Shown here: positions 1 to 64,000 of the stretch, one piece after another | Numbering within the stretch: position 1 is the stretch's first letter | How the letters are laid out: the number at the start of each line of letters is the position of its first letter | From: Tribonema minus | Taxonomy: Eukaryota > Sar > Xanthophyceae > Tribonematales > Tribonemataceae | Length of the DNA: 64,000 nucleotides | Reading direction: 5' to 3' | Assembly (NCBI GenBank): GCA_017506865.1 | Contig: JAFCMP010000198.1 | Span: 1-64,000 of the forward strand | The notes under the pieces: generated by a model | Told to the model about the DNA's origin: nothing | What the model saw: the letters and a program-made list of their open reading frames with translations, nothing else | Database searches by the model: none | Translations under genes and position numbers: made by a program

Positions 1-310
1 TTACATTGACGCTGGGGGGGAGAACTCGAACAGCAGCGGCACTGACAAGCGGGTTCAGCAAGTAGGATATACTGAATACTTCTCATTAATTTTCAAATAT
101 TTTTAATGAAGTAGTCATATGTTCAGACAGCGAACTAGCTCTCAGACCAGCATGCTCATGGAGTGCATAGGGCACCTGAGAGTGTGGGCTCGTTCACCAA
201 TCTGTGATTCAAGCCGTAGGCAAAAATTGAGGCGCTGGTGGAAACAGTACCTCTGCAAGGCAGGACCATTCATAAGGAAGGTGACCCACTGACGGTAGCA
301 CTGACGCAGG

Positions 311-1315
311 TTGAGAAGCGCAATGTGGCAGCTCTTTGGCACCGCTACCCAGAGGGGTTCTTGCAGGCGCGCAGCGCACTTAAGCGTATGCGCGAGGAAG
401 ATGTCTGGCTGGTTAACCAGAGATCCGAAGTCCGGGCAGATGAGGAGCCCCACACCGGTGAGATGTTTTGGTGTGTTGGAGCGTGATGAAAAACGCATTG
501 CCCGTGTAGGGGTGGTGGTCAAGCATGATGACAAAACGTTTGCGACGCGGCTGCAGCGTGACTATGCGCGCGGAGATGATGAGCCCGCGCAATGGGAAGT
601 TGAGTTGGTGGGGGGTATAGAGCCAAACTATGTGAGGTGGAGGCCGTCTGGGTATGAGTTGGCCATTCTACACCCAGTGAATCCGAAGGGTGCAGGTGTG
701 AATAGGGAAGGACGACCGGACCAAGCCGTGATTGTGCAGGTTGCGCCGGCCTGGTGCCAGCCGTTGGGCCGTTTCCCTAGAGCTCATGCCATCACTGACC
801 ACATTGTTGTACGGACACTGGTGAACCCTACAGCGATGCAGGTCGCGGCGCACACTCTGACTCCTTGCATTCTCCCACAGGGTACCCCTATGAGGGCCAA
901 AATAGGCAGGGCATGGCGCACATGTGTCATGGTGCAGGATTTTGTGGGCACTGACACTCATGTGCTTGACAGGAATGTGTTTGACCCCTTGTTGCTTGTG
1001 CGGGGCGATGACACGGGAGAAGACTTTTATTTGCCTGCGTCGTGCACCAGATTGCAAGTTGCTAGACCCTACTGGGTGCAGCCGTTGGCCCCTGCGGAGC
1101 CGCTGGCTGACGCTGCCAACTGGGCGCGCGTAGAGGGCCCATTGGCTGCTGACTGCCTTGATCCTGACAAGGGCCCTGTACTGACAGTGCCTCCCTCGGT
1201 GCCAATCGCAGGCCTTGAGTTCACTATGCCAAGAGATGCCATAACTGACCGCTGTGTAGACCGCACTCTTGCTCAGCTCGTACACCAAATGAGGGTAACC
1301 TCAATGACCCCATAG
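311..1315 (+). CDS. Upstream ORF of the Ty3/gypsy element, function unknown
   Basis: Open frame of about 334 codons upstream of the gag-like region and in the same orientation as the rest of the element. I recognise no domain. The body (from about residue 50) reads like a folded, Trp- and Pro-containing protein without low complexity. It is followed directly by the glutamine-rich tract and then the gag-like frame. It could be the N-terminal part of a long gag precursor or an extra accessory protein. The start codon is uncertain. Treated as part of a fossil element. Confidence 0.45.
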   Translation: MRSAMWQLFGTATQRGSCRRAAHLSVCARKMSGWLTRDPKSGQMRSPTPVRCFGVLERDEKRIARVGVVVKHDDKTFATRLQRDYARGDDEPAQWEVELVGGIEPNYVRWRPSGYELAILHPVNPKGAGVNREGRPDQAVIVQVAPAWCQPLGRFPRAHAITDHIVVRTLVNPTAMQVAAHTLTPCILPQGTPMRAKIGRAWRTCVMVQDFVGTDTHVLDRNVFDPLLLVRGDDTGEDFYLPASCTRLQVARPYWVQPLAPAEPLADAANWARVEGPLAADCLDPDKGPVLTVPPSVPIAGLEFTMPRDAITDRCVDRTLAQLVHQMRVTSMTP

Positions 1316-1365
1316 CTGTGAACGAGCTGCATACGTGGCGCGAGCAGGCTCACCAGTTGCAGCTG

Positions 1366-1700
1366 CAGCAACAGGTTTGCCGCTGCAGCAGCACCAGCAG
1401 CAGCCGCAGCAGCACCGCAGCAGCAGCAACAGCAGCAGCCGCAGCAGCAGCAGCAGCATCAGCAGCAGCCGCCGCCGCCGCAGCAGCAGCAGCAGGCTGA
1501 GCCTCAGGGTCAATGGCAGTTGTCAGAGCGGTGGCAACGACACCGGCAGCAGCAGACGGAGGACGCACAGCCGCCGCCGCAGCAGCAGCAGCAGCAGCAG
1601 CTGGCGCCATCGCCGCCGCCGCTGCAGCAGCTGCCAGTGGCGCCGTCGCCGCCGCAGCAGCAGCAGCAGCAACCCGCCGCCGCCGCCTCCTCCGCCGCAG
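1366..1700 (+). repeat. CAG/CCG trinucleotide-rich tract in the Ty3 element
   Basis: Two blocks dominated by CAG and CCG triplets, about 1366-1500 and 1560-1700. Depending on frame they would encode polyglutamine with proline, poly-alanine or poly-serine. They lie between the upstream ORF and the gag-like ORF. Such tracts expand and contract easily, so frame across this stretch cannot be trusted. Confidence 0.85.
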
Positions 1701-1863
1701 CAGCTGACGGAGGATGACGACCCGCAAGTGATCACCAGGCAAGAGGCAGCCAGCAACGCACGGCTGCCTTGCGCGCGATGGCTCCTCGGGCGCTCAAAGG
1801 TGTGTCACATGAAACGCTCTATTTTTTGGATGACCCCCCGGAGGCAGGTTTAGAGTACCGAGG

Positions 1864-3060
1864 GTGGACAACAAGGCCATCAGCCATGAGGTCATTACGT
1901 GCATGATGCAGGAGTGGTTGGACTCGCTTGCAGCGCGTGTGTCGTTTGAAGGGGTGCAGTCGATCCCCGATCCCAACTCGGACCTGCGCACTTGTCCGTC
2001 ATATGTTGCTTTGATGCTGCAATACTGCTTGTCCGCCGAGCTGCGTAGGAGCATTAAGGCGTTCCTGCACGAACATAGGGGCGCTAATGGCGACCTGTCA
2101 GGCAGGCAAATCAGTGCGTTGCATGCTCACCTCGACCGCGAGTATAGTGAGTCAATGCAGCGTAGCAAGGCAGACACAAGGTTGGAGCAGCTGCGCCTGG
2201 AGCCGGGAGTGAGCATCCAGGTATTTTTATTGGACTTTGAGAAAGTGCTGCGATACACATTGCACGGATTGGAGTTGGGAGAGAAGGTGTTCAGAGACAG
2301 GTTTGTCAGAAGGCTCATTGACACTCTGGCAAGATCCAAAGATGTGAAGGCCCGAGTTGAAAAGTTCTTGGAGGCACTGGTAGAGTTCAGGGTGGTGCTC
2401 GAGCGCCAAGGGACGGATCAAGTGGACATGGCGTCGGTAAGGCTGAAACTGCAGCAGGCAGAGAGTGTAGTGGCTGCGACGAAGAGCATGTCAGTGCGCG
2501 CATACTTGGCGGCAGAGGTGAGTAAGAAGTCTGAGAAGCGGGGGGGCTCGACATATGCATTTAGTGGTGGCGGGTCAGAATCTGAGTCGGAAAACTCTGA
2601 GGGCGGCGCTTCTGGGGCTGACGTTCTTGCCACGCAGGGCGGCAGCGGCGCTGTGCCTAACACCCGGGCTACTGACACTAACGCTGAAACTCCGTGGAAT
2701 GCAGCGCTGGACAGGTTCAGCTCCCATCTTCAACAGCATGCCAGTGACATGAACCAGCGTTTTGACTCACTTATCCGCGCAATGAGTCAACGTCACGGTG
2801 CTCCTCTGCAAACCGCTCCTCACAGGCAGCTATACTACCCTGCTGGCAACCGCCAGGGCCCGCCCAATTACGGCAGGCAGGGCTGGGGCGCCGCGCCCAA
2901 CATCGGGGGCAACATCAACTCCAGGCCAAACGGGGGTTTGATCTCCAACACCGGGGGGGGGCTCGTGTCGCTAACAACTTCCCCCTTGATCCCTCCAGTC
3001 TCTCCCCTGAGTTGGTGCAGGCTGTGCTGGCAATTGTACACGGCGAGAGGCCAGCAGTAG
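1864..3060 (+). CDS. gag: Gag-like protein of the Ty3/gypsy element
   Basis: About 398 codons. The central part (roughly residues 60-230) is alpha-helical with a retrotransposon-gag-like pattern of Leu, Phe and Arg, followed by an acidic Ser/Glu patch and a Gly/Asn/Gln-rich C-terminus. I see no clear CCHC zinc knuckle. The frame overlaps the start of the pol frame by roughly 50 bases, which fits the programmed frameshifting that Ty3/gypsy elements commonly use. The assignment rests on position and general character more than on a diagnostic motif. Confidence 0.65.
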   Translation: MDNKAISHEVITCMMQEWLDSLAARVSFEGVQSIPDPNSDLRTCPSYVALMLQYCLSAELRRSIKAFLHEHRGANGDLSGRQISALHAHLDREYSESMQRSKADTRLEQLRLEPGVSIQVFLLDFEKVLRYTLHGLELGEKVFRDRFVRRLIDTLARSKDVKARVEKFLEALVEFRVVLERQGTDQVDMASVRLKLQQAESVVAATKSMSVRAYLAAEVSKKSEKRGGSTYAFSGGGSESESENSEGGASGADVLATQGGSGAVPNTRATDTNAETPWNAALDRFSSHLQQHASDMNQRFDSLIRAMSQRHGAPLQTAPHRQLYYPAGNRQGPPNYGRQGWGAAPNIGGNINSRPNGGLISNTGGGLVSLTTSPLIPPVSPLSWCRLCWQLYTARGQQ

Positions 3061-6000
3061 GCCCCACTGCGCCCACGTGGTCCACTGTGTTAGGCGTGGG
3101 GGCGGACAACGAGGCAGAGTACTTCTTCTCGGCGCGCACCTACTTCGCGTGGGATCCCTCGGCAGGCCCGGTGTGTCTGAGCTGCGACCCCGACAAGTTC
3201 GCTGAGTGCTGCTGCTTCGTGGCAGATGATGAGGTAGCAGAGGTGAGTAGTCTGGTCTGCGTGGCAGGTGCTGATGCTGGTGGCCAAATTGGCAGGATGG
3301 CCCCAGTGGTGCTCATGGTAGAGGCGCAGATTCACAATGTCATGCCTGCAGTGGTTTATCTGGATTCGTGCGCAGGCTGCGATGTGATGCAGTTCAGGGC
3401 ATACTGCCTTCTGTTGCGTAAGCTGAGAGACAGGGCAGAGACGGCGCAGCAGGCAGTGCGTTTGGAGCAATCCCAGCGCCAGCCCACATTTAAGGCGATT
3501 CGTGGGGTTGGCAGGCACCTGGTAGCAGTGATGTTTATGGTGACTGTGCAGGTGGAGATTGCGGGCGTCTCAGCTCAAGTTGACTTTCATGTGAGCAACC
3601 AAATCGACCCTCAGTTCCTGCTCAGCTACAGCACCATTGCGCGTATGCGGTTGGACATGCTCACGAGTCGCTCGCCTGCCATGGTACAGCATCCTGACTT
3701 CCCTAACAAAGCAGTCAAGTCGCTGACCCCTGATGAGGTAGCAGCCAAGCGTGACCAATGGCGTAGCGCGCGCAATGCTGGCAACCAACAGGGAGTACAG
3801 TCGGCCGAAGTTGCAGTTGACCTAGGCTCGGTGTTGAAGTTTGAGTATGGGTCGCTGCCCGCGGAGCTGTTGGAGGAGCGTGCGGAGAATGGTGAGCCTG
3901 GCCCGAAGTTTGTGTTGAGCAAGGGCACGCAGCGAATGCAACCACCTATTGACCTTGACAGTGTTGATGATGAGAGGGTAATCAGGGTGGATGATCTGCC
4001 GAAAGCGGGATGGGAGGTAGACGTGCAGCACAGACACTGGCACAACGGTGAGTTGAGTGAGGTAATGTCGGTCAGCTCAGAGTCGATTGACAGTGCCTCA
4101 GAGGACGGAGAGCCGGCTGACAGGTATGTGGAGGAGACAGACTGGACAAAGATGTCAGGTGAAGATTCAGCAGACGACAGTGACATGGAGCTCGATGCTG
4201 CGCGCACTCAGTCTTGTGATGAGACAGTTGAAGTTGAAGTTGACGTGGCGCTTGCTGAGCTTGATGCAGATAGGCGCTCAGGGTGCTACGACAAAAAGGG
4301 GGGGTCAACTTGGGCAGTGCAGGATTGCCACCCAGACAGGTGGGCAGCAATTTCACCAGTGGAGCGCGGTGAGTACCCAAACGTTGAGCACATGACCGTG
4401 TCAAGCCTCACAGTGGTAGACTTGGGGGCGGGCATTGGCAGCTCCGTGAAAGGTGCGATTATGGGAGGGGCGCAGGTAGCATTGGCAGTGGAGATAGATG
4501 ATACATATGCTGCCATCTTTCGCGCATCTCACCCCAACGTGCCCTTGCTGGTGGCAGACTACACATCTAATAAGGTGTGGGACAGGATTATGGAGATAGA
4601 CCCTGACCTAGTAACTGCCAGCACCCGTTGTGAAGGCGCCAGCAGACAGCGCTTCAAGCCAGCTGGGGAGATCAGAGTTGATGCAGAAGCAAATCAGGTA
4701 ACCCCAAAGTTGGTGGACAAAGCCATTCAGCGAGGCGTGAAATGCCTGATGATTGAGAATGTGCCAGAGATCAGCGAGACAATCAGCGGGCAGTTGGCGA
4801 TTGAGCATGCGCACCAGGCAGGATACCATGTGTTGTCATTTGAGCTCTCAGGTGCAGACCTAGGGTTCCCTAACCTGCGCAATCGCGTGTTCTTTCTCAT
4901 CACCAGGGGAGACCAAACTGTTGTAGACACCTTGCGTACAGTGGCAGGCAGGATTGAGGAGGCCAAGTATGGCGGTCACAAGCAGGAGAGAGTGCAGATT
5001 AACCCTGGTGAAATGTGGGGCGTGTCTAACCCTGTGTATGTGCTGCCGCCGCGCAATGCCACAGCTCGCTGGACACATGACGCCAAGCGCAGTGCTCCCA
5101 CTCTCATTTCACGCCACTTCCATGTGTTTCGCCAGCCTGCAGACGACCACATGCGTCGAGGTGACATTGAGTTCTCGCTCTCACAGCGGTATGTCCCCTC
5201 GCAGGCTGACGTGATGCGAGCCAACGGCTTGTGGTGGATCAAGGTGCCGCCGGGGGTCAGTCAGACTGCCCTGGCAAAAGGTTGTGGCCAGATCGTGCTG
5301 GCACCAGTCATGTCATTTATTGTGCGCATCTTGCGCACTGAGCCTGTGTTGTTTGACACGCAGCATCGCCTGCACCCAGCGGCGTCGCGTCTCATTGAGG
5401 ATGGCATTTTTGTGCAGACACTTGGCCCGTATGCACTGCCTGAGGATCACCGTCAGGGCGGCACTCTCGTGGGGCCTGTACTCATTGCCTCCTCTCTGCC
5501 TAGCACGCCATTTTTGCGCAAGCTACGGCACATGCAGGGCTCGGTCAAGAGCGCTGGCAACAACAACCGCGAGCCAGGACCACAGCCGACCTCTACCTCA
5601 ACTTCAACTTCAAGCACCAGCACCACGGCAAGAAGCACCGACGCGGACAGCGGTGAAGACGCAAGCAACGGCGACGGCGACGCCAGCGGTGAAGACGCTG
5701 AAGGCCATCGCAGCGGCGGGGCGCGCACGCCAGGTAAGATGACAATGTTGGAAGCATACAACCAAGTGATGGATGAGCTTGATGAGCGCTTGGGCAAGAA
5801 TCACATGTCAGAAGACCCAGGCGTAGCCGCTACCGCCAATGCTAAATTGCCAGGGTGGGACGATATTCTGCTAGTTGCTGAGCAAGGCGCATCGGCGCAC
5901 AAGCAAGCTACAGTACGCGTTGCCAAACAATACCCAGTAACTGAACCTACAACAGCAGGAGTTGCAGTGTTGGTGACGTGGACAGGGTGGGTGCCGCCGG

Positions 6001-9000
6001 GCAACTATGTGCTAGAAGGGGTAGTAGACCCAAAGGGGCACTGGGCAGTGCGGCGCCAGCGAGTGTTGGTGGAAGAAGGTAATCAAACCAGCACTATAAA
6101 CATCACTATTGTGAAGCGTACCGGTAAGCTGAAACCGGGTGTTAAAGTGGGGCATCTACACTTGTTGGATGAGCGGATGTGGAAGAAGGAGGTACACCAA
6201 CATGAAGTAGGCATTACACGCAGTTTGCTGAAGCTGTCCGCGGAGTCGTTGAGACAGACTGATACACCTGCGCGTGACAGTAAATTGGCAGCGGTCAAAG
6301 CCAGGATAGCGAGTGTTGAACGCAATGATCGTTTGGCCACAGCCTGCTTCATGGTAGCGATGGGGTGTGTCACGCCTGCGGAAGCACGTGCACAGTCTGA
6401 AGGGGCCATAAATGGAACAGCTGCGGAGAATTTGTTTGCGCAGAGTAGTGCGCATGGTTGGGGGCGCCAAGTTGAAGTTGAGGGGATGAGCACTGCTGAT
6501 GACAGAACAATCCCTGTAGCAGGCACGGTACCGGGGGTACGACCGCCTGCAGAGCCCCCACCAGCGAAAACTTCTTGCACTGCAGTCTCAGAAACTCACG
6601 CTGGAACTAAACAGGAAGCAAAGATTGATGTAGAATCGCAACCTGGTGTTGACACTGGCGCAGGTACAGAACCTGTCAATGAGTGTACGGACGAAGAAGC
6701 AGTGCAGCGAGCGCGGGAGTTGGAGTGGTTTGCCGCGTTCAAAATAGGGGAATTGGATCACCTTACAAACAAGCAGAAAGAAATTTTAACGGATTTGCTG
6801 CGTAGCATGGCTAGGAAAGGTATCTTCTCATTTGATGGCAGGCCCGGAAAGACGTCGTTGGTCCGTCACCATATTGATGTAGGGGATGCTAGACCAGTAC
6901 GTGCAAGATTGCGCAAGTACAGCTTGAAGGAGCTTGAAGTGCTGTGGAAGGAGATAGATTTTTTGATTAAGAAAGGTGTGATTGAACCGTCAAATTCGCC
7001 TTGGAACTCCCCTTTGATGATAATACCCAAGCCGGATGGGGGACTGCGAGTAGTGCAAGACTTGAGGGCGGTTAATCAAGCGGTCAAAGAAAAGGGCAGC
7101 GGCCAGGATGGTTTTCCGTTGCCACGCATTGATGAGGTGCATTCAGCGTTGAGTGGCTCTGAGTGGTTCAGCTCTATGGACGCGGTAGCTGGATTCTGGC
7201 ATGTTGAACTTGATAGAGAATCCAGGCCGCTAACAGCATTTCAGACCAAATGGGGGTGCTACCAATGGAAGGTTGGACCCATGGGGCTCATGAATATGCC
7301 ATCTACTTTTCAGCGTCTGATGCAGTTGGCCATGGGACATGATGCGTTGTGGGTGTATGCATTAGTGTATGTGGACGATATTTTGGTTTTCAGCAAGACT
7401 TTCGAGGAACACATGAAGCATTTGAAGGTAGTGCTGAGCCGCTTGCTCTCAGTTGGTATCAAGCTGAAGCCATCAAAGTGTCATTTCGCAATGAAAGAGG
7501 TCAAGTTTCTGGGCCACATAGTGGATGCGCGAGGTAAACGTGTGGACCCATCAAAAGTGGCAGCCATCGACAAAATACCACTTCCCACTGACCTCCATGA
7601 TGTGCGTTCCTTTTTGTGTATGGCAGCATATTATAGGCAGTACATTTCCAATTTTTCTACAATCACGGAGCCCCTGGTAAACCTCACGCGCAAAGGTGTG
7701 CCGTTTGAGCTTTCTGATGATTGTGTAGCAACTTGGCAGGTTTTGAAGGAGGCGCTAAAAACGTCCCCTGTGCTAGCTCATCCAGACTTGAAAGGGATCC
7801 TTAATGGTACAGTCAAGCTGGTATTGCAAACAGATGCTTCAGACTATGGAGTTGGAGCAGTGCTGACGCAAATTTGTCCTGTCAATGGTGAGCATCCCAT
7901 AGGATATTATAGTAGGACTTTAAAAACTGCCGAGCGCAACTACGGCACCTATGATAGGGAAGCGCTAGCGGCCGTGGAAGGGGTTCACTACTTCAGGCAG
8001 TTTTTGCATAATGGCAACACGTTCACTCTACAAACTGATCACTCTGCGCTAGCGCATCTCATGGGTGGCTCAGAACCGCGAACTAAGCGGCAAGAACGTT
8101 ACATATCAGAACTGCAAGAATACAACATGGATATAGTACATAGGCCTGGTAAAGAGAATGGTAATGCAGATGCTCTCTCTCGTATCAGGGACGGTGCTTA
8201 TGTCATGATGTCTGCAGGTGTTGACCTCTCTGTGAATGCAGCGCAGACCTCGCTGCATGGGGGCGTGCAGAGGCCCACACCTGACACCAAAGAAAGAATT
8301 GCAGTGCCTGTTCTTGCTTTTAGCGACGTTGAGAAGACAGGTGGAGTGCAGTGCTCGAGAGTGCAGGTCAGCATGACAGCGGTGGCGCAATTGTGGCCAG
8401 AGGGCGAAGATGATCACCTAGGAGAACCAACGCTGGACGATGGAGACGAGTTTGACAGTGACGAAGAAACAGGTGGTTCATTAAAGTTTAAGAAGCGGCA
8501 GCGTCCAGTTTTTCAGTCGAGTGACTTAGCGGATTCTTTGGGCAGCGATCCAGTGCTTGGCAAGGTTGTGAAATACCTCCAAGCAAAAGCCAGTAGTAGG
8601 GCTCATGGTCTAACCCCAGTTGAAGTTGAAGAGGCGCGTGCTTTTGAACGTGCAGGTTATTATATGCGCGAAGCTAAGATGTATATTGCTGCAGGGGGAA
8701 GGTCACACAGGGCAGGGACAGACTTGTTGGTTATACCAAAGGCTCTGCGCGAGCGCGTGTTGCTTGAGTGTCATGACGGTGCAATCGGGGGAGGCCACAG
8801 TGGTTTTGCTCGCGCCTATGACAAGGTTAGGCGCAGGTACTTTTGGCCAGGCATGTATGCGGATGTTTTTCATTGGGTGCTTTCTTGCATGGCGTGTCAG
8901 AAGCGCAAGTCAAGGCGTGATGCACGAATTAGGGTACATGGCTTTGGAGATATTGATTTGCAACATGCATTCCAGTTGGTAGGGTTTGATATAGTAGGTC

Positions 9001-10295
9001 CTCTGCCAACATCAGACGATGGCAACCGTTTTATTTTGGTTTTCACGGACTACCTCACTAGGTGGCCGGAGGCCTTTGCAATCCCTGATAAGTCAGCCCA
9101 GACGGTAGCGCGCAGCATCGTTAGTGAAATAGTACCTAGGCATGGGTGCCCGCAGATGTTCCTGTGTGATAATGCGAAAGAATTCAGGGGAGCGTTGATG
9201 AAAGAGCTGACCAGATTGCTGGGCGTTGAGCAACGTTTCACTTCACCCTACCACCCCGCATGCAACGGTCTCACTGAGCGCACCAATGGCTCACTTGTGA
9301 ACATTTTGTCCATGCTTGTAGAAGACAATCAACGCAACTGGGATCGTGTGCTCCCGCAGGCCCTCTTCAATCACCGCGCTTGCACTAACACCACCTATGG
9401 CATGTCACCTTTCCGCATGTTGTACGGTCGCGAGCCGTTGTTGCCGTTTGAGGCTATGCTAGGAGATATACGTGTGTCTAAGTTGTCCAACAGGTGGCGT
9501 ACTGCCGCGGAGCACCTGGAGGCTTCCCATGACGCTATACGGGAGGGCTACCGCCTGGTCCAATCATCGCTTCAAGAGCAGGAGGAGAGGCTGCGCGAAG
9601 AAGCAGCAAAGGAGCAGGGCTATGCGCGGCGCTTCCAACCCGGTGATACAGTACTAGTCCATTAACCGCCTGTGCGCAAAGGTCTAAGCCGTAAGTTGAA
9701 GGCAGATCGGTGGCTGGGCCCTTTTGTAGTAGAGAGGCGTATACCGGGCTTAGACACTTATGTCTTGCGTGCAACGCATCAGGGTCAGGTGATGTTGAAG
9801 TACATCCACTGCAGTAGACTGAAGCTTGTGAAAGAGAGGCATGCAGTGGTGGAAACACCCCCTTTTACAAACGTTCCACAGGAAAAGCGAGTTACCTCCA
9901 CCCGTGACGCAGCTGACAAGCCAGTAACGCCAGCAGCCTCAACGCTGCCACGCACTCCATGCCGCTATGCCAAGGGTGATATTGTGAAGGTGTCTCTGAA
10001 AGCTTGGAATGAGACATCAACTGACAGTTGCGATGGCTATGTGGTGCATGTACAGGCCAATGGTATGGTGGAGTTTATTTGCCCAGTTGACGCTCCCGAA
10101 CCAGATGAGCTGATTGCGCAATTGCAGGATTTTGCCGGACGCTATCGAGGAAGGGCAGCAAGGGGCGACAAGCATTTCACCAATCTCATCTACACGCTCC
10201 ACCATACATCATCTTTCCTTACAGAGCGTGTAGGCACATTCTGGCACCCTCCTGCCGCTGCAGCGCGAGTGCTCACCTTCATCGACGGGAGCTGA
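3012..10295 (+). CDS. pol: Pol polyprotein region: protease, C5-methyltransferase, RT, RNase H, integrase
   Basis: A very long pol region. Near residues 115-120 an LDSCAG sequence is the probable retropepsin active site. Residues about 460-775 form a cytosine methyltransferase, entered separately. Then come an acidic and Ser/Thr-rich stretch and a beta-rich linker of the kind that precedes RT in gypsy elements. RT shows FQRLMQ and the catalytic YVDD near residue 1453. RNase H shows LQTDASDYGVGAVL and ends in a NADALSR box. Integrase shows a zinc-binding segment with CMACQ and the core with FTDYLTRWPEA and FTSPYHPACNGLTERTNGSL. The distal part carries WLGPFVV (GPF/Y-type) plus about 120 residues of unknown tail. 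The whole is much longer than a standard gypsy pol because of the inserted methyltransferase. About one break lies in this region. It is read as a fossil copy. Confidence 0.9.
4400..5340 (+). other. Cytosine-C5 DNA methyltransferase domain inside Ty3/gypsy pol
   Basis: The family methylates cytosine C5 in DNA using S-adenosylmethionine. Visible motifs in order: motif I (SAM binding) VVDLGAGIGSS near residue 468; a motif II-like acidic residue in AVEIDD; the motif IV loop with a Cys at about residue 540; motif VI MIENV with Glu at about 582; motif VIII DLGFPNLRNRVFFL with the two Arg at about 623 and 625; then a variable target-recognition-like stretch; and a motif X-like segment near residues 757-775. 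The order and spacing are those of bacterial Dcm and eukaryotic DNMT catalytic domains. It lies in frame between protease and RT. From memory, DNMT domains captured by LTR retrotransposons have been published in dinoflagellates and a charophyte alga; this would be a further case in a different lineage. Confidence 0.88.
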
Positions 10296-11924
10296 TAACG
10301 AACTTGACAACTCACCTCACTGTTATTTTGAGCACAGGATGACGCGCTCTCAACTCAAAACTTTCAATTGTACGGCGTGGGTCCCACATTGGTGCTTATC
10401 CCACAGCCCGTAAGGGCGCCTTTCCTGAATTGCATGCCTCAGATGTTGGATGAGTCAGGGCACAAGAACTTGAACTTCAAGATTCAAGGCGCGAGGCGGG
10501 CGGGCCAAGTTCGTTCAAGTTTCAAGAAATGCGGCAATGGCCGTTGCGGACGATGGGCATACCCGGGAGGAGGGCAAACATACTGGGAGTACCGCGTGCC
10601 CGCTGCGGCAGCTGGTGAGGCCATCAGGCCCTGGACGTGCGTATAGGCGCTAGCACAGTACACGCGAAGTTGAAGTGTCGCGTTGCCTGCGGACGTAATC
10701 AGGCCATCGCGGTATAGTAGAATTTCCGCAGTGTTCCCCTATTGATTTTGCTGCTGATCACATCAATGACGTAGCAGTAACGATGTGGATGTGTAGCAGG
10801 CCACCTGGGTTCAAGTCCAGTCCTGTGAGGCGATACCTCTGCGTGGTAGGTGGGTCACATGTGGACATAGATGAACTGCCAGCCCCATACATAGACCAAA
10901 ATGATTCAAGGTCGTCATAGTGCCACCCACTTGAAGTTCAAAAAATTCCCTACCTACTCCAAACTACTCCAACCAAAATTACTGCAGCAGCGAGCAACCG
11001 TGATTGGGTTCATGGGCGCCTCCCGTCTGCCTGTCATCATCTCCAGTCAGCCAAAAAAAAAACATAAGGCAGGCTCAGGTGACAGTCCGTCGTGCCTGAA
11101 ATTGTTCTCATGGCCAGCTGTGCCGTGGGTCCTCGGAATGGCATTACGGTGGTATTAGATATATATATGCTCCCGTGTGATGCGGCAGTGGCACCTTAAT
11201 GTGTGACCCCGTCCGCCTGGTAGTGGCGCTCAGGTGCTCCCATTTTCGGGGGTGATGTTGTGAGGAGGCGCTACCAGATCGGTCGCGAGTGCCCTGGAGA
11301 GGGACTGCTCGTTACGTTGATCACACACCCCTTTAGAAAATAATATCAGTCCCCGAGCAGACAGTGGCGTGGCACGCCTGACTTCCTGGTTTCTAACAGC
11401 GTCTTAAAGAGGGGCCAGCTAACCTGAAATGTGCTGATTGTTGCCTGTTTATCATGTGATAACCTCAACTCCAGGAACTTTATGCCTGTGAAATCTGCTA
11501 AGAAGCTGTTGCGAAATTATGTGACTTGCATGCACGGCGCACAGTGTTGTTATTTGACTGGCCGCTTTTCTTTGATCCATGCGCCTGGGAGTCGATGGAT
11601 GGGGGCGTATGTCGTAAAGCGGCCCCCTTATCTGGCTAGTTCAACCTAAAAAGAGGGTTTCCCCTTGGGTCGTACTTCAACTGTGTGCGGGAACGCTGTA
11701 GGGCTTAGTAATCAGACACGACTTTAACCTTCAACATGGCACAGCTTCTTCTGCTTCTACCTGTTTAGCCACGCTTGCATATTAGGGTGATATTGCACTT
11801 GGGGAGGGCGCTCCGGTCCACCTCCCACGGCACCAGGCAGTGGGCATTTCCGGCTGTTTCAAGTCAAGGTTGAGACTGGGTCTCACACACTTTCACCCTC
11901 TGTGGTTGGCACACCACCACATAT
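10296..11924. other. Non-coding stretch after pol, probably holding the 3' LTR
   Basis: No convincing gene. By position it should hold the 3' untranslated part and 3' LTR of the Ty3 element, but the 5' LTR is outside the window, so LTR ends cannot be set by comparison. A TATA-like run (about 11157-11168) could be the LTR promoter. A purine-rich stretch near 10565-10590 and an A-run near 11047 are possible polypurine tracts. None of these is firm. Confidence 0.35.
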
Positions 11925-13427
11925 GCGAGCGCTGACAGCTGATGGCGGCAAAAAATCACGCACAGCTGTGGCCGAGCAGCTCCCAGCATCGTTGCTACGG
12001 TGGGCAGCAGATACGACGGCCGCAGCGTCGACGCTCCCCACTGCGGTGCAAGCGATCTACGCCGCAACTGCCGTCACGGAGACGGGGACCACTGAGCCAG
12101 CCCCACACACCCACGGCATTGTGCCTGGCGCCGAGGCGGCCGCTGCGGCGGCGACCGTACCTGGCCCTCAAGCCGCTGCCGCGGCTGCCTCTTCCACGCC
12201 CGCTAAAACACAAACTAGCGCGGAAGAAAGCAGCTGCAGCGGCGGGCAGGAGGACGACAACGACGACTGGGAGGCCTATGCTGACGAGATCTGCAGGAAG
12301 GTAGCGCCCCGCCGCCGGCGCGGTCACTTCACGCACACACTACAAGCCGGCCTTTCAAATGTTCTTCGACGTCAATACGAGGACTGCCTGGTGGAGGACC
12401 TAGAGGCTGCCTCGGCTGGTGCCGTGGGCAAGCCGACGCAGGCTTACACTTATTGGTGACTCGCGTGACACCAGCCGCCGCCGCCAACAGGCTAGCGCGC
12501 GGGTCCTGGCGCAGCTGCGCAGCCAGCGTGCGTCCGGGGCAATGGCGTGGATGAGCGTGCCGCCCGCTGCCAATGACCGCCCGGGTGCGGCGCCCATGTC
12601 CAGTATGGCAGCAGCCACGATGATTTTGGTTGCGATCTTTATAGACGGGTGGGGTATACAGGGCGAGGTGTGCCCATGGCGGTGCAGTGACGTGAGCCCC
12701 ACCTCCACGCATGCGATCAGCTGCCCCAGCCAGCACATACGGGGGCACAATGCGACACACACTGCCCAAAGCGGTGCCTACAGCGCATCTTGAGACAGCA
12801 CCATGTCTCTATTGTCCGCAATGAGGACGCTAGCGTCTTCAAGGTACCGGGGTATCGGGCGGACACAGTCATTGACCCAGGGTGTCTGCACTTTAGCAGT
12901 GCATACCGTAACAAGGGAATAGTGCTAGACACAAGTGTGCGCGCGCCCACAGCGAGCTCGTACCTGACAGGCAAAACAAATGCCTCGAACACGGACGGCT
13001 ATGCTGCTGGGGTGGGGGAGGACGCGAAGGTCAAGCACCACACCGGCACCTTGACGTCATCTTGGGCTTTTGTGCCATTCGTGCAGGAGTCGTACGGACG
13101 GCTGGGCAAGCAGACAAGCCTTTTTGTTAAGGAGTTGGCAATGCACTCAGCACTGTGCTCAGGGGGGGGGAAGGCAGATGTGTTACGCAAGGCCGGGTTA
13201 GCTAAGCGTCAGATCCACATTGAGCTGAGCATATCGCTGGCGCGGGAGTTGGCGGAGCGCGTCATGGCATACACACGTGGAGCGCGAATGCTGGGCTGTG
13301 TTGCGGCGCCGGTATCCAAACTCCTAGGGCACAGCGCAGACTAGGCTGCTGCGTTGACGCAAGCTTTTCGATTGCATAGGCAACCCGGCCTCCCTTGGGC
13401 CTTTATAAATACAAGTCCATACGTACA
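11925..13427 (+). mobile_element. 5'-truncated LINE A copy
   Basis: By eye nearly identical to the 3' 1.5 kb of the full-length LINE A at 53928-58.7 kb (opposite strand). Homology begins abruptly at 11925 and ends at 13427 with the shared tail ...TCCATACGTACA; there is no poly(A). It encodes the C-terminal third of the element protein: the region before the zinc motif, the Cys/His cluster and the restriction-like endonuclease. Two one-base indels relative to the full copy, near 12444 (insertion) and 12770 (deletion), break the frame. This is a typical 5' truncation from incomplete target-primed reverse transcription. It lies about 440 bases upstream of the cupin start codon. Confidence 0.93.
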
Positions 13428-13435
13428 CATGCATG

Positions 13436-13512
13436 AATGCACGCGCGCACGCGCACAAACACGCGCGCGCGCACACACACACACCCACTCTCACACACAC
13501 ACAAATGCATAC
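13436..13512. repeat. (CA)n/(CG)n microsatellite
   Basis: Alternating purine-pyrimidine tract made of ACACAC and GCGCGC runs just downstream of the truncated LINE A tail. Such sequence can adopt Z-DNA and is length-unstable. It lies in the region upstream of the cupin gene. Confidence 0.9.
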
Positions 13513-13782
13513 ACACCCTGCGTGTGGTCCGTGTCTACTCTCCATGAGGCCACAACAAGATTTAGAAGAACCGACAGGGTTCGTCAGTGGCACTACGCTA
13601 ACAGGAGCTGTTGAATCGGGCTGTATAAGTGACGAGCTTGAATCTGCACTGAGCTCAGAAATTTCTGGCATATTCCCGGACTTTCTGGCGTTTTCGAACT
13701 ACTTCAACTCAGTCTGGATCCTCAGAAGCATGTGGTTTAGAAGCCGACCTCTCGTTGACGTGAATCACACAACACGTTCTAC

Positions 13783-13828
13783 AGCTCCAAGCTCCAAGCT
13801 CCAAGCCCCAAGCTCCAAGCCAAGCTCT
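13783..13828. repeat. AGCTCCA short tandem repeat in the presumed cupin 5' UTR
   Basis: Five to six imperfect copies of a seven-base unit (AGCTCCA) about 40 bases before the cupin start codon. It is probably transcribed in the 5' leader. No function is evident. Confidence 0.75.
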
Positions 13829-13864
13829 TTCAACACTACTCAAAGCAAAGCTCGTCTGACAAGC

Positions 13865-15359
13865 ATGTCTCCCATGAGCAAGACCATGACTCTGGCCGTC
13901 GCCCTCGCTTTGAGTGCTCAGTCTACTAGCGCTGGCTCTCCACTGCCCAAGAAGTACAGGCAGCTGACGGACGAGGCCACCGTGTCTTTCGCTCTGCCGA
14001 CCAGGGCTGCATTCAGGTAAGGGTTCACTGGGTGTCAGAACTGACTCTTCAAGACGACGCTGCTTATGGCATGGCTGATGCAGCGAAGGTGTGGTCGCTC
14101 TCGTCTTCGCTTGTGAATCGTAACGTTGCTGCCAGCGCTGGCTTGGCCCGCTCATGTACAGCATCATGCGATCTTACAATCCTGCTCGTGCCAGCAACGA
14201 GCTGCCTGCTTGCAACCACCCTCATGGACGCTCGCAACTTGTTCGTAATGTTGCAGGGCCCAGTTCACTGACAACACAGATTTCAAATTCGACTTGGCCG
14301 GGTCCACGGCAACAGCTGGCAATGGCGGTGGCTCAGCACAGACACTCAGCGCCGCGCAGCTGCCGTCGCTGACGGGGGAGAAGGTGGCCATGGTCAAGCT
14401 GGTGCTTGAGGTACGTGGATTGACGTCAGGCTGCTGCTGACAACATATCATATTGTGGTACCATGAGAAGTGTGCAGATCTTGGCAATCGACACCAGCGT
14501 GCGCCTCTTGTGTGTGCATCACAAGTTCTGGTGGCGGCCAGGGATCTACGTTGAGCGCTGCTGTGTCATTTGCAGTAGGTTTCCCTGCTCAACTTGTTGA
14601 ACTCCATGCTTGCTGATGCTACATACACATGCGGTAGCGACTGTCAAGTACGTCTGTTAATCCCTCGCTCCTGCCCTCTGCTCATTGGATCCGCACACTG
14701 TATCTAGCTGACCAGTACTCTGCTCCCGCCTGCCGATGATGCGCAGCCATGCGGCATCTCGTGAAGCACTCGGCGTGTATGGCACTGTAGTGGCCACCAG
14801 AGTCAATGGCATCATGGCATGCATGATATGCATAGCACATTGCTCAGCAGATGCTGGTGATGAGTGATTGATTGCGCTGCCACGCATTGCTAGCAGTACA
14901 CCCTACTGACCGCTGTTTTTGCTTTCTCTTGCTGATGCTCAGCCATGCGGCATCAACCTGCCGCACGTGCACCCGCGCGCCACTGAGATCCTCTACGTGG
15001 TCGACGCCGCCGCGGAGGGCGTCTTGACCGCCTTCGTAGAAGAGAACGGCGGGCGCACAATCGAGAACACCGTCGTTGCCGGCGAAGCGGCGTTCTTCCC
15101 CCAGGGCCTGACGCACATGCAGGTCAACATGGGCTGCACGCCCGCCACCATGATCGCGGCGCTCGGGTCCGATGACTTTGGCGTGCAGACCATCACCACC
15201 ACAGCGCTCGAGGGGCTCGCTGGCGCTGAGGGCCTCGGCGAGGGTCTCGCGGCAGCGCTCGGAATTTCACAGGACCAGCTCGCGGTGCTGATCGGCGGCT
15301 TCCCCGATGGCCCTGCGATCGGTGCCGCGGAGTGCCGCCAGCGCTGCGGCCTGCCCTAG
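13865..15359 (+). CDS. Germin-like / spherulin-like secreted cupin, three exons
   Basis: Exons 13865-14016, 14257-14410 and 14943-15359, joined by GT-AG introns with matching phase, give 240 residues. The N-terminus has a hydrophobic run with small residues (MTLAVALALSAQSTSAGS) that reads as a signal peptide, so secretion or wall location is likely; Met1 or Met4 may start. Both cupin motifs lie in exon 3: HVHPRATE (His110, His112, Glu117) and GEAAFFPQGLTHMQVN (Gly149, His160, Asn164), giving the three His and one Glu that bind a metal, usually manganese, in germins. The family includes oxalate oxidases, superoxide dismutases and proteins with no known catalysis, so the reaction cannot be named. 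The C-terminus adds a Gly/Ala-rich tail with two Cys. The gene is convergent with the G-alpha gene; a truncated LINE lies upstream. Confidence 0.87.
14744..14765 (+). repeat. Short echo of the cupin exon 3 acceptor inside intron 2
   Basis: A stretch with GCAGCCATGCGGCATC in intron 2 repeats the intron-exon border at 14939-14956 (CTCAGCCATGCGGCATC), including the AG acceptor. It looks like a short duplication of the exon edge. If used as an acceptor it would add intron sequence, so it is probably silent. Confidence 0.5.
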
Positions 15360-16307
15360 ACTTGTAGCTACTTCAACTAGTACAACTTCAGCTCCCATCA
15401 AGCTTAATCCATGTTCACGCAGAATCGGGTACAAGACTGCACGCAAGTGCATCATGCAACATGCATTTGCCCCTGCCTCTCACATGCATTCGCAAGAGCA
15501 GCAAGCAAACAATATGGCAGTCAGAAAATGCCAGAGGCTCATAGACCACGCTGCCATGCACCGCGGACTGCTCGAAGGGAAAGCGAATCAATTGAGGAAC
15601 GAGCCACTGTGTCAGCACGCAACACGTAAGAATAGGCGCTATGGCTATGTACAGATACACTGCGCTGTGCCGGACAGACCAGTGACTTCCTAAACGCCCA
15701 GTGGAGCTGTGGTCGCAACAACTTCAACTGAGTGAAGCTGAGTGTGGTGTGGTGGTAGTGGTGGTGGTGACAACAACAGATGGAGAAAGAGGTGCTCGAC
15801 AAGTGTCCTCCTACCAGCCTGGACCCCCTTCCCTTCCCCTCCCCCCCCCTTTATATAGACAGACACCCCCCATTTCAGTCCCTCCGCCCCCCTCCCCCCC
15901 TCCCCGGTGAAGCACAGGCTGCAGATAATCCATCATCTGCAATGCGCAGGCTCTTCTGCTGGTGGCCTACCCGTCAGAGCCAGAGAGGCGCACTGCCCTG
16001 CCCCCCGTGTCAGGGACTCTTGACCAGTGACCCGGGGGGTACATGTACCCCCTCCTCACCCCGTGACCGATGGCACACTGGAGCACTGTTGCACACTGAG
16101 GCGGCATTTCCCTCCCCCCCCCCTCACAGCCACCGCTCCCGCCCTACACTCGACGGAAGTGCAGCTAAACCCCCGCGTCCCCCCCCCCCCCCCCCCCTTC
16201 CCACACCGCCTGCCATACCCGAGCAGATGTGAGCAAATTACACCAGCCCGTACATACCCGTACCCCCTGCCCCTGCCCCTTGTTTAATTGCGGGGGGGGG
16301 GTACGGC
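15360..16307. other. Intergenic region between convergent cupin and G-alpha genes
   Basis: No gene seen. It holds the two 3' UTRs and strongly C-rich DNA: several runs of 7-9 C between 15830 and 16130 and one run of about 18 C at 16178-16197. ACTTCAACTT-type motifs occur at about 15369 and 15718. Confidence 0.6.
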
Positions 16308-19300
16308 CTACTGAGTCAGCACGCCGTGTGCCTGCAGGGGGGGCGCCCCCTTGCTGGGGGGGCGCGCGGCGCTGCTGCCCTGGCTCTTGGACCCGCGCTG
16401 CGTGGCCAGCGCCTGCTGCTTGAGCTGCTCCGCGTTGACGGACTTGAGCGTGTCCTTGACCTCCGACCACGCGATCTTCATGTCCATGCGCACGCGCGCG
16501 GCGACCACCTGGGGGGGGGCATGTATGTAGGCGGATGCGGGTTGAGTGACGCGCCAGTGCGCAGACGTTGCGCGGCTGGACTTGCAGTGTTGAGGAGCTC
16601 GCCAAAACATCATTTGCGGCTGGCTTTGCAGGGTTCAGGAGCTTGCCAGGCACAACAAGGCGAGGGGGTAATGCTTCATGGTGCGAAGCCTCCAGAGTGG
16701 ACCGTGTTAGGGTTGGGTTTTCTTCGCCAAAGGCCAACGGCGTGTGGTGAGCACCCGTGTATGCGCACACAACGTATTTACACCTGGCAGCGAGCAATGG
16801 TACGACGTGCAGAGGTCTTGAGGCTGCATTTGGTAGGGATCAGCATTGCGCATGGCATGAAGCAACTTGAAGTTGCGGGGCCGACGGCGCTATGTCAATG
16901 ACCTTGTTATACTAAGTATTGCAATGAGGGCAACGATGAGTGCGATGCCTCCGCGCGTGAGAGGATTCTGCCGACTCCGCTCTGCAAGACGCAAAGGTGC
17001 ATTGTGCCCTTTCTGCTTGCGTTGCGAAGGCCACTTGTGGTGCATTAATGTAATGCTTTGACATAGACGAGAGGCGCACCTGCGTGTGCACGTGCTTGCC
17101 GGGGCACGCCTCGTTCATGACGGCCTTGAAGGCGCCCTCCACGAACTGCAGTGCGGCGTGGACGTCGCCATCGGGGCCACTGTACTCGGGGAAGCACGCA
17201 CGCAGCGACGTCTTGCGGATCATCTGCTCAAACAGGTCCTTCTTGTTGAGGAAGAGGAAGATGGGCGTGTCCTTGAAGATGGGGTTGCCCACCACCTGCA
17301 TGGGGTACAAGGGGTTTAGGGTTTGATTCAAGTTGAAGCTAGCAATTTGCAGGGGGTAGGCGGGGGAGCAGGTCAGTGAGAATTGAGCACAGCTTCACGA
17401 GACCTTGAGACATTGTAATAGTCATAGGTGCAAAGAATGAATCGAGCAATGTGATTCAGAGGAGGAGGGATATGGGGGTGTTGCTTTTTGAAGAAAAGTT
17501 CATTCATGAGCAACACTGTGACCATGCATCTACACAGCGGCACCGATGCCCACCAATCAGCTCAACATGTACAGGCGCTACTCCTAAAAAGTCTCACAAC
17601 ACTGTCACTTCACCATGACGCTCCGCTTTCGCCGTTGTGTGCAACATGCATGTAGTTTTGCATCTGGCCACGCTTCTGAGGCACCATCCACCTGCTTGTC
17701 AGCATTATAATTCATGCCGCTGTCCTCACGAGGCACCTGTTGCATCGTAGAGTCCTGCCAATTGCAGGTTGCAAGGTGCTCAACAGCAATGCTCAATGCC
17801 ACCCTGACATCAACACACAGGCGCACGACTTCAACTTATTTTTGGAGAAACCAGAGCAAGCAAAGTGAGGCGCCGCACCTGTTTGAAGAGCTTGAGGCTC
17901 ACTTGCATGCGGTTGACACTGGCCATGTCAACACGGCGCTCTAAATGCAGCCAAACACTTCCACTTCATCTTGAACATACAACTTGAATCTTCCCTGTTG
18001 ACCTCAACTGCAGGCGAGTGCTATGCGGCGCACCTGCTTGAAGAGCTCGAGGCTCTCCTGCATGCGGTCGACACTGGTGAAGACCACGAGGTCTACTGAA
18101 CATACAACTTCAACTTATTTTTGTTTTCACATCGACTCCACACAAGCAATGTGCCGCACCTGCTTGAAGAGCTTGAGGCTCTCCTGCATGTGGTTGACGC
18201 TGGCGATGTCAGCACGGTGCTTCATTTCCAGCTGCAAAAGCTCACCTTGTCTTTGGACATACAGCTTCATCATACTTTCAAACAAAAGAGCAAGCAAAGC
18301 AGGACGCCGCACCTGCTTGAAGAGCTTGAGGCTCTCCTGCATGCGGTTGACGCTGGCGTCCTCAAAGAGGCACTGGTTGTAGCCGCTCAGCCCCACGAGG
18401 TACACCACGGCCTTGACGTTCTCAAAGCAGTGGACCCACTTGCGGCGCTCGTTGCGCTGACCGCCCACGTCCACCACGCTGCAGGGGCGAGGGGGGGCAG
18501 GCGCGGGGCATCGTCAGAGTCTGTCGGCGTGGGTATGCATTGTGCTGCCATTTTTGCATAATTCCATGGTGCCTACCCACAGGAGGAGAAAGCAGGCGCA
18601 GAGCATAGTCAGACTCTGTCGGGTTGACTCTGGTTATGTCCCATACCGTGGCCGCTGCCTACCCACTAGTGCGCTGGCCGGCGGCACCTGCAACATTTAT
18701 GGGGGGGGGGGGAGGATTCGGGGGTCCAGCGCATGGGCTGTGCCAGATCAGCAGGTTGGTGTACGGTTAGGGTAGCCCTGACCACGTGCGCACTGAGGTG
18801 TGACAAATGCACCTCAGTGCGACAAATGCTGTGCTGACCGTAAGCATTTGTGGCTGTGGTGGCACGCACACGGCATGCTGTCTGCTGTTCAGATGATAGA
18901 GGGCCGGTACTAGCTGCTGCTGCAGTATCATGAAGCAGCCCATCTTTTGAGCCAACGTGCAGCACACGAAAGCAGCTGTCATCGCGTGCTGTGCGCAGAC
19001 CCACTTGGGCTGTCCCTGACCAGTAGAGTGCACACAGCTACCGTAGCCGGTGCCAGCAAGCTTTACCGACCATGTCACATGTACATGCCGCTGAACAAGC
19101 CACACTGCGCTGCCTACAAAAGCACAGCTCGTCGAGTGGGGAACCCTTGCAAGGTTAAGAGTCGGGTGCTCGTTACAATCGGCATCAGTGAGCAGCACAT
19201 CATGATGATCTTCAACATGGCGACGCTCCCGCTGCACTCACGAGTAGCTGAACGGCGGCTCGACAAAGTCCGTGCTGTCGATCCCCGTCGTGCGCACGCG

Positions 19301-22300
19301 CGTCATGATGACGTCATCCTCCGTGGGCTCAAACCCCGGGTCTGCGATGCGCTGAACCTGGGGGCATGGGGGGGGGGGGGGGGGGGGGGGTAGTATGAGT
19401 CACAGAGATGAAGCCGGTGGGGTAGGTACGGCTGTCCCCGTGTCGCACGTGCTGCGAGGCAACGCTCAGCCGAATGGGGACATGCGTGTGTGATGTCATA
19501 TGTCTGCAGCAGCGGGTGATGAGCCACCTGCACTGTGTTAACAATGATCGCTCTGACGAGCGCGCAGAGTGCGACACCCTGACTCTGATGCGAGACTTCA
19601 ACTTCGACAGCAGGCCCGCAATGCATTGGCCACGTCAGGGGAGCAAGAGCAAGAGCTCACACGCGGCGCGGCAGTCACCGACATTAGGCCAGGCATGTGC
19701 TGGTCCTGGAGACATGTTGTTGGTCTGCGGTACAGTAGTTGCAGACATTACGGCTGGGTTGTACGTTTGCCCTGCCTTGCTGAACTAAAAGTAGTATATA
19801 TATTCAAACAGGACAACGTTGAGGACCCAGTGGAAGTTATGGTGGTCGTTGCGTCTGCGATGCAGGAGTTGAAGCCATTGGGCCCGACCGTACGTTAGCC
19901 CAGACCCTGTTGAAGTAAGTAATTACAAGAACTAAAACATGGAGGCACCACCAGAGATTATGGATTATTGTTGCGTGCCGCACCAAGTGCGTTCAATGTT
20001 CACACGTGTAAGCACAGGAGCAGATGCTTACCTCATCAAAGTAGTACGCGGCAGCATCGAGCAGCCAGTAGAGGTCGCGCTTCTCGTAGCACGCCTTCAC
20101 GCCCGTGTCGGACCACAGTTGCGTAATGTCGTCCGCGACTTGCTGCAGGGGGGAGGGGAGAGGGGGGGGGGCAGCGCACAATGCGATGCAGGTCAGGACG
20201 CGTATGCCGCAGACATATGATAGTCATTGGCAGTTGCGAAAACTATATTTTGGTAACTGATTTTTCTTGTGAGCGCGCTTCATATTATTCACAGTTGTTT
20301 GTACTGGCATTCTGCAGCGGTCTCAAAAGTTGGCATATATACTATTAGTAAGGGTATACCAAGAGTAGCATCGCATGCGCGCGTCCTCCGAGCGCCTGTG
20401 CACCTGACCCAGACCCCTGAGCGGGATGGTCATGCTATTATTAAGGTGTACTTCTATGAGGTGTGGGGGCGGAGAGTGTGCACAGTCACAGCCAACCACG
20501 CACTACAGCAGCAGCTTGCACACTGGCATGAGGGCAGTGGGTATTCTCACGGTAGCATCCGGCCCAAGGCCAAGTGGCCTCTGCTGCAAGTTGCACTACA
20601 CTGCACGTTGGCTTCAGCGATGCAGACAGTAACGATGGCATCCGTTGCAACCCTAACTTCAACACGCCGAGCCTTCTGGTGATGCCTTTGTGACACAACG
20701 CCCCAATGCGCAGAAGCACGTCGCTATTGACTTGTTGTGGAAGCCTACATAATGCGTGCACTCGGCACATGCCGTTCATGTTGCGACCCGCACCCTAGCC
20801 CTAACCCCAAGTCCCTGCGCACGCGCACTCGGACCACTCACTTGTGAGAACGTCGTGTCTTCTTGTATAGTGAGGATTCGCGTGCGTGCCTCCGCATTGG
20901 CCTCATTCGCCAGCGGAATGCTGTGCACGGTCATGGCCTGTCGCACGAGGAGGAACGAAAGGCAGCGCCGCGCTGTGTGAATTTACTGTTTTATGTTTAC
21001 TGTTTGTGGGGATGGGCTGCTGTAGCACCTACAAGACACAGGGAGATGTTGCAGTCGCGTTGTCACTGGCATGCTGTGCGTGCATCAAAGCTCTGATTTG
21101 GTGACGGGACGTGGAGGATGGAAGCGGCAGTCATGTGCAGTGCCTTTGGCATTGGGTTGCCGACCAAGAGCCGCGACATGCTGCAATGAGATGCAAAACG
21201 CCGCGATTGTCAGAACATGGTGCTTGCGGGCATATGGTGGTCACTGTAACTCTGAACATAAAACCAGCAGGTGTCACCAAAAGGTCGTTGGGGCTGTGGT
21301 TGAAAGCTTCATGATCACACGCAGTGCTCAAAACGGGGTGGTGCCCGCTCTTGTATGCCCCCTGCAGTGGGCCCAATCGAATCATCAATGGCTATAGGCA
21401 CGCCAGTGTCGAGGATGCACGTGGTCTTCGTGAGCGCTGCTGTTTCTGTGCTCCAGCGGCGACAGATGGGCGTGCCGGTGGACGCTGCCTCGCACTGGTT
21501 GAGCGCTGCTGCTCATGTTGCAGCAGCGATCAACAGCCCAATAGCCTTCCACCCGCAGCAGCGTACCGCCACCTGGCTTGCCCCTGCTGTGCTGACAGCA
21601 TGGCCGCAACAAGATGCTGATGTATCTGTTGTCCTATGCTGAAAAAGCGTTTCGGGACCCCCACTGCCTGCCCCCTAATCACCGCCTTCCCCATCACTCT
21701 CAGCACGCGCATGGTGCCCCCCTCCTACACATTGCTGGGCAGCAGCGCTCGGCGCCTCTCACCTGCAGCGTGTGTACCTCAACTAGTGTTTTACGCACCC
21801 CCGCCTGCCCCTTGGTCACCCCCGTCCTCATCACTGGACCACAACTGGTACCCTACACGTGCTGGGCAGCAGCGCTCAGCGCCTCTCACCTGCAGCACCG
21901 CCTGCATGCACTCCACCGAGTTCTTCCGGATGGCGTCCGTGCACTGGCGTATGTCCTTGGCGGTCATCTTCCCCTTGTGGATGAGCCGCACCTGCAGCGG
22001 CAGCGCTCAACAGGAGACCGCGTGACAGCGACCAATCAGATGGGGTTTCGGCCGCTGATGCGATTGAGGCATTCGCAGCGAACTTCAGCTGCGGCACAAA
22101 AGAGGCATGACCGCATTGACTTACGCACCTGCTGCATTTTTGAACCGGCACTGCGCCGGTGGCTGTACGGATGGCAGCCGCTGCCATAACCAGCGGGTCG
22201 CCATCAACAGAACAGCAGTGCAGCTAGCGTGATAGAGTGCAAGCGGACTGCAAGCTTACACAAGCAGCAGTACTCTCAACTTGAGAGAACAACTGCTTTT

Positions 22301-22954
22301 TGGAAGAATCGAAAGAGCACGAGGACACTCAGCACATCACTTGGTGTTATCGCCCTGCAACAGGCGTCAACGGGCAGGACCTCGTCGTTTATAAAAAACG
22401 CCCCATCATTGACACAACTTATAGTGCAGCTCAGTTCAAAGGAGTCTCTGCTGCGGACTTGCTCTCTGTTTTTCAGCCTTGACCACTCTCCCCCTTCCTT
22501 CTTAGCGCTGGCCCATTGGCGTATTGGTTGCTGCCCCAGAGGCAGCTTCAGAATGACAGAGCAGTGTGCTGATCGCTGCTGTTACTGCCTACGCAGCCCA
22601 TCAGCATTAGGGTAAGCTATGCTGCAGACTTCAACAACGCTCTCCGACTCTAATGCGGAACTTGCTCAGCCTTGCCAGTCAGTGCACATGTCAGCATTGA
22701 TGCATGCCCCCAGAGCAGTCCAAAGCTCACTCGGGTCTATGCATCTCCATCATTCAGTGCTGTGCTTGAGCTTGTGCTTGACACAGCAACGCTGCCTACA
22801 GTCTGTGCCGTGTGCGATGCCGCGCTGCTCACAGTAGCAATGTAGCTGTTTCACGCGCGCGCACCTGCTTGAGCACGGTACTCTTGCCGCTTTCCCCCGC
22901 TCCCAGCAGCAGAATCTTAAAATTTGTCAGTGGTTGGTCGGCTGGCGCTGCCAT
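16308..22954 (-). CDS. Heterotrimeric G-protein alpha subunit, eight exons
   Basis: Exons in transcription order: 22954-22865, 21991-21890, 20937-20842, 20142-20032, 19357-19242, 18478-18313, 17295-17080, 16508-16308. Phases agree at all junctions and the product is 365 residues, the usual family size. It binds and hydrolyses GTP and relays receptor signals at the membrane. Motifs: P-loop GAGESGKST (residues 18-26), switch I TRVRTTG (Arg153 for GTP hydrolysis, Thr157 for magnesium), switch [14 protein letters not shown] (catalytic Gln179), and NKKD (244-247) for guanine specificity. Oddities: the P-loop starts only 17 residues from the first Met, so the N-terminal helix that binds beta-gamma and the MGxxxS lipidation signal are missing unless an upstream exon exists. 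The TCAT loop is not recognisable, and the C-terminus is a Gln/Ser/Pro-rich tail instead of the receptor-contacting end. Class (Gi, Gq or other) cannot be assigned. Confidence 0.93.
16572..16650. repeat. Tandem duplication (46-base period) in the last G-alpha intron
   Basis: Two imperfect copies, 16572-16604 and 16618-16650, share GGCTGG, TTGCAG and AGGAGCT blocks. They lie about 65 bases upstream, in transcription order, of the exon 8 acceptor. No coding content. Confidence 0.7.
17871..18360 (-). repeat. Fourfold array of the G-alpha exon 6 end with its splice donor
   Basis: The 3' end of exon 6 (about 50 bases encoding [13 protein letters not shown], plus the GTGCGG donor) occurs four times: the true exon end at 18305-18360 and three downstream copies in the intron at 18152-18208, 18026-18078 and 17871-17925. 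Spacing is about 126-155 bases. Flanking intronic bits (AGCAAGCAAAG and CTTCAACTTATTTTTG) are repeated too, so the unit is intron plus exon edge, copied in tandem. All three intronic copies keep a GT donor after the AAGCAG or AAACAG end. They could act as decoy 5' splice sites. Confidence 0.9.
18490..18650. repeat. Diverged direct repeat in the G-alpha intron between exons 5 and 6
   Basis: Two stretches, about 18497-18535 and 18591-18630, share GCAGGCGC, GCAT, GTCAGA and CTGTCGG blocks at a spacing of about 95 bases. This is another intronic tandem duplication next to an exon acceptor. Confidence 0.6.
18790..18820. repeat. Perfect 11-bp inverted repeat (hairpin) in a G-alpha intron
   Basis: GCACTGAGGTG at 18790-18800 and its reverse complement at 18810-18820 flank a nine-base loop, and the loop motif GACAAATG is repeated just after. 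It would form a stable hairpin in the intron RNA. No Rho-independent terminator is implied in a eukaryote. Confidence 0.75.
20270..20462. repeat. Dispersed repeat, copy 1 (G-alpha intron)
   Basis: Resembles 31565-31765 in the same orientation: shared blocks include GGTATTGGCAATTCTGC-type sequence, CGGTCTCA, AGTAGCATC, GCGCGCGTCCTC, GAGCGCCT and CTGACCCAGACCCCTGAGC. No coding capacity. Possibly a short non-autonomous element. This copy lies in the intron between exons 3 and 4 of the G-alpha gene. Confidence 0.8.
21661..21900 (-). repeat. Tandem duplication of the G-alpha exon 2 donor region
   Basis: Sequence 21797-21900, covering the end of exon 2 and its GTGAGAGG donor, is repeated at 21661-21775 about 136 bases away inside the intron. 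The intronic copy keeps the CTGCAG|GTGAGAGG junction and the GCTGGGCAGCAGCGCT block. This is a second case in the same gene of an exon edge copied into the adjacent downstream intron. Confidence 0.85.
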
Positions 22955-23910
22955 CACAAGACACCACATCAGCAACGTGCATGAGTGTTGGCGTCAGCAA
23001 CGCGAAACCTGCCGAATGAGATCGTGCTCACAAAGCTGATGACGGTTTCATCGGGCGCAAGGTTCAAGGTGATGATGCCTTTGAGCTGCACTGGGCGCAA
23101 ACAGTGCTGTTGTACTAGGCACCCAGGAGTGCAGATTTGGCAACACACATGTACTTGGGCCAAGAGCCAATTTTCAAGGCACTGATGACGGTACACAGCC
23201 TGCAGTCTACTGCTTCCTACGAGGATCACAGCATGACCACTTTTCTAGCAATGAGTTTGAAACCAGCAAGCTGAACTCATCGCCAACATGTTGGCAGACG
23301 CAGAAGCCGTAGTCTCCGTGTAAAGCAGCCTCTTGAGGTATGTGTTGAAGGCACAGTGATGGCATCCTCTGCGTATCAGAAAATCTGCTCCGGCAGCTCG
23401 GCCACTTTTCAAGGACGCAACAAGCTACGCAGCTGCGCAGCCGATAAACCTGGAAGCCGTTCCGATTGAAGCCAATGCTCACGCTATTGAGTATGAAAGC
23501 GCCCTACGAATGTCAGGCCACAAACGGGGAGGCTTCACCTGCCGCTGGCTTCGCGATCTGCACATCCTCTTTCTGCGTCGACATACACGAGCCCATTGTC
23601 CTCCCCTGTTCTCCTGTTTGCGTGGTGCCTGGTGGCTCTCTATTACTAAAGCGTGAATATATTGTCGAACTCCCGCCCTATGCCTTGCTGCGCATATACG
23701 CTGCTCTTCCTTCTCTGGCGCAAATGCCGCTCCTGTCCAGCCTGGCTGCACTTCCTGCTATAAGCCTCGCTTGCCTCGCCTCGCTGACTCGTGCCGTGCC
23801 GTTCGTGTGGCGTCGTGTACAAGCTCTTCTCAAAGGAGGAATAGCGACGAGCTGCAACAAAACATTTCTAAAGCAGTTTCAGGTGAAATGGAGCGAAGGG
23901 GTGTGAAGTT
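22955..23910. other. Region upstream of the G-alpha gene
   Basis: About 950 bases between the G-alpha first exon and LINE B. I see no convincing gene. It should hold the G-alpha promoter and 5' UTR and possibly a missed upstream exon encoding the missing N-terminal helix; no such exon could be recognised by eye. Confidence 0.4.
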
Positions 23911-23973
23911 GTATATTATGTCCTGGACCGCATGGGCTGCGCGCACGATAAATCGGGCTTGCAATAACTAAAT

Positions 23974-26900
23974 CTACGGAGGAGCCGGCGGTTCGGCGCT
24001 GGCCGGCGAGGGCCGCGGCACTTGCAACAGTGCGATGCGGCGGTAAGCGCTGACGTCGCCATCAGGGGCAATGACTGCGTTCCAGTTGTCGATCACGACA
24101 CGTGTGAGCGCGCGCTGTAGCGCGAGGGAGGTGCGGCGGCGCCAGAAGGCAACGCGCTGCGCGAGATTGTAGCTGCCCTGCGAGCTCTGCTCGGCGAGTG
24201 CGTGTAGCAGCGCTTGGGTGTCGCGTGACATAGCGCCGAAGTGGTCAAAGGCTGCGGAAAATAGGGTGTGTGTAGTGGGGTCCAGGGCCCCTGAGACTAC
24301 GTATGTGTCTATCTTTTCCTGCGAAGCCGATTCAAGCACGCGCTGCACATCGCGCGCGCCCCCCTGAGCCTGACGGAGGCGGGAGGGGCATGAGCTGTCA
24401 CGTATGGTGACGTCTATGCAACAAGCTACTTCAAAGCCGCCGCGCAGTTTAGTGCACCGGCCTGCTGCTACCGCGTCGGCGCTCGGCTGCACTTTAGGGA
24501 CTGGAAGGCAGACCTGGTTGCTGCCAAAGACGATGTCCATGAACTTGTTGAACCCGTGGCGCGCCGCGTAGCGGCGGAAGGGGGCAAGGGTGTCCCGGTC
24601 GAGACCGCGGAGGTGGGCCACCTGCTTGAGCAGCTGAAAGAGCGCGTCTGCGAGCAAGTTGTGTCGCGTGACGTTAAGCCCTTGTGTGCAGCGGCGCAGG
24701 TGGGCACCCGAGTCCACTGGTCTATGGCACTTGGGGCACCGCGCCGCAGCGGGGGCGGGGCGCTCCACGCCCAGGTGGCGCCGCAGCGTCTCGCGGAATT
24801 CCGGCGGGGACATGGTCTCCGCTGGGTCAGTGCTCGGCAATTGCGCCAAGAAACCCATGGCCCCCTTAGAGGCGCCGCTGCGCCACGCCGCGACTGCTTC
24901 CAACGCATTTGCTGCTTCAAGCCGACGCAGCTGCGTGGCGGCGAGCGCTGCGTCTAGCACCCGTGATAGCGCCGCTTGACGCCGCGGCAGCACGGCGGCC
25001 GGCGGGGCCTGGGCAGAGCCTGGCTCGCGCGCCACCGCTGGCGCAGCAGCGCGGCGCGCGCCGGCGCGAGTCCGCATGCCCGGCCCCGCAGCTCCGCCTG
25101 CCCGTTGCAGCAGATCGCGCAGCGCCCGCCATGCGCCGTCGTCCTGGCGCCAGTCCTGGTACCAGACCGTGGGCAGGAGCAGTGCGAGGGCCGCTGCAGC
25201 CTCATCGCTGCCGCTGCGCAGCTGCTGCAGGCAGGTAGCTATCTGGGTGAAGGTGAAGCCATAGCGGGCATGCTCTAGGACGCGGCTGCGTGCCGCGACT
25301 GGAAATGCCGCCAGTGCCGGCCCCATGCACTCGAGGGAACGTGCAGCAAATGCGGCACATGCACGGGGCGCCGCGCCCAGCACGCCAAAGCCACCACTCC
25401 CCAGCCGCAGATGCACGCGTACCTGCTGATGTGCTGGTAGCGTCACTGGGGCCTCGCCACCCCAGTCGGCGCCGCGTACCCATGCCACTGCCGCCGCCCA
25501 CAGAGAGGGCGGCGCCGCCGCCGCCGAAACCGCCGGCGGGCCGCGGCAATCGTCACCCGCCGCCGGCGCGCGCTGGTGGGCCGGCGGCGTAAGACCCGCC
25601 GATGGCTCCTGCGCCAGCGCGGCCACGGCCGCTAGCGTGATGGCGTCGAAGCGCCATAGCTCCTCGTGCGTGAGGGATGGCGCTGTATTGCGCGAGACAT
25701 GCCCTGCGCGGGCGGGGACGGCAAGACGCAGAATGGAGAAGGCAGCCTGCACATCCTCCATCTGCACAAGCTCCGCAACCAGGCGGTCGGTGCCGGGGGC
25801 ACGAAGGGTCGCCGCCACTTGCGCGCGCACGAAGCCCTCGGTGCCGACCGGCACCCCCATCAGCGTGATGCCGTCGTCACATACTGGTACGGGGACATTG
25901 GCGGCGGCAAAGACGGCGGCGGCGCGCTCGCGGGCGCCGCCTGAGGCCGGCACCACCGCCGCGCATTTCGTGACGTTGACCTGAATGTTGAGCTCGCTCA
26001 GCGCCTGTTGTATGAAGCAGAACGCGCGGCCAACGTGGTCGAGCACCGGCGCGTCACAGCTGGGCGTCATGATGGTGAGGTCATCGAGGTAGCCCGGAAG
26101 CGCCAGTTGCGGGAACTTGGCGCGGGCAGCCACCATGGTGCCGCGCAGTGCCAGCGCGAACAGCAGCGGCCCCAATGGGTCGCCCTGCTGCACGCCCTGT
26201 TGGGAGAGGATGATGGCGGCGTCGGCGTGCCCATCTAGGCCAAATTGTAGCCAAGGGGCCCGGCCGGGGCCGTAGATGTGCTCGACGTAGCCGTACAGGC
26301 CAGGCAGATGCTCGGCCACCGCGGTGAGGACTGCCGAGCGCGACAGCGCGTTGAAGGCATTACTGCCGTCAATGGCAAGGAGCACGCCGCCGCACTCATG
26401 CGTGAGCTGCGCCATGAGCGCCACTCTCTCTGCGCCCCCCCGCGCGCCGACCCCAAACTGGCCAATTGGTTCCAGCAGCGCGGAGACGCGGTCCCGGGTG
26501 TCCGTGCAGAAGGTGCGGGCGAACAGGCGGCGGATGGTGTCGCCGCACGCGATGGGGCGCGCCTTCTCGCCCACAGCGCTGAGGCGCGCGGCCGCGTGAA
26601 GGCGCCAAAAGGGGGCGGGCAGCGCGGCGGGGGTGGAGTACACCGCGGTACCCAGCCACGCCAGCAGCTCAAGGAGCCAGTCAACCGTGCGCCCCGACGT
26701 GTGCGCCGTGTGCCGGACGCACTGCTGGAGGTGGGAGTTGCGCAGCCCAGAGGGACCGGCGGCCGAGCCAGGGTTGGCGGCGAGGATGGCCTCGCGTAGC
26801 CCGTCCGCCGTGAATGAAGCGCAGTTGAGTGGTGCCGGCGCCGCCAGCGCCGCCGCCGCCACCAAGCTGCGCGCCCGCGATGCCGCGGCATCCAGCTTCG

Positions 26901-28140
26901 CAGACGCATCGCCAGCTGGGTGTTTAGCCTGCAGTTTATGCAAGGTAGCAGAGTCGCGGGGGGCAGATGTGTCAGCACCCTCCGCCAGCAGCCGCGCGGC
27001 GCGCCCGACGCCGCCCGGCTGCCGCGCCGTCGCCGCCGCGCGTTCCCGCACTGCCGCCGCCGCCTCCGTCATAGACCTAGCGCGGCGCGTGCACGCACGG
27101 GCGGCGCCGCGGCGGCAGAAGGCCAGCGCTGTGCGCGTGAGCAGGTCCAGGTCGCCTGCCACGAAGGCCGCAAAACGGTGCGCCCGCGGCAGGGAGCCGT
27201 CGGGTACAAGCAGCAGGCACGGCAGCAGATGCAGCAGCTTGCACCATGCACCGGCTGTGGCGGACGCCTGTGCCGCTGCCTCAACCCCGTGTGCCTGCGC
27301 TACCGCCGTCTGCGCTTCCCGGAGGCCCGCCAGCGTGGCCGTCAAGGCGGCTGTGAAGTCCGAGCGGTGCTCCAGGCGAATGCGGCGGCCGACCACCAGT
27401 TGCTGCTGCAGAACATAGTCAAAGGAGAGGTCGTCAAGCGCTGCGCGCGCGGGCGAGAGCGGCGCCAGCGTCCAGAGCGGAAGCGCGCTGCGCCATGTTG
27501 GCCCTGCCGCAGCCACAGCGGCAGCTGCGCGGGCGCCGGGGCCGCGCGCGCCGCCGCTGGCTGTAGAGAGGGGGAGGATGGGGGGCAGAGGCGCGACGCG
27601 GGGCCCGTGTGGCCGCTGCGTTGCGGCCGCCCCCCGGGACTTGTACAGGTGGTCGCGCTGGTGCAATTTCGTGCGCACGCACCCTGGCTCGCCGCACGAG
27701 GCGCATGCGCAGAGTAGCAGCTCGGGTTCCACGGCGTAGTAGGTGCCCGCGCCGGCTCGGTGGAGAGTCAAACACTCATCGTCGACCGCCTGCATACGCG
27801 CGAGAAAGTCGGCAGGCACATTCGGATGCTCGCGGCGCTGGTGATCCGCCAGCGTCGTGGCGATGCGGCGCGCCAGCGCCAGCGACGCCGACGTCTGCGC
27901 CGTGAGCGTGTTCGCCTCCCCGTTCCGGCGGAGGCGCGGTTTGGGCACTGGCACCCGAAAGAGGCAGCCAGTGTCATATAAAGGGCAGCGCGGATAGATG
28001 GCAGCTGTTGCAGGCTGAGCGGGCGCCTGCACTGCCTCAGGCTGCGCAGGGTCTATGCCCGCCGCGGCAGCCGCTGCTGCAGCAGCAGCTGCCGCAATGG
28101 CCGCCGGTGCGGCTCCCCCTGAAGTAGAGTCAGACATCAT
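23974..28140 (-). CDS. LINE B ORF2: reverse transcriptase with zinc fingers and restriction-like endonuclease
   Basis: 1388 codons. Copies element RNA into DNA at a nicked target. N-terminal zinc-finger-like parts: CPLYDTGC with a later HQRREH (residues about 53-110) and CASCGEPGC with HQRDH (about 148-168). RT motifs: ARPIACGDTIRRL; motif A AIDGSNAFNALS (about 590); motif B GVQQGDPLGPLLFALAL (about 647); motif C GYLDDL (about 685). Near residue 1134 is CPKCHRPVDSGAHLRRC, the CCHC cluster that precedes the restriction-like endonuclease in R2-type LINEs. CIDVTIRDS near 1245 with a following Lys resembles its PD-(D/E)XK core. No AP-endonuclease domain is seen. The frame is uninterrupted, so the copy may be recent or active. 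Confidence 0.92.
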   Translation of the reverse strand: MMSDSTSGGAAPAAIAAAAAAAAAAAAGIDPAQPEAVQAPAQPATAAIYPRCPLYDTGCLFRVPVPKPRLRRNGEANTLTAQTSASLALARRIATTLADHQRREHPNVPADFLARMQAVDDECLTLHRAGAGTYYAVEPELLLCACASCGEPGCVRTKLHQRDHLYKSRGAAATQRPHGPRVAPLPPILPLSTASGGARGPGARAAAAVAAAGPTWRSALPLWTLAPLSPARAALDDLSFDYVLQQQLVVGRRIRLEHRSDFTAALTATLAGLREAQTAVAQAHGVEAAAQASATAGAWCKLLHLLPCLLLVPDGSLPRAHRFAAFVAGDLDLLTRTALAFCRRGAARACTRRARSMTEAAAAVRERAAATARQPGGVGRAARLLAEGADTSAPRDSATLHKLQAKHPAGDASAKLDAAASRARSLVAAAALAAPAPLNCASFTADGLREAILAANPGSAAGPSGLRNSHLQQCVRHTAHTSGRTVDWLLELLAWLGTAVYSTPAALPAPFWRLHAAARLSAVGEKARPIACGDTIRRLFARTFCTDTRDRVSALLEPIGQFGVGARGGAERVALMAQLTHECGGVLLAIDGSNAFNALSRSAVLTAVAEHLPGLYGYVEHIYGPGRAPWLQFGLDGHADAAIILSQQGVQQGDPLGPLLFALALRGTMVAARAKFPQLALPGYLDDLTIMTPSCDAPVLDHVGRAFCFIQQALSELNIQVNVTKCAAVVPASGGARERAAAVFAAANVPVPVCDDGITLMGVPVGTEGFVRAQVAATLRAPGTDRLVAELVQMEDVQAAFSILRLAVPARAGHVSRNTAPSLTHEELWRFDAITLAAVAALAQEPSAGLTPPAHQRAPAAGDDCRGPPAVSAAAAPPSLWAAAVAWVRGADWGGEAPVTLPAHQQVRVHLRLGSGGFGVLGAAPRACAAFAARSLECMGPALAAFPVAARSRVLEHARYGFTFTQIATCLQQLRSGSDEAAAALALLLPTVWYQDWRQDDGAWRALRDLLQRAGGAAGPGMRTRAGARRAAAPAVAREPGSAQAPPAAVLPRRQAALSRVLDAALAATQLRRLEAANALEAVAAWRSGASKGAMGFLAQLPSTDPAETMSPPEFRETLRRHLGVERPAPAAARCPKCHRPVDSGAHLRRCTQGLNVTRHNLLADALFQLLKQVAHLRGLDRDTLAPFRRYAARHGFNKFMDIVFGSNQVCLPVPKVQPSADAVAAGRCTKLRGGFEVACCIDVTIRDSSCPSRLRQAQGGARDVQRVLESASQEKIDTYVVSGALDPTTHTLFSAAFDHFGAMSRDTQALLHALAEQSSQGSYNLAQRVAFWRRRTSLALQRALTRVVIDNWNAVIAPDGDVSAYRRIALLQVPRPSPASAEPPAPP

Positions 28141-28173
28141 TACGGTGGATGAGGGGAGCGCCGCACCGGCGGC

Positions 28174-30810
28174 TTACAGGCCCGAGGCGCCGCCGCCTCC
28201 CTCCGATGCCGGCGGCTGGGCCGTCGAGGTGGAGAGGAAGCGGTCGGCGGCGGACTGACCTTGGGGCAGCCCGCGCGCGGGGCGTGCAGCGGGGGGTTCC
28301 GCCGCCGAGCCCGGCGTGCGCTCAGCAGCCGTGCGCTTGCGGCTGGCGCGGGGTGTGCCACTGTCGGACATAAGCGCGCTGCTGTCACTGGCAGGCATGG
28401 GGGGCTGCCTACTGCGCGAGGGGGAGGCGCTGCAGTCGCTGCCGTGCCGAGCCGCTGGCGACGATGCGCGCCGACACCGCGAGCGCCCGCGTGAGCAAGA
28501 GCGCGGCGGCTGCCGCGGCGCCGCCGCTGCCTCCAGTGCCACCGCGGGGTCCGCTGCCGCGCTTGCGGCCGCTGCCGCTGCCGCGCTGGCAGCGCCTACA
28601 GCAGGCGGCGGCGCGCCCGCCGCCGCCGCGCCTGCCGCCGCCGCGCCCGCCGCCGTTGCCCCGTCCGCCGCCACCGCCGCCGCAGCGCCAGCCGCTGCAG
28701 AGCTAGCCTCAAGGTCTCCCGCCACGGGCGTGGTGGCCACCGCGCCGGCGGCGTCCGCCGCCGGCACCGCCACGCTCGCAGCGCGCGCCGCTTCCGCTGT
28801 CAGCTGCGCCTCGAGTCGAGCGGTCGCCGCAGCGTTGCGCACCTGCTCTCCTTCGCGCAGGCTCCGTTGCTGCGCCGCCAGCCGCTCCGCACGAACTTGC
28901 TCTGCCAGAGACCGGTCGCGATCGGCCTCAGCAGCCCGCTTTCCCGCCTCGGAGGCTGCCAGCAGCTTTGTCAGTGCCTTGACCTGCTGCTGCAGCCCCT
29001 TCCGCGCGGTCCTCCCCTCCAGGATGCCCCCCTGCAGCTGCTGAATGCGCTGCTCCTGGCCCAGCTGCGCAGGGTCCGCGTCGGCCGCCGGCGGCGGCGG
29101 CGAGGCGCCCGGCGACGCGCTCGCCAGCGCGGGCGTCGAGGCGGCGGCAGCGTCCGTCGCGGCGGCGCCGGTCGCCGCCGGCGCTGGGGGGTGCGAGGCG
29201 GCGGCGCCGGTGGGCGCACGCTGCGTCGCGGCGGCTGCCGCCGCGGCGGCTGCAGCCGTGGCTACCGCAGGGGCACCGGCGGCTGTGCCAGTGGCGGCGG
29301 CTGGCGTGGTGCAGGCCGCGGGGAGCGTGGTGTGCGCGCAGCGCGTTGCCCGGCACTGCTGACCCGGGCGCGTGAAGTGCCGTCGCAAGCAGGACGGGCA
29401 CGCTGTCAGATTGTCAGGGCCCAGCAGCCGCAGCGCTACTTCCGTGCCGTCCACCGCGCATAGGACCGAGTGCGCGAGTCGCCGCGCAACGCCGCGGACC
29501 ACTGTTAGCTCCCAAACACCCGCGGCGCCTGGCGATGCCGCCGACGCCGGCGCCGCGGATGAGGCCGCACCGTTAATGCCTACGCCGCAGGTCTTCAGAG
29601 CGCTGGCCAGCAGCAGAAAGGCGGCGGAAGTGCCGCCGCCGCCCGCCCGCAAGCGCACCGGCGCGATGGGCATGCCAGGAGCTGCGAGTGCGGGCGCAAG
29701 CAGCATTGCAAGCTGCGCTGCAGACCACGCCGCCGGCGCGCCGCGCACGGTGACCGTGACCGGGGCGCTCATGTCACCAGCGCGGGTGATGCGCAGGCGG
29801 AAGCCGCTGAAGCTGAAGTCAGCGGAGTCGCCGACCGTTCCGAGCGCCGCGTCAACGAGCGCGGCCGGCGCCCGCAAGCATAGCGTGCGGAAGTCATCGC
29901 GAGGCGACAGAGGCCCCAGCGTCTCTGCACCCTTGAATAGGGACGCAAGTGAGGCAGCGTCTCCAGCGCCGGCCCTCGCCGCGTCGTGCATGTGCGTGAG
30001 CGCCGCCGCTAGCAGCTGCTGGCGCCCCCGCGTGAGTCGGGCGCGGCGCTGTGCAGCCGCCGCAGGGGTGCTGCGCTCGCGCTCGTGAGGCTGACGGGCC
30101 GGCGCGAGCTCTGCTAACAGTGCGCGGACGCTGGCCGGCAAGGCAGCCAAGTGCTCCTGGGTGTAGCAGGTGACTGGATCCACCGTAAACGAGACTAGGT
30201 CTGTGCCGGCTGCCGCCGCCGGCGGCACAAATGGCTGTCCCTCCGCTGTCGGACGGCCCTGCACGCGCGCCGCCATCGCCATGAGGCGGCCCGCAGCGGC
30301 TCCACCCTGGCGCCCCACCGCCGCGACAGCGGGGGGCACGAAGAAGTACTGCTCCTGTTCCGCGGCGTGGAACATCTCGCTCGCCTGTTGGTATAGCTGC
30401 CCTGGAGTGAGGGCGGATGGGGCTGGGGTTGGCGTGTAGCTGCCTCGGGGAGTGAAGTAGGCTCCATCGTGGCCGTGCAGCAGCCGTGCCTCCTCCCGAA
30501 GCAGGTTGCTCTTCGCTGTAAGCGACGGGGGTGTTGTCGCAGTTTTGGCGGCTTTGGCCGCCCACGAGGCAGCAGCAGCAGGAGGGGTGGCCGCGCGACC
30601 ATTTGGGCCAGCTGGCGTGTCGCCAGTCGCCGCTGGCAGCACCACCTCCATCGCTTCGGATGGCATGAAACGACTTGAAGTTGAAATGGGGCGGGCCCTG
30701 CCCCGCCCCTGGGACACGGTGGCGGCTGCCCCTCGTGGAGGGTGCCGAGCGTTGGCTGAACAGCAGGCACACAGGGTGGGAGTCACCAACGTGGCGCCAG
30801 CAAAATCCAC
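28174..30810 (-). CDS. LINE B ORF1 protein
   Basis: About 878 codons; a Met near 30664 is an alternative start. Likely role: the nucleic-acid-binding partner of the LINE reverse transcriptase. The N-terminal half is Ala/Pro/Gly-rich. Around residues 330-460 there is a compact stretch that could be an RNA-binding fold. Near residue 470 a Cys/His cluster (CPSCLRRHFTRPGQQC then C and H) looks like a zinc-binding segment. Residues about 583-670 are a strong coiled coil rich in Gln, Glu, Ala and Leu, as expected for an oligomerising ORF1 protein. The C-terminus is low-complexity Ala and then Ser/Arg-rich. The stop is 33 bases before the ORF2 start, so reinitiation could express ORF2. The functional assignment is by position and architecture, not a recognised family. 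Confidence 0.72.
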   Translation of the reverse strand: MDFAGATLVTPTLCACCSANARHPPRGAAATVSQGRGRARPISTSSRFMPSEAMEVVLPAATGDTPAGPNGRAATPPAAAASWAAKAAKTATTPPSLTAKSNLLREEARLLHGHDGAYFTPRGSYTPTPAPSALTPGQLYQQASEMFHAAEQEQYFFVPPAVAAVGRQGGAAAGRLMAMAARVQGRPTAEGQPFVPPAAAAGTDLVSFTVDPVTCYTQEHLAALPASVRALLAELAPARQPHERERSTPAAAAQRRARLTRGRQQLLAAALTHMHDAARAGAGDAASLASLFKGAETLGPLSPRDDFRTLCLRAPAALVDAALGTVGDSADFSFSGFRLRITRAGDMSAPVTVTVRGAPAAWSAAQLAMLLAPALAAPGMPIAPVRLRAGGGGTSAAFLLLASALKTCGVGINGAASSAAPASAASPGAAGVWELTVVRGVARRLAHSVLCAVDGTEVALRLLGPDNLTACPSCLRRHFTRPGQQCRATRCAHTTLPAACTTPAAATGTAAGAPAVATAAAAAAAAAATQRAPTGAAASHPPAPAATGAAATDAAAASTPALASASPGASPPPPAADADPAQLGQEQRIQQLQGGILEGRTARKGLQQQVKALTKLLAASEAGKRAAEADRDRSLAEQVRAERLAAQQRSLREGEQVRNAAATARLEAQLTAEAARAASVAVPAADAAGAVATTPVAGDLEASSAAAGAAAAVAADGATAAGAAAAGAAAAGAPPPAVGAASAAAAAAASAAADPAVALEAAAAPRQPPRSCSRGRSRCRRASSPAARHGSDCSASPSRSRQPPMPASDSSALMSDSGTPRASRKRTAAERTPGSAAEPPAARPARGLPQGQSAADRFLSTSTAQPPASEGGGGASGL

Positions 30811-30841
30811 CCAGAAACGTTGAAGTAAAATGTGTGAAGTT

Positions 30842-32721
30842 CCAAATGATCATGAATCAACATTGCTCAGGTGAACATGGAGCCAACATAGCATGTATCG
30901 CATGACCACTTGTCAAGTTACCCCCCGCCTCACATTATATACCGCAGGAACTGTCCCCAGTTTTGCTGACAAAATGTGCACCCAGGTGCTCAGCAATGCC
31001 CGGCCGGGGCAGCATGCGTGGTACAGTGGCCCCTGAACGTGCCATCAATGGCGCCACTTGTGAATTGGCAGGCAGCGCCAAGGTCTAACTCAGAGGAAGA
31101 CGATGCAGAAGGCAAGCAAGCCATGCAAGAGCCGACGAGCACCTGTGGCAGCTGAGCGGAAATTCACTGAACGCGCGGAGCTAGGTCACCTAGGTGTAAC
31201 TGCTAATCTGACCTGACTTGAAGTTGTCTGCCGCAGGTCGTCGGAGCTCGCCGTAGCACACATCAAGTTGAAGTTGACATCAATCTAGCGTAGACTTGGT
31301 GGTCGTTGCATGCGGCGACCAGTTGCTTTCAATGTGTTGCGGCTGCGCTGAGCGTGACGACTCGTGAGACCCGGTGCGCGCGCATTGCAGCCGGCAGCTC
31401 TGCCAAGGCGCCGGCGCCTCCATTTTCAAGTATACCATACAAGGAGTCGGTACCACGCGCTTTCTCTAAGCATTACTGAGGGTGCTTCGACTAAAAGGAA
31501 GCGTGGAAGAGGGGGGTGTCTTATTTATGTGGGGCAATTGACGTGGCCGCCGGGCAGGCGCTGCACTGCGCGTGCTTCGTATTGTCCACAATTTCTTGGT
31601 ATTGGCAATTCTGCGGCGGTCTCAGAAGTGGCATGTAAAAACGTATAGCACAAGTAGCATCTCGTGCGCGCGTCCTCTGAGCGCCTCAACACGTGCCCCT
31701 TGACAACCTGACCCAGACCCCTGAGCAAAATCAGCATGATGGTCACGGGCAAGTGCGCCTGCGCGTTGACCTGTCCGACAGAGTCTGCCCCTCTGCTGAC
31801 CCCTTCCGCCCCGCAGGCCGAGGAAAAAGGAACGCCATGGCGCACACAGCCTACGTTGTCCTAACGAGTGGTGCAATGTGCATTATGTAAGGTGTTAGTG
31901 AGTGCTGCCTCGAGACTGTCCGCGCGAAGTGCCTGCGCGCCGGGCACATGGGGTGCTGCGCTTGAGCCAATGGCGGTGAAGACCCAGAAGCAGAGTCGTT
32001 TGCGCTTCAATGAGCATTCTCCTTGGAAATGTGTGCTTCAAGTGGCAAAGAATCAGAGGGGCCTGGGGAGGGGGGGAGGCTAGCACCTCAGATGTCTGGC
32101 AATTTGCCATTAACCGCAAGTGGTTGCGCGCATTTGCTCTGCACTGCAAGCTTTTGCGGGCATGCAGGCACAGGTGTTCTTGTGTGTCCGCGGTTTGGGT
32201 GATGATCGAGACCTTCGCTCGCGCGCATCGCGCTGGTCTCCAGCAAGCTTTGCACGTAGTGGAGAGTGCGCAACGCTCACCGCACGCTCTTGTACTCTCC
32301 TGCAGCGCTGCTTGACATTTTGCGCACTGGCAGCATTTTGTGTCAGCGGGAGCCGCTATATACGCCGCGCAGGTTCACATGCACGCTCAGGTCACATGCG
32401 CACAGGTTATGGTGATGCACTGCGGTCCTAGTAGCCCATGCGGAGCTGCGCAGAGCCGAGACTTTGGCCAATGCTTTGCTCGCATTGCTATTGTCTCGCT
32501 GGCGGATGTATGATGCTATGTATACACAAACTACTTAGCTGCAGCTGCAAGGTACACATGCGCACGTACTGAACTTTATCGTCATGATGCAATGTGGGAG
32601 TAGTCTCAGCGCATGCATGAGTATGGGACAAGCTTGCATGAAGATGTCTACCCAAAAAGACGCAGTGCAAATACAAGCCATGTAGTTGCGTGAAGCATGC
32701 ATACAGTATAGCAAACCCATG
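30842..32721. other. Intergenic stretch with a dispersed repeat
   Basis: No gene supported. It holds the second copy of the dispersed repeat (31565-31765), AAGTTGAAGT motifs near 31218 and 31265, and otherwise unremarkable mixed sequence. Confidence 0.5.
31565..31765. repeat. Dispersed repeat, copy 2
   Basis: Same family as 20270-20462 and in the same orientation. This copy has an extra stretch near 31690-31705 and diverges by numerous small changes. Two copies do not fix the element ends or class. Confidence 0.8.
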
Positions 32722-32735
32722 ATGATATCGTACTT

Positions 32736-32856
32736 TTTATTAATTCTCGCTCAGGGCGCGAAAAAGCCCAGATGATTGGCATCTAGCTGTAAGGAATCTA
32801 CATGTCGTATGACAGTCTGAAAGTGTCGCAACGACAACCACTCAAACGCCGCCGCC
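32736..32856 (-). mobile_element. LINE C 3' end, severely 5'-truncated, with a 14-bp target duplication
   Basis: A 121-base insert flanked on both sides by ATGATATCGTACTT (32722-32735 and 32857-32870). The insert matches, in reverse orientation, the 3' end of the fragment at 38440-38836: it starts with GGCGGCGGCGTTTGAG and ends with GAGAATTAATAAA. Perfect flanking duplication, loss of the 5' part and retention of the 3' end are the marks of target-primed retrotransposition. Confidence 0.82.
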
Positions 32857-32933
32857 ATGATATCGTACTTCAGTAATCTTTTCAAATTAACAACGGTCCT
32901 CGGTGGCTTGGGGGCAAGGAGTGAGAGCATGGC

Positions 32934-33025
32934 GCGGGGGATTCCGGCGGCGATAACTTCAGGCGCGGGGTTTGAAATGCGCGGGGGATTCCGGCGGCGA
33001 TAACTTCAGGCGCGGGGCATTTCAA
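32934..33025. repeat. Two-copy tandem repeat (46-47 bases)
   Basis: The unit beginning GCGCGGGGGATTCCGGCGGC and ending TTTGAAAT or CATTTCAAA occurs twice back to back. The ends of the two copies are partly inverted relative to each other (TTTGAAATGC and GCATTTCAAA). The second copy overlaps the stop of the minus-strand ORF at 33006. Confidence 0.85.
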
Positions 33026-33769
33026 ACCTGATGCCGAGGTCCAGCGCCTGCTGGTACAGCTCGTGAGTAAATGCAAGCAGTACACCACGGTTGCTGGCGT
33101 ACGAGGTGACCCCTACCCCCCTTTGGGCTGCACACTTGAGCACCCTGTCCTGCAGCGGCGACATGCCCTCCTTTGTGATCTGCTCGCTGCTTGTGTGCAC
33201 GCCTTTGCCAGGAATGAGCGCTACCCAACCGTACAGCCTCAGTGCAAGTGCGGCAAAGGCGTCAAAGATCAGCTCCACGGACTGGCACGACTGCGAGTGC
33301 AGGTCCTGGAAGGCCAGGAGGTCGAGGGGCGAGGGGTTGGGGGTGTCGCCGCGTGGGTCACGCAGGGTGTCGGGCCATCTGCGCCGCGACTGGTACACGA
33401 GCTCGGACATGCCGTCGAAGAGACGGTTCCACGTGTTTGTGATGGGCGGCCGTTGTCGACAGGCAGTTCCGCTCTGGCTTCCTGGATCAGCGCTGGAGGA
33501 GGAGCAGCAGCAGGCGCAACAGGAGCGGCTATGACCACGCCCGCAGGGACTGGCGCATTGAGCTCTCGGATCTGCGCTACCGACGCTGCAGCAACGGGCG
33601 CTACAGATCCACGAGCAGGCTCGCCTATAAAAACATTAGCCACGCCTGCACGCTGCCGCTTGCCGCTCTCAGTGTGGTCCGCCGGTTGTATCTGCTGCTG
33701 GTAGTCGGGGCCAGGCGAGGGTTGCTGCGAAGCAAGCCTCTTCCTGTCCTCCCGCACGCCCTCCTGCAC
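33006..33769 (-). CDS. Unrecognised minus-strand coding region, possibly split
   Basis: Two overlapping minus-strand frames look coding. An upstream part (33769 to about 33440) is Ala/Pro/Val-rich with SGKRQRAGVANVFIGEPARG. A downstream part (about 33450-33006) holds ITNTWNRLFDGMSELVY, then PLDLLAFQDLHSQS and a Leu-rich helix-like segment, ending FEMPRA. The change of frame near 33440-33470 could be a small intron, an indel, or an accident of two unrelated frames. I recognise no family. It lies beside the truncated LINE C end, so a mobile-element remnant is possible. Confidence 0.35.
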
Positions 33770-35398
33770 GTCATCCTCCTCATCGTCGGTGACTGTTTAG
33801 TCTACCAGCCCGACCATCCCGCAGTACGCCAGATGATATATGTATAGGTCTGCCTCTGTTGGCGTTGTGTTTTTTTGAAAGTGACACACACTGAAGCACT
33901 TCCAACAAAAAAGGCGTGGTCACTGCCCCCTCCGACGACGGTCGTTGAGAGGACCCTTTAGCCGAAGCACCAAGTGCTTGCTTGCAACTCACTCACATGT
34001 TAGAGCCTAATTACAAACACTTCGAGGAGAAGAGTGGGGCAGCGCAGGTAAGCTCCGCATGCGAGGTTCACGCAAAAGACTTGTTCGCTTGCCCGTGCTT
34101 GCTTGCGTGCGTTCCGCTTGTGCTCGTTTTCCTCTTTGTTGAGTTCTCATGCGCTGTTTCGTTGTGTCCGCACCTTCCTTGTCTTGTGCTTTCACCAACA
34201 GCAAGCAACTGCGGGGACTATGCACGCAGGAGGGGGCTGGTGGCGGGGACGTGCAGTCTCTCTGGCAGTCTTCGAGAGCTCTGTAGTTTGGTCGGCCATG
34301 CGAGCGATAAAGCACGCGCGTTTATCGCCTGTGGGAGCGCACCTAACCGCACTCCCGACTGCCTGTCAATGCAAGCGTAGGCGTATCGCCGCGTTCGTTG
34401 TCAGGGAGCCAGGGTTGACCTGCGGCACTGGCGAAGTGGCGCCACCTGGCTTATCTGTTTGCATTTGGTCGACCTCTGCATCTCTGGAGAAAGCCAGAGT
34501 GGACTGCACGCCCCTTGCCCGACGCCTGCTCCTGGCTGTGCCAGAGTGATCTGACCAAATGTGCTTGTGTACTATCAGGTGGGTGCCTGGGTAGCACAGT
34601 TTTCATAGGCTGCTTTTGCTGAAGAGTTGCTTCATGTTACACAAGGCTTCATTTCATTTTTTGCCGCTGCGTACTCTAATAGTGCCATGTGCTGTTTTGT
34701 TGTGTTCCACCTCCTTGTGTGCACGCTTTGGCGCTGCGCATGGCCCCGAGTCCCCCGGCAGCACCAAGTTTTTGGGGCCCCCAGGCCCCACACGGAGGGG
34801 TGCGATGCAAGCGGCAGCCGCCGTTTTCGCCGGTTTGTAGAGCTCTGCAGTTTGGCCGCCCAGGTTTCAGCACTCGGCCGGCTTGACCAGGTGCCGTCGG
34901 GTTGTCTGTGCTGGCACGGCCGGCCTCTGCACCTCCAGACACAGTCGGAGCGGCGGCGGTTTGTGAGCGCGCACCTCCTTCGTGCCTGCCGCGTCGTTCC
35001 CATCAGCGCACAGGTCAGTGCACTCTGCACCACATGAGTCTCACGGTCAGCGTTGTCATTGCCAACGATGGCAGTCGGGCTGTACGGTTGCGCACTGTTG
35101 CTGCGCCACTTGGGGCTACTCCACCACGTCATTGTGATATACTCACTTTGCCTCGCACGCTGCGCGTGTGCCTGTTTCCCTCTGCAACTGCGTTGGCGAT
35201 GGCCACGGCCCCGAGTCTGCGGGCGGTGACATCAAGTCTGAGGGCCGCCTGGGCATGGGGAGCAAGCACACATCACCTCAATTATTAGCGTTCGGTCCCC
35301 GCGGGAGCGAGGACCACCTCTGCCCAGCGGCGGGCAGGTGCGCTCCACATCACGCCTCTGTGTCATGTATCAAGCAGTTATCAGTCGCAATCCTGTTG

Positions 35399-35490
35399 TA
35401 CGCGCATGGTGAGATAGTCAGTCGCAAAGTACACGCGTGGTGAGATGGTCGGTCACAACTTACGCGCTTGGTGAGATAGTCAGCCGCACG
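35399..35490. repeat. Three tandem copies of a 31-base unit
   Basis: Three imperfect copies of a unit with the core GGTGAGATAGTCAG, starting near 35399, 35429 and 35460. No coding sense. Confidence 0.85.
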
Positions 35491-35741
35491 ATCGTTGTAC
35501 TCTTGCGGTGAGCGCGCTTGACGAGCGTCGTCGCTGGCAGTGTCTTGTGTGCTTTTTGCAGCTGCAATCACCACCCTGTGCATGCGCTGCTGTGCGCTCT
35601 GCGCCCTTCTCCAATGCGCTGACTGAGCACTGCCATGTCTGTTGTGCCCTCCCTTTCTGCATGCATCTTCCGCGACCACAACTTTAACATGAGCGTGTGA
35701 GCGTCACGCACGTTAGGGCGCGCCGTGGACACGCCTAACCT

Positions 35742-36258
35742 GCTGCGGCATCCCATCAGTGCACGCTGTGGGCTGCAACACCCGGGGCCAATCCCGCAGC
35801 TCTAGTGGAAAGGAGCCTGTGCCACCCGGGGCCAATCCCGCAGCTCTAGTGGAAAGGAGCCTGTGCTCCGCAAGTAGCATGGTCATTGTGACGTTGCAGA
35901 GCGCATTGTGCATCAGCTCATAGAGCCAATGCCGCGGCGTTGCACGAGTAAATGTCAAAATTGATTTTTTCCCATGGTATTAGCTTTCAGAATTCTTGTG
36001 TTTCGGTGCCTGCTCTTTGTGCTGCGGCATCCCATCAGTGCACGCTGTGGGCTGCAACACCCGGGGCCAATTCCGCAGCTCTAGTGGAAAGGAGCCTGTG
36101 CTCCGCAAGTAGCATGGTCATTGTGACGTTGCAGAGCGCATTGTGCATCAGCTCATAGAGCCAATGCCGCGGCGTTGCACGAGTAAATGTCAAAGTTAAT
36201 TTTTTCCCATGGTATTAGCTTTCAGAATTCTTGTGTTTCGGTGCCTGCTCTTTGTGTT
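35742..36258. repeat. Tandem duplication, 279-base period, with a nested 43-base duplication
   Basis: The block from GCTGCGGCATCCCATCAG to GCCTGCTCTTTGTG occurs at 35742-36020 and again at 36021-36258, nearly identical. Copy 1 contains an extra internal duplication of the CACCCGGGGCCAAT...GAGCCTGTG segment (35780-35821 and 35824-35865). High identity implies a recent event. Confidence 0.93.
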
Positions 36259-38382
36259 TGGCAAGCCATGGGCAACTGTGTGTTGTGTTTGCCGCGTTTG
36301 CATTCTCGGCAGATCATGATTGCAACATGTTGTGTTTGCTGCTCACTATGAGTGCCAGCAATGAACCTTTTCATGTGCGCAATGGATACTCGAATACGTG
36401 TCCTCGTCTTCAGATGCTGGCTGCTTTCGGTATGGGAGGGCCACAGTGTAAACAATAAATGAAGTAGATGATGCCTGCATGCGCGCCTATGTCACATGCT
36501 GCAGCGCGGACTCAGATTGTGCTGCGAATGGTGCCGCCAGTGGCTGGCATAGTGCAGGTTGAAAGCGGTGTGGAGCCGATGAGCGGTTTCGGCGCCACAA
36601 AGACTAACGTCACGCGAATGTACACGTGGCATCTCAGATGCGCCTTTTCAGTGTCACTGTTTGGTCGTAGCTCTAGCCCAGGTCTGCACAGTCTCTGACT
36701 GTGCTAGCGCGCACCATCCGCTGCTGCTCGCTGAAGCTTTTGGCTACTTAAGTTGTCGACGTCGTTGGTGACCCCATCTCTATGCTGCTCTGCTTTTGGA
36801 ACATCCCGCCATCTACACAAATGTGCGGACGTGCAGCGCCAGTCTGCTTGCTGAGGAAGGCAGTTGTCGATGAGGGGCAAAACTGCTGCGGCGCCGCCTG
36901 TTTCTTGCTGATGGCACTGTGCGCCAGATACATCATGTGCACCTACCGTTGGGGTACCACAGGGACGGAGTATAGTGCGCAAATTACACACGCACTCGCA
37001 GTCCGCGGCCACAGCGGTGCAGGCCATGTCTCAAGTGCTTCAAAAACGTAGCAATGGTCGGCTGTGCTGATGGTAATGGGCTTTTGGAGCTGTGCACAAG
37101 GAGTAGTTCCTAGATGCAGATTGAAATAGAGATTTCGACGAGACATGCCATGTGACTGCTGCGCTGGCGCCTCGCAAGCGCTTCGCTGCTGCCAACACTG
37201 CCCAATCTGCTCAAACCTTCAACGTCTTCAGAGTACAGTTAACTCAATTCCAAGCATCATGTTACCGCAGCGACCAGTCACTGTACATCGTTTGAACACG
37301 AATAAGATGCATCATAAGCAGTGCGATCATGCTTGGAGATGAGCGACATCAATCGAGGCGTCATGGCACAATGTCATTGGGTTGAATCACTGTTGATGCC
37401 GTCAAGCTGCGTGATCCAATTCACTGCAGTCATGAGGTACGATGTTGACCACTGCGCAAAGTGAGTATACAATTGTTTCAAATTGGGAGTTGTTGGAGCT
37501 GTCCTCGGTTTACCGTAATGAAACTCCAGTTGAAGACACACACACACGCAGGGTCGCAAGTTGCTCCGCTGCAGTGGATAAGCAGTGGATAGGCACGCAT
37601 AAACCTGGTGTTCGGTCATCTAGGCCTTGCTGACAATGCGTAAGAAGTTGCATTGTAGGCCTTAATTTCGCTGCTGTTTGACGGCGCACCATCATCATTA
37701 TCTTCTTGAGACACAACAGAATAAACAAGTTCATCTTGAAGTTACTGTGTATTTAAATTTTTTTAAACCGAGAGAACGAGTACAGGATCTTCTACGTCCA
37801 AGATACCGATGAAGAAGCGGCAGAGTCACCGTATGACAGCCGGTAACGGCGGAACTCGCATCACCCGACTTTCAACTTAAGGACTTAAGGTGACAGTCTA
37901 CGTGGGCAGACCGACAAGACGGACCTAAGTCGCTGTCAGACCCACTGAGGGCCAAACCTTCAAAGCTGTCCACACTGCTTACCGCGGCACGGGTAGGCTG
38001 CAGGTCTGCTGCAGCAGCTACCAGTTTCTGATGGCAGACATGTGAGTCACGAACCTTGTGTGCTGAGCACACATTCATCCACCTTGTAACCTTACAAAGT
38101 CAGTGAGTGCACTGGGCCACTACAAGTGCCGCTATATGCAGCACGTACATGTGTGTGTTTGTCAGCATCAGCCGCACACGTGCTTAGGACCTTGTAGCAC
38201 TCGCCTTGACTGCATTCATACACGCCAGATCCACATGCAGTCATGTCTACATGCAGCCACACACACCCCGCATGCACTGCCTGAGTGGCCAAAGGTGATC
38301 TCTACCCCTACCCTAAGGCTAATTCTTCAAGACTGGGCACTGTGAGAAGTCGAAAACGCTTTAAGTAGTGCAAGGTGCGAGT

Positions 38383-38383
38383 A

Positions 38384-38421
<38 letters not shown>
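38383..38421. repeat. (GT)n microsatellite
   Basis: A run of GT dinucleotides with small interruptions, directly before the LINE C coding fragment. Confidence 0.9.
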
Positions 38422-38422
<1 letters not shown>

Positions 38423-38439
38423 TGTGTGCTATATTCATG

Positions 38440-38836
38440 CTGTGAGCGCAAAAGAGTGCTGACCAAGAATCAGGTACTACAGGGGCGGAAGCTGCTGGAG
38501 GCTGTGGCGACGGAGTATGCCAGCAGGATGTCAGTGCCCGGAGGAGCGCGCCCTAAAGCTCTTAAGGGCATCGCCCTGGCGCGCTTACGCTCGGCTCTGT
38601 CGGCAGCGCTCCACATGGCGTACTCTGGCCGTGTCATGACACACATGGCAGAATCCAGGGGGGGGGGCACATGGAGGAGGACGTAGGGGAGGATCCCGAG
38701 ATGCCATTTGGCGGCGGCGGCGGCGTTTGAGTGGTTGTCGTTACGACACTTTCAGACTGTCATACGACATGTAGATTCCGTACAGCTAGATGCCAATCAT
38801 CTGGGCTTTTTCGCGCCCTGAGCGAGAATTAATAAG
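38440..38836 (+). mobile_element. LINE C 3' fragment with the C-terminal coding end
   Basis: The plus strand reads about 70 codons including LTKNQVLQGRKLLEAVATEY and ALHMAYSGRVMTHMAES, then a G-run that shifts the frame and a Gly-rich end. It is followed by about 110 bases of 3' UTR ending GAGAATTAATAAG. The last 120 bases match the truncated copy at 32736-32856. A 23-base identical stretch near 60116 is a possible further relic. Only the 3' end is present; no RT is visible. Confidence 0.65.
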
Positions 38837-39718
38837 AAGTACTCCGGCGCCTTTTTAACATCTGCCTTGCAGCGGCAGGGAGGTCTCACTCCATACATGA
38901 AACCTGCTGATCCACGTGACTTTTACAAGTAGCGCTTAACAATTATGAAAGGGTCTGCTGGAGTAGCAACTGCGTGGGACAGGACCAGAGCTGTACTGTT
39001 ATACAGCATGTATCAACCTACTGTCATCGCACTCTTGATGTTTGGTACAGACCCCACCGTTCAGGTGCTGGCAGCCCACACAGTAGATGCCAACATCAAA
39101 AGTAGAAGAGGCGCACGGGCAAGTCTACAGCAGATTGGTGCATGTGAAGCAAATTCTAGAAGCGATGAAAACGCAGCAAAACACAGGCCACTTCAGGTAC
39201 ATTACATGAACTCATATATGAAAGGGCCGCCTCACTTAGTCGCCCTTGAACCCCCCTTCTCTTGATGCGCATGCGCGCGTGAGCAGGGTGCAGTGGGCGC
39301 GGGTTCATGACACAGATACTACTGCGGGCCACCGTGCTGTCGTTGGCTGGTGGACCGTCGGCAGCGGCTATCATGCAGAAAAACGTGAGCACCCTCGCCC
39401 TTCAAGTTGATGTTGTGTACCGTGCATCAGACCCTTGCTACACACAAAAAGCGTCGTCACCTCATTTGAACCCAAACCCTTGCTACGCATGAATATCATC
39501 GTCACCTCATGTACTGTAAACCCGACCCCGGAGGAGAGAGAAACTGTATGTGGGTACGCCAAAAGTCACATGCCAGTGCGCCAGAGGCGCACTGCGGCCC
39601 CTGGCACCGCCTTTTCCGCATCGCTCGTCTCGCGTCTGGGATGCGACCAATTGCAAACCCTCCCGAGACCACACTACGCACGTAAACGCTAGTCGACCAA
39701 GGTGCATTCTGCCACAGC

Positions 39719-42700
39719 TCAGCTGACTGGCCGCGGCTGGACGAGCGCTGTGGGCAGCGCACTCGATGTGAGCCCCGCGCTTGAATTTCTGCGGAGGGGC
39801 GCGCTGTAATCTGTGGGGATGCGCCACGAGGATGGTGTCTTCGCGTTGCCGCCGACACCCGCGCTGGGGGCGGCGTGATCCGTCGCCGAGGAGGAGCTGT
39901 TGCTGAACCTCCTTTTGAACATTGAGAGCTTGCTCAGGCTGTCGGGCTTGCTTGGTGCAGACCTGCTGAAACTGCTGGCGCTGCACACACTCAGGACGGC
40001 CTGCGCCACGGCGGCGCTGATGAGCACCTGCAACAACAGCTCAGGCATGCATGCGTCAGTGCGGGCAGCAGACTGACGTGCGCAGATGAGCCATGGTGAT
40101 TCTGTTTCAACTGTACAGCATAATCTAAGAAGTGCCAGAAACATATTCAAAATCAGCTTCTTCTGCTTGAAGTGCAACTGTACGCATGACAAGGAGAAGA
40201 TAGACCACCATGATCATGGTGCTCGAGCTCAACATGGGTGTTTGTCCCGTTCGTACAGGAGTCATACGGGCAGCTAGGAACTCAGGCATACCGGTTTGTC
40301 AAGGACCTGGCGACGCACTCAGCACTCCGCGCAGGGGCAGGGGGGGCGCAAATCAAGCGCAGAGCTGCAGCCAACAGGGAATTTCTTAAGAAGCAGTTGC
40401 AGTCCTGAGCAGGTCGCTAGCGCTGGAGCTCGCAGAGCGCGTCTTTAGCATATGTGCGTGGCGCAGCGATGCTTGGCTGTGTAGCGCACCCGGTGTCAGC
40501 GCTGCTTGGACATGGCCCTGGTTGAACAGGGCCGCGCGCGGAGTCTAACCCTAACCCTAACTCTAAACCCCTCATGTTTTGCACGCAAACAACCAGCCTC
40601 CCTCGCTGCCCTTGTAAATGCGAGAGTACAAGTCCACCTGTGTTTCTGAATGCAGCAGGCAAGACTTGAGCCCCGACTGTGGTGCTCTCTGACAGCGTGT
40701 TTGAAGTTTAAATTATGCTAAGCTTGTCGTGAAGACTTGCAGAAAATTCAACAACAATGACCAAAAGTACGCTAAAACTCTATGGCGACGCTTTGACAAT
40801 GAGGAGCATATGCAATCACATGTCAGCATGTTTTTCTTCCCCGTCCAGGGAGCACAAAGCAGTGTGGCTGCCACTGGCCTTCAGGTTGTGTGCACAAGAT
40901 GTTGCGGCAGCGTCAAGCTGTGGCTAGAGGGTCAAGCTGTAACGACAAGCTGTCCTTATGAGGCTTTTCAGTGTTTTGAGCACCTGCCTCACGCAGCATT
41001 TAAGGTTCATGATTACTGTGCGTTTCTAGGACACATTACTAGTTACGACGTTATTTTAGCTACATGGTTGCTGTGCGTTTCTAGTACGCATTACTAGTAA
41101 CAACGTTATTCCAGCTACTTTGTGTGTGTAAGGCATACAATTTCGTGAGGAAAACGAACCAAAAACTTGTACTTCAGGGACGTTCAGCAGCGCAGCATGC
41201 CCGGTGCCAGCGCTGCTCACATGTGGCTCTGTTCAAACAGTGCCGCTCACAGAGTTTTGATGTTTGCACAAGAGACGACCGGCCTTGCCTGCGGCCTTTC
41301 CTAATGAAAACGAACGTGTGTAGAGCTCTAGGTGACCTTGTACCAGTTTGCTACATCATGACCCGTATGAGCACAGTTCCTGGTGTGTGCTTGGCGGCCG
41401 GCTAGTACATCTCATATGTTTATCGTTGGTACTTCAAGGAGATTCAGGAGCACAGCGGCATGGGTCTGTGTGCGTGTGCATATCCCTGGCGTGCTATCAG
41501 ATGCGGCCCGCTTGTAGTGACATACACGTTAACCTTTGCTGAAAGATGCCTGCGTCGCCTACTGTCGTACCACTGACAACCTTCCTCCACCTATCCTGCT
41601 GCAGGCACATCCTGCACTCATGCTGTCAGACACTGCCTGACCCTCGCAGAAACCGCCATTTGCAGTGCTGCCGACCAGCTTGTGCAAATGTAAACGTTGT
41701 CGCTATCGCCTTTGCATCATAAGCTTCAGGAGCAAAACTCCATCAGTATCTAACACTTTCATCCCTATGAGCTTTAGCAGCACAACTCCATCAAGGCGTG
41801 TGCATGTGCATGTGCCTTGAATACCGTAAATATGACCCACTGGTGGTCCTTGTTAACCGTTCACAAACTTCACCCCCCCCCCCCATGTACATTCTGTAAT
41901 CGCATGAGTACCAGTAGTATGCAGCGGTAGTGCGAGTAGCGAGTGTGGACGCAAGCAGAAAAACGTGATTTACAGCTGTGTTTCTTGAGAGGCAAAATCC
42001 TGGACATGTACAGTTTCAGTAATCTGGGATGAGTACACACTTGTAGTCTTGTCAGCAGAGCACCGGTGCCTCTACAACTTGAGGTGGCTGCACTTTTAAT
42101 CACTGACTTTTGGCTAGGCGGGGGCCTGGCCAGTATGGCGCAGCAGGTGGTGAGCTGGCTGTATGTGCACTTGGCTCAAGGTGTTTAAGGCACTGCACTT
42201 GATTGACTTGAGTTGCGCACGTGACCATCAGAACAGCCAAGTCGGCATCACTGGTGTGACACTGGTGGCACGTTGTTCGTGCAAGGTGCTACCAGGTCTG
42301 CATAAAGTTCCTCGCCATAAGGTTTACCTGCAGGTCACCACCACTCTTGCATTCAAATTGGGCAGAATTACGAGTAAATCAAACACATACGCACACACTT
42401 TTGGTGGCTACTGTTTTGCCGCAAAGGCGTAGCAACGTACCAGGTTGAGCAGTATCATCAGCACGCCGACAACGTTGCCGTTCTGTTCGCGCAGTCCCCG
42501 GTAGATGCTCTGCCCCAGCAACGCAATGAACATGGTGAGGAAGATGATGGTCTGGCCTAGCGTGTAGAGGTAGCGGTCCGTGCGCTCCATGTGCGGCTGG
42601 CTCGATAGGTACACCAGGAGCATGAAGTAGGCAAAGACGCACGCATATGCGCTCTGGCCTATCTCCCCCGGCAGGATGAACGTCAGTATGCCGGTCAGGA

Positions 42701-45700
42701 GCAGCCGACGCCCGCACTCCACCACCTGCAGCAGCCACAGCAACCGTAAGAACCAGTGGGCTGGGTGAGCAACAGCATATCGCAGGTACGCTAGTCACCA
42801 CGCAGACTGAATACATGTAGGTGCAGCCCAAAACCGGGCTGATGAAACAGCATGCGGTAACGCTCAAACAAGACCCACTCCTTTCAGCAGTGCAGTGCTG
42901 GGGGAATGCTGGCCCCCAGGGGCTGATGAAACAGCATACGGTAATGCTTAAAAAAGACCCAATCTCATTGGCAGTGCGGTGCTGGGAATATGCTGCAGCT
43001 GCCAGTAGACTGTGAGTTCAGCCTCCGGGCGCTGCGCGACAGATGCTCAGCAGATCACAACTGCGTACGCACCTCCCAGTAGTACGTCTTGCCCTTGTAC
43101 GGCTGCCACAAGAAGGTGATTGCGTCGACCTCTCTGTCCAGAGGCACCACCATGTTGTCCGCGTTGCAGTCCGGGGGCGCCGCGGACGACTCGCGGCTGT
43201 CACGTCTGGCGTGGACGGCAGCGATCGCTGCGCGCTGCCGCCAAAGTAGCGCCATGTACAGCGCGGGAATACCTATCGGGTAGACTAGGATCATCACTCC
43301 CGCATAGACACAGTACGCTTTGTGCGTGGAGGTGTCACAACTCAGCGAGTAGTCGGCGCGTAGGAAGCTCTCGTCGGTGCCGGGGATGTTGTCGCAGGCG
43401 AATGTCTTTTCCAGGAGTACGTGCAGAGAGGGAGAAGCAGGGGGGGGGGGGTGTAAGTATGAGTAGGGCGGATGAGTGCAGAACTCAAGAATGCGGTTCA
43501 AACACGCTCACAACATCACATGTGTTGCATATAGTGTCTTGGTCTTGCTGTACGCGTGAGGGAGCAGGCATCCTTGCGCCATGGCAAGAATGCGCGAGCT
43601 GCACTTCACACGCACATTGCAAGACAAACTATGTTGCATGGCAGTGCCAATCAGTGGAAACCCTGGCAATTTCTGCCCACTGATTGGAAACCCTGGCCAT
43701 TTCTGCCCAAGAACTATAGTACCAGTCAACTGGTGTTCTGCCATGCTCAAGTTGGCAGCCAGGACAACAACTGCCAGCATATGACGCTTTGAGAGGTAGA
43801 CGTAGCGTCACCCTTTCTCTGCAATGCGAACAGTGACAATATCTCTACAATGCGAACGATACTGCTAAGAGTACCATATGATGCCACAGAAACTGCAATC
43901 AACACGCACGCCTGTCAGCAGCAGTTTTTTGAATGGCCAAATGGGGCATCGTATGTGTTATGAAGGCGGCTACAAAGTGTAGCCAGCCCACCGTGCACCT
44001 TGCATAATGTACCTTGAATATAAACTTGGGCTTCCTTGATGGACTTGACAACCTTAGAACGCCTTGACCATACTCGCTCACATGCAGTGGTCCAGCCAGC
44101 AGCAGCGGCCGGCAGCACGGTTCGCGGTGCGACTCATGACTCACGACTCACAAACCTGGAAAACGGTCGTTGACGTCGACGAGAAGATGAGGAAAGTGAA
44201 ACCCAGGACCAGCAGGCCCACCCTCTCCACAAAGAGGTGGTACAGGTTTGCTGTGGCGCCAGTGGAGTTTGCGCTGTTGCACAGCAGACGGTACGCGACG
44301 CCCAGCACCAACAGGATCGCCAGCGGGAGCAGCGTCTCCGTCAGCAGCTTGTCGTAGAAGTTGCTGTCCCACACGCAGCCTGCTGACGCCAGGAAGCTCA
44401 GGTCGAAGTTTATGAAGCTCAACCAGCCAATGAACTGCCTGTACACGGGGGGAATCGGCACGCCTGCAAGGCAGCACAGCACAACCAGAGCGGGGATACA
44501 GACTGTGAATGCAGGCACGCAGAACAAAGAAGATGATATTCTCTAACGCATATGTACTCGTCTCAGACATTCATGGCTTGGTGGGGTTCAAGTGCAGATG
44601 AGCGCCACTATATCTCATGGCATAGTGCTACAATTTCATGTGGGTGTCAGGAGAGGTTGCGGATTGGAGTGACCTCGATGAGAAGGCCTTACACCAGATA
44701 ACGCAGTTATGTGGTTGCACTGTCAAGTAAATCTCTGCAAACACACGTGCCAATAAGCAAGAGTGATGCTACCGCCATCGCCCGTCTGAACTTTGAAATG
44801 CCTACATATCAAAGGTACTGCTGCCAGCACAGGGCTTTAAACCAAACTAGTGCTGGGCTGCTCACCCTCACCATCGGCATTTCGGTCGCAGTCAGCTTCA
44901 CACATACACACCGTTGTGACAGATGAGTACCTTATCTGGCCTGCTGGGAAAGTTCTGACATGGCGTGCTTACAGCAGGAGCAGCAGCAGCAGCCACAGCA
45001 GACCACTGATGAAAACGAGTCGAAAGTTCATAGAGCTCTGGGTGACAATGGATGGTTAGCTGTCAACGCCTTGCACCAATGACCATGGTCGTCGTCAATC
45101 GCCGATGAATCGGCCAGGATCAAACAATGCCGCCAACAATCACTGATCCTAAAGATGCAGCCTGAGTGGCGCTGAGATCCCAAAGCTCCCACCCGCAAGA
45201 ACAGGGAGGACTGGCTTATTGTGACAATTGGAGTTGCTGAATGAGCCTTGAAGGTGGGATCCATTGAGTTGTCGATGCGGATGTCTAATGTCACCGTTAC
45301 GGCAGCAATATGGCTTCGGCACCAGTGTTGAAATTATTGCCCCTACAGCTCGCAAGCTTCTCCATAATGTTTTTTTGTGTGTAGCAGAAGTCACTCCAAA
45401 CTTCAGGCCTTCATGGTCAGGCGAGCCCAAACAGGGTATGGTCACAGAAACTGAGCATTCGTGTACAAGCGGATGTCTTATTCAGGGCGGCACGTTCCAT
45501 GCCAAGGAACTGCTGCACAAATTCCACGCTGACCACAAACAAACACACGCACTACACCACACACCACACTCCGCGCAAACTTCAACCGTCACATTGCCGC
45601 CGCCAAGCACGCATGCTACCGTAGTGACTGGATGACAGCACCAGGACTCGGTTTCATGGCAGTTAACAATTGTCGTGATGTGCACCCCAGAAGGGCAAGG

Positions 45701-48700
45701 CTACACTGCTAAGTGTGCACAAGCTCTTAACTCGGTGACAACGCAGCTTCTGGCTCCGTGACGAAGCAGAATCGCCACGCAATCGCGCGCTGAGTGCTGC
45801 CTAGGGGCCAGCAATGAAGAGGACTCACCGGTGATGCTGAGGAATTGCGTCAGCATCTGGAACACGACGACGGGGATACGCAGCGCGCGCAGCACCTGGG
45901 TGCCGTATGTGGCGAGCTGTTCAGAGGGCAGCAGGAGAGGTGCAAGCACGTGAAGTATCACACATGACACAGAGGATCATGGTCACAATCTGAGGATATG
46001 AACTATCATGCTGAATCGCACGAGGACGTCGGACGTTGCACACGTGCTGTAACAGCTGCTTTGTACTGTGCGACACGAAGAGGGAGGTGCATGGGCGTAG
46101 GCAGCACCTGCACATTGTAACCGGCCAGCCGCATGAGGGGCGCACCACAAGGTAGAGCGCATTGGTACGACACACGCAACTCACTCACGACCTGACAGTG
46201 CTTCTGATGCAACGATCGCTGGCATGATGACGGTGAAGTGTGCTGTTGATTGGTTGGATACAGCGACCATACGCACAGTGTCTGGTAGCAGCGTGTGGGG
46301 TCTGCAGGGCCCGCAGGCATGTGCTGTGGCACTGGCACATATGGCCTGATTGTGGACGCCACAGTAGGTGTGCTAGATGAAACGAGCAAGCAACATTGGG
46401 TTATCGCTGCATGCACCAGCAGCAGCAGCACCAGCAGCGGCAGCAGCTGCAGCAGCGGCAGCAGCAGCAGCAGCAGCAGCGGGTGCTCAGCAGCAAACGC
46501 GAAGCAGCAGGTGCTCAGCAGCAGCAGCAGCAGCAGCAGCAGCTCAGCAGCGGCAGCAGCAGCGCAGGCGCAGCAGCAGCAGCGCTTACCTTCATGACGG
46601 CGACCCGCATGCCATCCCGAAAGCGGATTGCGCGACTGGACGGCGCGTTGGCGTCGCGTTTGGCTGTCCAATGGATGGCCCCCGAAGCGTCTTTACCCCA
46701 TACGCCATCTGTTGTGACGAACACGCACAGAAGAGCTATGACGCCAAACCCGAGCAGGGCTACAACCAGGCCGAAGGCGGCGGTTGCATTTGGGCTGCAC
46801 TTGTAGCAGGTGCGGTCCAGGAAGGATGACCAGCCGTCTTGGCACACGGCACAGTCTGAGGCGGAGGAGCAGAGGAGGCGATTTAACATGGGCTGCAAGC
46901 ACCGCCCTACACACCTACAGAAGGCTGGTTATATGCATGATGAGCACAGTATCACCCTGTGCGTTGAACGCCAGAGGGAGTATCCAGAAGCCTCTGCAAG
47001 CACATGCCTGCAAGATGTTGAGGGTGCCACTGGTAAAAAGCACCAGGCAATAAGCACGCAAATAAAAACACCAGGCAATAAGCACGCAAATGGCAGGCAA
47101 AACATATGCTTGAAGTATCAAGCAAGTGCTGCTGCACGTGCGCGCCCCATCAGTGGCCATGGCTGTCCCTGGCAACAGCGCAGTCTGAGAAGACAGGAGG
47201 ACATAAGTTACCATGAAGGATGGCTATTGTAGTTTGAATGATGTATGCACCAGCAAGGAAGAAGCCATGACATGATAAAGAAGAACATTGAAATGACAGA
47301 GTACTTTGGCAGCATCAACGAGGCCCAGCCTGGGTTGAGCATCCTAGCTTTGCATGGCAAGCAGAATAATTGGTATCATGCGTAGCCTGCCTGATCTGCT
47401 GGACATGCCTCGCGCCTGCTGCGTAGCAAAGCCAAAGCGAACCTCACCACGTGCGAGGTGTCTCAATCGCAACTAAGCGCGACGCACTTCCAACTCAAGC
47501 ACTCCTCAAGTGCCTGATGCCACTACCCGCAGCAAACGCAAACGAGGCCACACTCAGTCTCTTAGAGCAATAAAAGGCTGTCAAATTGTACAGTGCATTT
47601 GAAGCCCTGTAGCGATGTAATTTGCTGGCGTGCAGAGGGTCAAACTGGGTACTTCCTCCCGTCTATGATACTTCATGCGCTTCAACAATTCAGCCATCTC
47701 TTGGGGGTGATGTGTTTCATATTGTGACGGAGCGTGTAGTATCTCTTTTCATTATACTTCTGAAGTAACATGACTTTGAAGGCAAAGCATCAGGGCAGGA
47801 AAACGTGACACAAGCATCGTGGGCGCAACGAAGTAAAAATTCCAGGCGTGCAGCAGACTTACAAGGGCCCTGGTAGCCTTCGGCGCAGTAGGCATCAGGG
47901 TCTGCGGGCGCCACGCTCATGTCCGCAGCTCTGCAGGCGTCCCGGTTCCAGCACTCTACGATGTCCTCTTGGCCTGCAGTCATGTTGGCGCGCCACAAGC
48001 CGGGCAGCAGCGGCAGTGTGCTGCTGGTGATGCCCGGGATCGTGCAGTCCAACAGCGTAGGGTCGCAGGGTATGCAGGCGTCTCCCTCCGTGTACGTGTT
48101 GCCCTGGCAGCAGTTCCTGCGCCGTTGATACGGCCGAGCGGTGATTTGGTGTGAGCGGTAGTCATCGGGTTTGCGAGGCAATGCCTACCTGTGGCAACGA
48201 CACTGATAACGTGTGAACGATGATCATCAGATGTAAAGGGGATGCCTACCCTGTGCCTGACCACAGTGGCTGAGCCCCATCGACGTTTGGGCCACTACTG
48301 TAACAGCCCGATGAGCCCATGTCCGGCAGGTGATCCGCTTCCTGTGAGGAGACCCTCCACGCAGCGCGATTGCTTGTGGAACATCATCCTGAAAGGCGCC
48401 GTGGACATCTGCTGAGATATCTGGCTCCAGGCGGGACATGACACACAGTCCTTGCTGCTGGAACTTGCATGCTTGGCCAGGAGACCGGAGGAGCGGTGAA
48501 AACACGTGAGAGCTGTCCAAAACTAACGTTGGTCACGCTGCGAGTGCGGCACCTGAAAGGCTTGCAAAGCACAGCAAGGTCCTTGATAAAGTCGACTCGG
48601 TCTCATTACTTGCGCTCTGTTGAGGTTCCGGCAGCGACCTGTGGTTGGCGATGGGAAAAAGGTAACTGAGAGCCTTGCGCGCTCCTTGTGCGTTTCCACA

Positions 48701-51700
48701 ACCCCACAGCCTCACCGCAGACGCTTACACCTGCCTCCAAGAGCTCACACTAAAGGCGGCAGTCAAGTGCAGCTGCAACGGTATCGGGGCTGTTGCTGCT
48801 GCTGCGCAGCAACAGCATGCAGTCGCTAGGGGATGAAGAGACTGACAACGCTGCTGTGATCGAGCTGAAGTGGGAGCAGTGGCTAGGAGGATTATCACTG
48901 CCTCTTGCACTAAAGCAACCGGTACCATGCGACGACGAAGGTCTCTAATGGCTCAGATGGTCAGGCTTCACAAGCTCGTTTAAAAGCACCTACAGGGCTT
49001 GCGACGCCTCAAACTTCAAAAGAGATTGTCGGGCTTCACAAGCTCGTTTAAATGCACCTACAGGGCTTGCGACGCCTCAAACTTCAAAAGTTGTGCGCAA
49101 AACCTTGAAGGACTAATAGTCAGCTAGTTGAATTTGGCTAGGGTTTGGTCTAGGGTCAGTAAGTGGCTTGGGCTGTCTACTGACAGGTGACTGTGGTGTG
49201 TGCAACGATGGCGCATCTTCGTGAGGGGTGGGTGCTTGAAGTCCAAAAGCTAAAATCATTATACGTCTTGGACTTATTGAACATAATTTTATCACAATTT
49301 GATTATTATCTGAATAATTTTTCAAAACAGTCTTTCAAACCGGCTTGCATTTTTTTCATTATTGCAGCTTACTTGATGTTGTAGCTTTTGTTATTCCGCG
49401 TACTGAAGTATTATATTTCGCTTTTAAGGTAAGAAGATAGAGAGTGACTGCTCAGGGGCAAAGAGCGCAAAGGGCCCACCCACCACACTGCAGGTATGCC
49501 AGGAGCGCGGCCACAGCATCTTACAAATCGTGCTGCTCACTGCACTTCCTGTACAAACATCAAGTTTGACATTGCGCTTGGGGAGGCGAGTGCATTACAG
49601 TAGGCACACATTTGCCTGAGAGGTCTGGGCCGCTAGACAGCTGCTTTGAAACATGCGGTTTGTGCACAGCGCACAAGTAGACATTCATTTCTTGTATGCG
49701 GTGTCACACTTTGAGTAACCAACACGCGTGTAGTCCAGGTACGTGCACCTTCGACCATGGTCCTTTCAAGCTAAACCTCAAGTTTCGCCGTATGCCTCCT
49801 GCATGGCCACACTGAGGCGTGACCACTGTGGCGAACTGTCACATGATCAGCACGGATTTACATGTAATTGCGCGTACGTCTATGAGGCTCAGGCCCTTGG
49901 TAGCTAACGAGGCGAACATGCGAATGTGTGTGCAAACTGACAGCATTGCGCAACGGCGAATTTGAGGTACCTGCTGTTGGCGGAGTCCATATCTGCGCAG
50001 GTTGCCCCATTGGCAGCCAGCATGTCCTTGGGCAGACCAATTGCATAGCAGCACGTGGCCTCGTTGCCCTCAAAGTATGAGCCAGTAAGGCTGAGGGCGC
50101 TGATGTTGCCGTCCTGCTGCAGTATTGCCGCGCCGGGGCCCAAAGCACTGCAATGACAGTGTGACGATGGAAGGTGTAGGAGTTGAAAATTTGTTGAAGA
50201 TTGAGTTGAAGACCGGTTCTTGTGCGACGGTGCCCAGGCGGCACTGAACGTGTCGTGTGGTATGACGCCGTTGAATGTCACGCGCTGCTTGAAAGCGGCA
50301 GTTCTCATGTTTGGTGTGACTCAGCAGTATTACACCTTCTTCTTTTTTTGTGGCGTTCACATCGCCCTTGTACATGCTCCATGCGTTGTGCTCCGATTGG
50401 TGCTGCCGAACCTCCGCCTGGGCCCGCACTAGAGATAGCCAGCTCTATGGCATTACGTTGGCGACAAAACATATGCTGGCAGACACTGCATGTTTCCGAT
50501 GCAAGCAAGACGTGTGTTGCCTGGGCATCTGCAAAAGAGGGTGATAGTGCAATGTGTGTTTTCATGCCAAAAGCACTTGCCTGTTGCGCACAAGCGTGAC
50601 AATCTCACGTACGTGAGCAACTTCATAAAAGCCATTGCCTGTTGTTGTGCACATACTCGACTATCGCACCCACTCAAGCATGCGGTATAGTGGCCGCTGT
50701 CTCTGCCTTTCTGCCTCTCATGAGCGAGGTTTCACATTCTCAGCCAAACAAGAGCACGTGCCTGTTGCGCACAAAAGTGCAGTCGCTCATGTTGAAGTTG
50801 TTGAGGTCATCAACAAAGATGGCGCCACCGTTCTTCGAGACATTATCTTCAAAGTAGAGGTTGGTGGCGTTCCCATATATGCCTGCCTCGAAGTAGATGG
50901 CACCACCTGCGCGCAAGTTCCAGCAGCGCAGAGGGTTGGTCCGCGGGCGTCATTGCACATGCCATGTCAAGTGATGCAATGGTATGAGATGAGAAGAGAA
51001 ACAGCGGGTCGCTTCCTGGTTGTGATCGTGACCCTCGGTGCATTGAATATGTGGCGTTTGCAAAAGGGACAGGAGCGCAGAGTCACCTAATGGAGCCATG
51101 CACAGTGATGTTCAGTACAGGCGGCTCTCCAATGTACTGCTGCATGTTTCATGGCACCTGCTGCTACGACTTCAAATTGCCTTGAGCCACACTCTGACAT
51201 TCACTTGGCCCGTGCTCTCTTAAGTGCTAGGACTCTTCCAATCGCCCGCATATATGTACTTTCAATAATGTATAGTCAGACGCGTCACAACAGCAGCAAC
51301 GCTAGCATGCAAGCTTGACACCACCGCTGCACGGCACTTGAGAGCTCAGGCAGTTCCTATGAAAACGCATATAGACGTTGATCAGATCCGGCAGCTGGAA
51401 GAGAGTGTTCTTGCACTCCGTATGATACTGCAGTATCGATGCACGAAATTCATGCTGGCCAAGCAGTACAGAAGGGCAATCACTGCCTGTGGGCTTACCG
51501 CCCACTGACGCTGTATTGTTGGTGAACACGCTGTTGTTGAGCTGGTTGCCATCGCCGACAGTCGTTCCAGTGAAGTACAGTGCGCCGCCTTTCTTGCCTG
51601 AAATTGCAACGGACGCAGGAGCGTGGCATAAGACCTCACGTCTGAATTGCAGCTGCGTGGTGGGCAATGTTCCAGTAAGGGGGCAGTCGCTGCTGGACAT

Positions 51701-54700
51701 CCGCAAAGCGCAACTGCTTGATGGACGGTGTCAAGAAAATCTGCACCTGTAATGGCTGGTCAAGAGGCTTTAAGCTGCAGACACACTGAGTGTGTGAGGC
51801 CTTGAAATGAGGTGACATCAATATTTGCTGGCAAGCAGCAGTGCGCAACCAGAGTGCCAGATGTATGCGGGTGGTACAGCGGCACATGGGCGGTGGCGCA
51901 GGTTTGACAGCAGAGATGCACTAAGCATGCGCTGACCGTCCCTGCTGCAATTGCTGCTACTGCTGCTGCTGTGCTGCTGCTGCTGATGCTACGCATGGTC
52001 AGTTGCTGCTGCAGATAAGTGCTTACAGCATGCAGCAGCACAGCGATAAATTATCATTGCGATTCACCAGGTCGGAGTAGCTTGCAGTTGCGCAAAGCAC
52101 AGCAGCAGCGCTACTTAGCTTTCTGTTGCCCATCTTAGTCACTCCGAGGCATGTAGATCGGCAACAGATACAGTTCATTATGACCTGCACACGCAGCACT
52201 CCTGCGTCCGCAACTTGCATGGCAACACCACTCGATCACCACTGCATACTTGTGTTGTTGAAGAACGTGCAGCCATCCACGACTATTGTCGCTCCCGGCG
52301 ACGCCCAGTAAGCCCCTCCTCTCAGCTCCGCGGAACAGCTGGTGAATGTGCAATTTGTCGCCCAGGTTTGGCTGTTGTCGCCGCCAAGGATGGCACCGCC
52401 TGGTTGTGCAGCAGGTGCATCGGAGGCAACAGAGCGATAAGACACATGAGCTGCACGCTCTGCAGACGGCTCCAGTAGCAAACGGCTCCAGTAGCAAGGC
52501 AAGTGAGTGCAGCAGCAGACCAGTGTACAGTAGTCTCGCGGTTTTATGCCGGTGGATATTGTGCATTTTCGGATATTATGCCGGGTTTTCTCAGCACATT
52601 TAAAAAAAAAAAAATCGACTATTGTGCCGATCTTTGCATATTGTGCCGGTTTTTCTGGTGGGGACCCGACGAGCACAATATCTTGAGACTATAGTACGTA
52701 ATAAGTGCCCAATGTACAGGCAGCAATCACTCATCAGATGAGCACCATGCGCTTTCAACATCATTTCACCTACGGTGGCGCGGCGATCTGAGTCAACTCA
52801 ATTCCTCTGCGCCCCCTCTCTCACACATCTGGCGTACAATTTATGGTCCTAACCCAACTTATTTGAAAGCCGGATCTGCATGCTCTTGTGCACGAGCTGT
52901 ATTTGGTTATTCACCTTGCTGCCACTCTTTCTCTATGCCTTCTCAGCTTCTACATACACAAGTCAGGCTGGAGTGATTGGCATCTCAGCCTGGCAATGCA
53001 AAACATGCGGGCATCCCAGTAGGCCTCGAGACCTGTAAGTTGGTAGGCAAGTACTTCTGAAGTATCATTAATTAATTTCCTTTTGTTTTTCGGCGTCTCC
53101 GATCACTGTGGGTAGCATGTGCATTGGCCGAACATTGACAGCAGTAATGGTCACTGGTTCTTGTCAACCTAACTCGAGCTGCCTAGCATACTATTGGTAT
53201 CCTTACAATTGATATTACATGCATCAACCCCAGCAGCTCGACTTGTTGGTTTAGCACATTTCACCGTTGGGTATATTTTAACATACGCTGCCCAAAACGT
53301 TGTCCCCCTTGTTGTGATTTTCCGCCAACAGGTTGTTGTGTCAACCGGTAGTGATCATCCTTCTACTGGTAGTGAGCATCCTCCTGCTGGGGATAATCCT
53401 CCTGCAGTAGCTAGCGCACACAAGCAGCTCAGATTGGGACAAGACTGTTCATTCACTGCCAATATCACACAAGCAAAGTAATGAACTGTGGATAGCCAAC
53501 CTCCCCACTGCAGAGCGCCCTTCACCCTGGCTGCAATTTCCAGGCCAGAGTGTTCTTGGTAGAGTCTTCATAAAGCTGGGTAGCCTTAAGGTGGGTCTGA
53601 TTGTGGGACCAGTGTGGCAGTAGCTTTGTCGGGTGTTGCGGGATGGACAATTGGCGCGTCGGCGTAGAGCGGCGAGCACGTACAACGGTACGCGTGCACG
53701 GAGCATACGAATGTTTTGCGAATAACTTTGCGCGCGAACAGATCATACGCATGTTTTACGGATGATTATTAGGCTATGCGAAACGCATCGCTTGTTGATT
53801 GAGCTATAAGCCACGGCAAGTAGACAGCAGGGTTCTGAGCCGGCTCACCAAACCGTCTCAATCGCAGCCGGTGTAGTCCACCGTCTCTAGTGACCGTCTT
53901 TGTCCAATTTTTGCAACCATGACCGGCTGTACGTATGGACTTGTATTTATAAAGGCCCAAGGGAGGCCGGGTTGCCTATGCAATCGAAAAGCTTGCGTCA
54001 ACGCAGCAGCCTAGTCTGCGCTGTGCCCTAGGAGTTTGGATACCGGCGCCGCAACACAGCCCAGCATTCGCGCTCCACGTGTGTATGCCATGACGCGCTC
54101 CGCCAACTCCCGCGCCAGCGATATGCTCAGCTCAATGTGGATCTGACGCTTAGCTAACCCGGCCTTGCGTAACACATCTGCCTTCCCCCCCCCTGAGCAC
54201 AGTGCTGAGTGCATTGCCAACTCCTTAACAAAAAGGCTTGTCTGCTTGCCCAGCCGTCCGTACGACTCCTGCACGAATGGCACAAAAGCCCAAGATGACG
54301 TCAAGGTGCCGGTGTGGTGCTTGACCTTCGCGTCCTCCCCCACCCCAGCAGCATAGCCGTCCGTGTTCGAGGCATTTGTTTTGCCTGTCAGGTACGAGCT
54401 CGCTGTGGGTGCGCGCACACTTGTGTCTAGCACTATTCCCTTGTTACGGTATGCACTGCTAAAGTGCAGACACCCTGGGTCAATGACTGTGTCCGCCCGA
54501 TACCCCGGTACCTTGAAGACGCTAGCGTCCTCATTGCGGACAATAGAGACATGGTGCTGTCTCAAGATGCGCTGTAGGCACCGCTTTTGGGCAGTGTGTG
54601 TCGCGTTGTGCCCCCGTATGTGCTGGCTGGGGCAGCTGATCGCATGCGTGGAGGTGGGGCTCACGTCACTGCACCGCCATGGGCACACCTCGCCCTGTAT

Positions 54701-57700
54701 GCCCCACCCGTCTATAAAGATCGCAACCATAATCATCGTGGCTGCTGCCATACTGGACATGGGCGCCGCACCCGGGCGGTCATTGGCAGCGGGTGGCACG
54801 CTCATCCACGCCATTGCCCCGGACGCACGCTGGCTGCGCAGCTGCGCCAGGACCCGCGCGCTAGCCTGTTGGCGGCGGCGGCTGGTGTCACGCAAGTCAC
54901 CAATAAGTGTAGCCTGCGTCGGCTTGCCCACGGCACCAGCCGAGGCAGCCTCTAGGTCCTCCACCAGGCAGTCCTCGTATTGACGTCGAAGAACATTTGA
55001 AAGGCCGGCTTGTAGTCCGTGCGTGAAGTGACCGCGCCGGCGGCGGGGCACTACCTTTCTGCAGATCTCGTCAGCATAGGCCTCCCAGTCGTCGTCGTCG
55101 TCCTCCTGCCCGCCGCTGCAGCTGCTTTCTTCCGCGCTAGTTTGTGTTTTAGCGGGCGTGGAAGAGGCAGCCGCGGCAGCGGCTTGAGGGCCAGGTACGG
55201 TCGCCGCCGCAGCGGCCGCCTCGGCGCCAGGCACAATGCCGTGGGTGTGTGGGGCTGGCTCAGTGGTCCCCGTCTCCGTGACGGCAGTTGCGGCGTAGAT
55301 CGCTTGCACCGCAGTGGGGAGCGTCGACGCTGCGGCCGTTGTATCCGCTGCCCACCGTAGCAACGATGCTGGGAGCTGCTCGGCCACAGCTGTGCGTGAT
55401 TTTTCGCCGCCATCAGCTGTCAGCGCTCGCGTAGAGCGTCGCACGGCCTCGATGATTGGCGGCAGTCCCTGGTCCTCGCGTATTGCGCATGAGTGCTGCG
55501 CGAACCAGGTGACTGCGCCGTGTTCGTCAGTGCCGAGCCTCAGGGCCCCTGCTGCCACAGTGGCATGAATTATTGCAGGCCGCAGTGTTGTGCATGCCTG
55601 GGCCGTGTATGCGGCTGGTGCCAGTAGCCCCAAAAGCGGCATGCCCAGACCGCCTCGTCGCTCCGGCAACCGTGACGCCCGCAGTGGCACTGCGATGTCC
55701 GTGAGTTCTGGCGGGCCCAAGCGCGGCAATACCAGCACGCTGCCACTGCTGGCTACCTCATTGTCACCAGCAGTGCAGGCGGCCAGCAGGTGTGACTTCA
55801 TGACTGCCGCGGTAGCGCAGCCGTGCAGGTGCAGCATGCGTTCAAGCGTCCATGCACAGAACCCGTCAAATGCGTGCAGCCATGTCTCACTCAAAGCCGT
55901 GTCAACGACCCGAGCTAAGAAGCCCATGCGCTTTGTCAGTGACCTGCGCAGAATGAATTGTGCTGCCTGTAGGTGATGCCGCGCCATCCCAGCTAGCTGC
56001 CACGACAATCGCCATGTCCCTGCGTCAACAAGATGCTTGCTCATGGCAGCATGCACATAGGCTGGGTGCCCTACCGGTACCCCGACCGACGTAAAGCCCT
56101 GACTGGATTCTGGCATGGTGGCGTCCACAAACGGTATGTCAAGGGCGCGCAGGCGTGCTCTGGCCGCTTCATCAAACACTGTGCCGCGCATGGCAATGGC
56201 CAGCGACTTGTCTGGTCGAACGCGTAGGCCCCCTGCCGCAAGCCGACGGATCACCTCTGCCACCCCAGCGGCCGCTGCATCGTCGAAGTAGGCAGCTTGC
56301 AGCACGTTGAGGTCATCCAGGAAAGCGCAGTGCGGGGCTGGCGGTTCCGCTGTGCTGTGGCCGTAGGCCGGCATACTGCCGGGCGTCGCACTCACTCCAT
56401 CAGGGTAGAAGAGTAGGAATGCCGCTGCCACTGCAAAGTACAGCGGCCCTAGAGGGTCCCCTTGCTGGCACCCTAGGTGGGAGCAGATAATGCGAGCTTC
56501 ACCGTTCACCTCCACTCGCATCTCTGGGGCAGTGTCACCACAGTATACGGACTCAAAGTGCGGGAGCAGCTCCGGACAGAAGAGCATAAGTCCCCGCACA
56601 ATGGCGGCGCGATCCACACTGTTAAATGCGTTCTCACAGTCCAGCTGGATTGTGGTGCCATACAGCTCGTGCCACACGCGCGCGCGCGCTGCCACATGCT
56701 CGACGCCAGACCGGTATCCTACGCCAAACTGCGACATGGAGGCCAGCAGCCCCGATATTTTGCCCTTGACACCCCGTGCCGCTGTGGACCCGAGGAGTCT
56801 GCGCCAGACACTGGAGCAGGCGATCGGACGCCGCTTCTGTCCTATGCCTGAGAGGGCCGCGGCGCGGAGAAGCCGTTGCGATTGCTCCGGCAGCAGTTCG
56901 GGCTCAACAAGCAGCGTCGTGAACACCTTGGCCAGGTGATGGGCGAATGCCGGTTCCATCACATCCGATTCTGAATCACCAGCTAGTCCTGGCGAGGCAC
57001 TGCCCACGGGGCGGGTGGCTGCTTTCACTGGTGCACCAGGCCCAGCGGCCATCAAGAGGTGTTCATAGCGTAGGCCGTCCAGCCCTCCTGCCTTCCCCGC
57101 CCCTGCTGCGGACAAGGTCGACAGTATGTCTGTCGCCTCCACCTCGAGGCGCCGTCCGGCTGCGCTGGCAGCATCCTCAGGCCTATCGCTGCGATCATGC
57201 GCCTGACCCGATTCGAAGACGGGACTGCCGCTGCCAGCGGGCCCGGCGGTCGTTGCCACCCCTGCGCCGTGCAAGCAGTGCCGCCGGGCGTCGCGTACCA
57301 GGCCGCGCACTTGCTCCATTGGCGTATCGACTACCCCGGGCCGGGTGCCAGTTTCAGGGTGCTTTGCTGCCAGCACCTGTGCCGTGACCTCGTCTGCTGG
57401 GGCGCATGCTTCACGCGCCTCTAGTCGTGCGGCAGCCAGGCCTACCCCCCGTCGCTTGCCTGAGAGGGCAGCGCATGCTGTTTGCTGCCTGGAGTCAGCC
57501 TCCGTCCAGTCGGCATCGAAGTTCGTTTGTGCCGACGCCGTAGCTGCGTTGTTTGGTTTGGGGGCCCGCAGCGCCGCTGCTGCTGACAGCGTCTTTCTCA
57601 GTAGCTCCGCAAAGTCGCCAGACAGCAACGCTGCCAGCCGGGCCGCAGGCGGCATACCGGTTCCCTCCGGTTGCCTACCAAAGGCCATTGCTGCTAGCAG

Positions 57701-60700
57701 GTGCAGCAGCCTGTAGCCGCGCTGCACTAGAGTCTGAGAAACCTGATGAGCAAACGCCCCGGCACCATGGTGGAGGCGCACCCGTGCCGCCTCACGTGCA
57801 CTGTCTGTGGCGTCCGCCAGTAGTCGTGTGGCGTGCTCCACTAGCCGTGCCCACTGGGTGCACTGCAGCTGAGTGCGGAAGGGGTTGGCAGTCGTGGTGA
57901 ACCGTAGCAGCAGTAGATCCGCCTCATTGGTCTGGTCAAGTGCGTGGACGACCGAGGGCGTCGAGAGGTCCCAAGCCAGGGATGCTCGTGACTGGGGCTT
58001 TGAGGGCCTGCCACTGGTGGTGGTGGTCGGGGGGGGCGGTGACGCGGCATCGTCCGGCGGGTCCAAGTCCATGTCCGCCCATCCCACGGCCGTCCCGTGG
58101 GGGGGGCTGCTGTCCTGCAGCCTTAGGCTGTTAGACTGAGTGCGGCTGCCGGCGCTGCCAGGCGGTGCTGCAGCAGCTGCCGTTCGGCGCCGGCGTTGCG
58201 CGCCGGTTGCCGTGGCCGCCGGGCGTTTCTTGCTGGACTTTGAGTTGGCAGCGCCACTAGCCGGCACCGCCGGTGGCTTTGGAGGTGTCGCTGCGGCAGC
58301 CCCCGCCGCCGCGGCCGCGCCGTCGCTACCCGCACCCCCGCCCTCGGACTGGCCCGGGGGTACTGCCGGGCGTGCGCGCGTGGGGGCGCTTCCATTCCGT
58401 CGACACGTGTGGCATGGCGAGGTCAGCGCGCATTGCCTCTGCCCCGCGCTGGCTGACATATGGACCAGACCGCAGGCACCTGTGCATGCACTCAGCTTCC
58501 TTACCGCCCGTAGGAAGTCTTCTGCCGTGCAACCATACATGGTGCTCATCTCCTGCACACGCTTGGCATGGTGTGCCCCAGTGTTGCAGGTACTGCTGCC
58601 TGAAGGGGCACGGTCACCGGATGGGTCGTGATCAACCTGCTGCCGGATGCCCTTGGCGTATGCTGCCGCCAGATTTTGCTGACTGGCCCTGCAGGACTGG
58701 CTTTACCGGCTCGAACCGGCTTTACCAGCTGATTAGATTTTCGTCTCTGACCCGCTTCTTTGTCTTTGTGCCTGTATTCGACCGCACTTTAGCCCAGATT
58801 TTGATGCCACTAAGTTTTCTGGCCGCAAGGGGATTTATACCACATCAATCAGTGTCACTCTTCTGTGCTCCTGCTGCTCCCAGTAGTGTTTTTTGAAGCA
58901 TAAAAGAGGAGTAGGCAAGGAGCACATACAACAAACTGTGCACGTAGGCTACATGCATTTTGCGAACGACCATTGGGCTCTGCGAAAATTGTCACTTGTT
59001 GATTGAGCTATAAGCCAGGCAAGTAGACAGGTACAGGCAAACCTAGCTGTAGGTAAGCAATAGAAAAGTCCACCCGCCACCCTTCATAGCTGGGGTAGAA
59101 ATTTATGACAAAAGCATACTTATATGGCTCCAACGACCAATGTGCTTGTCAGGCCAAGGGTATGTGGACTTGAACTCGATGACAAAAATACCATTGTGCG
59201 AGTGTCCCAGGTTCTAGAGCTCATGCCTAGACGAGACTGTTGGTCACCTGACGACATGAACTGCACAGGAGGGCACTTTTTGTGGGGGGGGGGGGCACCT
59301 GAGTTGATGGTCCCGTGGTTGTCCTCAAAAATGCAGCTGTCGAAGTACACCTTCTGCTTGATTGAGTCCGACTGGTCCACGAATACGGCTCCGCCAAACA
59401 AAGCTGTCAGGTTTCTGTGTCACAGCAATGCATACATACTTGGTCAACACGCGTGGGTTTCAAAAACTGTGAGGTTATTGCCACACAAGGGAGCATTTGG
59501 AGCAGCTGGAGAGAGAGAATCCTCAAGGAGAGCCTGCAGGGACCCACAGCCATCACATGCGGGCTGTGCTTTCTGCTTGAGCTTGGCAAGCGAAACCAGG
59601 CGCTGACTCACCTATTTGCATATGAAAGCGTGAATGCGAAAGGCCTGCCGCTGAGAGAGCAGCGAGAGTTGGCGAGCGGCAATCGTAACGAGTGCCGTGT
59701 CCGAAAATATGACACAGCTAGAGCTGCATGAGCAGCATGCAAAGCCAAGGTTGCAGTCCAGCGAACTCGAGCAGCAGCATCTGCCAGCCTCACACGCGTG
59801 CTTCGTGAGACAGGCAAGATTCCAACAAAACCTCTGGTTGTGAGCACAGCAATCGTCTTTCTGGTGTGACCACGACGGGCTTCAGCATCGAGAGTTGACT
59901 TTCGCCATGAGGATCCCACGTGTCATGATGCAGCACTAGCAGATGCAGCCGAGCGGGCCTGCGTAAAACGCCTTCATGGCGTGGCGACGGCGGGGTGGGT
60001 GATTCTAGCATGACATGCACACTCCAAGCCTTGAGTTTGCGCAGCACGCTGGACTGCGGTTGCAGCAATAATGGAATGCGCAACGACTCTTTGTACTATG
60101 GCGCCTTGACGACGAGGGGCGGAAGCTGCTGGAGGCTGCGGCAGAGGAGTGATCCTGAGGAGGCGGTGCCAGGCTCAGCACATCCACGTATATTCATATA
60201 TATATACATATATATATATGAAAACGGATTTTTAACATTCGTAAAGCTCTAGGTAGACAAAGTAAGAATGCATGACAGCCTCCACAACTAACACAGGTCG
60301 CCGCCGCTCGCTGACGGAGTCGGCCTGGGTCAATCAGTGCCACCTTTTCATGCAGAAAGGGACTGCATTGCAAGCTGTCGTATGTATATATTTTAATTGG
60401 GTCGTCTCGCATTAGAGCTGCGTTGTCAGCGTCATTGTAGATGGCGCTTTCTGCACACGTGATGGGCTACGTGGCTGCCACATGAGAGACAGGGGGCTTT
60501 GGGCATTGCGTGGAGAGAACTGTGGAGAAGGGCAGGAGCTGGATTTGGGATGGGCTGTAGACAGTAACTGTCTCAGATGTGATGTTAGGTATTGCGTACT
60601 TCTATATAGTAACATCGCGATGTTACGCCAGTGCATATTATGCATCTTTTGATTTTTTGCCAGGCTTTTTTTGCACAACTGCTACAGAAACATCGTCGAT

Positions 60701-63189
60701 CATGCCGATCTTCGGATATTGTGCCGGTTGTGGACCTACACAGCATCACCACGCCAAGGCCCCGCTGCATGTTTTGTACACATGTGGAGAGGGGTGGAAG
60801 GAGGCGAGTGGGAGACGAAGACCTCAGCTGAGTTCAACCCTTATTCTTTGCGTACGCGGAGACAGCAACCTCGTACAGCAACTGCAAAGGCATTGACTGC
60901 CTATAATCCACAGGGGTATACTTTCAATTCTACTCCCACTAACACTTTTTCAGCAACACACTTTCGTGTTATGCTGGTCTGGTCTACACTGCAAAAACTG
61001 GCACAAAATCTAAAGCAGCATGCACTCGAAATGGCACTAGCTTGCTCCAATAACCTGCAAACGACTGCCAGTTCTTCAACGCTTCCCGGCCGAATCGCTT
61101 TTTGCTCAATTCACGCAAAATGACCAGCACAGTATCCGAAAGTGCACAACATCCGCTGGCACAAAATCGCAAAACCACACCATGTACCTGAATGTGGTAT
61201 CCTTGACATGAACTTCGCCACTTGCGCCCATCGTTCGCAGCCCCGCAGCGTTTTCTGCAGCAAAAGCGGCATGTGCAGTGAACTTCGAGGGTCTGGAAGC
61301 GATGGCAACTGCCCCGTGAAGATAGAAGTTGAAGTTGTGGCTGAAGGTGGCGCTGGGCTGCCTTGCAGACCGTGCCAGTGCAATGTATTGCAGTAGTCTT
61401 GCTTCAATGTGCCTGCGGATGACTTGCACTGGCAGACACCTACGCCGTTGGTGACCGGATGAGCATTGCACGCTCGAGATTCAAGGCTGCATGTGGCGTG
61501 CTAGTCAGATACTTGCAGCGCAGTGCACGTACGCGTGCTTGATTGTTCGATTCGACAGGCAGTGCAGCACTGAACACGGCTTTTCGTGATGCCGAACTGC
61601 CAGTCAGCACCACAAAATGGTGCTGATTGCCAATGTGCACAATGAGCGTACTGATCTGCTGATCAGTTGCTGAAAGGCGTAGGTTGTGAGGGGATAGGGC
61701 TGCAAGGGACGGCGGCCAAACCACAGTAAATGTTTATAAGATTACCTCCACGCTAAACTTGTGCAAATGTAGCAGGAGTTCGTGAGGCTCTCAGTTGCGG
61801 CTTTCAACCTTCCTACAAAGCCTGATGATGGAGCGTCCAGGTCTCAAGATGAAACAGCCTACTCCAAGTACAAATAAAGAAAACTGGCTGATCACATTTG
61901 AATTCAAATATGTTGGTACACTGGTACTTCAACGGGATTATGAAGTTCAAGCAACTGGTGGCATACCTGCCAGCATATGTATCACGCTGCGCACGCTAAT
62001 TGGCATCCACGGCACAGCATGCATGGCTGACGCTGCTGGCATGCAAGGAGGGTCGACGGTGTCATCTCTGCCATAGGGCCAGGCCAGACGCGCATGATCT
62101 GAGCGACAGTGCTCGATTACACATGGCCAGTGTGCGAATTTGCTAGGCAGTTTTGTCACGAGATTGTAAAGCTGTGAGGTAATCCCTGCGGTATCTGCAT
62201 TGGTGCCTTGCAGGTACGGTGTGTGAACAACTACGGCATGAATGTGCCATGGCATAATAGCGACCACGTGCGCTGCGCAGCCTAACGCGCACCTTGCCAG
62301 TCATCTCATTTCACCGTACCACTGGAGCTGGCGGTGTGTCGCTTGACAATTCAGTTGTAAGTGCCATAGCGCAGCAAGCTGAGTCATGTGATGCCGACAA
62401 ACAGCGTACAAGACACGACAGCACTCCCTATTCCACGCCTTGTGGGTCTGCCTACAAAATAAAGCTACAGTCCTCGTTGGTTGTAAACATCGAGCAAAGC
62501 ACGCTCAATAGCGAAGTGCTCGGCAAGGTTTGCCACCAACTCAGTGCATCTACATGAGACTATGCTGCCGTGCAGGGCTCTGCTTGCAACATGTGCAAGC
62601 TCCGCCTGAAAGGATCTGTGGCATGGTCTACCGCCAAGAATGCTAGCAAGTGCAGCGTGCAATGCAGTGTTTGGACAGAGAGGTGCGGCATCGTAGGATG
62701 CACAAACTCGGTTCCTTGGCTTTGAATTGTCCATGGCTTCAGCACAGACCCAGACAGAGGCGCATGGCATGCAATAGGTTGGCTTGTCTGTCGAGAAGCC
62801 CGCGTTTTAGCTGAGCATCTGCAACCTATACTGTTGACCGTTACACAGACGGTGGCACTCACGTGCACGGTTGTCCTTTATGGTGCAGCCGCTGATGGTG
62901 GTGTTGCATTTGGTGTTGACCACACCCCAACCATCCGCTGAGGTGTGAGCAGCAGTCAAGGTACAGCAGTGATAGCATCTGTCAGACAACTGGAGACATG
63001 TGATTCATGAACGCGCAAAACAGACCTTTCTTTCTGCCCTTGTGACAAGTTAATACTGAGGGCTAATGCCGGAAATCGTTCATTAGTGTGTCTGACTCTA
63101 CATATACGCTACCTCTTCTTGTTAACGTATCAGTAGCATTTGTAACTGTACATGATAACAACCTCACGGCTGGTGAAGACTCTGTATCT
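39719..63189 (-). CDS. Giant beta-helix plus multi-pass membrane protein, at least 14 exons
   Basis: Exons in transcription order: about 63189-63113 (tentative), 62937-62863, 61254-61188, one unresolved exon probably at 60.34-60.46 kb, 59403-59299, 52399-52250, 51597-51499, 50906-50762, 50147-49971, 48116-47863, 46855-46590, 45916-45829, 44463-44156, 43405-43073, 42725-42441, 40027-39719 (stop). From 59403 on, all phases match, giving about 838 residues. The right-hand exons encode polymorphic-outer-membrane-like beta-helix repeats (GGAVF, GGAIL, GGALYF, GGAIYF with CTF..N turns). Next is a Cys-rich EGF-like stretch (NCCQGNTYTEGDACIPC, CAEGYQG, CAVCQDGW), then some nine or ten hydrophobic helices including FLSITG, VYPIGIPALYMALLW and TIIFLTMFIALLG, and a Ser-rich cytosolic tail. 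It is probably a cell-surface receptor- or channel-like protein (TRP-like fold suspected). The gene may start outside the window. One intron uses a GC donor (after 50762). Confidence 0.85.
40228..40645 (+). mobile_element. Diverged LINE A-like 3' end in the last intron of the membrane-protein gene
   Basis: Plus-strand sequence encodes VPFVQESYG, FVKDLATHSAL and, further on, LLGHGPG, matching the C-terminus of LINE A (VPFVQESYG, FVKELAMHSAL, LLGHSAD). It then gives a tail with CTTGTAAATGCGAGAGTACAAGTCCA like the LINE A tail. It is an older or related subfamily, 5'-truncated and degraded, and opposite to the host gene. Confidence 0.85.
40546..40574. repeat. Interstitial telomere-like repeat (CCCTAA)n
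   Basis: TCTAACCCTAACCCTAACTC followed by TAAACCCC: about three TTAGGG-type units between the stop codon and 3' tail of the LINE A-like fragment. The LINE A copies at 11.9 and 53.9 kb lack it at the corresponding place. Confidence 0.8.
41042..41115. repeat. Short tandem duplication in the last intron
   Basis: CTGTGCGTTTCTAG, a variable bit, then CATTACTAGT and CGTTATT occur twice (from about 41016 and 41070). Intronic; no coding content. Confidence 0.7.
41185..41312 (+). mobile_element. Second, more diverged LINE A-like 3' tail relic
   Basis: Aligns by eye with 40465-40610: GCAGCATGC, CCCGGTG, CCAGCGCTGCT, ACATG, TGTTTGCAC and the CGACC/AACC-GCCT blocks recur in order. Only the terminal part is left. 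Confidence 0.55.
42837..42993. repeat. Tandem duplication (83-base period) in a membrane-gene intron
   Basis: GGCTGATGAAACAGCAT..CGGTAA..CT..AA..AGACCCA and a following CAGTGC..TGCTGGG..AATGCTG block occur at 42837-42909 and 42920-42993, with about 15% differences. It lies in the intron between exons 43405-43073 and 42725-42441. Confidence 0.88.
43650..43710. repeat. Short tandem repeat in a membrane-gene intron
   Basis: TGGAAACCCTGGCAATTTCTGCCCA and TTGGAAACCCTGGCCATTTC follow each other at a 30-base period. Intronic. Confidence 0.85.
46408..46588 (-). repeat. CTG-rich expansion directly after a splice donor
   Basis: On the gene strand (minus) the donor after exon 46855-46590 is followed within about ten bases by about 180 bases of CTG-dominated triplets (CAG on the plus strand). 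It lies wholly in the intron. Similar to the triplet tract in the Ty3 element at 1.4-1.7 kb but unrelated to it by position. Confidence 0.88.
47040..47096. repeat. Two-copy 29-base tandem repeat
   Basis: CACCAGGCAATAAGCACGCA occurs twice, 29 bases apart, within the intron between exons 48116-47863 and 46855-46590. Confidence 0.88.
47155..47200 (-). repeat. Echo of the acceptor of exon 46855-46590
   Basis: On the minus strand, CTTCTCAGACTGCGCTGTTGC resembles the true acceptor and exon start CGCCTCAGACTGTGCCGTGTGCC about 330 bases downstream. The copy retains the AG. It looks like a partial duplication of an exon start. Confidence 0.5.
48961..49090. repeat. Two-copy tandem repeat (67-68 bases)
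   Basis: GGCTTCACAAGCTCGTTTAA..GCACCTACAGGGCTTGCGACGCC occurs at 48961-49022 and 49029-49090, almost identical. Intronic. Confidence 0.92.
50571..50610 (-). repeat. Echo of the donor end of exon 50906-50762
   Basis: AGCACTTGCCTGTTGCGCACAAGCGTG at about 50571 resembles AGCACGTGCCTGTTGCGCACAAAAGTG at 50754, which spans the end of the exon and its GC-type donor. A weaker third piece (CATTGCCTGTTGTTGTGCACA) lies near 50633. Copies lie in the downstream intron, as in the G-alpha gene. Confidence 0.65.
52550..52672. repeat. AT-rich motif cluster (GGATATTGTGCCGG family), copy 1
   Basis: Repeated GATATTGTGC, GATATTATGCCGG and CATATTGTGCCGG blocks with an A-run. The same blocks recur at 60600-60735 and, partly inverted, at 61115-61170. 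All lie in introns of the membrane-protein gene. Possibly remains of a small non-autonomous element. Confidence 0.6.
53339..53412 (+). repeat. 21-base tandem repeat
   Basis: Three imperfect units (GGTAGTGATCATCCTTCTACT, GGTAGTGAGCATCCTCCTGCT, GGGGATAATCCTCCTGC). In one plus-strand frame they would encode a seven-residue repeat, but no gene is supported here and the place is an intron of the minus-strand gene. Confidence 0.75.
53670..53828. repeat. Left member of a direct repeat flanking LINE A
   Basis: Contains GAGCACGTACAAC, GCGTGCACG, ATG.ATTTTGCGAA, GGCT.TGCGAAA and CTTGTTGATTGAGCTATAAGCCA..GGCAAGTAGACAG. All recur in the same order at 58918-59028 on the far side of the nested LINE A. Divergence is too high for a target-site duplication, so this is an older intronic duplication. 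Confidence 0.8.
53928..58740 (-). mobile_element. LINE A: full-length non-LTR retrotransposon nested in an intron
   Basis: The 3' end is at 53928, fixed by comparison with the truncated copy ending at 13427. There is about 80 bases of 3' UTR with TTTATAAATACAAGTCC and no poly(A). The single long ORF is intact. The 5' end is not fixed; it lies between 58558 and roughly 58750. It sits in the intron between exons 59403-59299 and 52399-52250 of the membrane-protein gene, in the same orientation. No clear target duplication was found. Confidence 0.9.
54011..58558 (-). CDS. LINE A protein: RT with C-terminal zinc cluster and restriction-like endonuclease
   Basis: 1515 codons without interruption. 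N-terminal Cys/His-rich part (CTGACGLVH, CALTSPCHTC, residues about 25-52), then Ala/Pro/Ser-rich linker with basic patches. RT: RRPIACSSVWRRLLG; motif A QLDCENAFNSVDR (about 638); motif B GCQQGDPLGPLYFAVA (about 694); motif C AFLDDLNVL (about 747), with FLDD in place of the usual YADD or YLDD. A degenerate Cys/His cluster lies near 1293-1330 (CPWRC, SCPSQHIRGH). It is followed by a restriction-like endonuclease candidate with YRADTVIDPG (about 1353) and GIVLDTSVRAP (about 1373). No AP endonuclease is seen. The element therefore resembles R2/CRE/NeSL-like LINEs in architecture. It is clearly distinct from LINE B in sequence and in having one ORF. Confidence 0.92.
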   Translation of the reverse strand: MQEMSTMYGCTAEDFLRAVRKLSACTGACGLVHMSASAGQRQCALTSPCHTCRRNGSAPTRARPAVPPGQSEGGGAGSDGAAAAAGAAAATPPKPPAVPASGAANSKSSKKRPAATATGAQRRRRTAAAAAPPGSAGSRTQSNSLRLQDSSPPHGTAVGWADMDLDPPDDAASPPPPTTTTSGRPSKPQSRASLAWDLSTPSVVHALDQTNEADLLLLRFTTTANPFRTQLQCTQWARLVEHATRLLADATDSAREAARVRLHHGAGAFAHQVSQTLVQRGYRLLHLLAAMAFGRQPEGTGMPPAARLAALLSGDFAELLRKTLSAAAALRAPKPNNAATASAQTNFDADWTEADSRQQTACAALSGKRRGVGLAAARLEAREACAPADEVTAQVLAAKHPETGTRPGVVDTPMEQVRGLVRDARRHCLHGAGVATTAGPAGSGSPVFESGQAHDRSDRPEDAASAAGRRLEVEATDILSTLSAAGAGKAGGLDGLRYEHLLMAAGPGAPVKAATRPVGSASPGLAGDSESDVMEPAFAHHLAKVFTTLLVEPELLPEQSQRLLRAAALSGIGQKRRPIACSSVWRRLLGSTAARGVKGKISGLLASMSQFGVGYRSGVEHVAARARVWHELYGTTIQLDCENAFNSVDRAAIVRGLMLFCPELLPHFESVYCGDTAPEMRVEVNGEARIICSHLGCQQGDPLGPLYFAVAAAFLLFYPDGVSATPGSMPAYGHSTAEPPAPHCAFLDDLNVLQAAYFDDAAAAGVAEVIRRLAAGGLRVRPDKSLAIAMRGTVFDEAARARLRALDIPFVDATMPESSQGFTSVGVPVGHPAYVHAAMSKHLVDAGTWRLSWQLAGMARHHLQAAQFILRRSLTKRMGFLARVVDTALSETWLHAFDGFCAWTLERMLHLHGCATAAVMKSHLLAACTAGDNEVASSGSVLVLPRLGPPELTDIAVPLRASRLPERRGGLGMPLLGLLAPAAYTAQACTTLRPAIIHATVAAGALRLGTDEHGAVTWFAQHSCAIREDQGLPPIIEAVRRSTRALTADGGEKSRTAVAEQLPASLLRWAADTTAAASTLPTAVQAIYAATAVTETGTTEPAPHTHGIVPGAEAAAAAATVPGPQAAAAAASSTPAKTQTSAEESSCSGGQEDDDDDWEAYADEICRKVVPRRRRGHFTHGLQAGLSNVLRRQYEDCLVEDLEAASAGAVGKPTQATLIGDLRDTSRRRQQASARVLAQLRSQRASGAMAWMSVPPAANDRPGAAPMSSMAAATMIMVAIFIDGWGIQGEVCPWRCSDVSPTSTHAISCPSQHIRGHNATHTAQKRCLQRILRQHHVSIVRNEDASVFKVPGYRADTVIDPGCLHFSSAYRNKGIVLDTSVRAPTASSYLTGKTNASNTDGYAAGVGEDAKVKHHTGTLTSSWAFVPFVQESYGRLGKQTSLFVKELAMHSALCSGGGKADVLRKAGLAKRQIHIELSISLARELAERVMAYTRGARMLGCVAAPVSKLLGHSAD
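58918..59028. repeat. Right member of the direct repeat flanking LINE A
   Basis: Counterpart of 53670-53828; the best-kept block is CTTGTTGATTGAGCTATAAG at 58993 followed by GGCAAGTAGACAGG. Confidence 0.8.
60194..60222. repeat. (AT)n microsatellite
   Basis: Runs of TATATATA with one C interruption, in an intron of the membrane-protein gene. Confidence 0.9.
60600..60735. repeat. AT-rich motif cluster (GGATATTGTGCCGG family), copy 2
   Basis: Shares GCATATTATGC, TTTTTTGCC, GATC.TGCCGATC and CGGATATTGTGCCGG with 52550-52672. It forms partly inverted pairs with 61115-61170. Confidence 0.55.
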
Positions 63190-64000
63190 TGTACTTGAGA
63201 AATAGCAGCACGACTCCAAGTGCTGCTCGATTTTGCGTGGCCGGCACATTGCTTGCCTGTATGGGTGGCCAAGGTCATCGCATGTTAGGACGCTACAGCA
63301 CCTGGGTGTCTTGCAACAATATCAAGAAACGACATCGTCGTGCAAGTGTCTGTGTGGCGGCTGTTGCCATGCTAAGAACCTGCACCAGAAACTGCCACAT
63401 GAGCTTGAGTGCATGACGAGAGACGGGAGAAAGCCGATGGGATGCATGTTGCTACGGGCACAACACAAGCGAGTCCTGCTGGTACTCGTTCAACTTCAAG
63501 TAGCTTGTGATCGCACTACGCGCAGGCGCCTGCTGATTCATAAGATGCAGCTCTTGAAAACGTTCGCCTTCATCACTCCGGGTCTTTGATAGGGCTGCAG
63601 CAATCATGTTGTGCTGCTGCAGTCACATCCCTCACAAAACGTACTGCGTAGTACAAGAAGTTTGAGGCTCTCAGTTATCTCCTACACAAGAGTGCCAGCC
63701 GTTCGACCGCAGGAAGCACCACAGCAAATCGTGCACATGATTTCAAACTGAGAGGACTGTGGTCGGGTCTGCTGGTTTTCAACAATCATCCGCTGGCGCA
63801 CCGAGCGCTACAAAGCCGCATGCGACACGTTGAGCAGACCCGTGGGGTGCGACGGACAGCCGAGAGTACCACCTTGCTAACTGCTGTCAAGCAGCTACCT
63901 CCCTTGCGCCTGCGGCGTGCCATCCGCCTACATGTGCCGCTGCTAGTGGTTGCCACGCTCAAAATGAACTTGGAAATAATTCAGGCTTCGTTTGCATAAA
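63190..64000. other. Right edge of the window, no gene resolved
   Basis: By orientation this should be further upstream sequence (introns, more beta-helix exons or the promoter) of the membrane-protein gene. I could not assign an exon. A plus-strand open stretch at about 63740-63990 (LRGLWSGLLVFNNHP and LTAVKQLPPLRLRR) looks mildly coding but has no recognised relatives. Confidence 0.35.

Follow-up and report, generated by a model that had tools for sequence, protein, structure and literature searches.

Why does the polyprotein of an algal retrotransposon contain a cytosine methyltransferase domain, and does that domain still methylate? The question is raised by a 64,000-nucleotide stretch of Tribonema minus contig JAFCMP010000198.1 (the window), of which positions 1–11921 are most of one Ty3/gypsy LTR retrotransposon. 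The element is truncated at the contig start and, as the contig begins within it, the 5′ LTR is absent from the window. Its order of protease, reverse transcriptase (RT), RNase H and integrase is that of Ty3/gypsy elements, with Pfam matches from RT onward and the protease recognized by an LDSCAGC stretch (at about aa 200 of pol) in a region that itself gave no Pfam match. There is a 3′ LTR in the window, and a full-length 12.8 kb copy on contig C554 (442729–455565) has both LTRs, with 2 differences in 312, and, by eye, a 4-bp target-site duplication, GACG. In the window copy the upstream ORF, gag and pol are in three different frames (Table 1), the second being termed gag-like from its position and relatives only. 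Its pol stops at 9663–9665, where the copy on C190 reads through, and it looks defective. The copy on C54 has a 3361-aa open frame that spans the methyltransferase (DNMT) domain, a length consistent with fusion of the upstream ORF to gag-pol. A CAG-rich, polyQ-like stretch is present in the window at about 1387–1675, 3′ of the upstream ORF.

Table 1. Features of the retrotransposon in the window (families A, B and C are described in the text)
Feature	Coordinates	Strand	Evidence or remark
Upstream ORF, 336 aa	305..1315	+	No Pfam match; tblastn relatives in family B (32%) and family C (37%)
Gag-like ORF, 408 aa	1834..3060	+	No Pfam match above cut-off; tblastn family C 53%, family B 37%
pol ORF, 2299 aa	2766..9665	+	Stop precedes integrase C-terminal part
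Retropepsin-like protease region, LDSCAGC	3300..3680 (borders approximate)	+	Conserved in A, B and C; by eye
C5-cytosine DNA methyltransferase-fold domain	4407..5363	+	Pfam, PHROG, genome copies, alignment
Motif I, DLGAGIGSS	4419..4445	+	Alignment
Motif IV, STRCE	4620..4634	+	Cys kept, Pro-Cys not; from R onward lost in family C
Motif VI, ENV	4755..4763	+	Alignment
Motif VIII, NLRNR	4872..4886	+	Both arginines kept; alignment
Motif X-like, LAKGCGQIVLAP	5271..5306	+	Alignment only; weak
Reverse transcriptase	7023..7523	+	RVT_1 1.4e-33 (pol aa 1420–1586)
RNase H	7713..8123	+	RT_RNaseH 2e-28, RT_RNaseH_2 4e-26 (pol aa 1650–1786)
Integrase: H2C2 zinc finger and rve core	8733..9257	+	Pfam (Integrase_H2C2 aa 1990–2050, rve aa 2070–2164)
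Integrase C-terminal part	9666..10295	+	By position; after the stop, same frame; continuous with pol in copy C190
3′ LTR, 312 bp, TG...CA	11610..11921	+	Matches both LTRs of copy C554

At the level of sequence, the presence of a C5-cytosine methyltransferase-fold domain is confirmed. The Pfam DNA_methylase profile (PF00145) matches pol aa 549–722 with E 3e-9 and 37.2 bits, above the curated cut-off of 22, and PHROG 116, ‘DNA methyltransferase’, matches at 1.2e-16; a match to NCBIfam dcm (4e-4) is below its cut-off. The original prediction placed the domain in frame between protease and RT of a gypsy pol, and there it is, with LDSCAGC upstream and RVT_1 downstream. (The protease side of this holds because the LDSCAGC stretch is conserved in the related families A, B and C.) The Pfam match ends at profile position 169 of 324; a target recognition region would lie beyond, where the motif X-like stretch comes from alignment alone. 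The motifs had been listed as I, IV, VI, VIII and X in correct order, and of these motif I, the Cys of motif IV, ENV and the two motif VIII arginines stand, with motif X weak. The G of motif I, the E and N of motif VI and both motif VIII arginines are the same in all 12 domains aligned, though family C reads ENA for ENV. Motif IV is altered: the window reads STRCE instead of PCQ, so that the Cys has lost its preceding Pro as well as its following Gln. A search of PDB with the window domain gave four matches, three methyltransferases and one unrelated protein.

The domain is far from unique to this locus. Nineteen genome places, that of the window included, match its full length at 98–100% with no internal stop (family A). 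The window domain is 57% identical to that of family B, 64–65% to that of family C over residues 107–340 and about 25% to that of family D; the corresponding RT identities, from the fuller rows, are 98–100% within A, 91–92% for B, about 93% for C and about 60% for D. When the rows of four genome searches were pooled, at least 339 distinct places had some DNMT match, fragments included, a lower bound because scoring covered the best candidates only. An assembly chimera or single-copy insertion is ruled out by this copy number and by metagenome relatives: P0012 and P0029, both partial, are 73–75% identical, so the family exists outside this genome too, and P0012 has the same upstream context. 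(A charophyte or peridinin-dinoflagellate host was rejected on red-type rbcL fragments, rubisco being of other types in those groups, and because the NCBI ‘methyltransferase’ of Tribonema minus, P0010, is identical to the translation of the place on C517.) Searched as a protein, the whole 2299-aa frame found nothing among proteins of similar full length, the only ones admitted, unlike the profile search, which did find relatives. P0005 found no relative when scanned against viral contigs.

Among 88 RT rows related to that of the window (102 minus fourteen rows at 38%), 70 have a DNMT row within 6 kb upstream. Three of the other 18 were examined; none has further pol sequence in the 3.5 kb upstream, and they are read as 5′ truncations. 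No precise DNMT-less version of A–C was seen among these three of the 18 candidates.

Where the domain sits in the polyprotein differs between families. Flanks were read for ten elements (for all others, long open frames and RT rows nearby served to infer the placement), and among them the domain is at three positions: protease-DNMT-RT, DNMT-protease-RT and RNase H-DNMT-integrase. The first is that of families A, B and C, with the protease identified by LDSCAGC. The domain is upstream of RT in family D and also in E and F, by Pfam in E and by a motif read by eye in F, the protease of both being read by eye. In family G the copy on C516 has DNMT, then a Pfam gag-asp_proteas match (8e-5, below cut-off), then RVT_1; that on C4 has the order DNMT-protease-RT with the protease by eye, and on C204 DNMT precedes RT. 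Family H (C224) has RVT_1, RNase H, DNA_methylase, H2C2 and rve in that order. The DNMT tree supports each of the groups A–D, E–F and G, and the RT tree recovers the same groups. A weak branch (69/52) of the DNMT tree has all retrotransposon rows on the same side. Constraining A–D together with E–F is borderline (p-AU 0.054), and a ten-row DNMT tree puts D beside A–C and E–F, without strong support. An independent capture, one of the two origins first envisaged for this domain, fits with the different host lineage and with the lack of any chain named DNMT3 in either set of PDB matches, the 53 that profile A1 gave and the four of the window domain. The three positions may stem from three captures or from reshuffling of a single one.

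It is the catalytic centre that sets the window’s lineage apart. Motif IV is PPC or APC in families D, E, F and G, SNC in H, and STRC in A, B and P0012. The Cys and the following Glu are present in 17 of 17 family A copies compared and the Arg in 16 of them; family B reads STRCE in 4 of 4 copies, and the partial metagenome relative P0012 also has STRCE, with Cys and ENV kept. Family C, alone among the aligned domains, lacks the Cys. Its residues 83–106, motif IV included, are cleanly deleted in 29 of 29 copies for which both halves were listed (L043, L044 and L047 read ..DLVTASTTPQLV.. across the deletion), and long open frames persist around the deletion in many copies. The Pro that precedes the Cys has been called invariant (PMC2965745). 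DRM3, which is without Pro-Cys, is described in the same source as catalytically mutated, yet required for normal non-CG methylation. By sequence, the combination of a presumably kept fold and a lost catalytic Pro-Cys is complete in C, and in A and B it holds for the Pro only.

From the domain, its place, its copy number, the motif changes and the relative rates, all of them observed, we infer a loss of activity and a possible retained role. On this reading, to which we give slightly better than an even chance, the cytosine-methyltransferase domain that the window’s polyprotein carries between protease and RT would have been inherited vertically, and related domains would have followed two courses. 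In families D, E, F and G, with PPC or APC, the likeliest function of the domain is methylation of element cDNA or target DNA, by analogy with other retrotransposon DNMTs, and would take place during replication or integration; PMC5890265 proposes methylation of cDNA in replication for the elements it describes. In the lineage of A, B and C the catalytic centre would have degenerated to STRCE, or been deleted in C, with constraint relaxed. There the domain has most likely ceased to methylate and would persist as a folded part of Pol, possibly binding SAM or nucleic acid, comparable in principle to the catalytically mutated DRM3 or to DNMT3L. Against loss of activity, A and B retain the Cys, the ENV Glu and the two arginines of motif VIII, so some activity, and with it self-methylation, is possible for these two families.

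The original suggestion was of an enzyme with which the element puts CpG methylation on its own DNA and so becomes less harmful or better tolerated; in a wider form of the model the element would also be protected. This is now unlikely for the window’s family. The retained residues just mentioned speak for it, Cys and ENV being kept in partial P0012 also, as does the CpG methylation reported for SymbioDIRS DNMTs when in yeast (PMC5890265). So do the footprints in two old copies of family A, where CpG C-to-T changes (48/741) exceed other C-to-T changes (65/3086) by a ratio of 3.1; direction in all these counts was assumed from one copy, and numbers are small. Younger A copies (L028, L031, L032, L033) have few changes, 0.0026 at CpG vs 0.0014. 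However, Pro-Cys is lost, the sister family C is without motif IV and the domain is far less constrained than RT. Moreover, two copies of the Cys-less family C have 6/186 CpG changes vs 2/828 others, which suggests that a self-encoded enzyme is not needed for the footprint. Three copies of family G gave a weak signal (7/280 vs 12/1132, p 0.08). Nor does CpG observed/expected, with base composition handled by the ratio alone, follow motif integrity: it is 0.67 for C, 0.73 for A, 0.78 for D, 0.79–0.84 for G, 0.81 for B, 0.85 for E, 0.95 for F and 1.11 for H. CpG methylation could also be supplied by the host, through the DNMT5 and HELLS with which T. minus is credited; the same source lists a CDCA7-like protein for it and names it as an exception to having DNMT1 (PMC10538959). 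Self-methylation is more plausible in the PPC-bearing families D, E, F and G of the same genome.

Rates of evolution bear on whether the domain of A–C has any role at all. The DNMT/RT distance ratio is 5.3–5.9 for A–C and 6.3–6.7 for A–B (by two sets of identities). It is 2.7 for A–D, and 1.5, 1.4, 1.4 and 2.4 in four comparisons made within G, between families that have kept PPC. (The DNMT and RT pair used is carried by C81, C193, C190 and C517; one place on C112 has its RT elsewhere.) The NG86 dN/dS values for DNMT in comparisons among A, B and C are 0.34/1.71, 0.23/1.47 and 0.26/1.61, about 0.16–0.2, and for RT in A–C 0.045/1.62, about 0.03, all of these ratios being rough because dS is near saturation. 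As almost all regions compared among A, B and C are close to saturated at synonymous sites, the fast and slow regions are not due to recombination. At codon position 2 the A–B identity of DNMT, 0.77, is close to that of the adjacent linkers, 0.73 and 0.76. The domain is thus kept, but loosely, and constraint of this kind falls short of proving a retained role.

Such figures speak for a captured domain that has no role in A–C and is tolerated within Pol while it decays, an account we regard as rather improbable, somewhat more so than that of an active enzyme. It accommodates evolution at the pace of linkers, the deletion of motif IV in C and the neutral-like recent polymorphism: the 17 young family A copies have 9 nonsynonymous and 5 synonymous variable codons, no significant difference from neutral (p 0.55) and no signal of recent selection on DNMT. 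What it does not readily accommodate is that about 300 residues stay in frame, 58–68% identical in A, B and C, despite near-saturated synonymous sites, that motif I, ENV or ENA and the motif VIII arginines persist, and that the few candidates checked included no precise DNMT-less version. The Cys-less lineage is not faster than the others. In a three-point comparison the DNMT branch of C is 0.147, against 0.283 for A and 0.277 for B; one linker is also slow in the C lineage (0.168 vs 0.34 and 0.483). The lack of acceleration fits a role independent of catalysis, or recent loss. That the domain targets RNA (genomic RNA or the tRNA primer) rather than DNA is very improbable, for while DNMT2/TRDMT1 are its best solved relatives by sequence (E 7e-5 and 9e-5), the match spans the shared N-terminal half only, and in the alignments the TRC of the window stands opposite PPC in DNMT2.

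The preferred reading, of a kept domain that no longer methylates, has partial precedents. The kind of element is already known: as the original prediction stated, DNMT capture has been described in other lineages, by dinoflagellate LINE and DIRS elements and a charophyte Gypsy (PMC5890265). Tribonema minus, a xanthophyte, is outside both host lineages of that paper. Its Klebsormidium nitens element, KnitGypsy-Dnmt3, likewise has a DNMT within the Pol frame of a Gypsy LTR element, in several intronless copies. However, that host is a charophyte and the domain is of the Dnmt3 family, with key residues conserved and Ka/Ks <0.2, whereas T. minus is a stramenopile, and its element has a degenerate motif IV and no PDB match named DNMT3. 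SymbioLINE-Dnmt and SymbioDIRS-Dnmt3 resemble the T. minus elements in reaching hundreds in one algal genome, in involving more than one element type and in having congruent DNMT and RT trees; they differ in being LINE and DIRS rather than LTR-gypsy, and in that their DNMT and RT are similarly constrained, whereas in A–C of T. minus DNMT is far faster than RT (PMC5890265). DRM3 and DNMT3L share with A–C an apparent fold without Pro-Cys (entirely so in C, in A and B for the Pro only) that is retained over time, but they are host genes with a demonstrated helper role and not part of a retrotransposon polyprotein (PMC2965745). Accessory chromatin domains are known in Gypsy elements of brown algae, with a Tudor-Gypsy homologue in Tribonema minus itself; these are readers, not methyltransferases, and the available text of PMC12477816 makes no mention of a DNMT-Gypsy. 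Among the matches listed in the open-licence literature (subscription papers and preprints being outside its scope), no paper deals with T. minus retrotransposon DNMTs.

As far as seen, what is new is the host lineage with its numbers, the three positions within gypsy and a lineage whose catalytic motif has degenerated or been deleted. DNMT capture by retrotransposons is hereby documented in a stramenopile alga and for LTR-gypsy, at hundreds of places as in Symbiodinium. A broader proposal, tentative and short of probable, is that a gypsy radiation took in DNMTs at three or more places in the polyprotein, and that the window’s lineage turned one into a non-methylating counterpart of DNMT3L or DRM3. 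Binding of SAM or DNA is conceivable for such a protein, as is a steering or blunting effect on host methylation, or joint action with active DNMTs that other elements contribute in the same nucleus. One genome has families with intact, altered and deleted catalytic centres in comparable settings. Since PPC, STRC and Cys-less families coexist in one organism, the benefit of a DNMT to a retrotransposon becomes testable, by comparing them for methylation, copy number and transposition.

Other DNMT sequences came to light in the searches. Three frames of 367–390 aa, L002 (C223:702740), L003 (C181:39962) and L001 (C223:937874), have the motif IV GFPCVGLS and are possibly stand-alone DNMT genes unlike those of the retrotransposons; two of them are near-identical though on different contigs. 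The metagenome proteins P0003–P0009, P0013 and P0015, most of about 420 aa and with a SPPCTDFSSAG-like motif IV, have the look of free-standing DNMTs with kinship to those of the retrotransposons. A G-type place (G000:C311:3916-4845) is within an open frame of 6208 aa, about twice the usual length.

The window also contains LINE-like sequences. One, considered as a methylation control, is a frame at 54011–58702 on the minus strand with an RVT_1 match just below the Pfam cut-off. It was uninformative in that capacity, as a 1.5-kb part has 100% identity across the 40 genome copies that were scored (of 588 candidates), which implies a very recent expansion. The other, at 23974–30849 and also on the minus strand, is a pair of long frames side by side, with RVT_1 in the first, in a GC-rich region (69–76%) where CpG observed/expected is >1.
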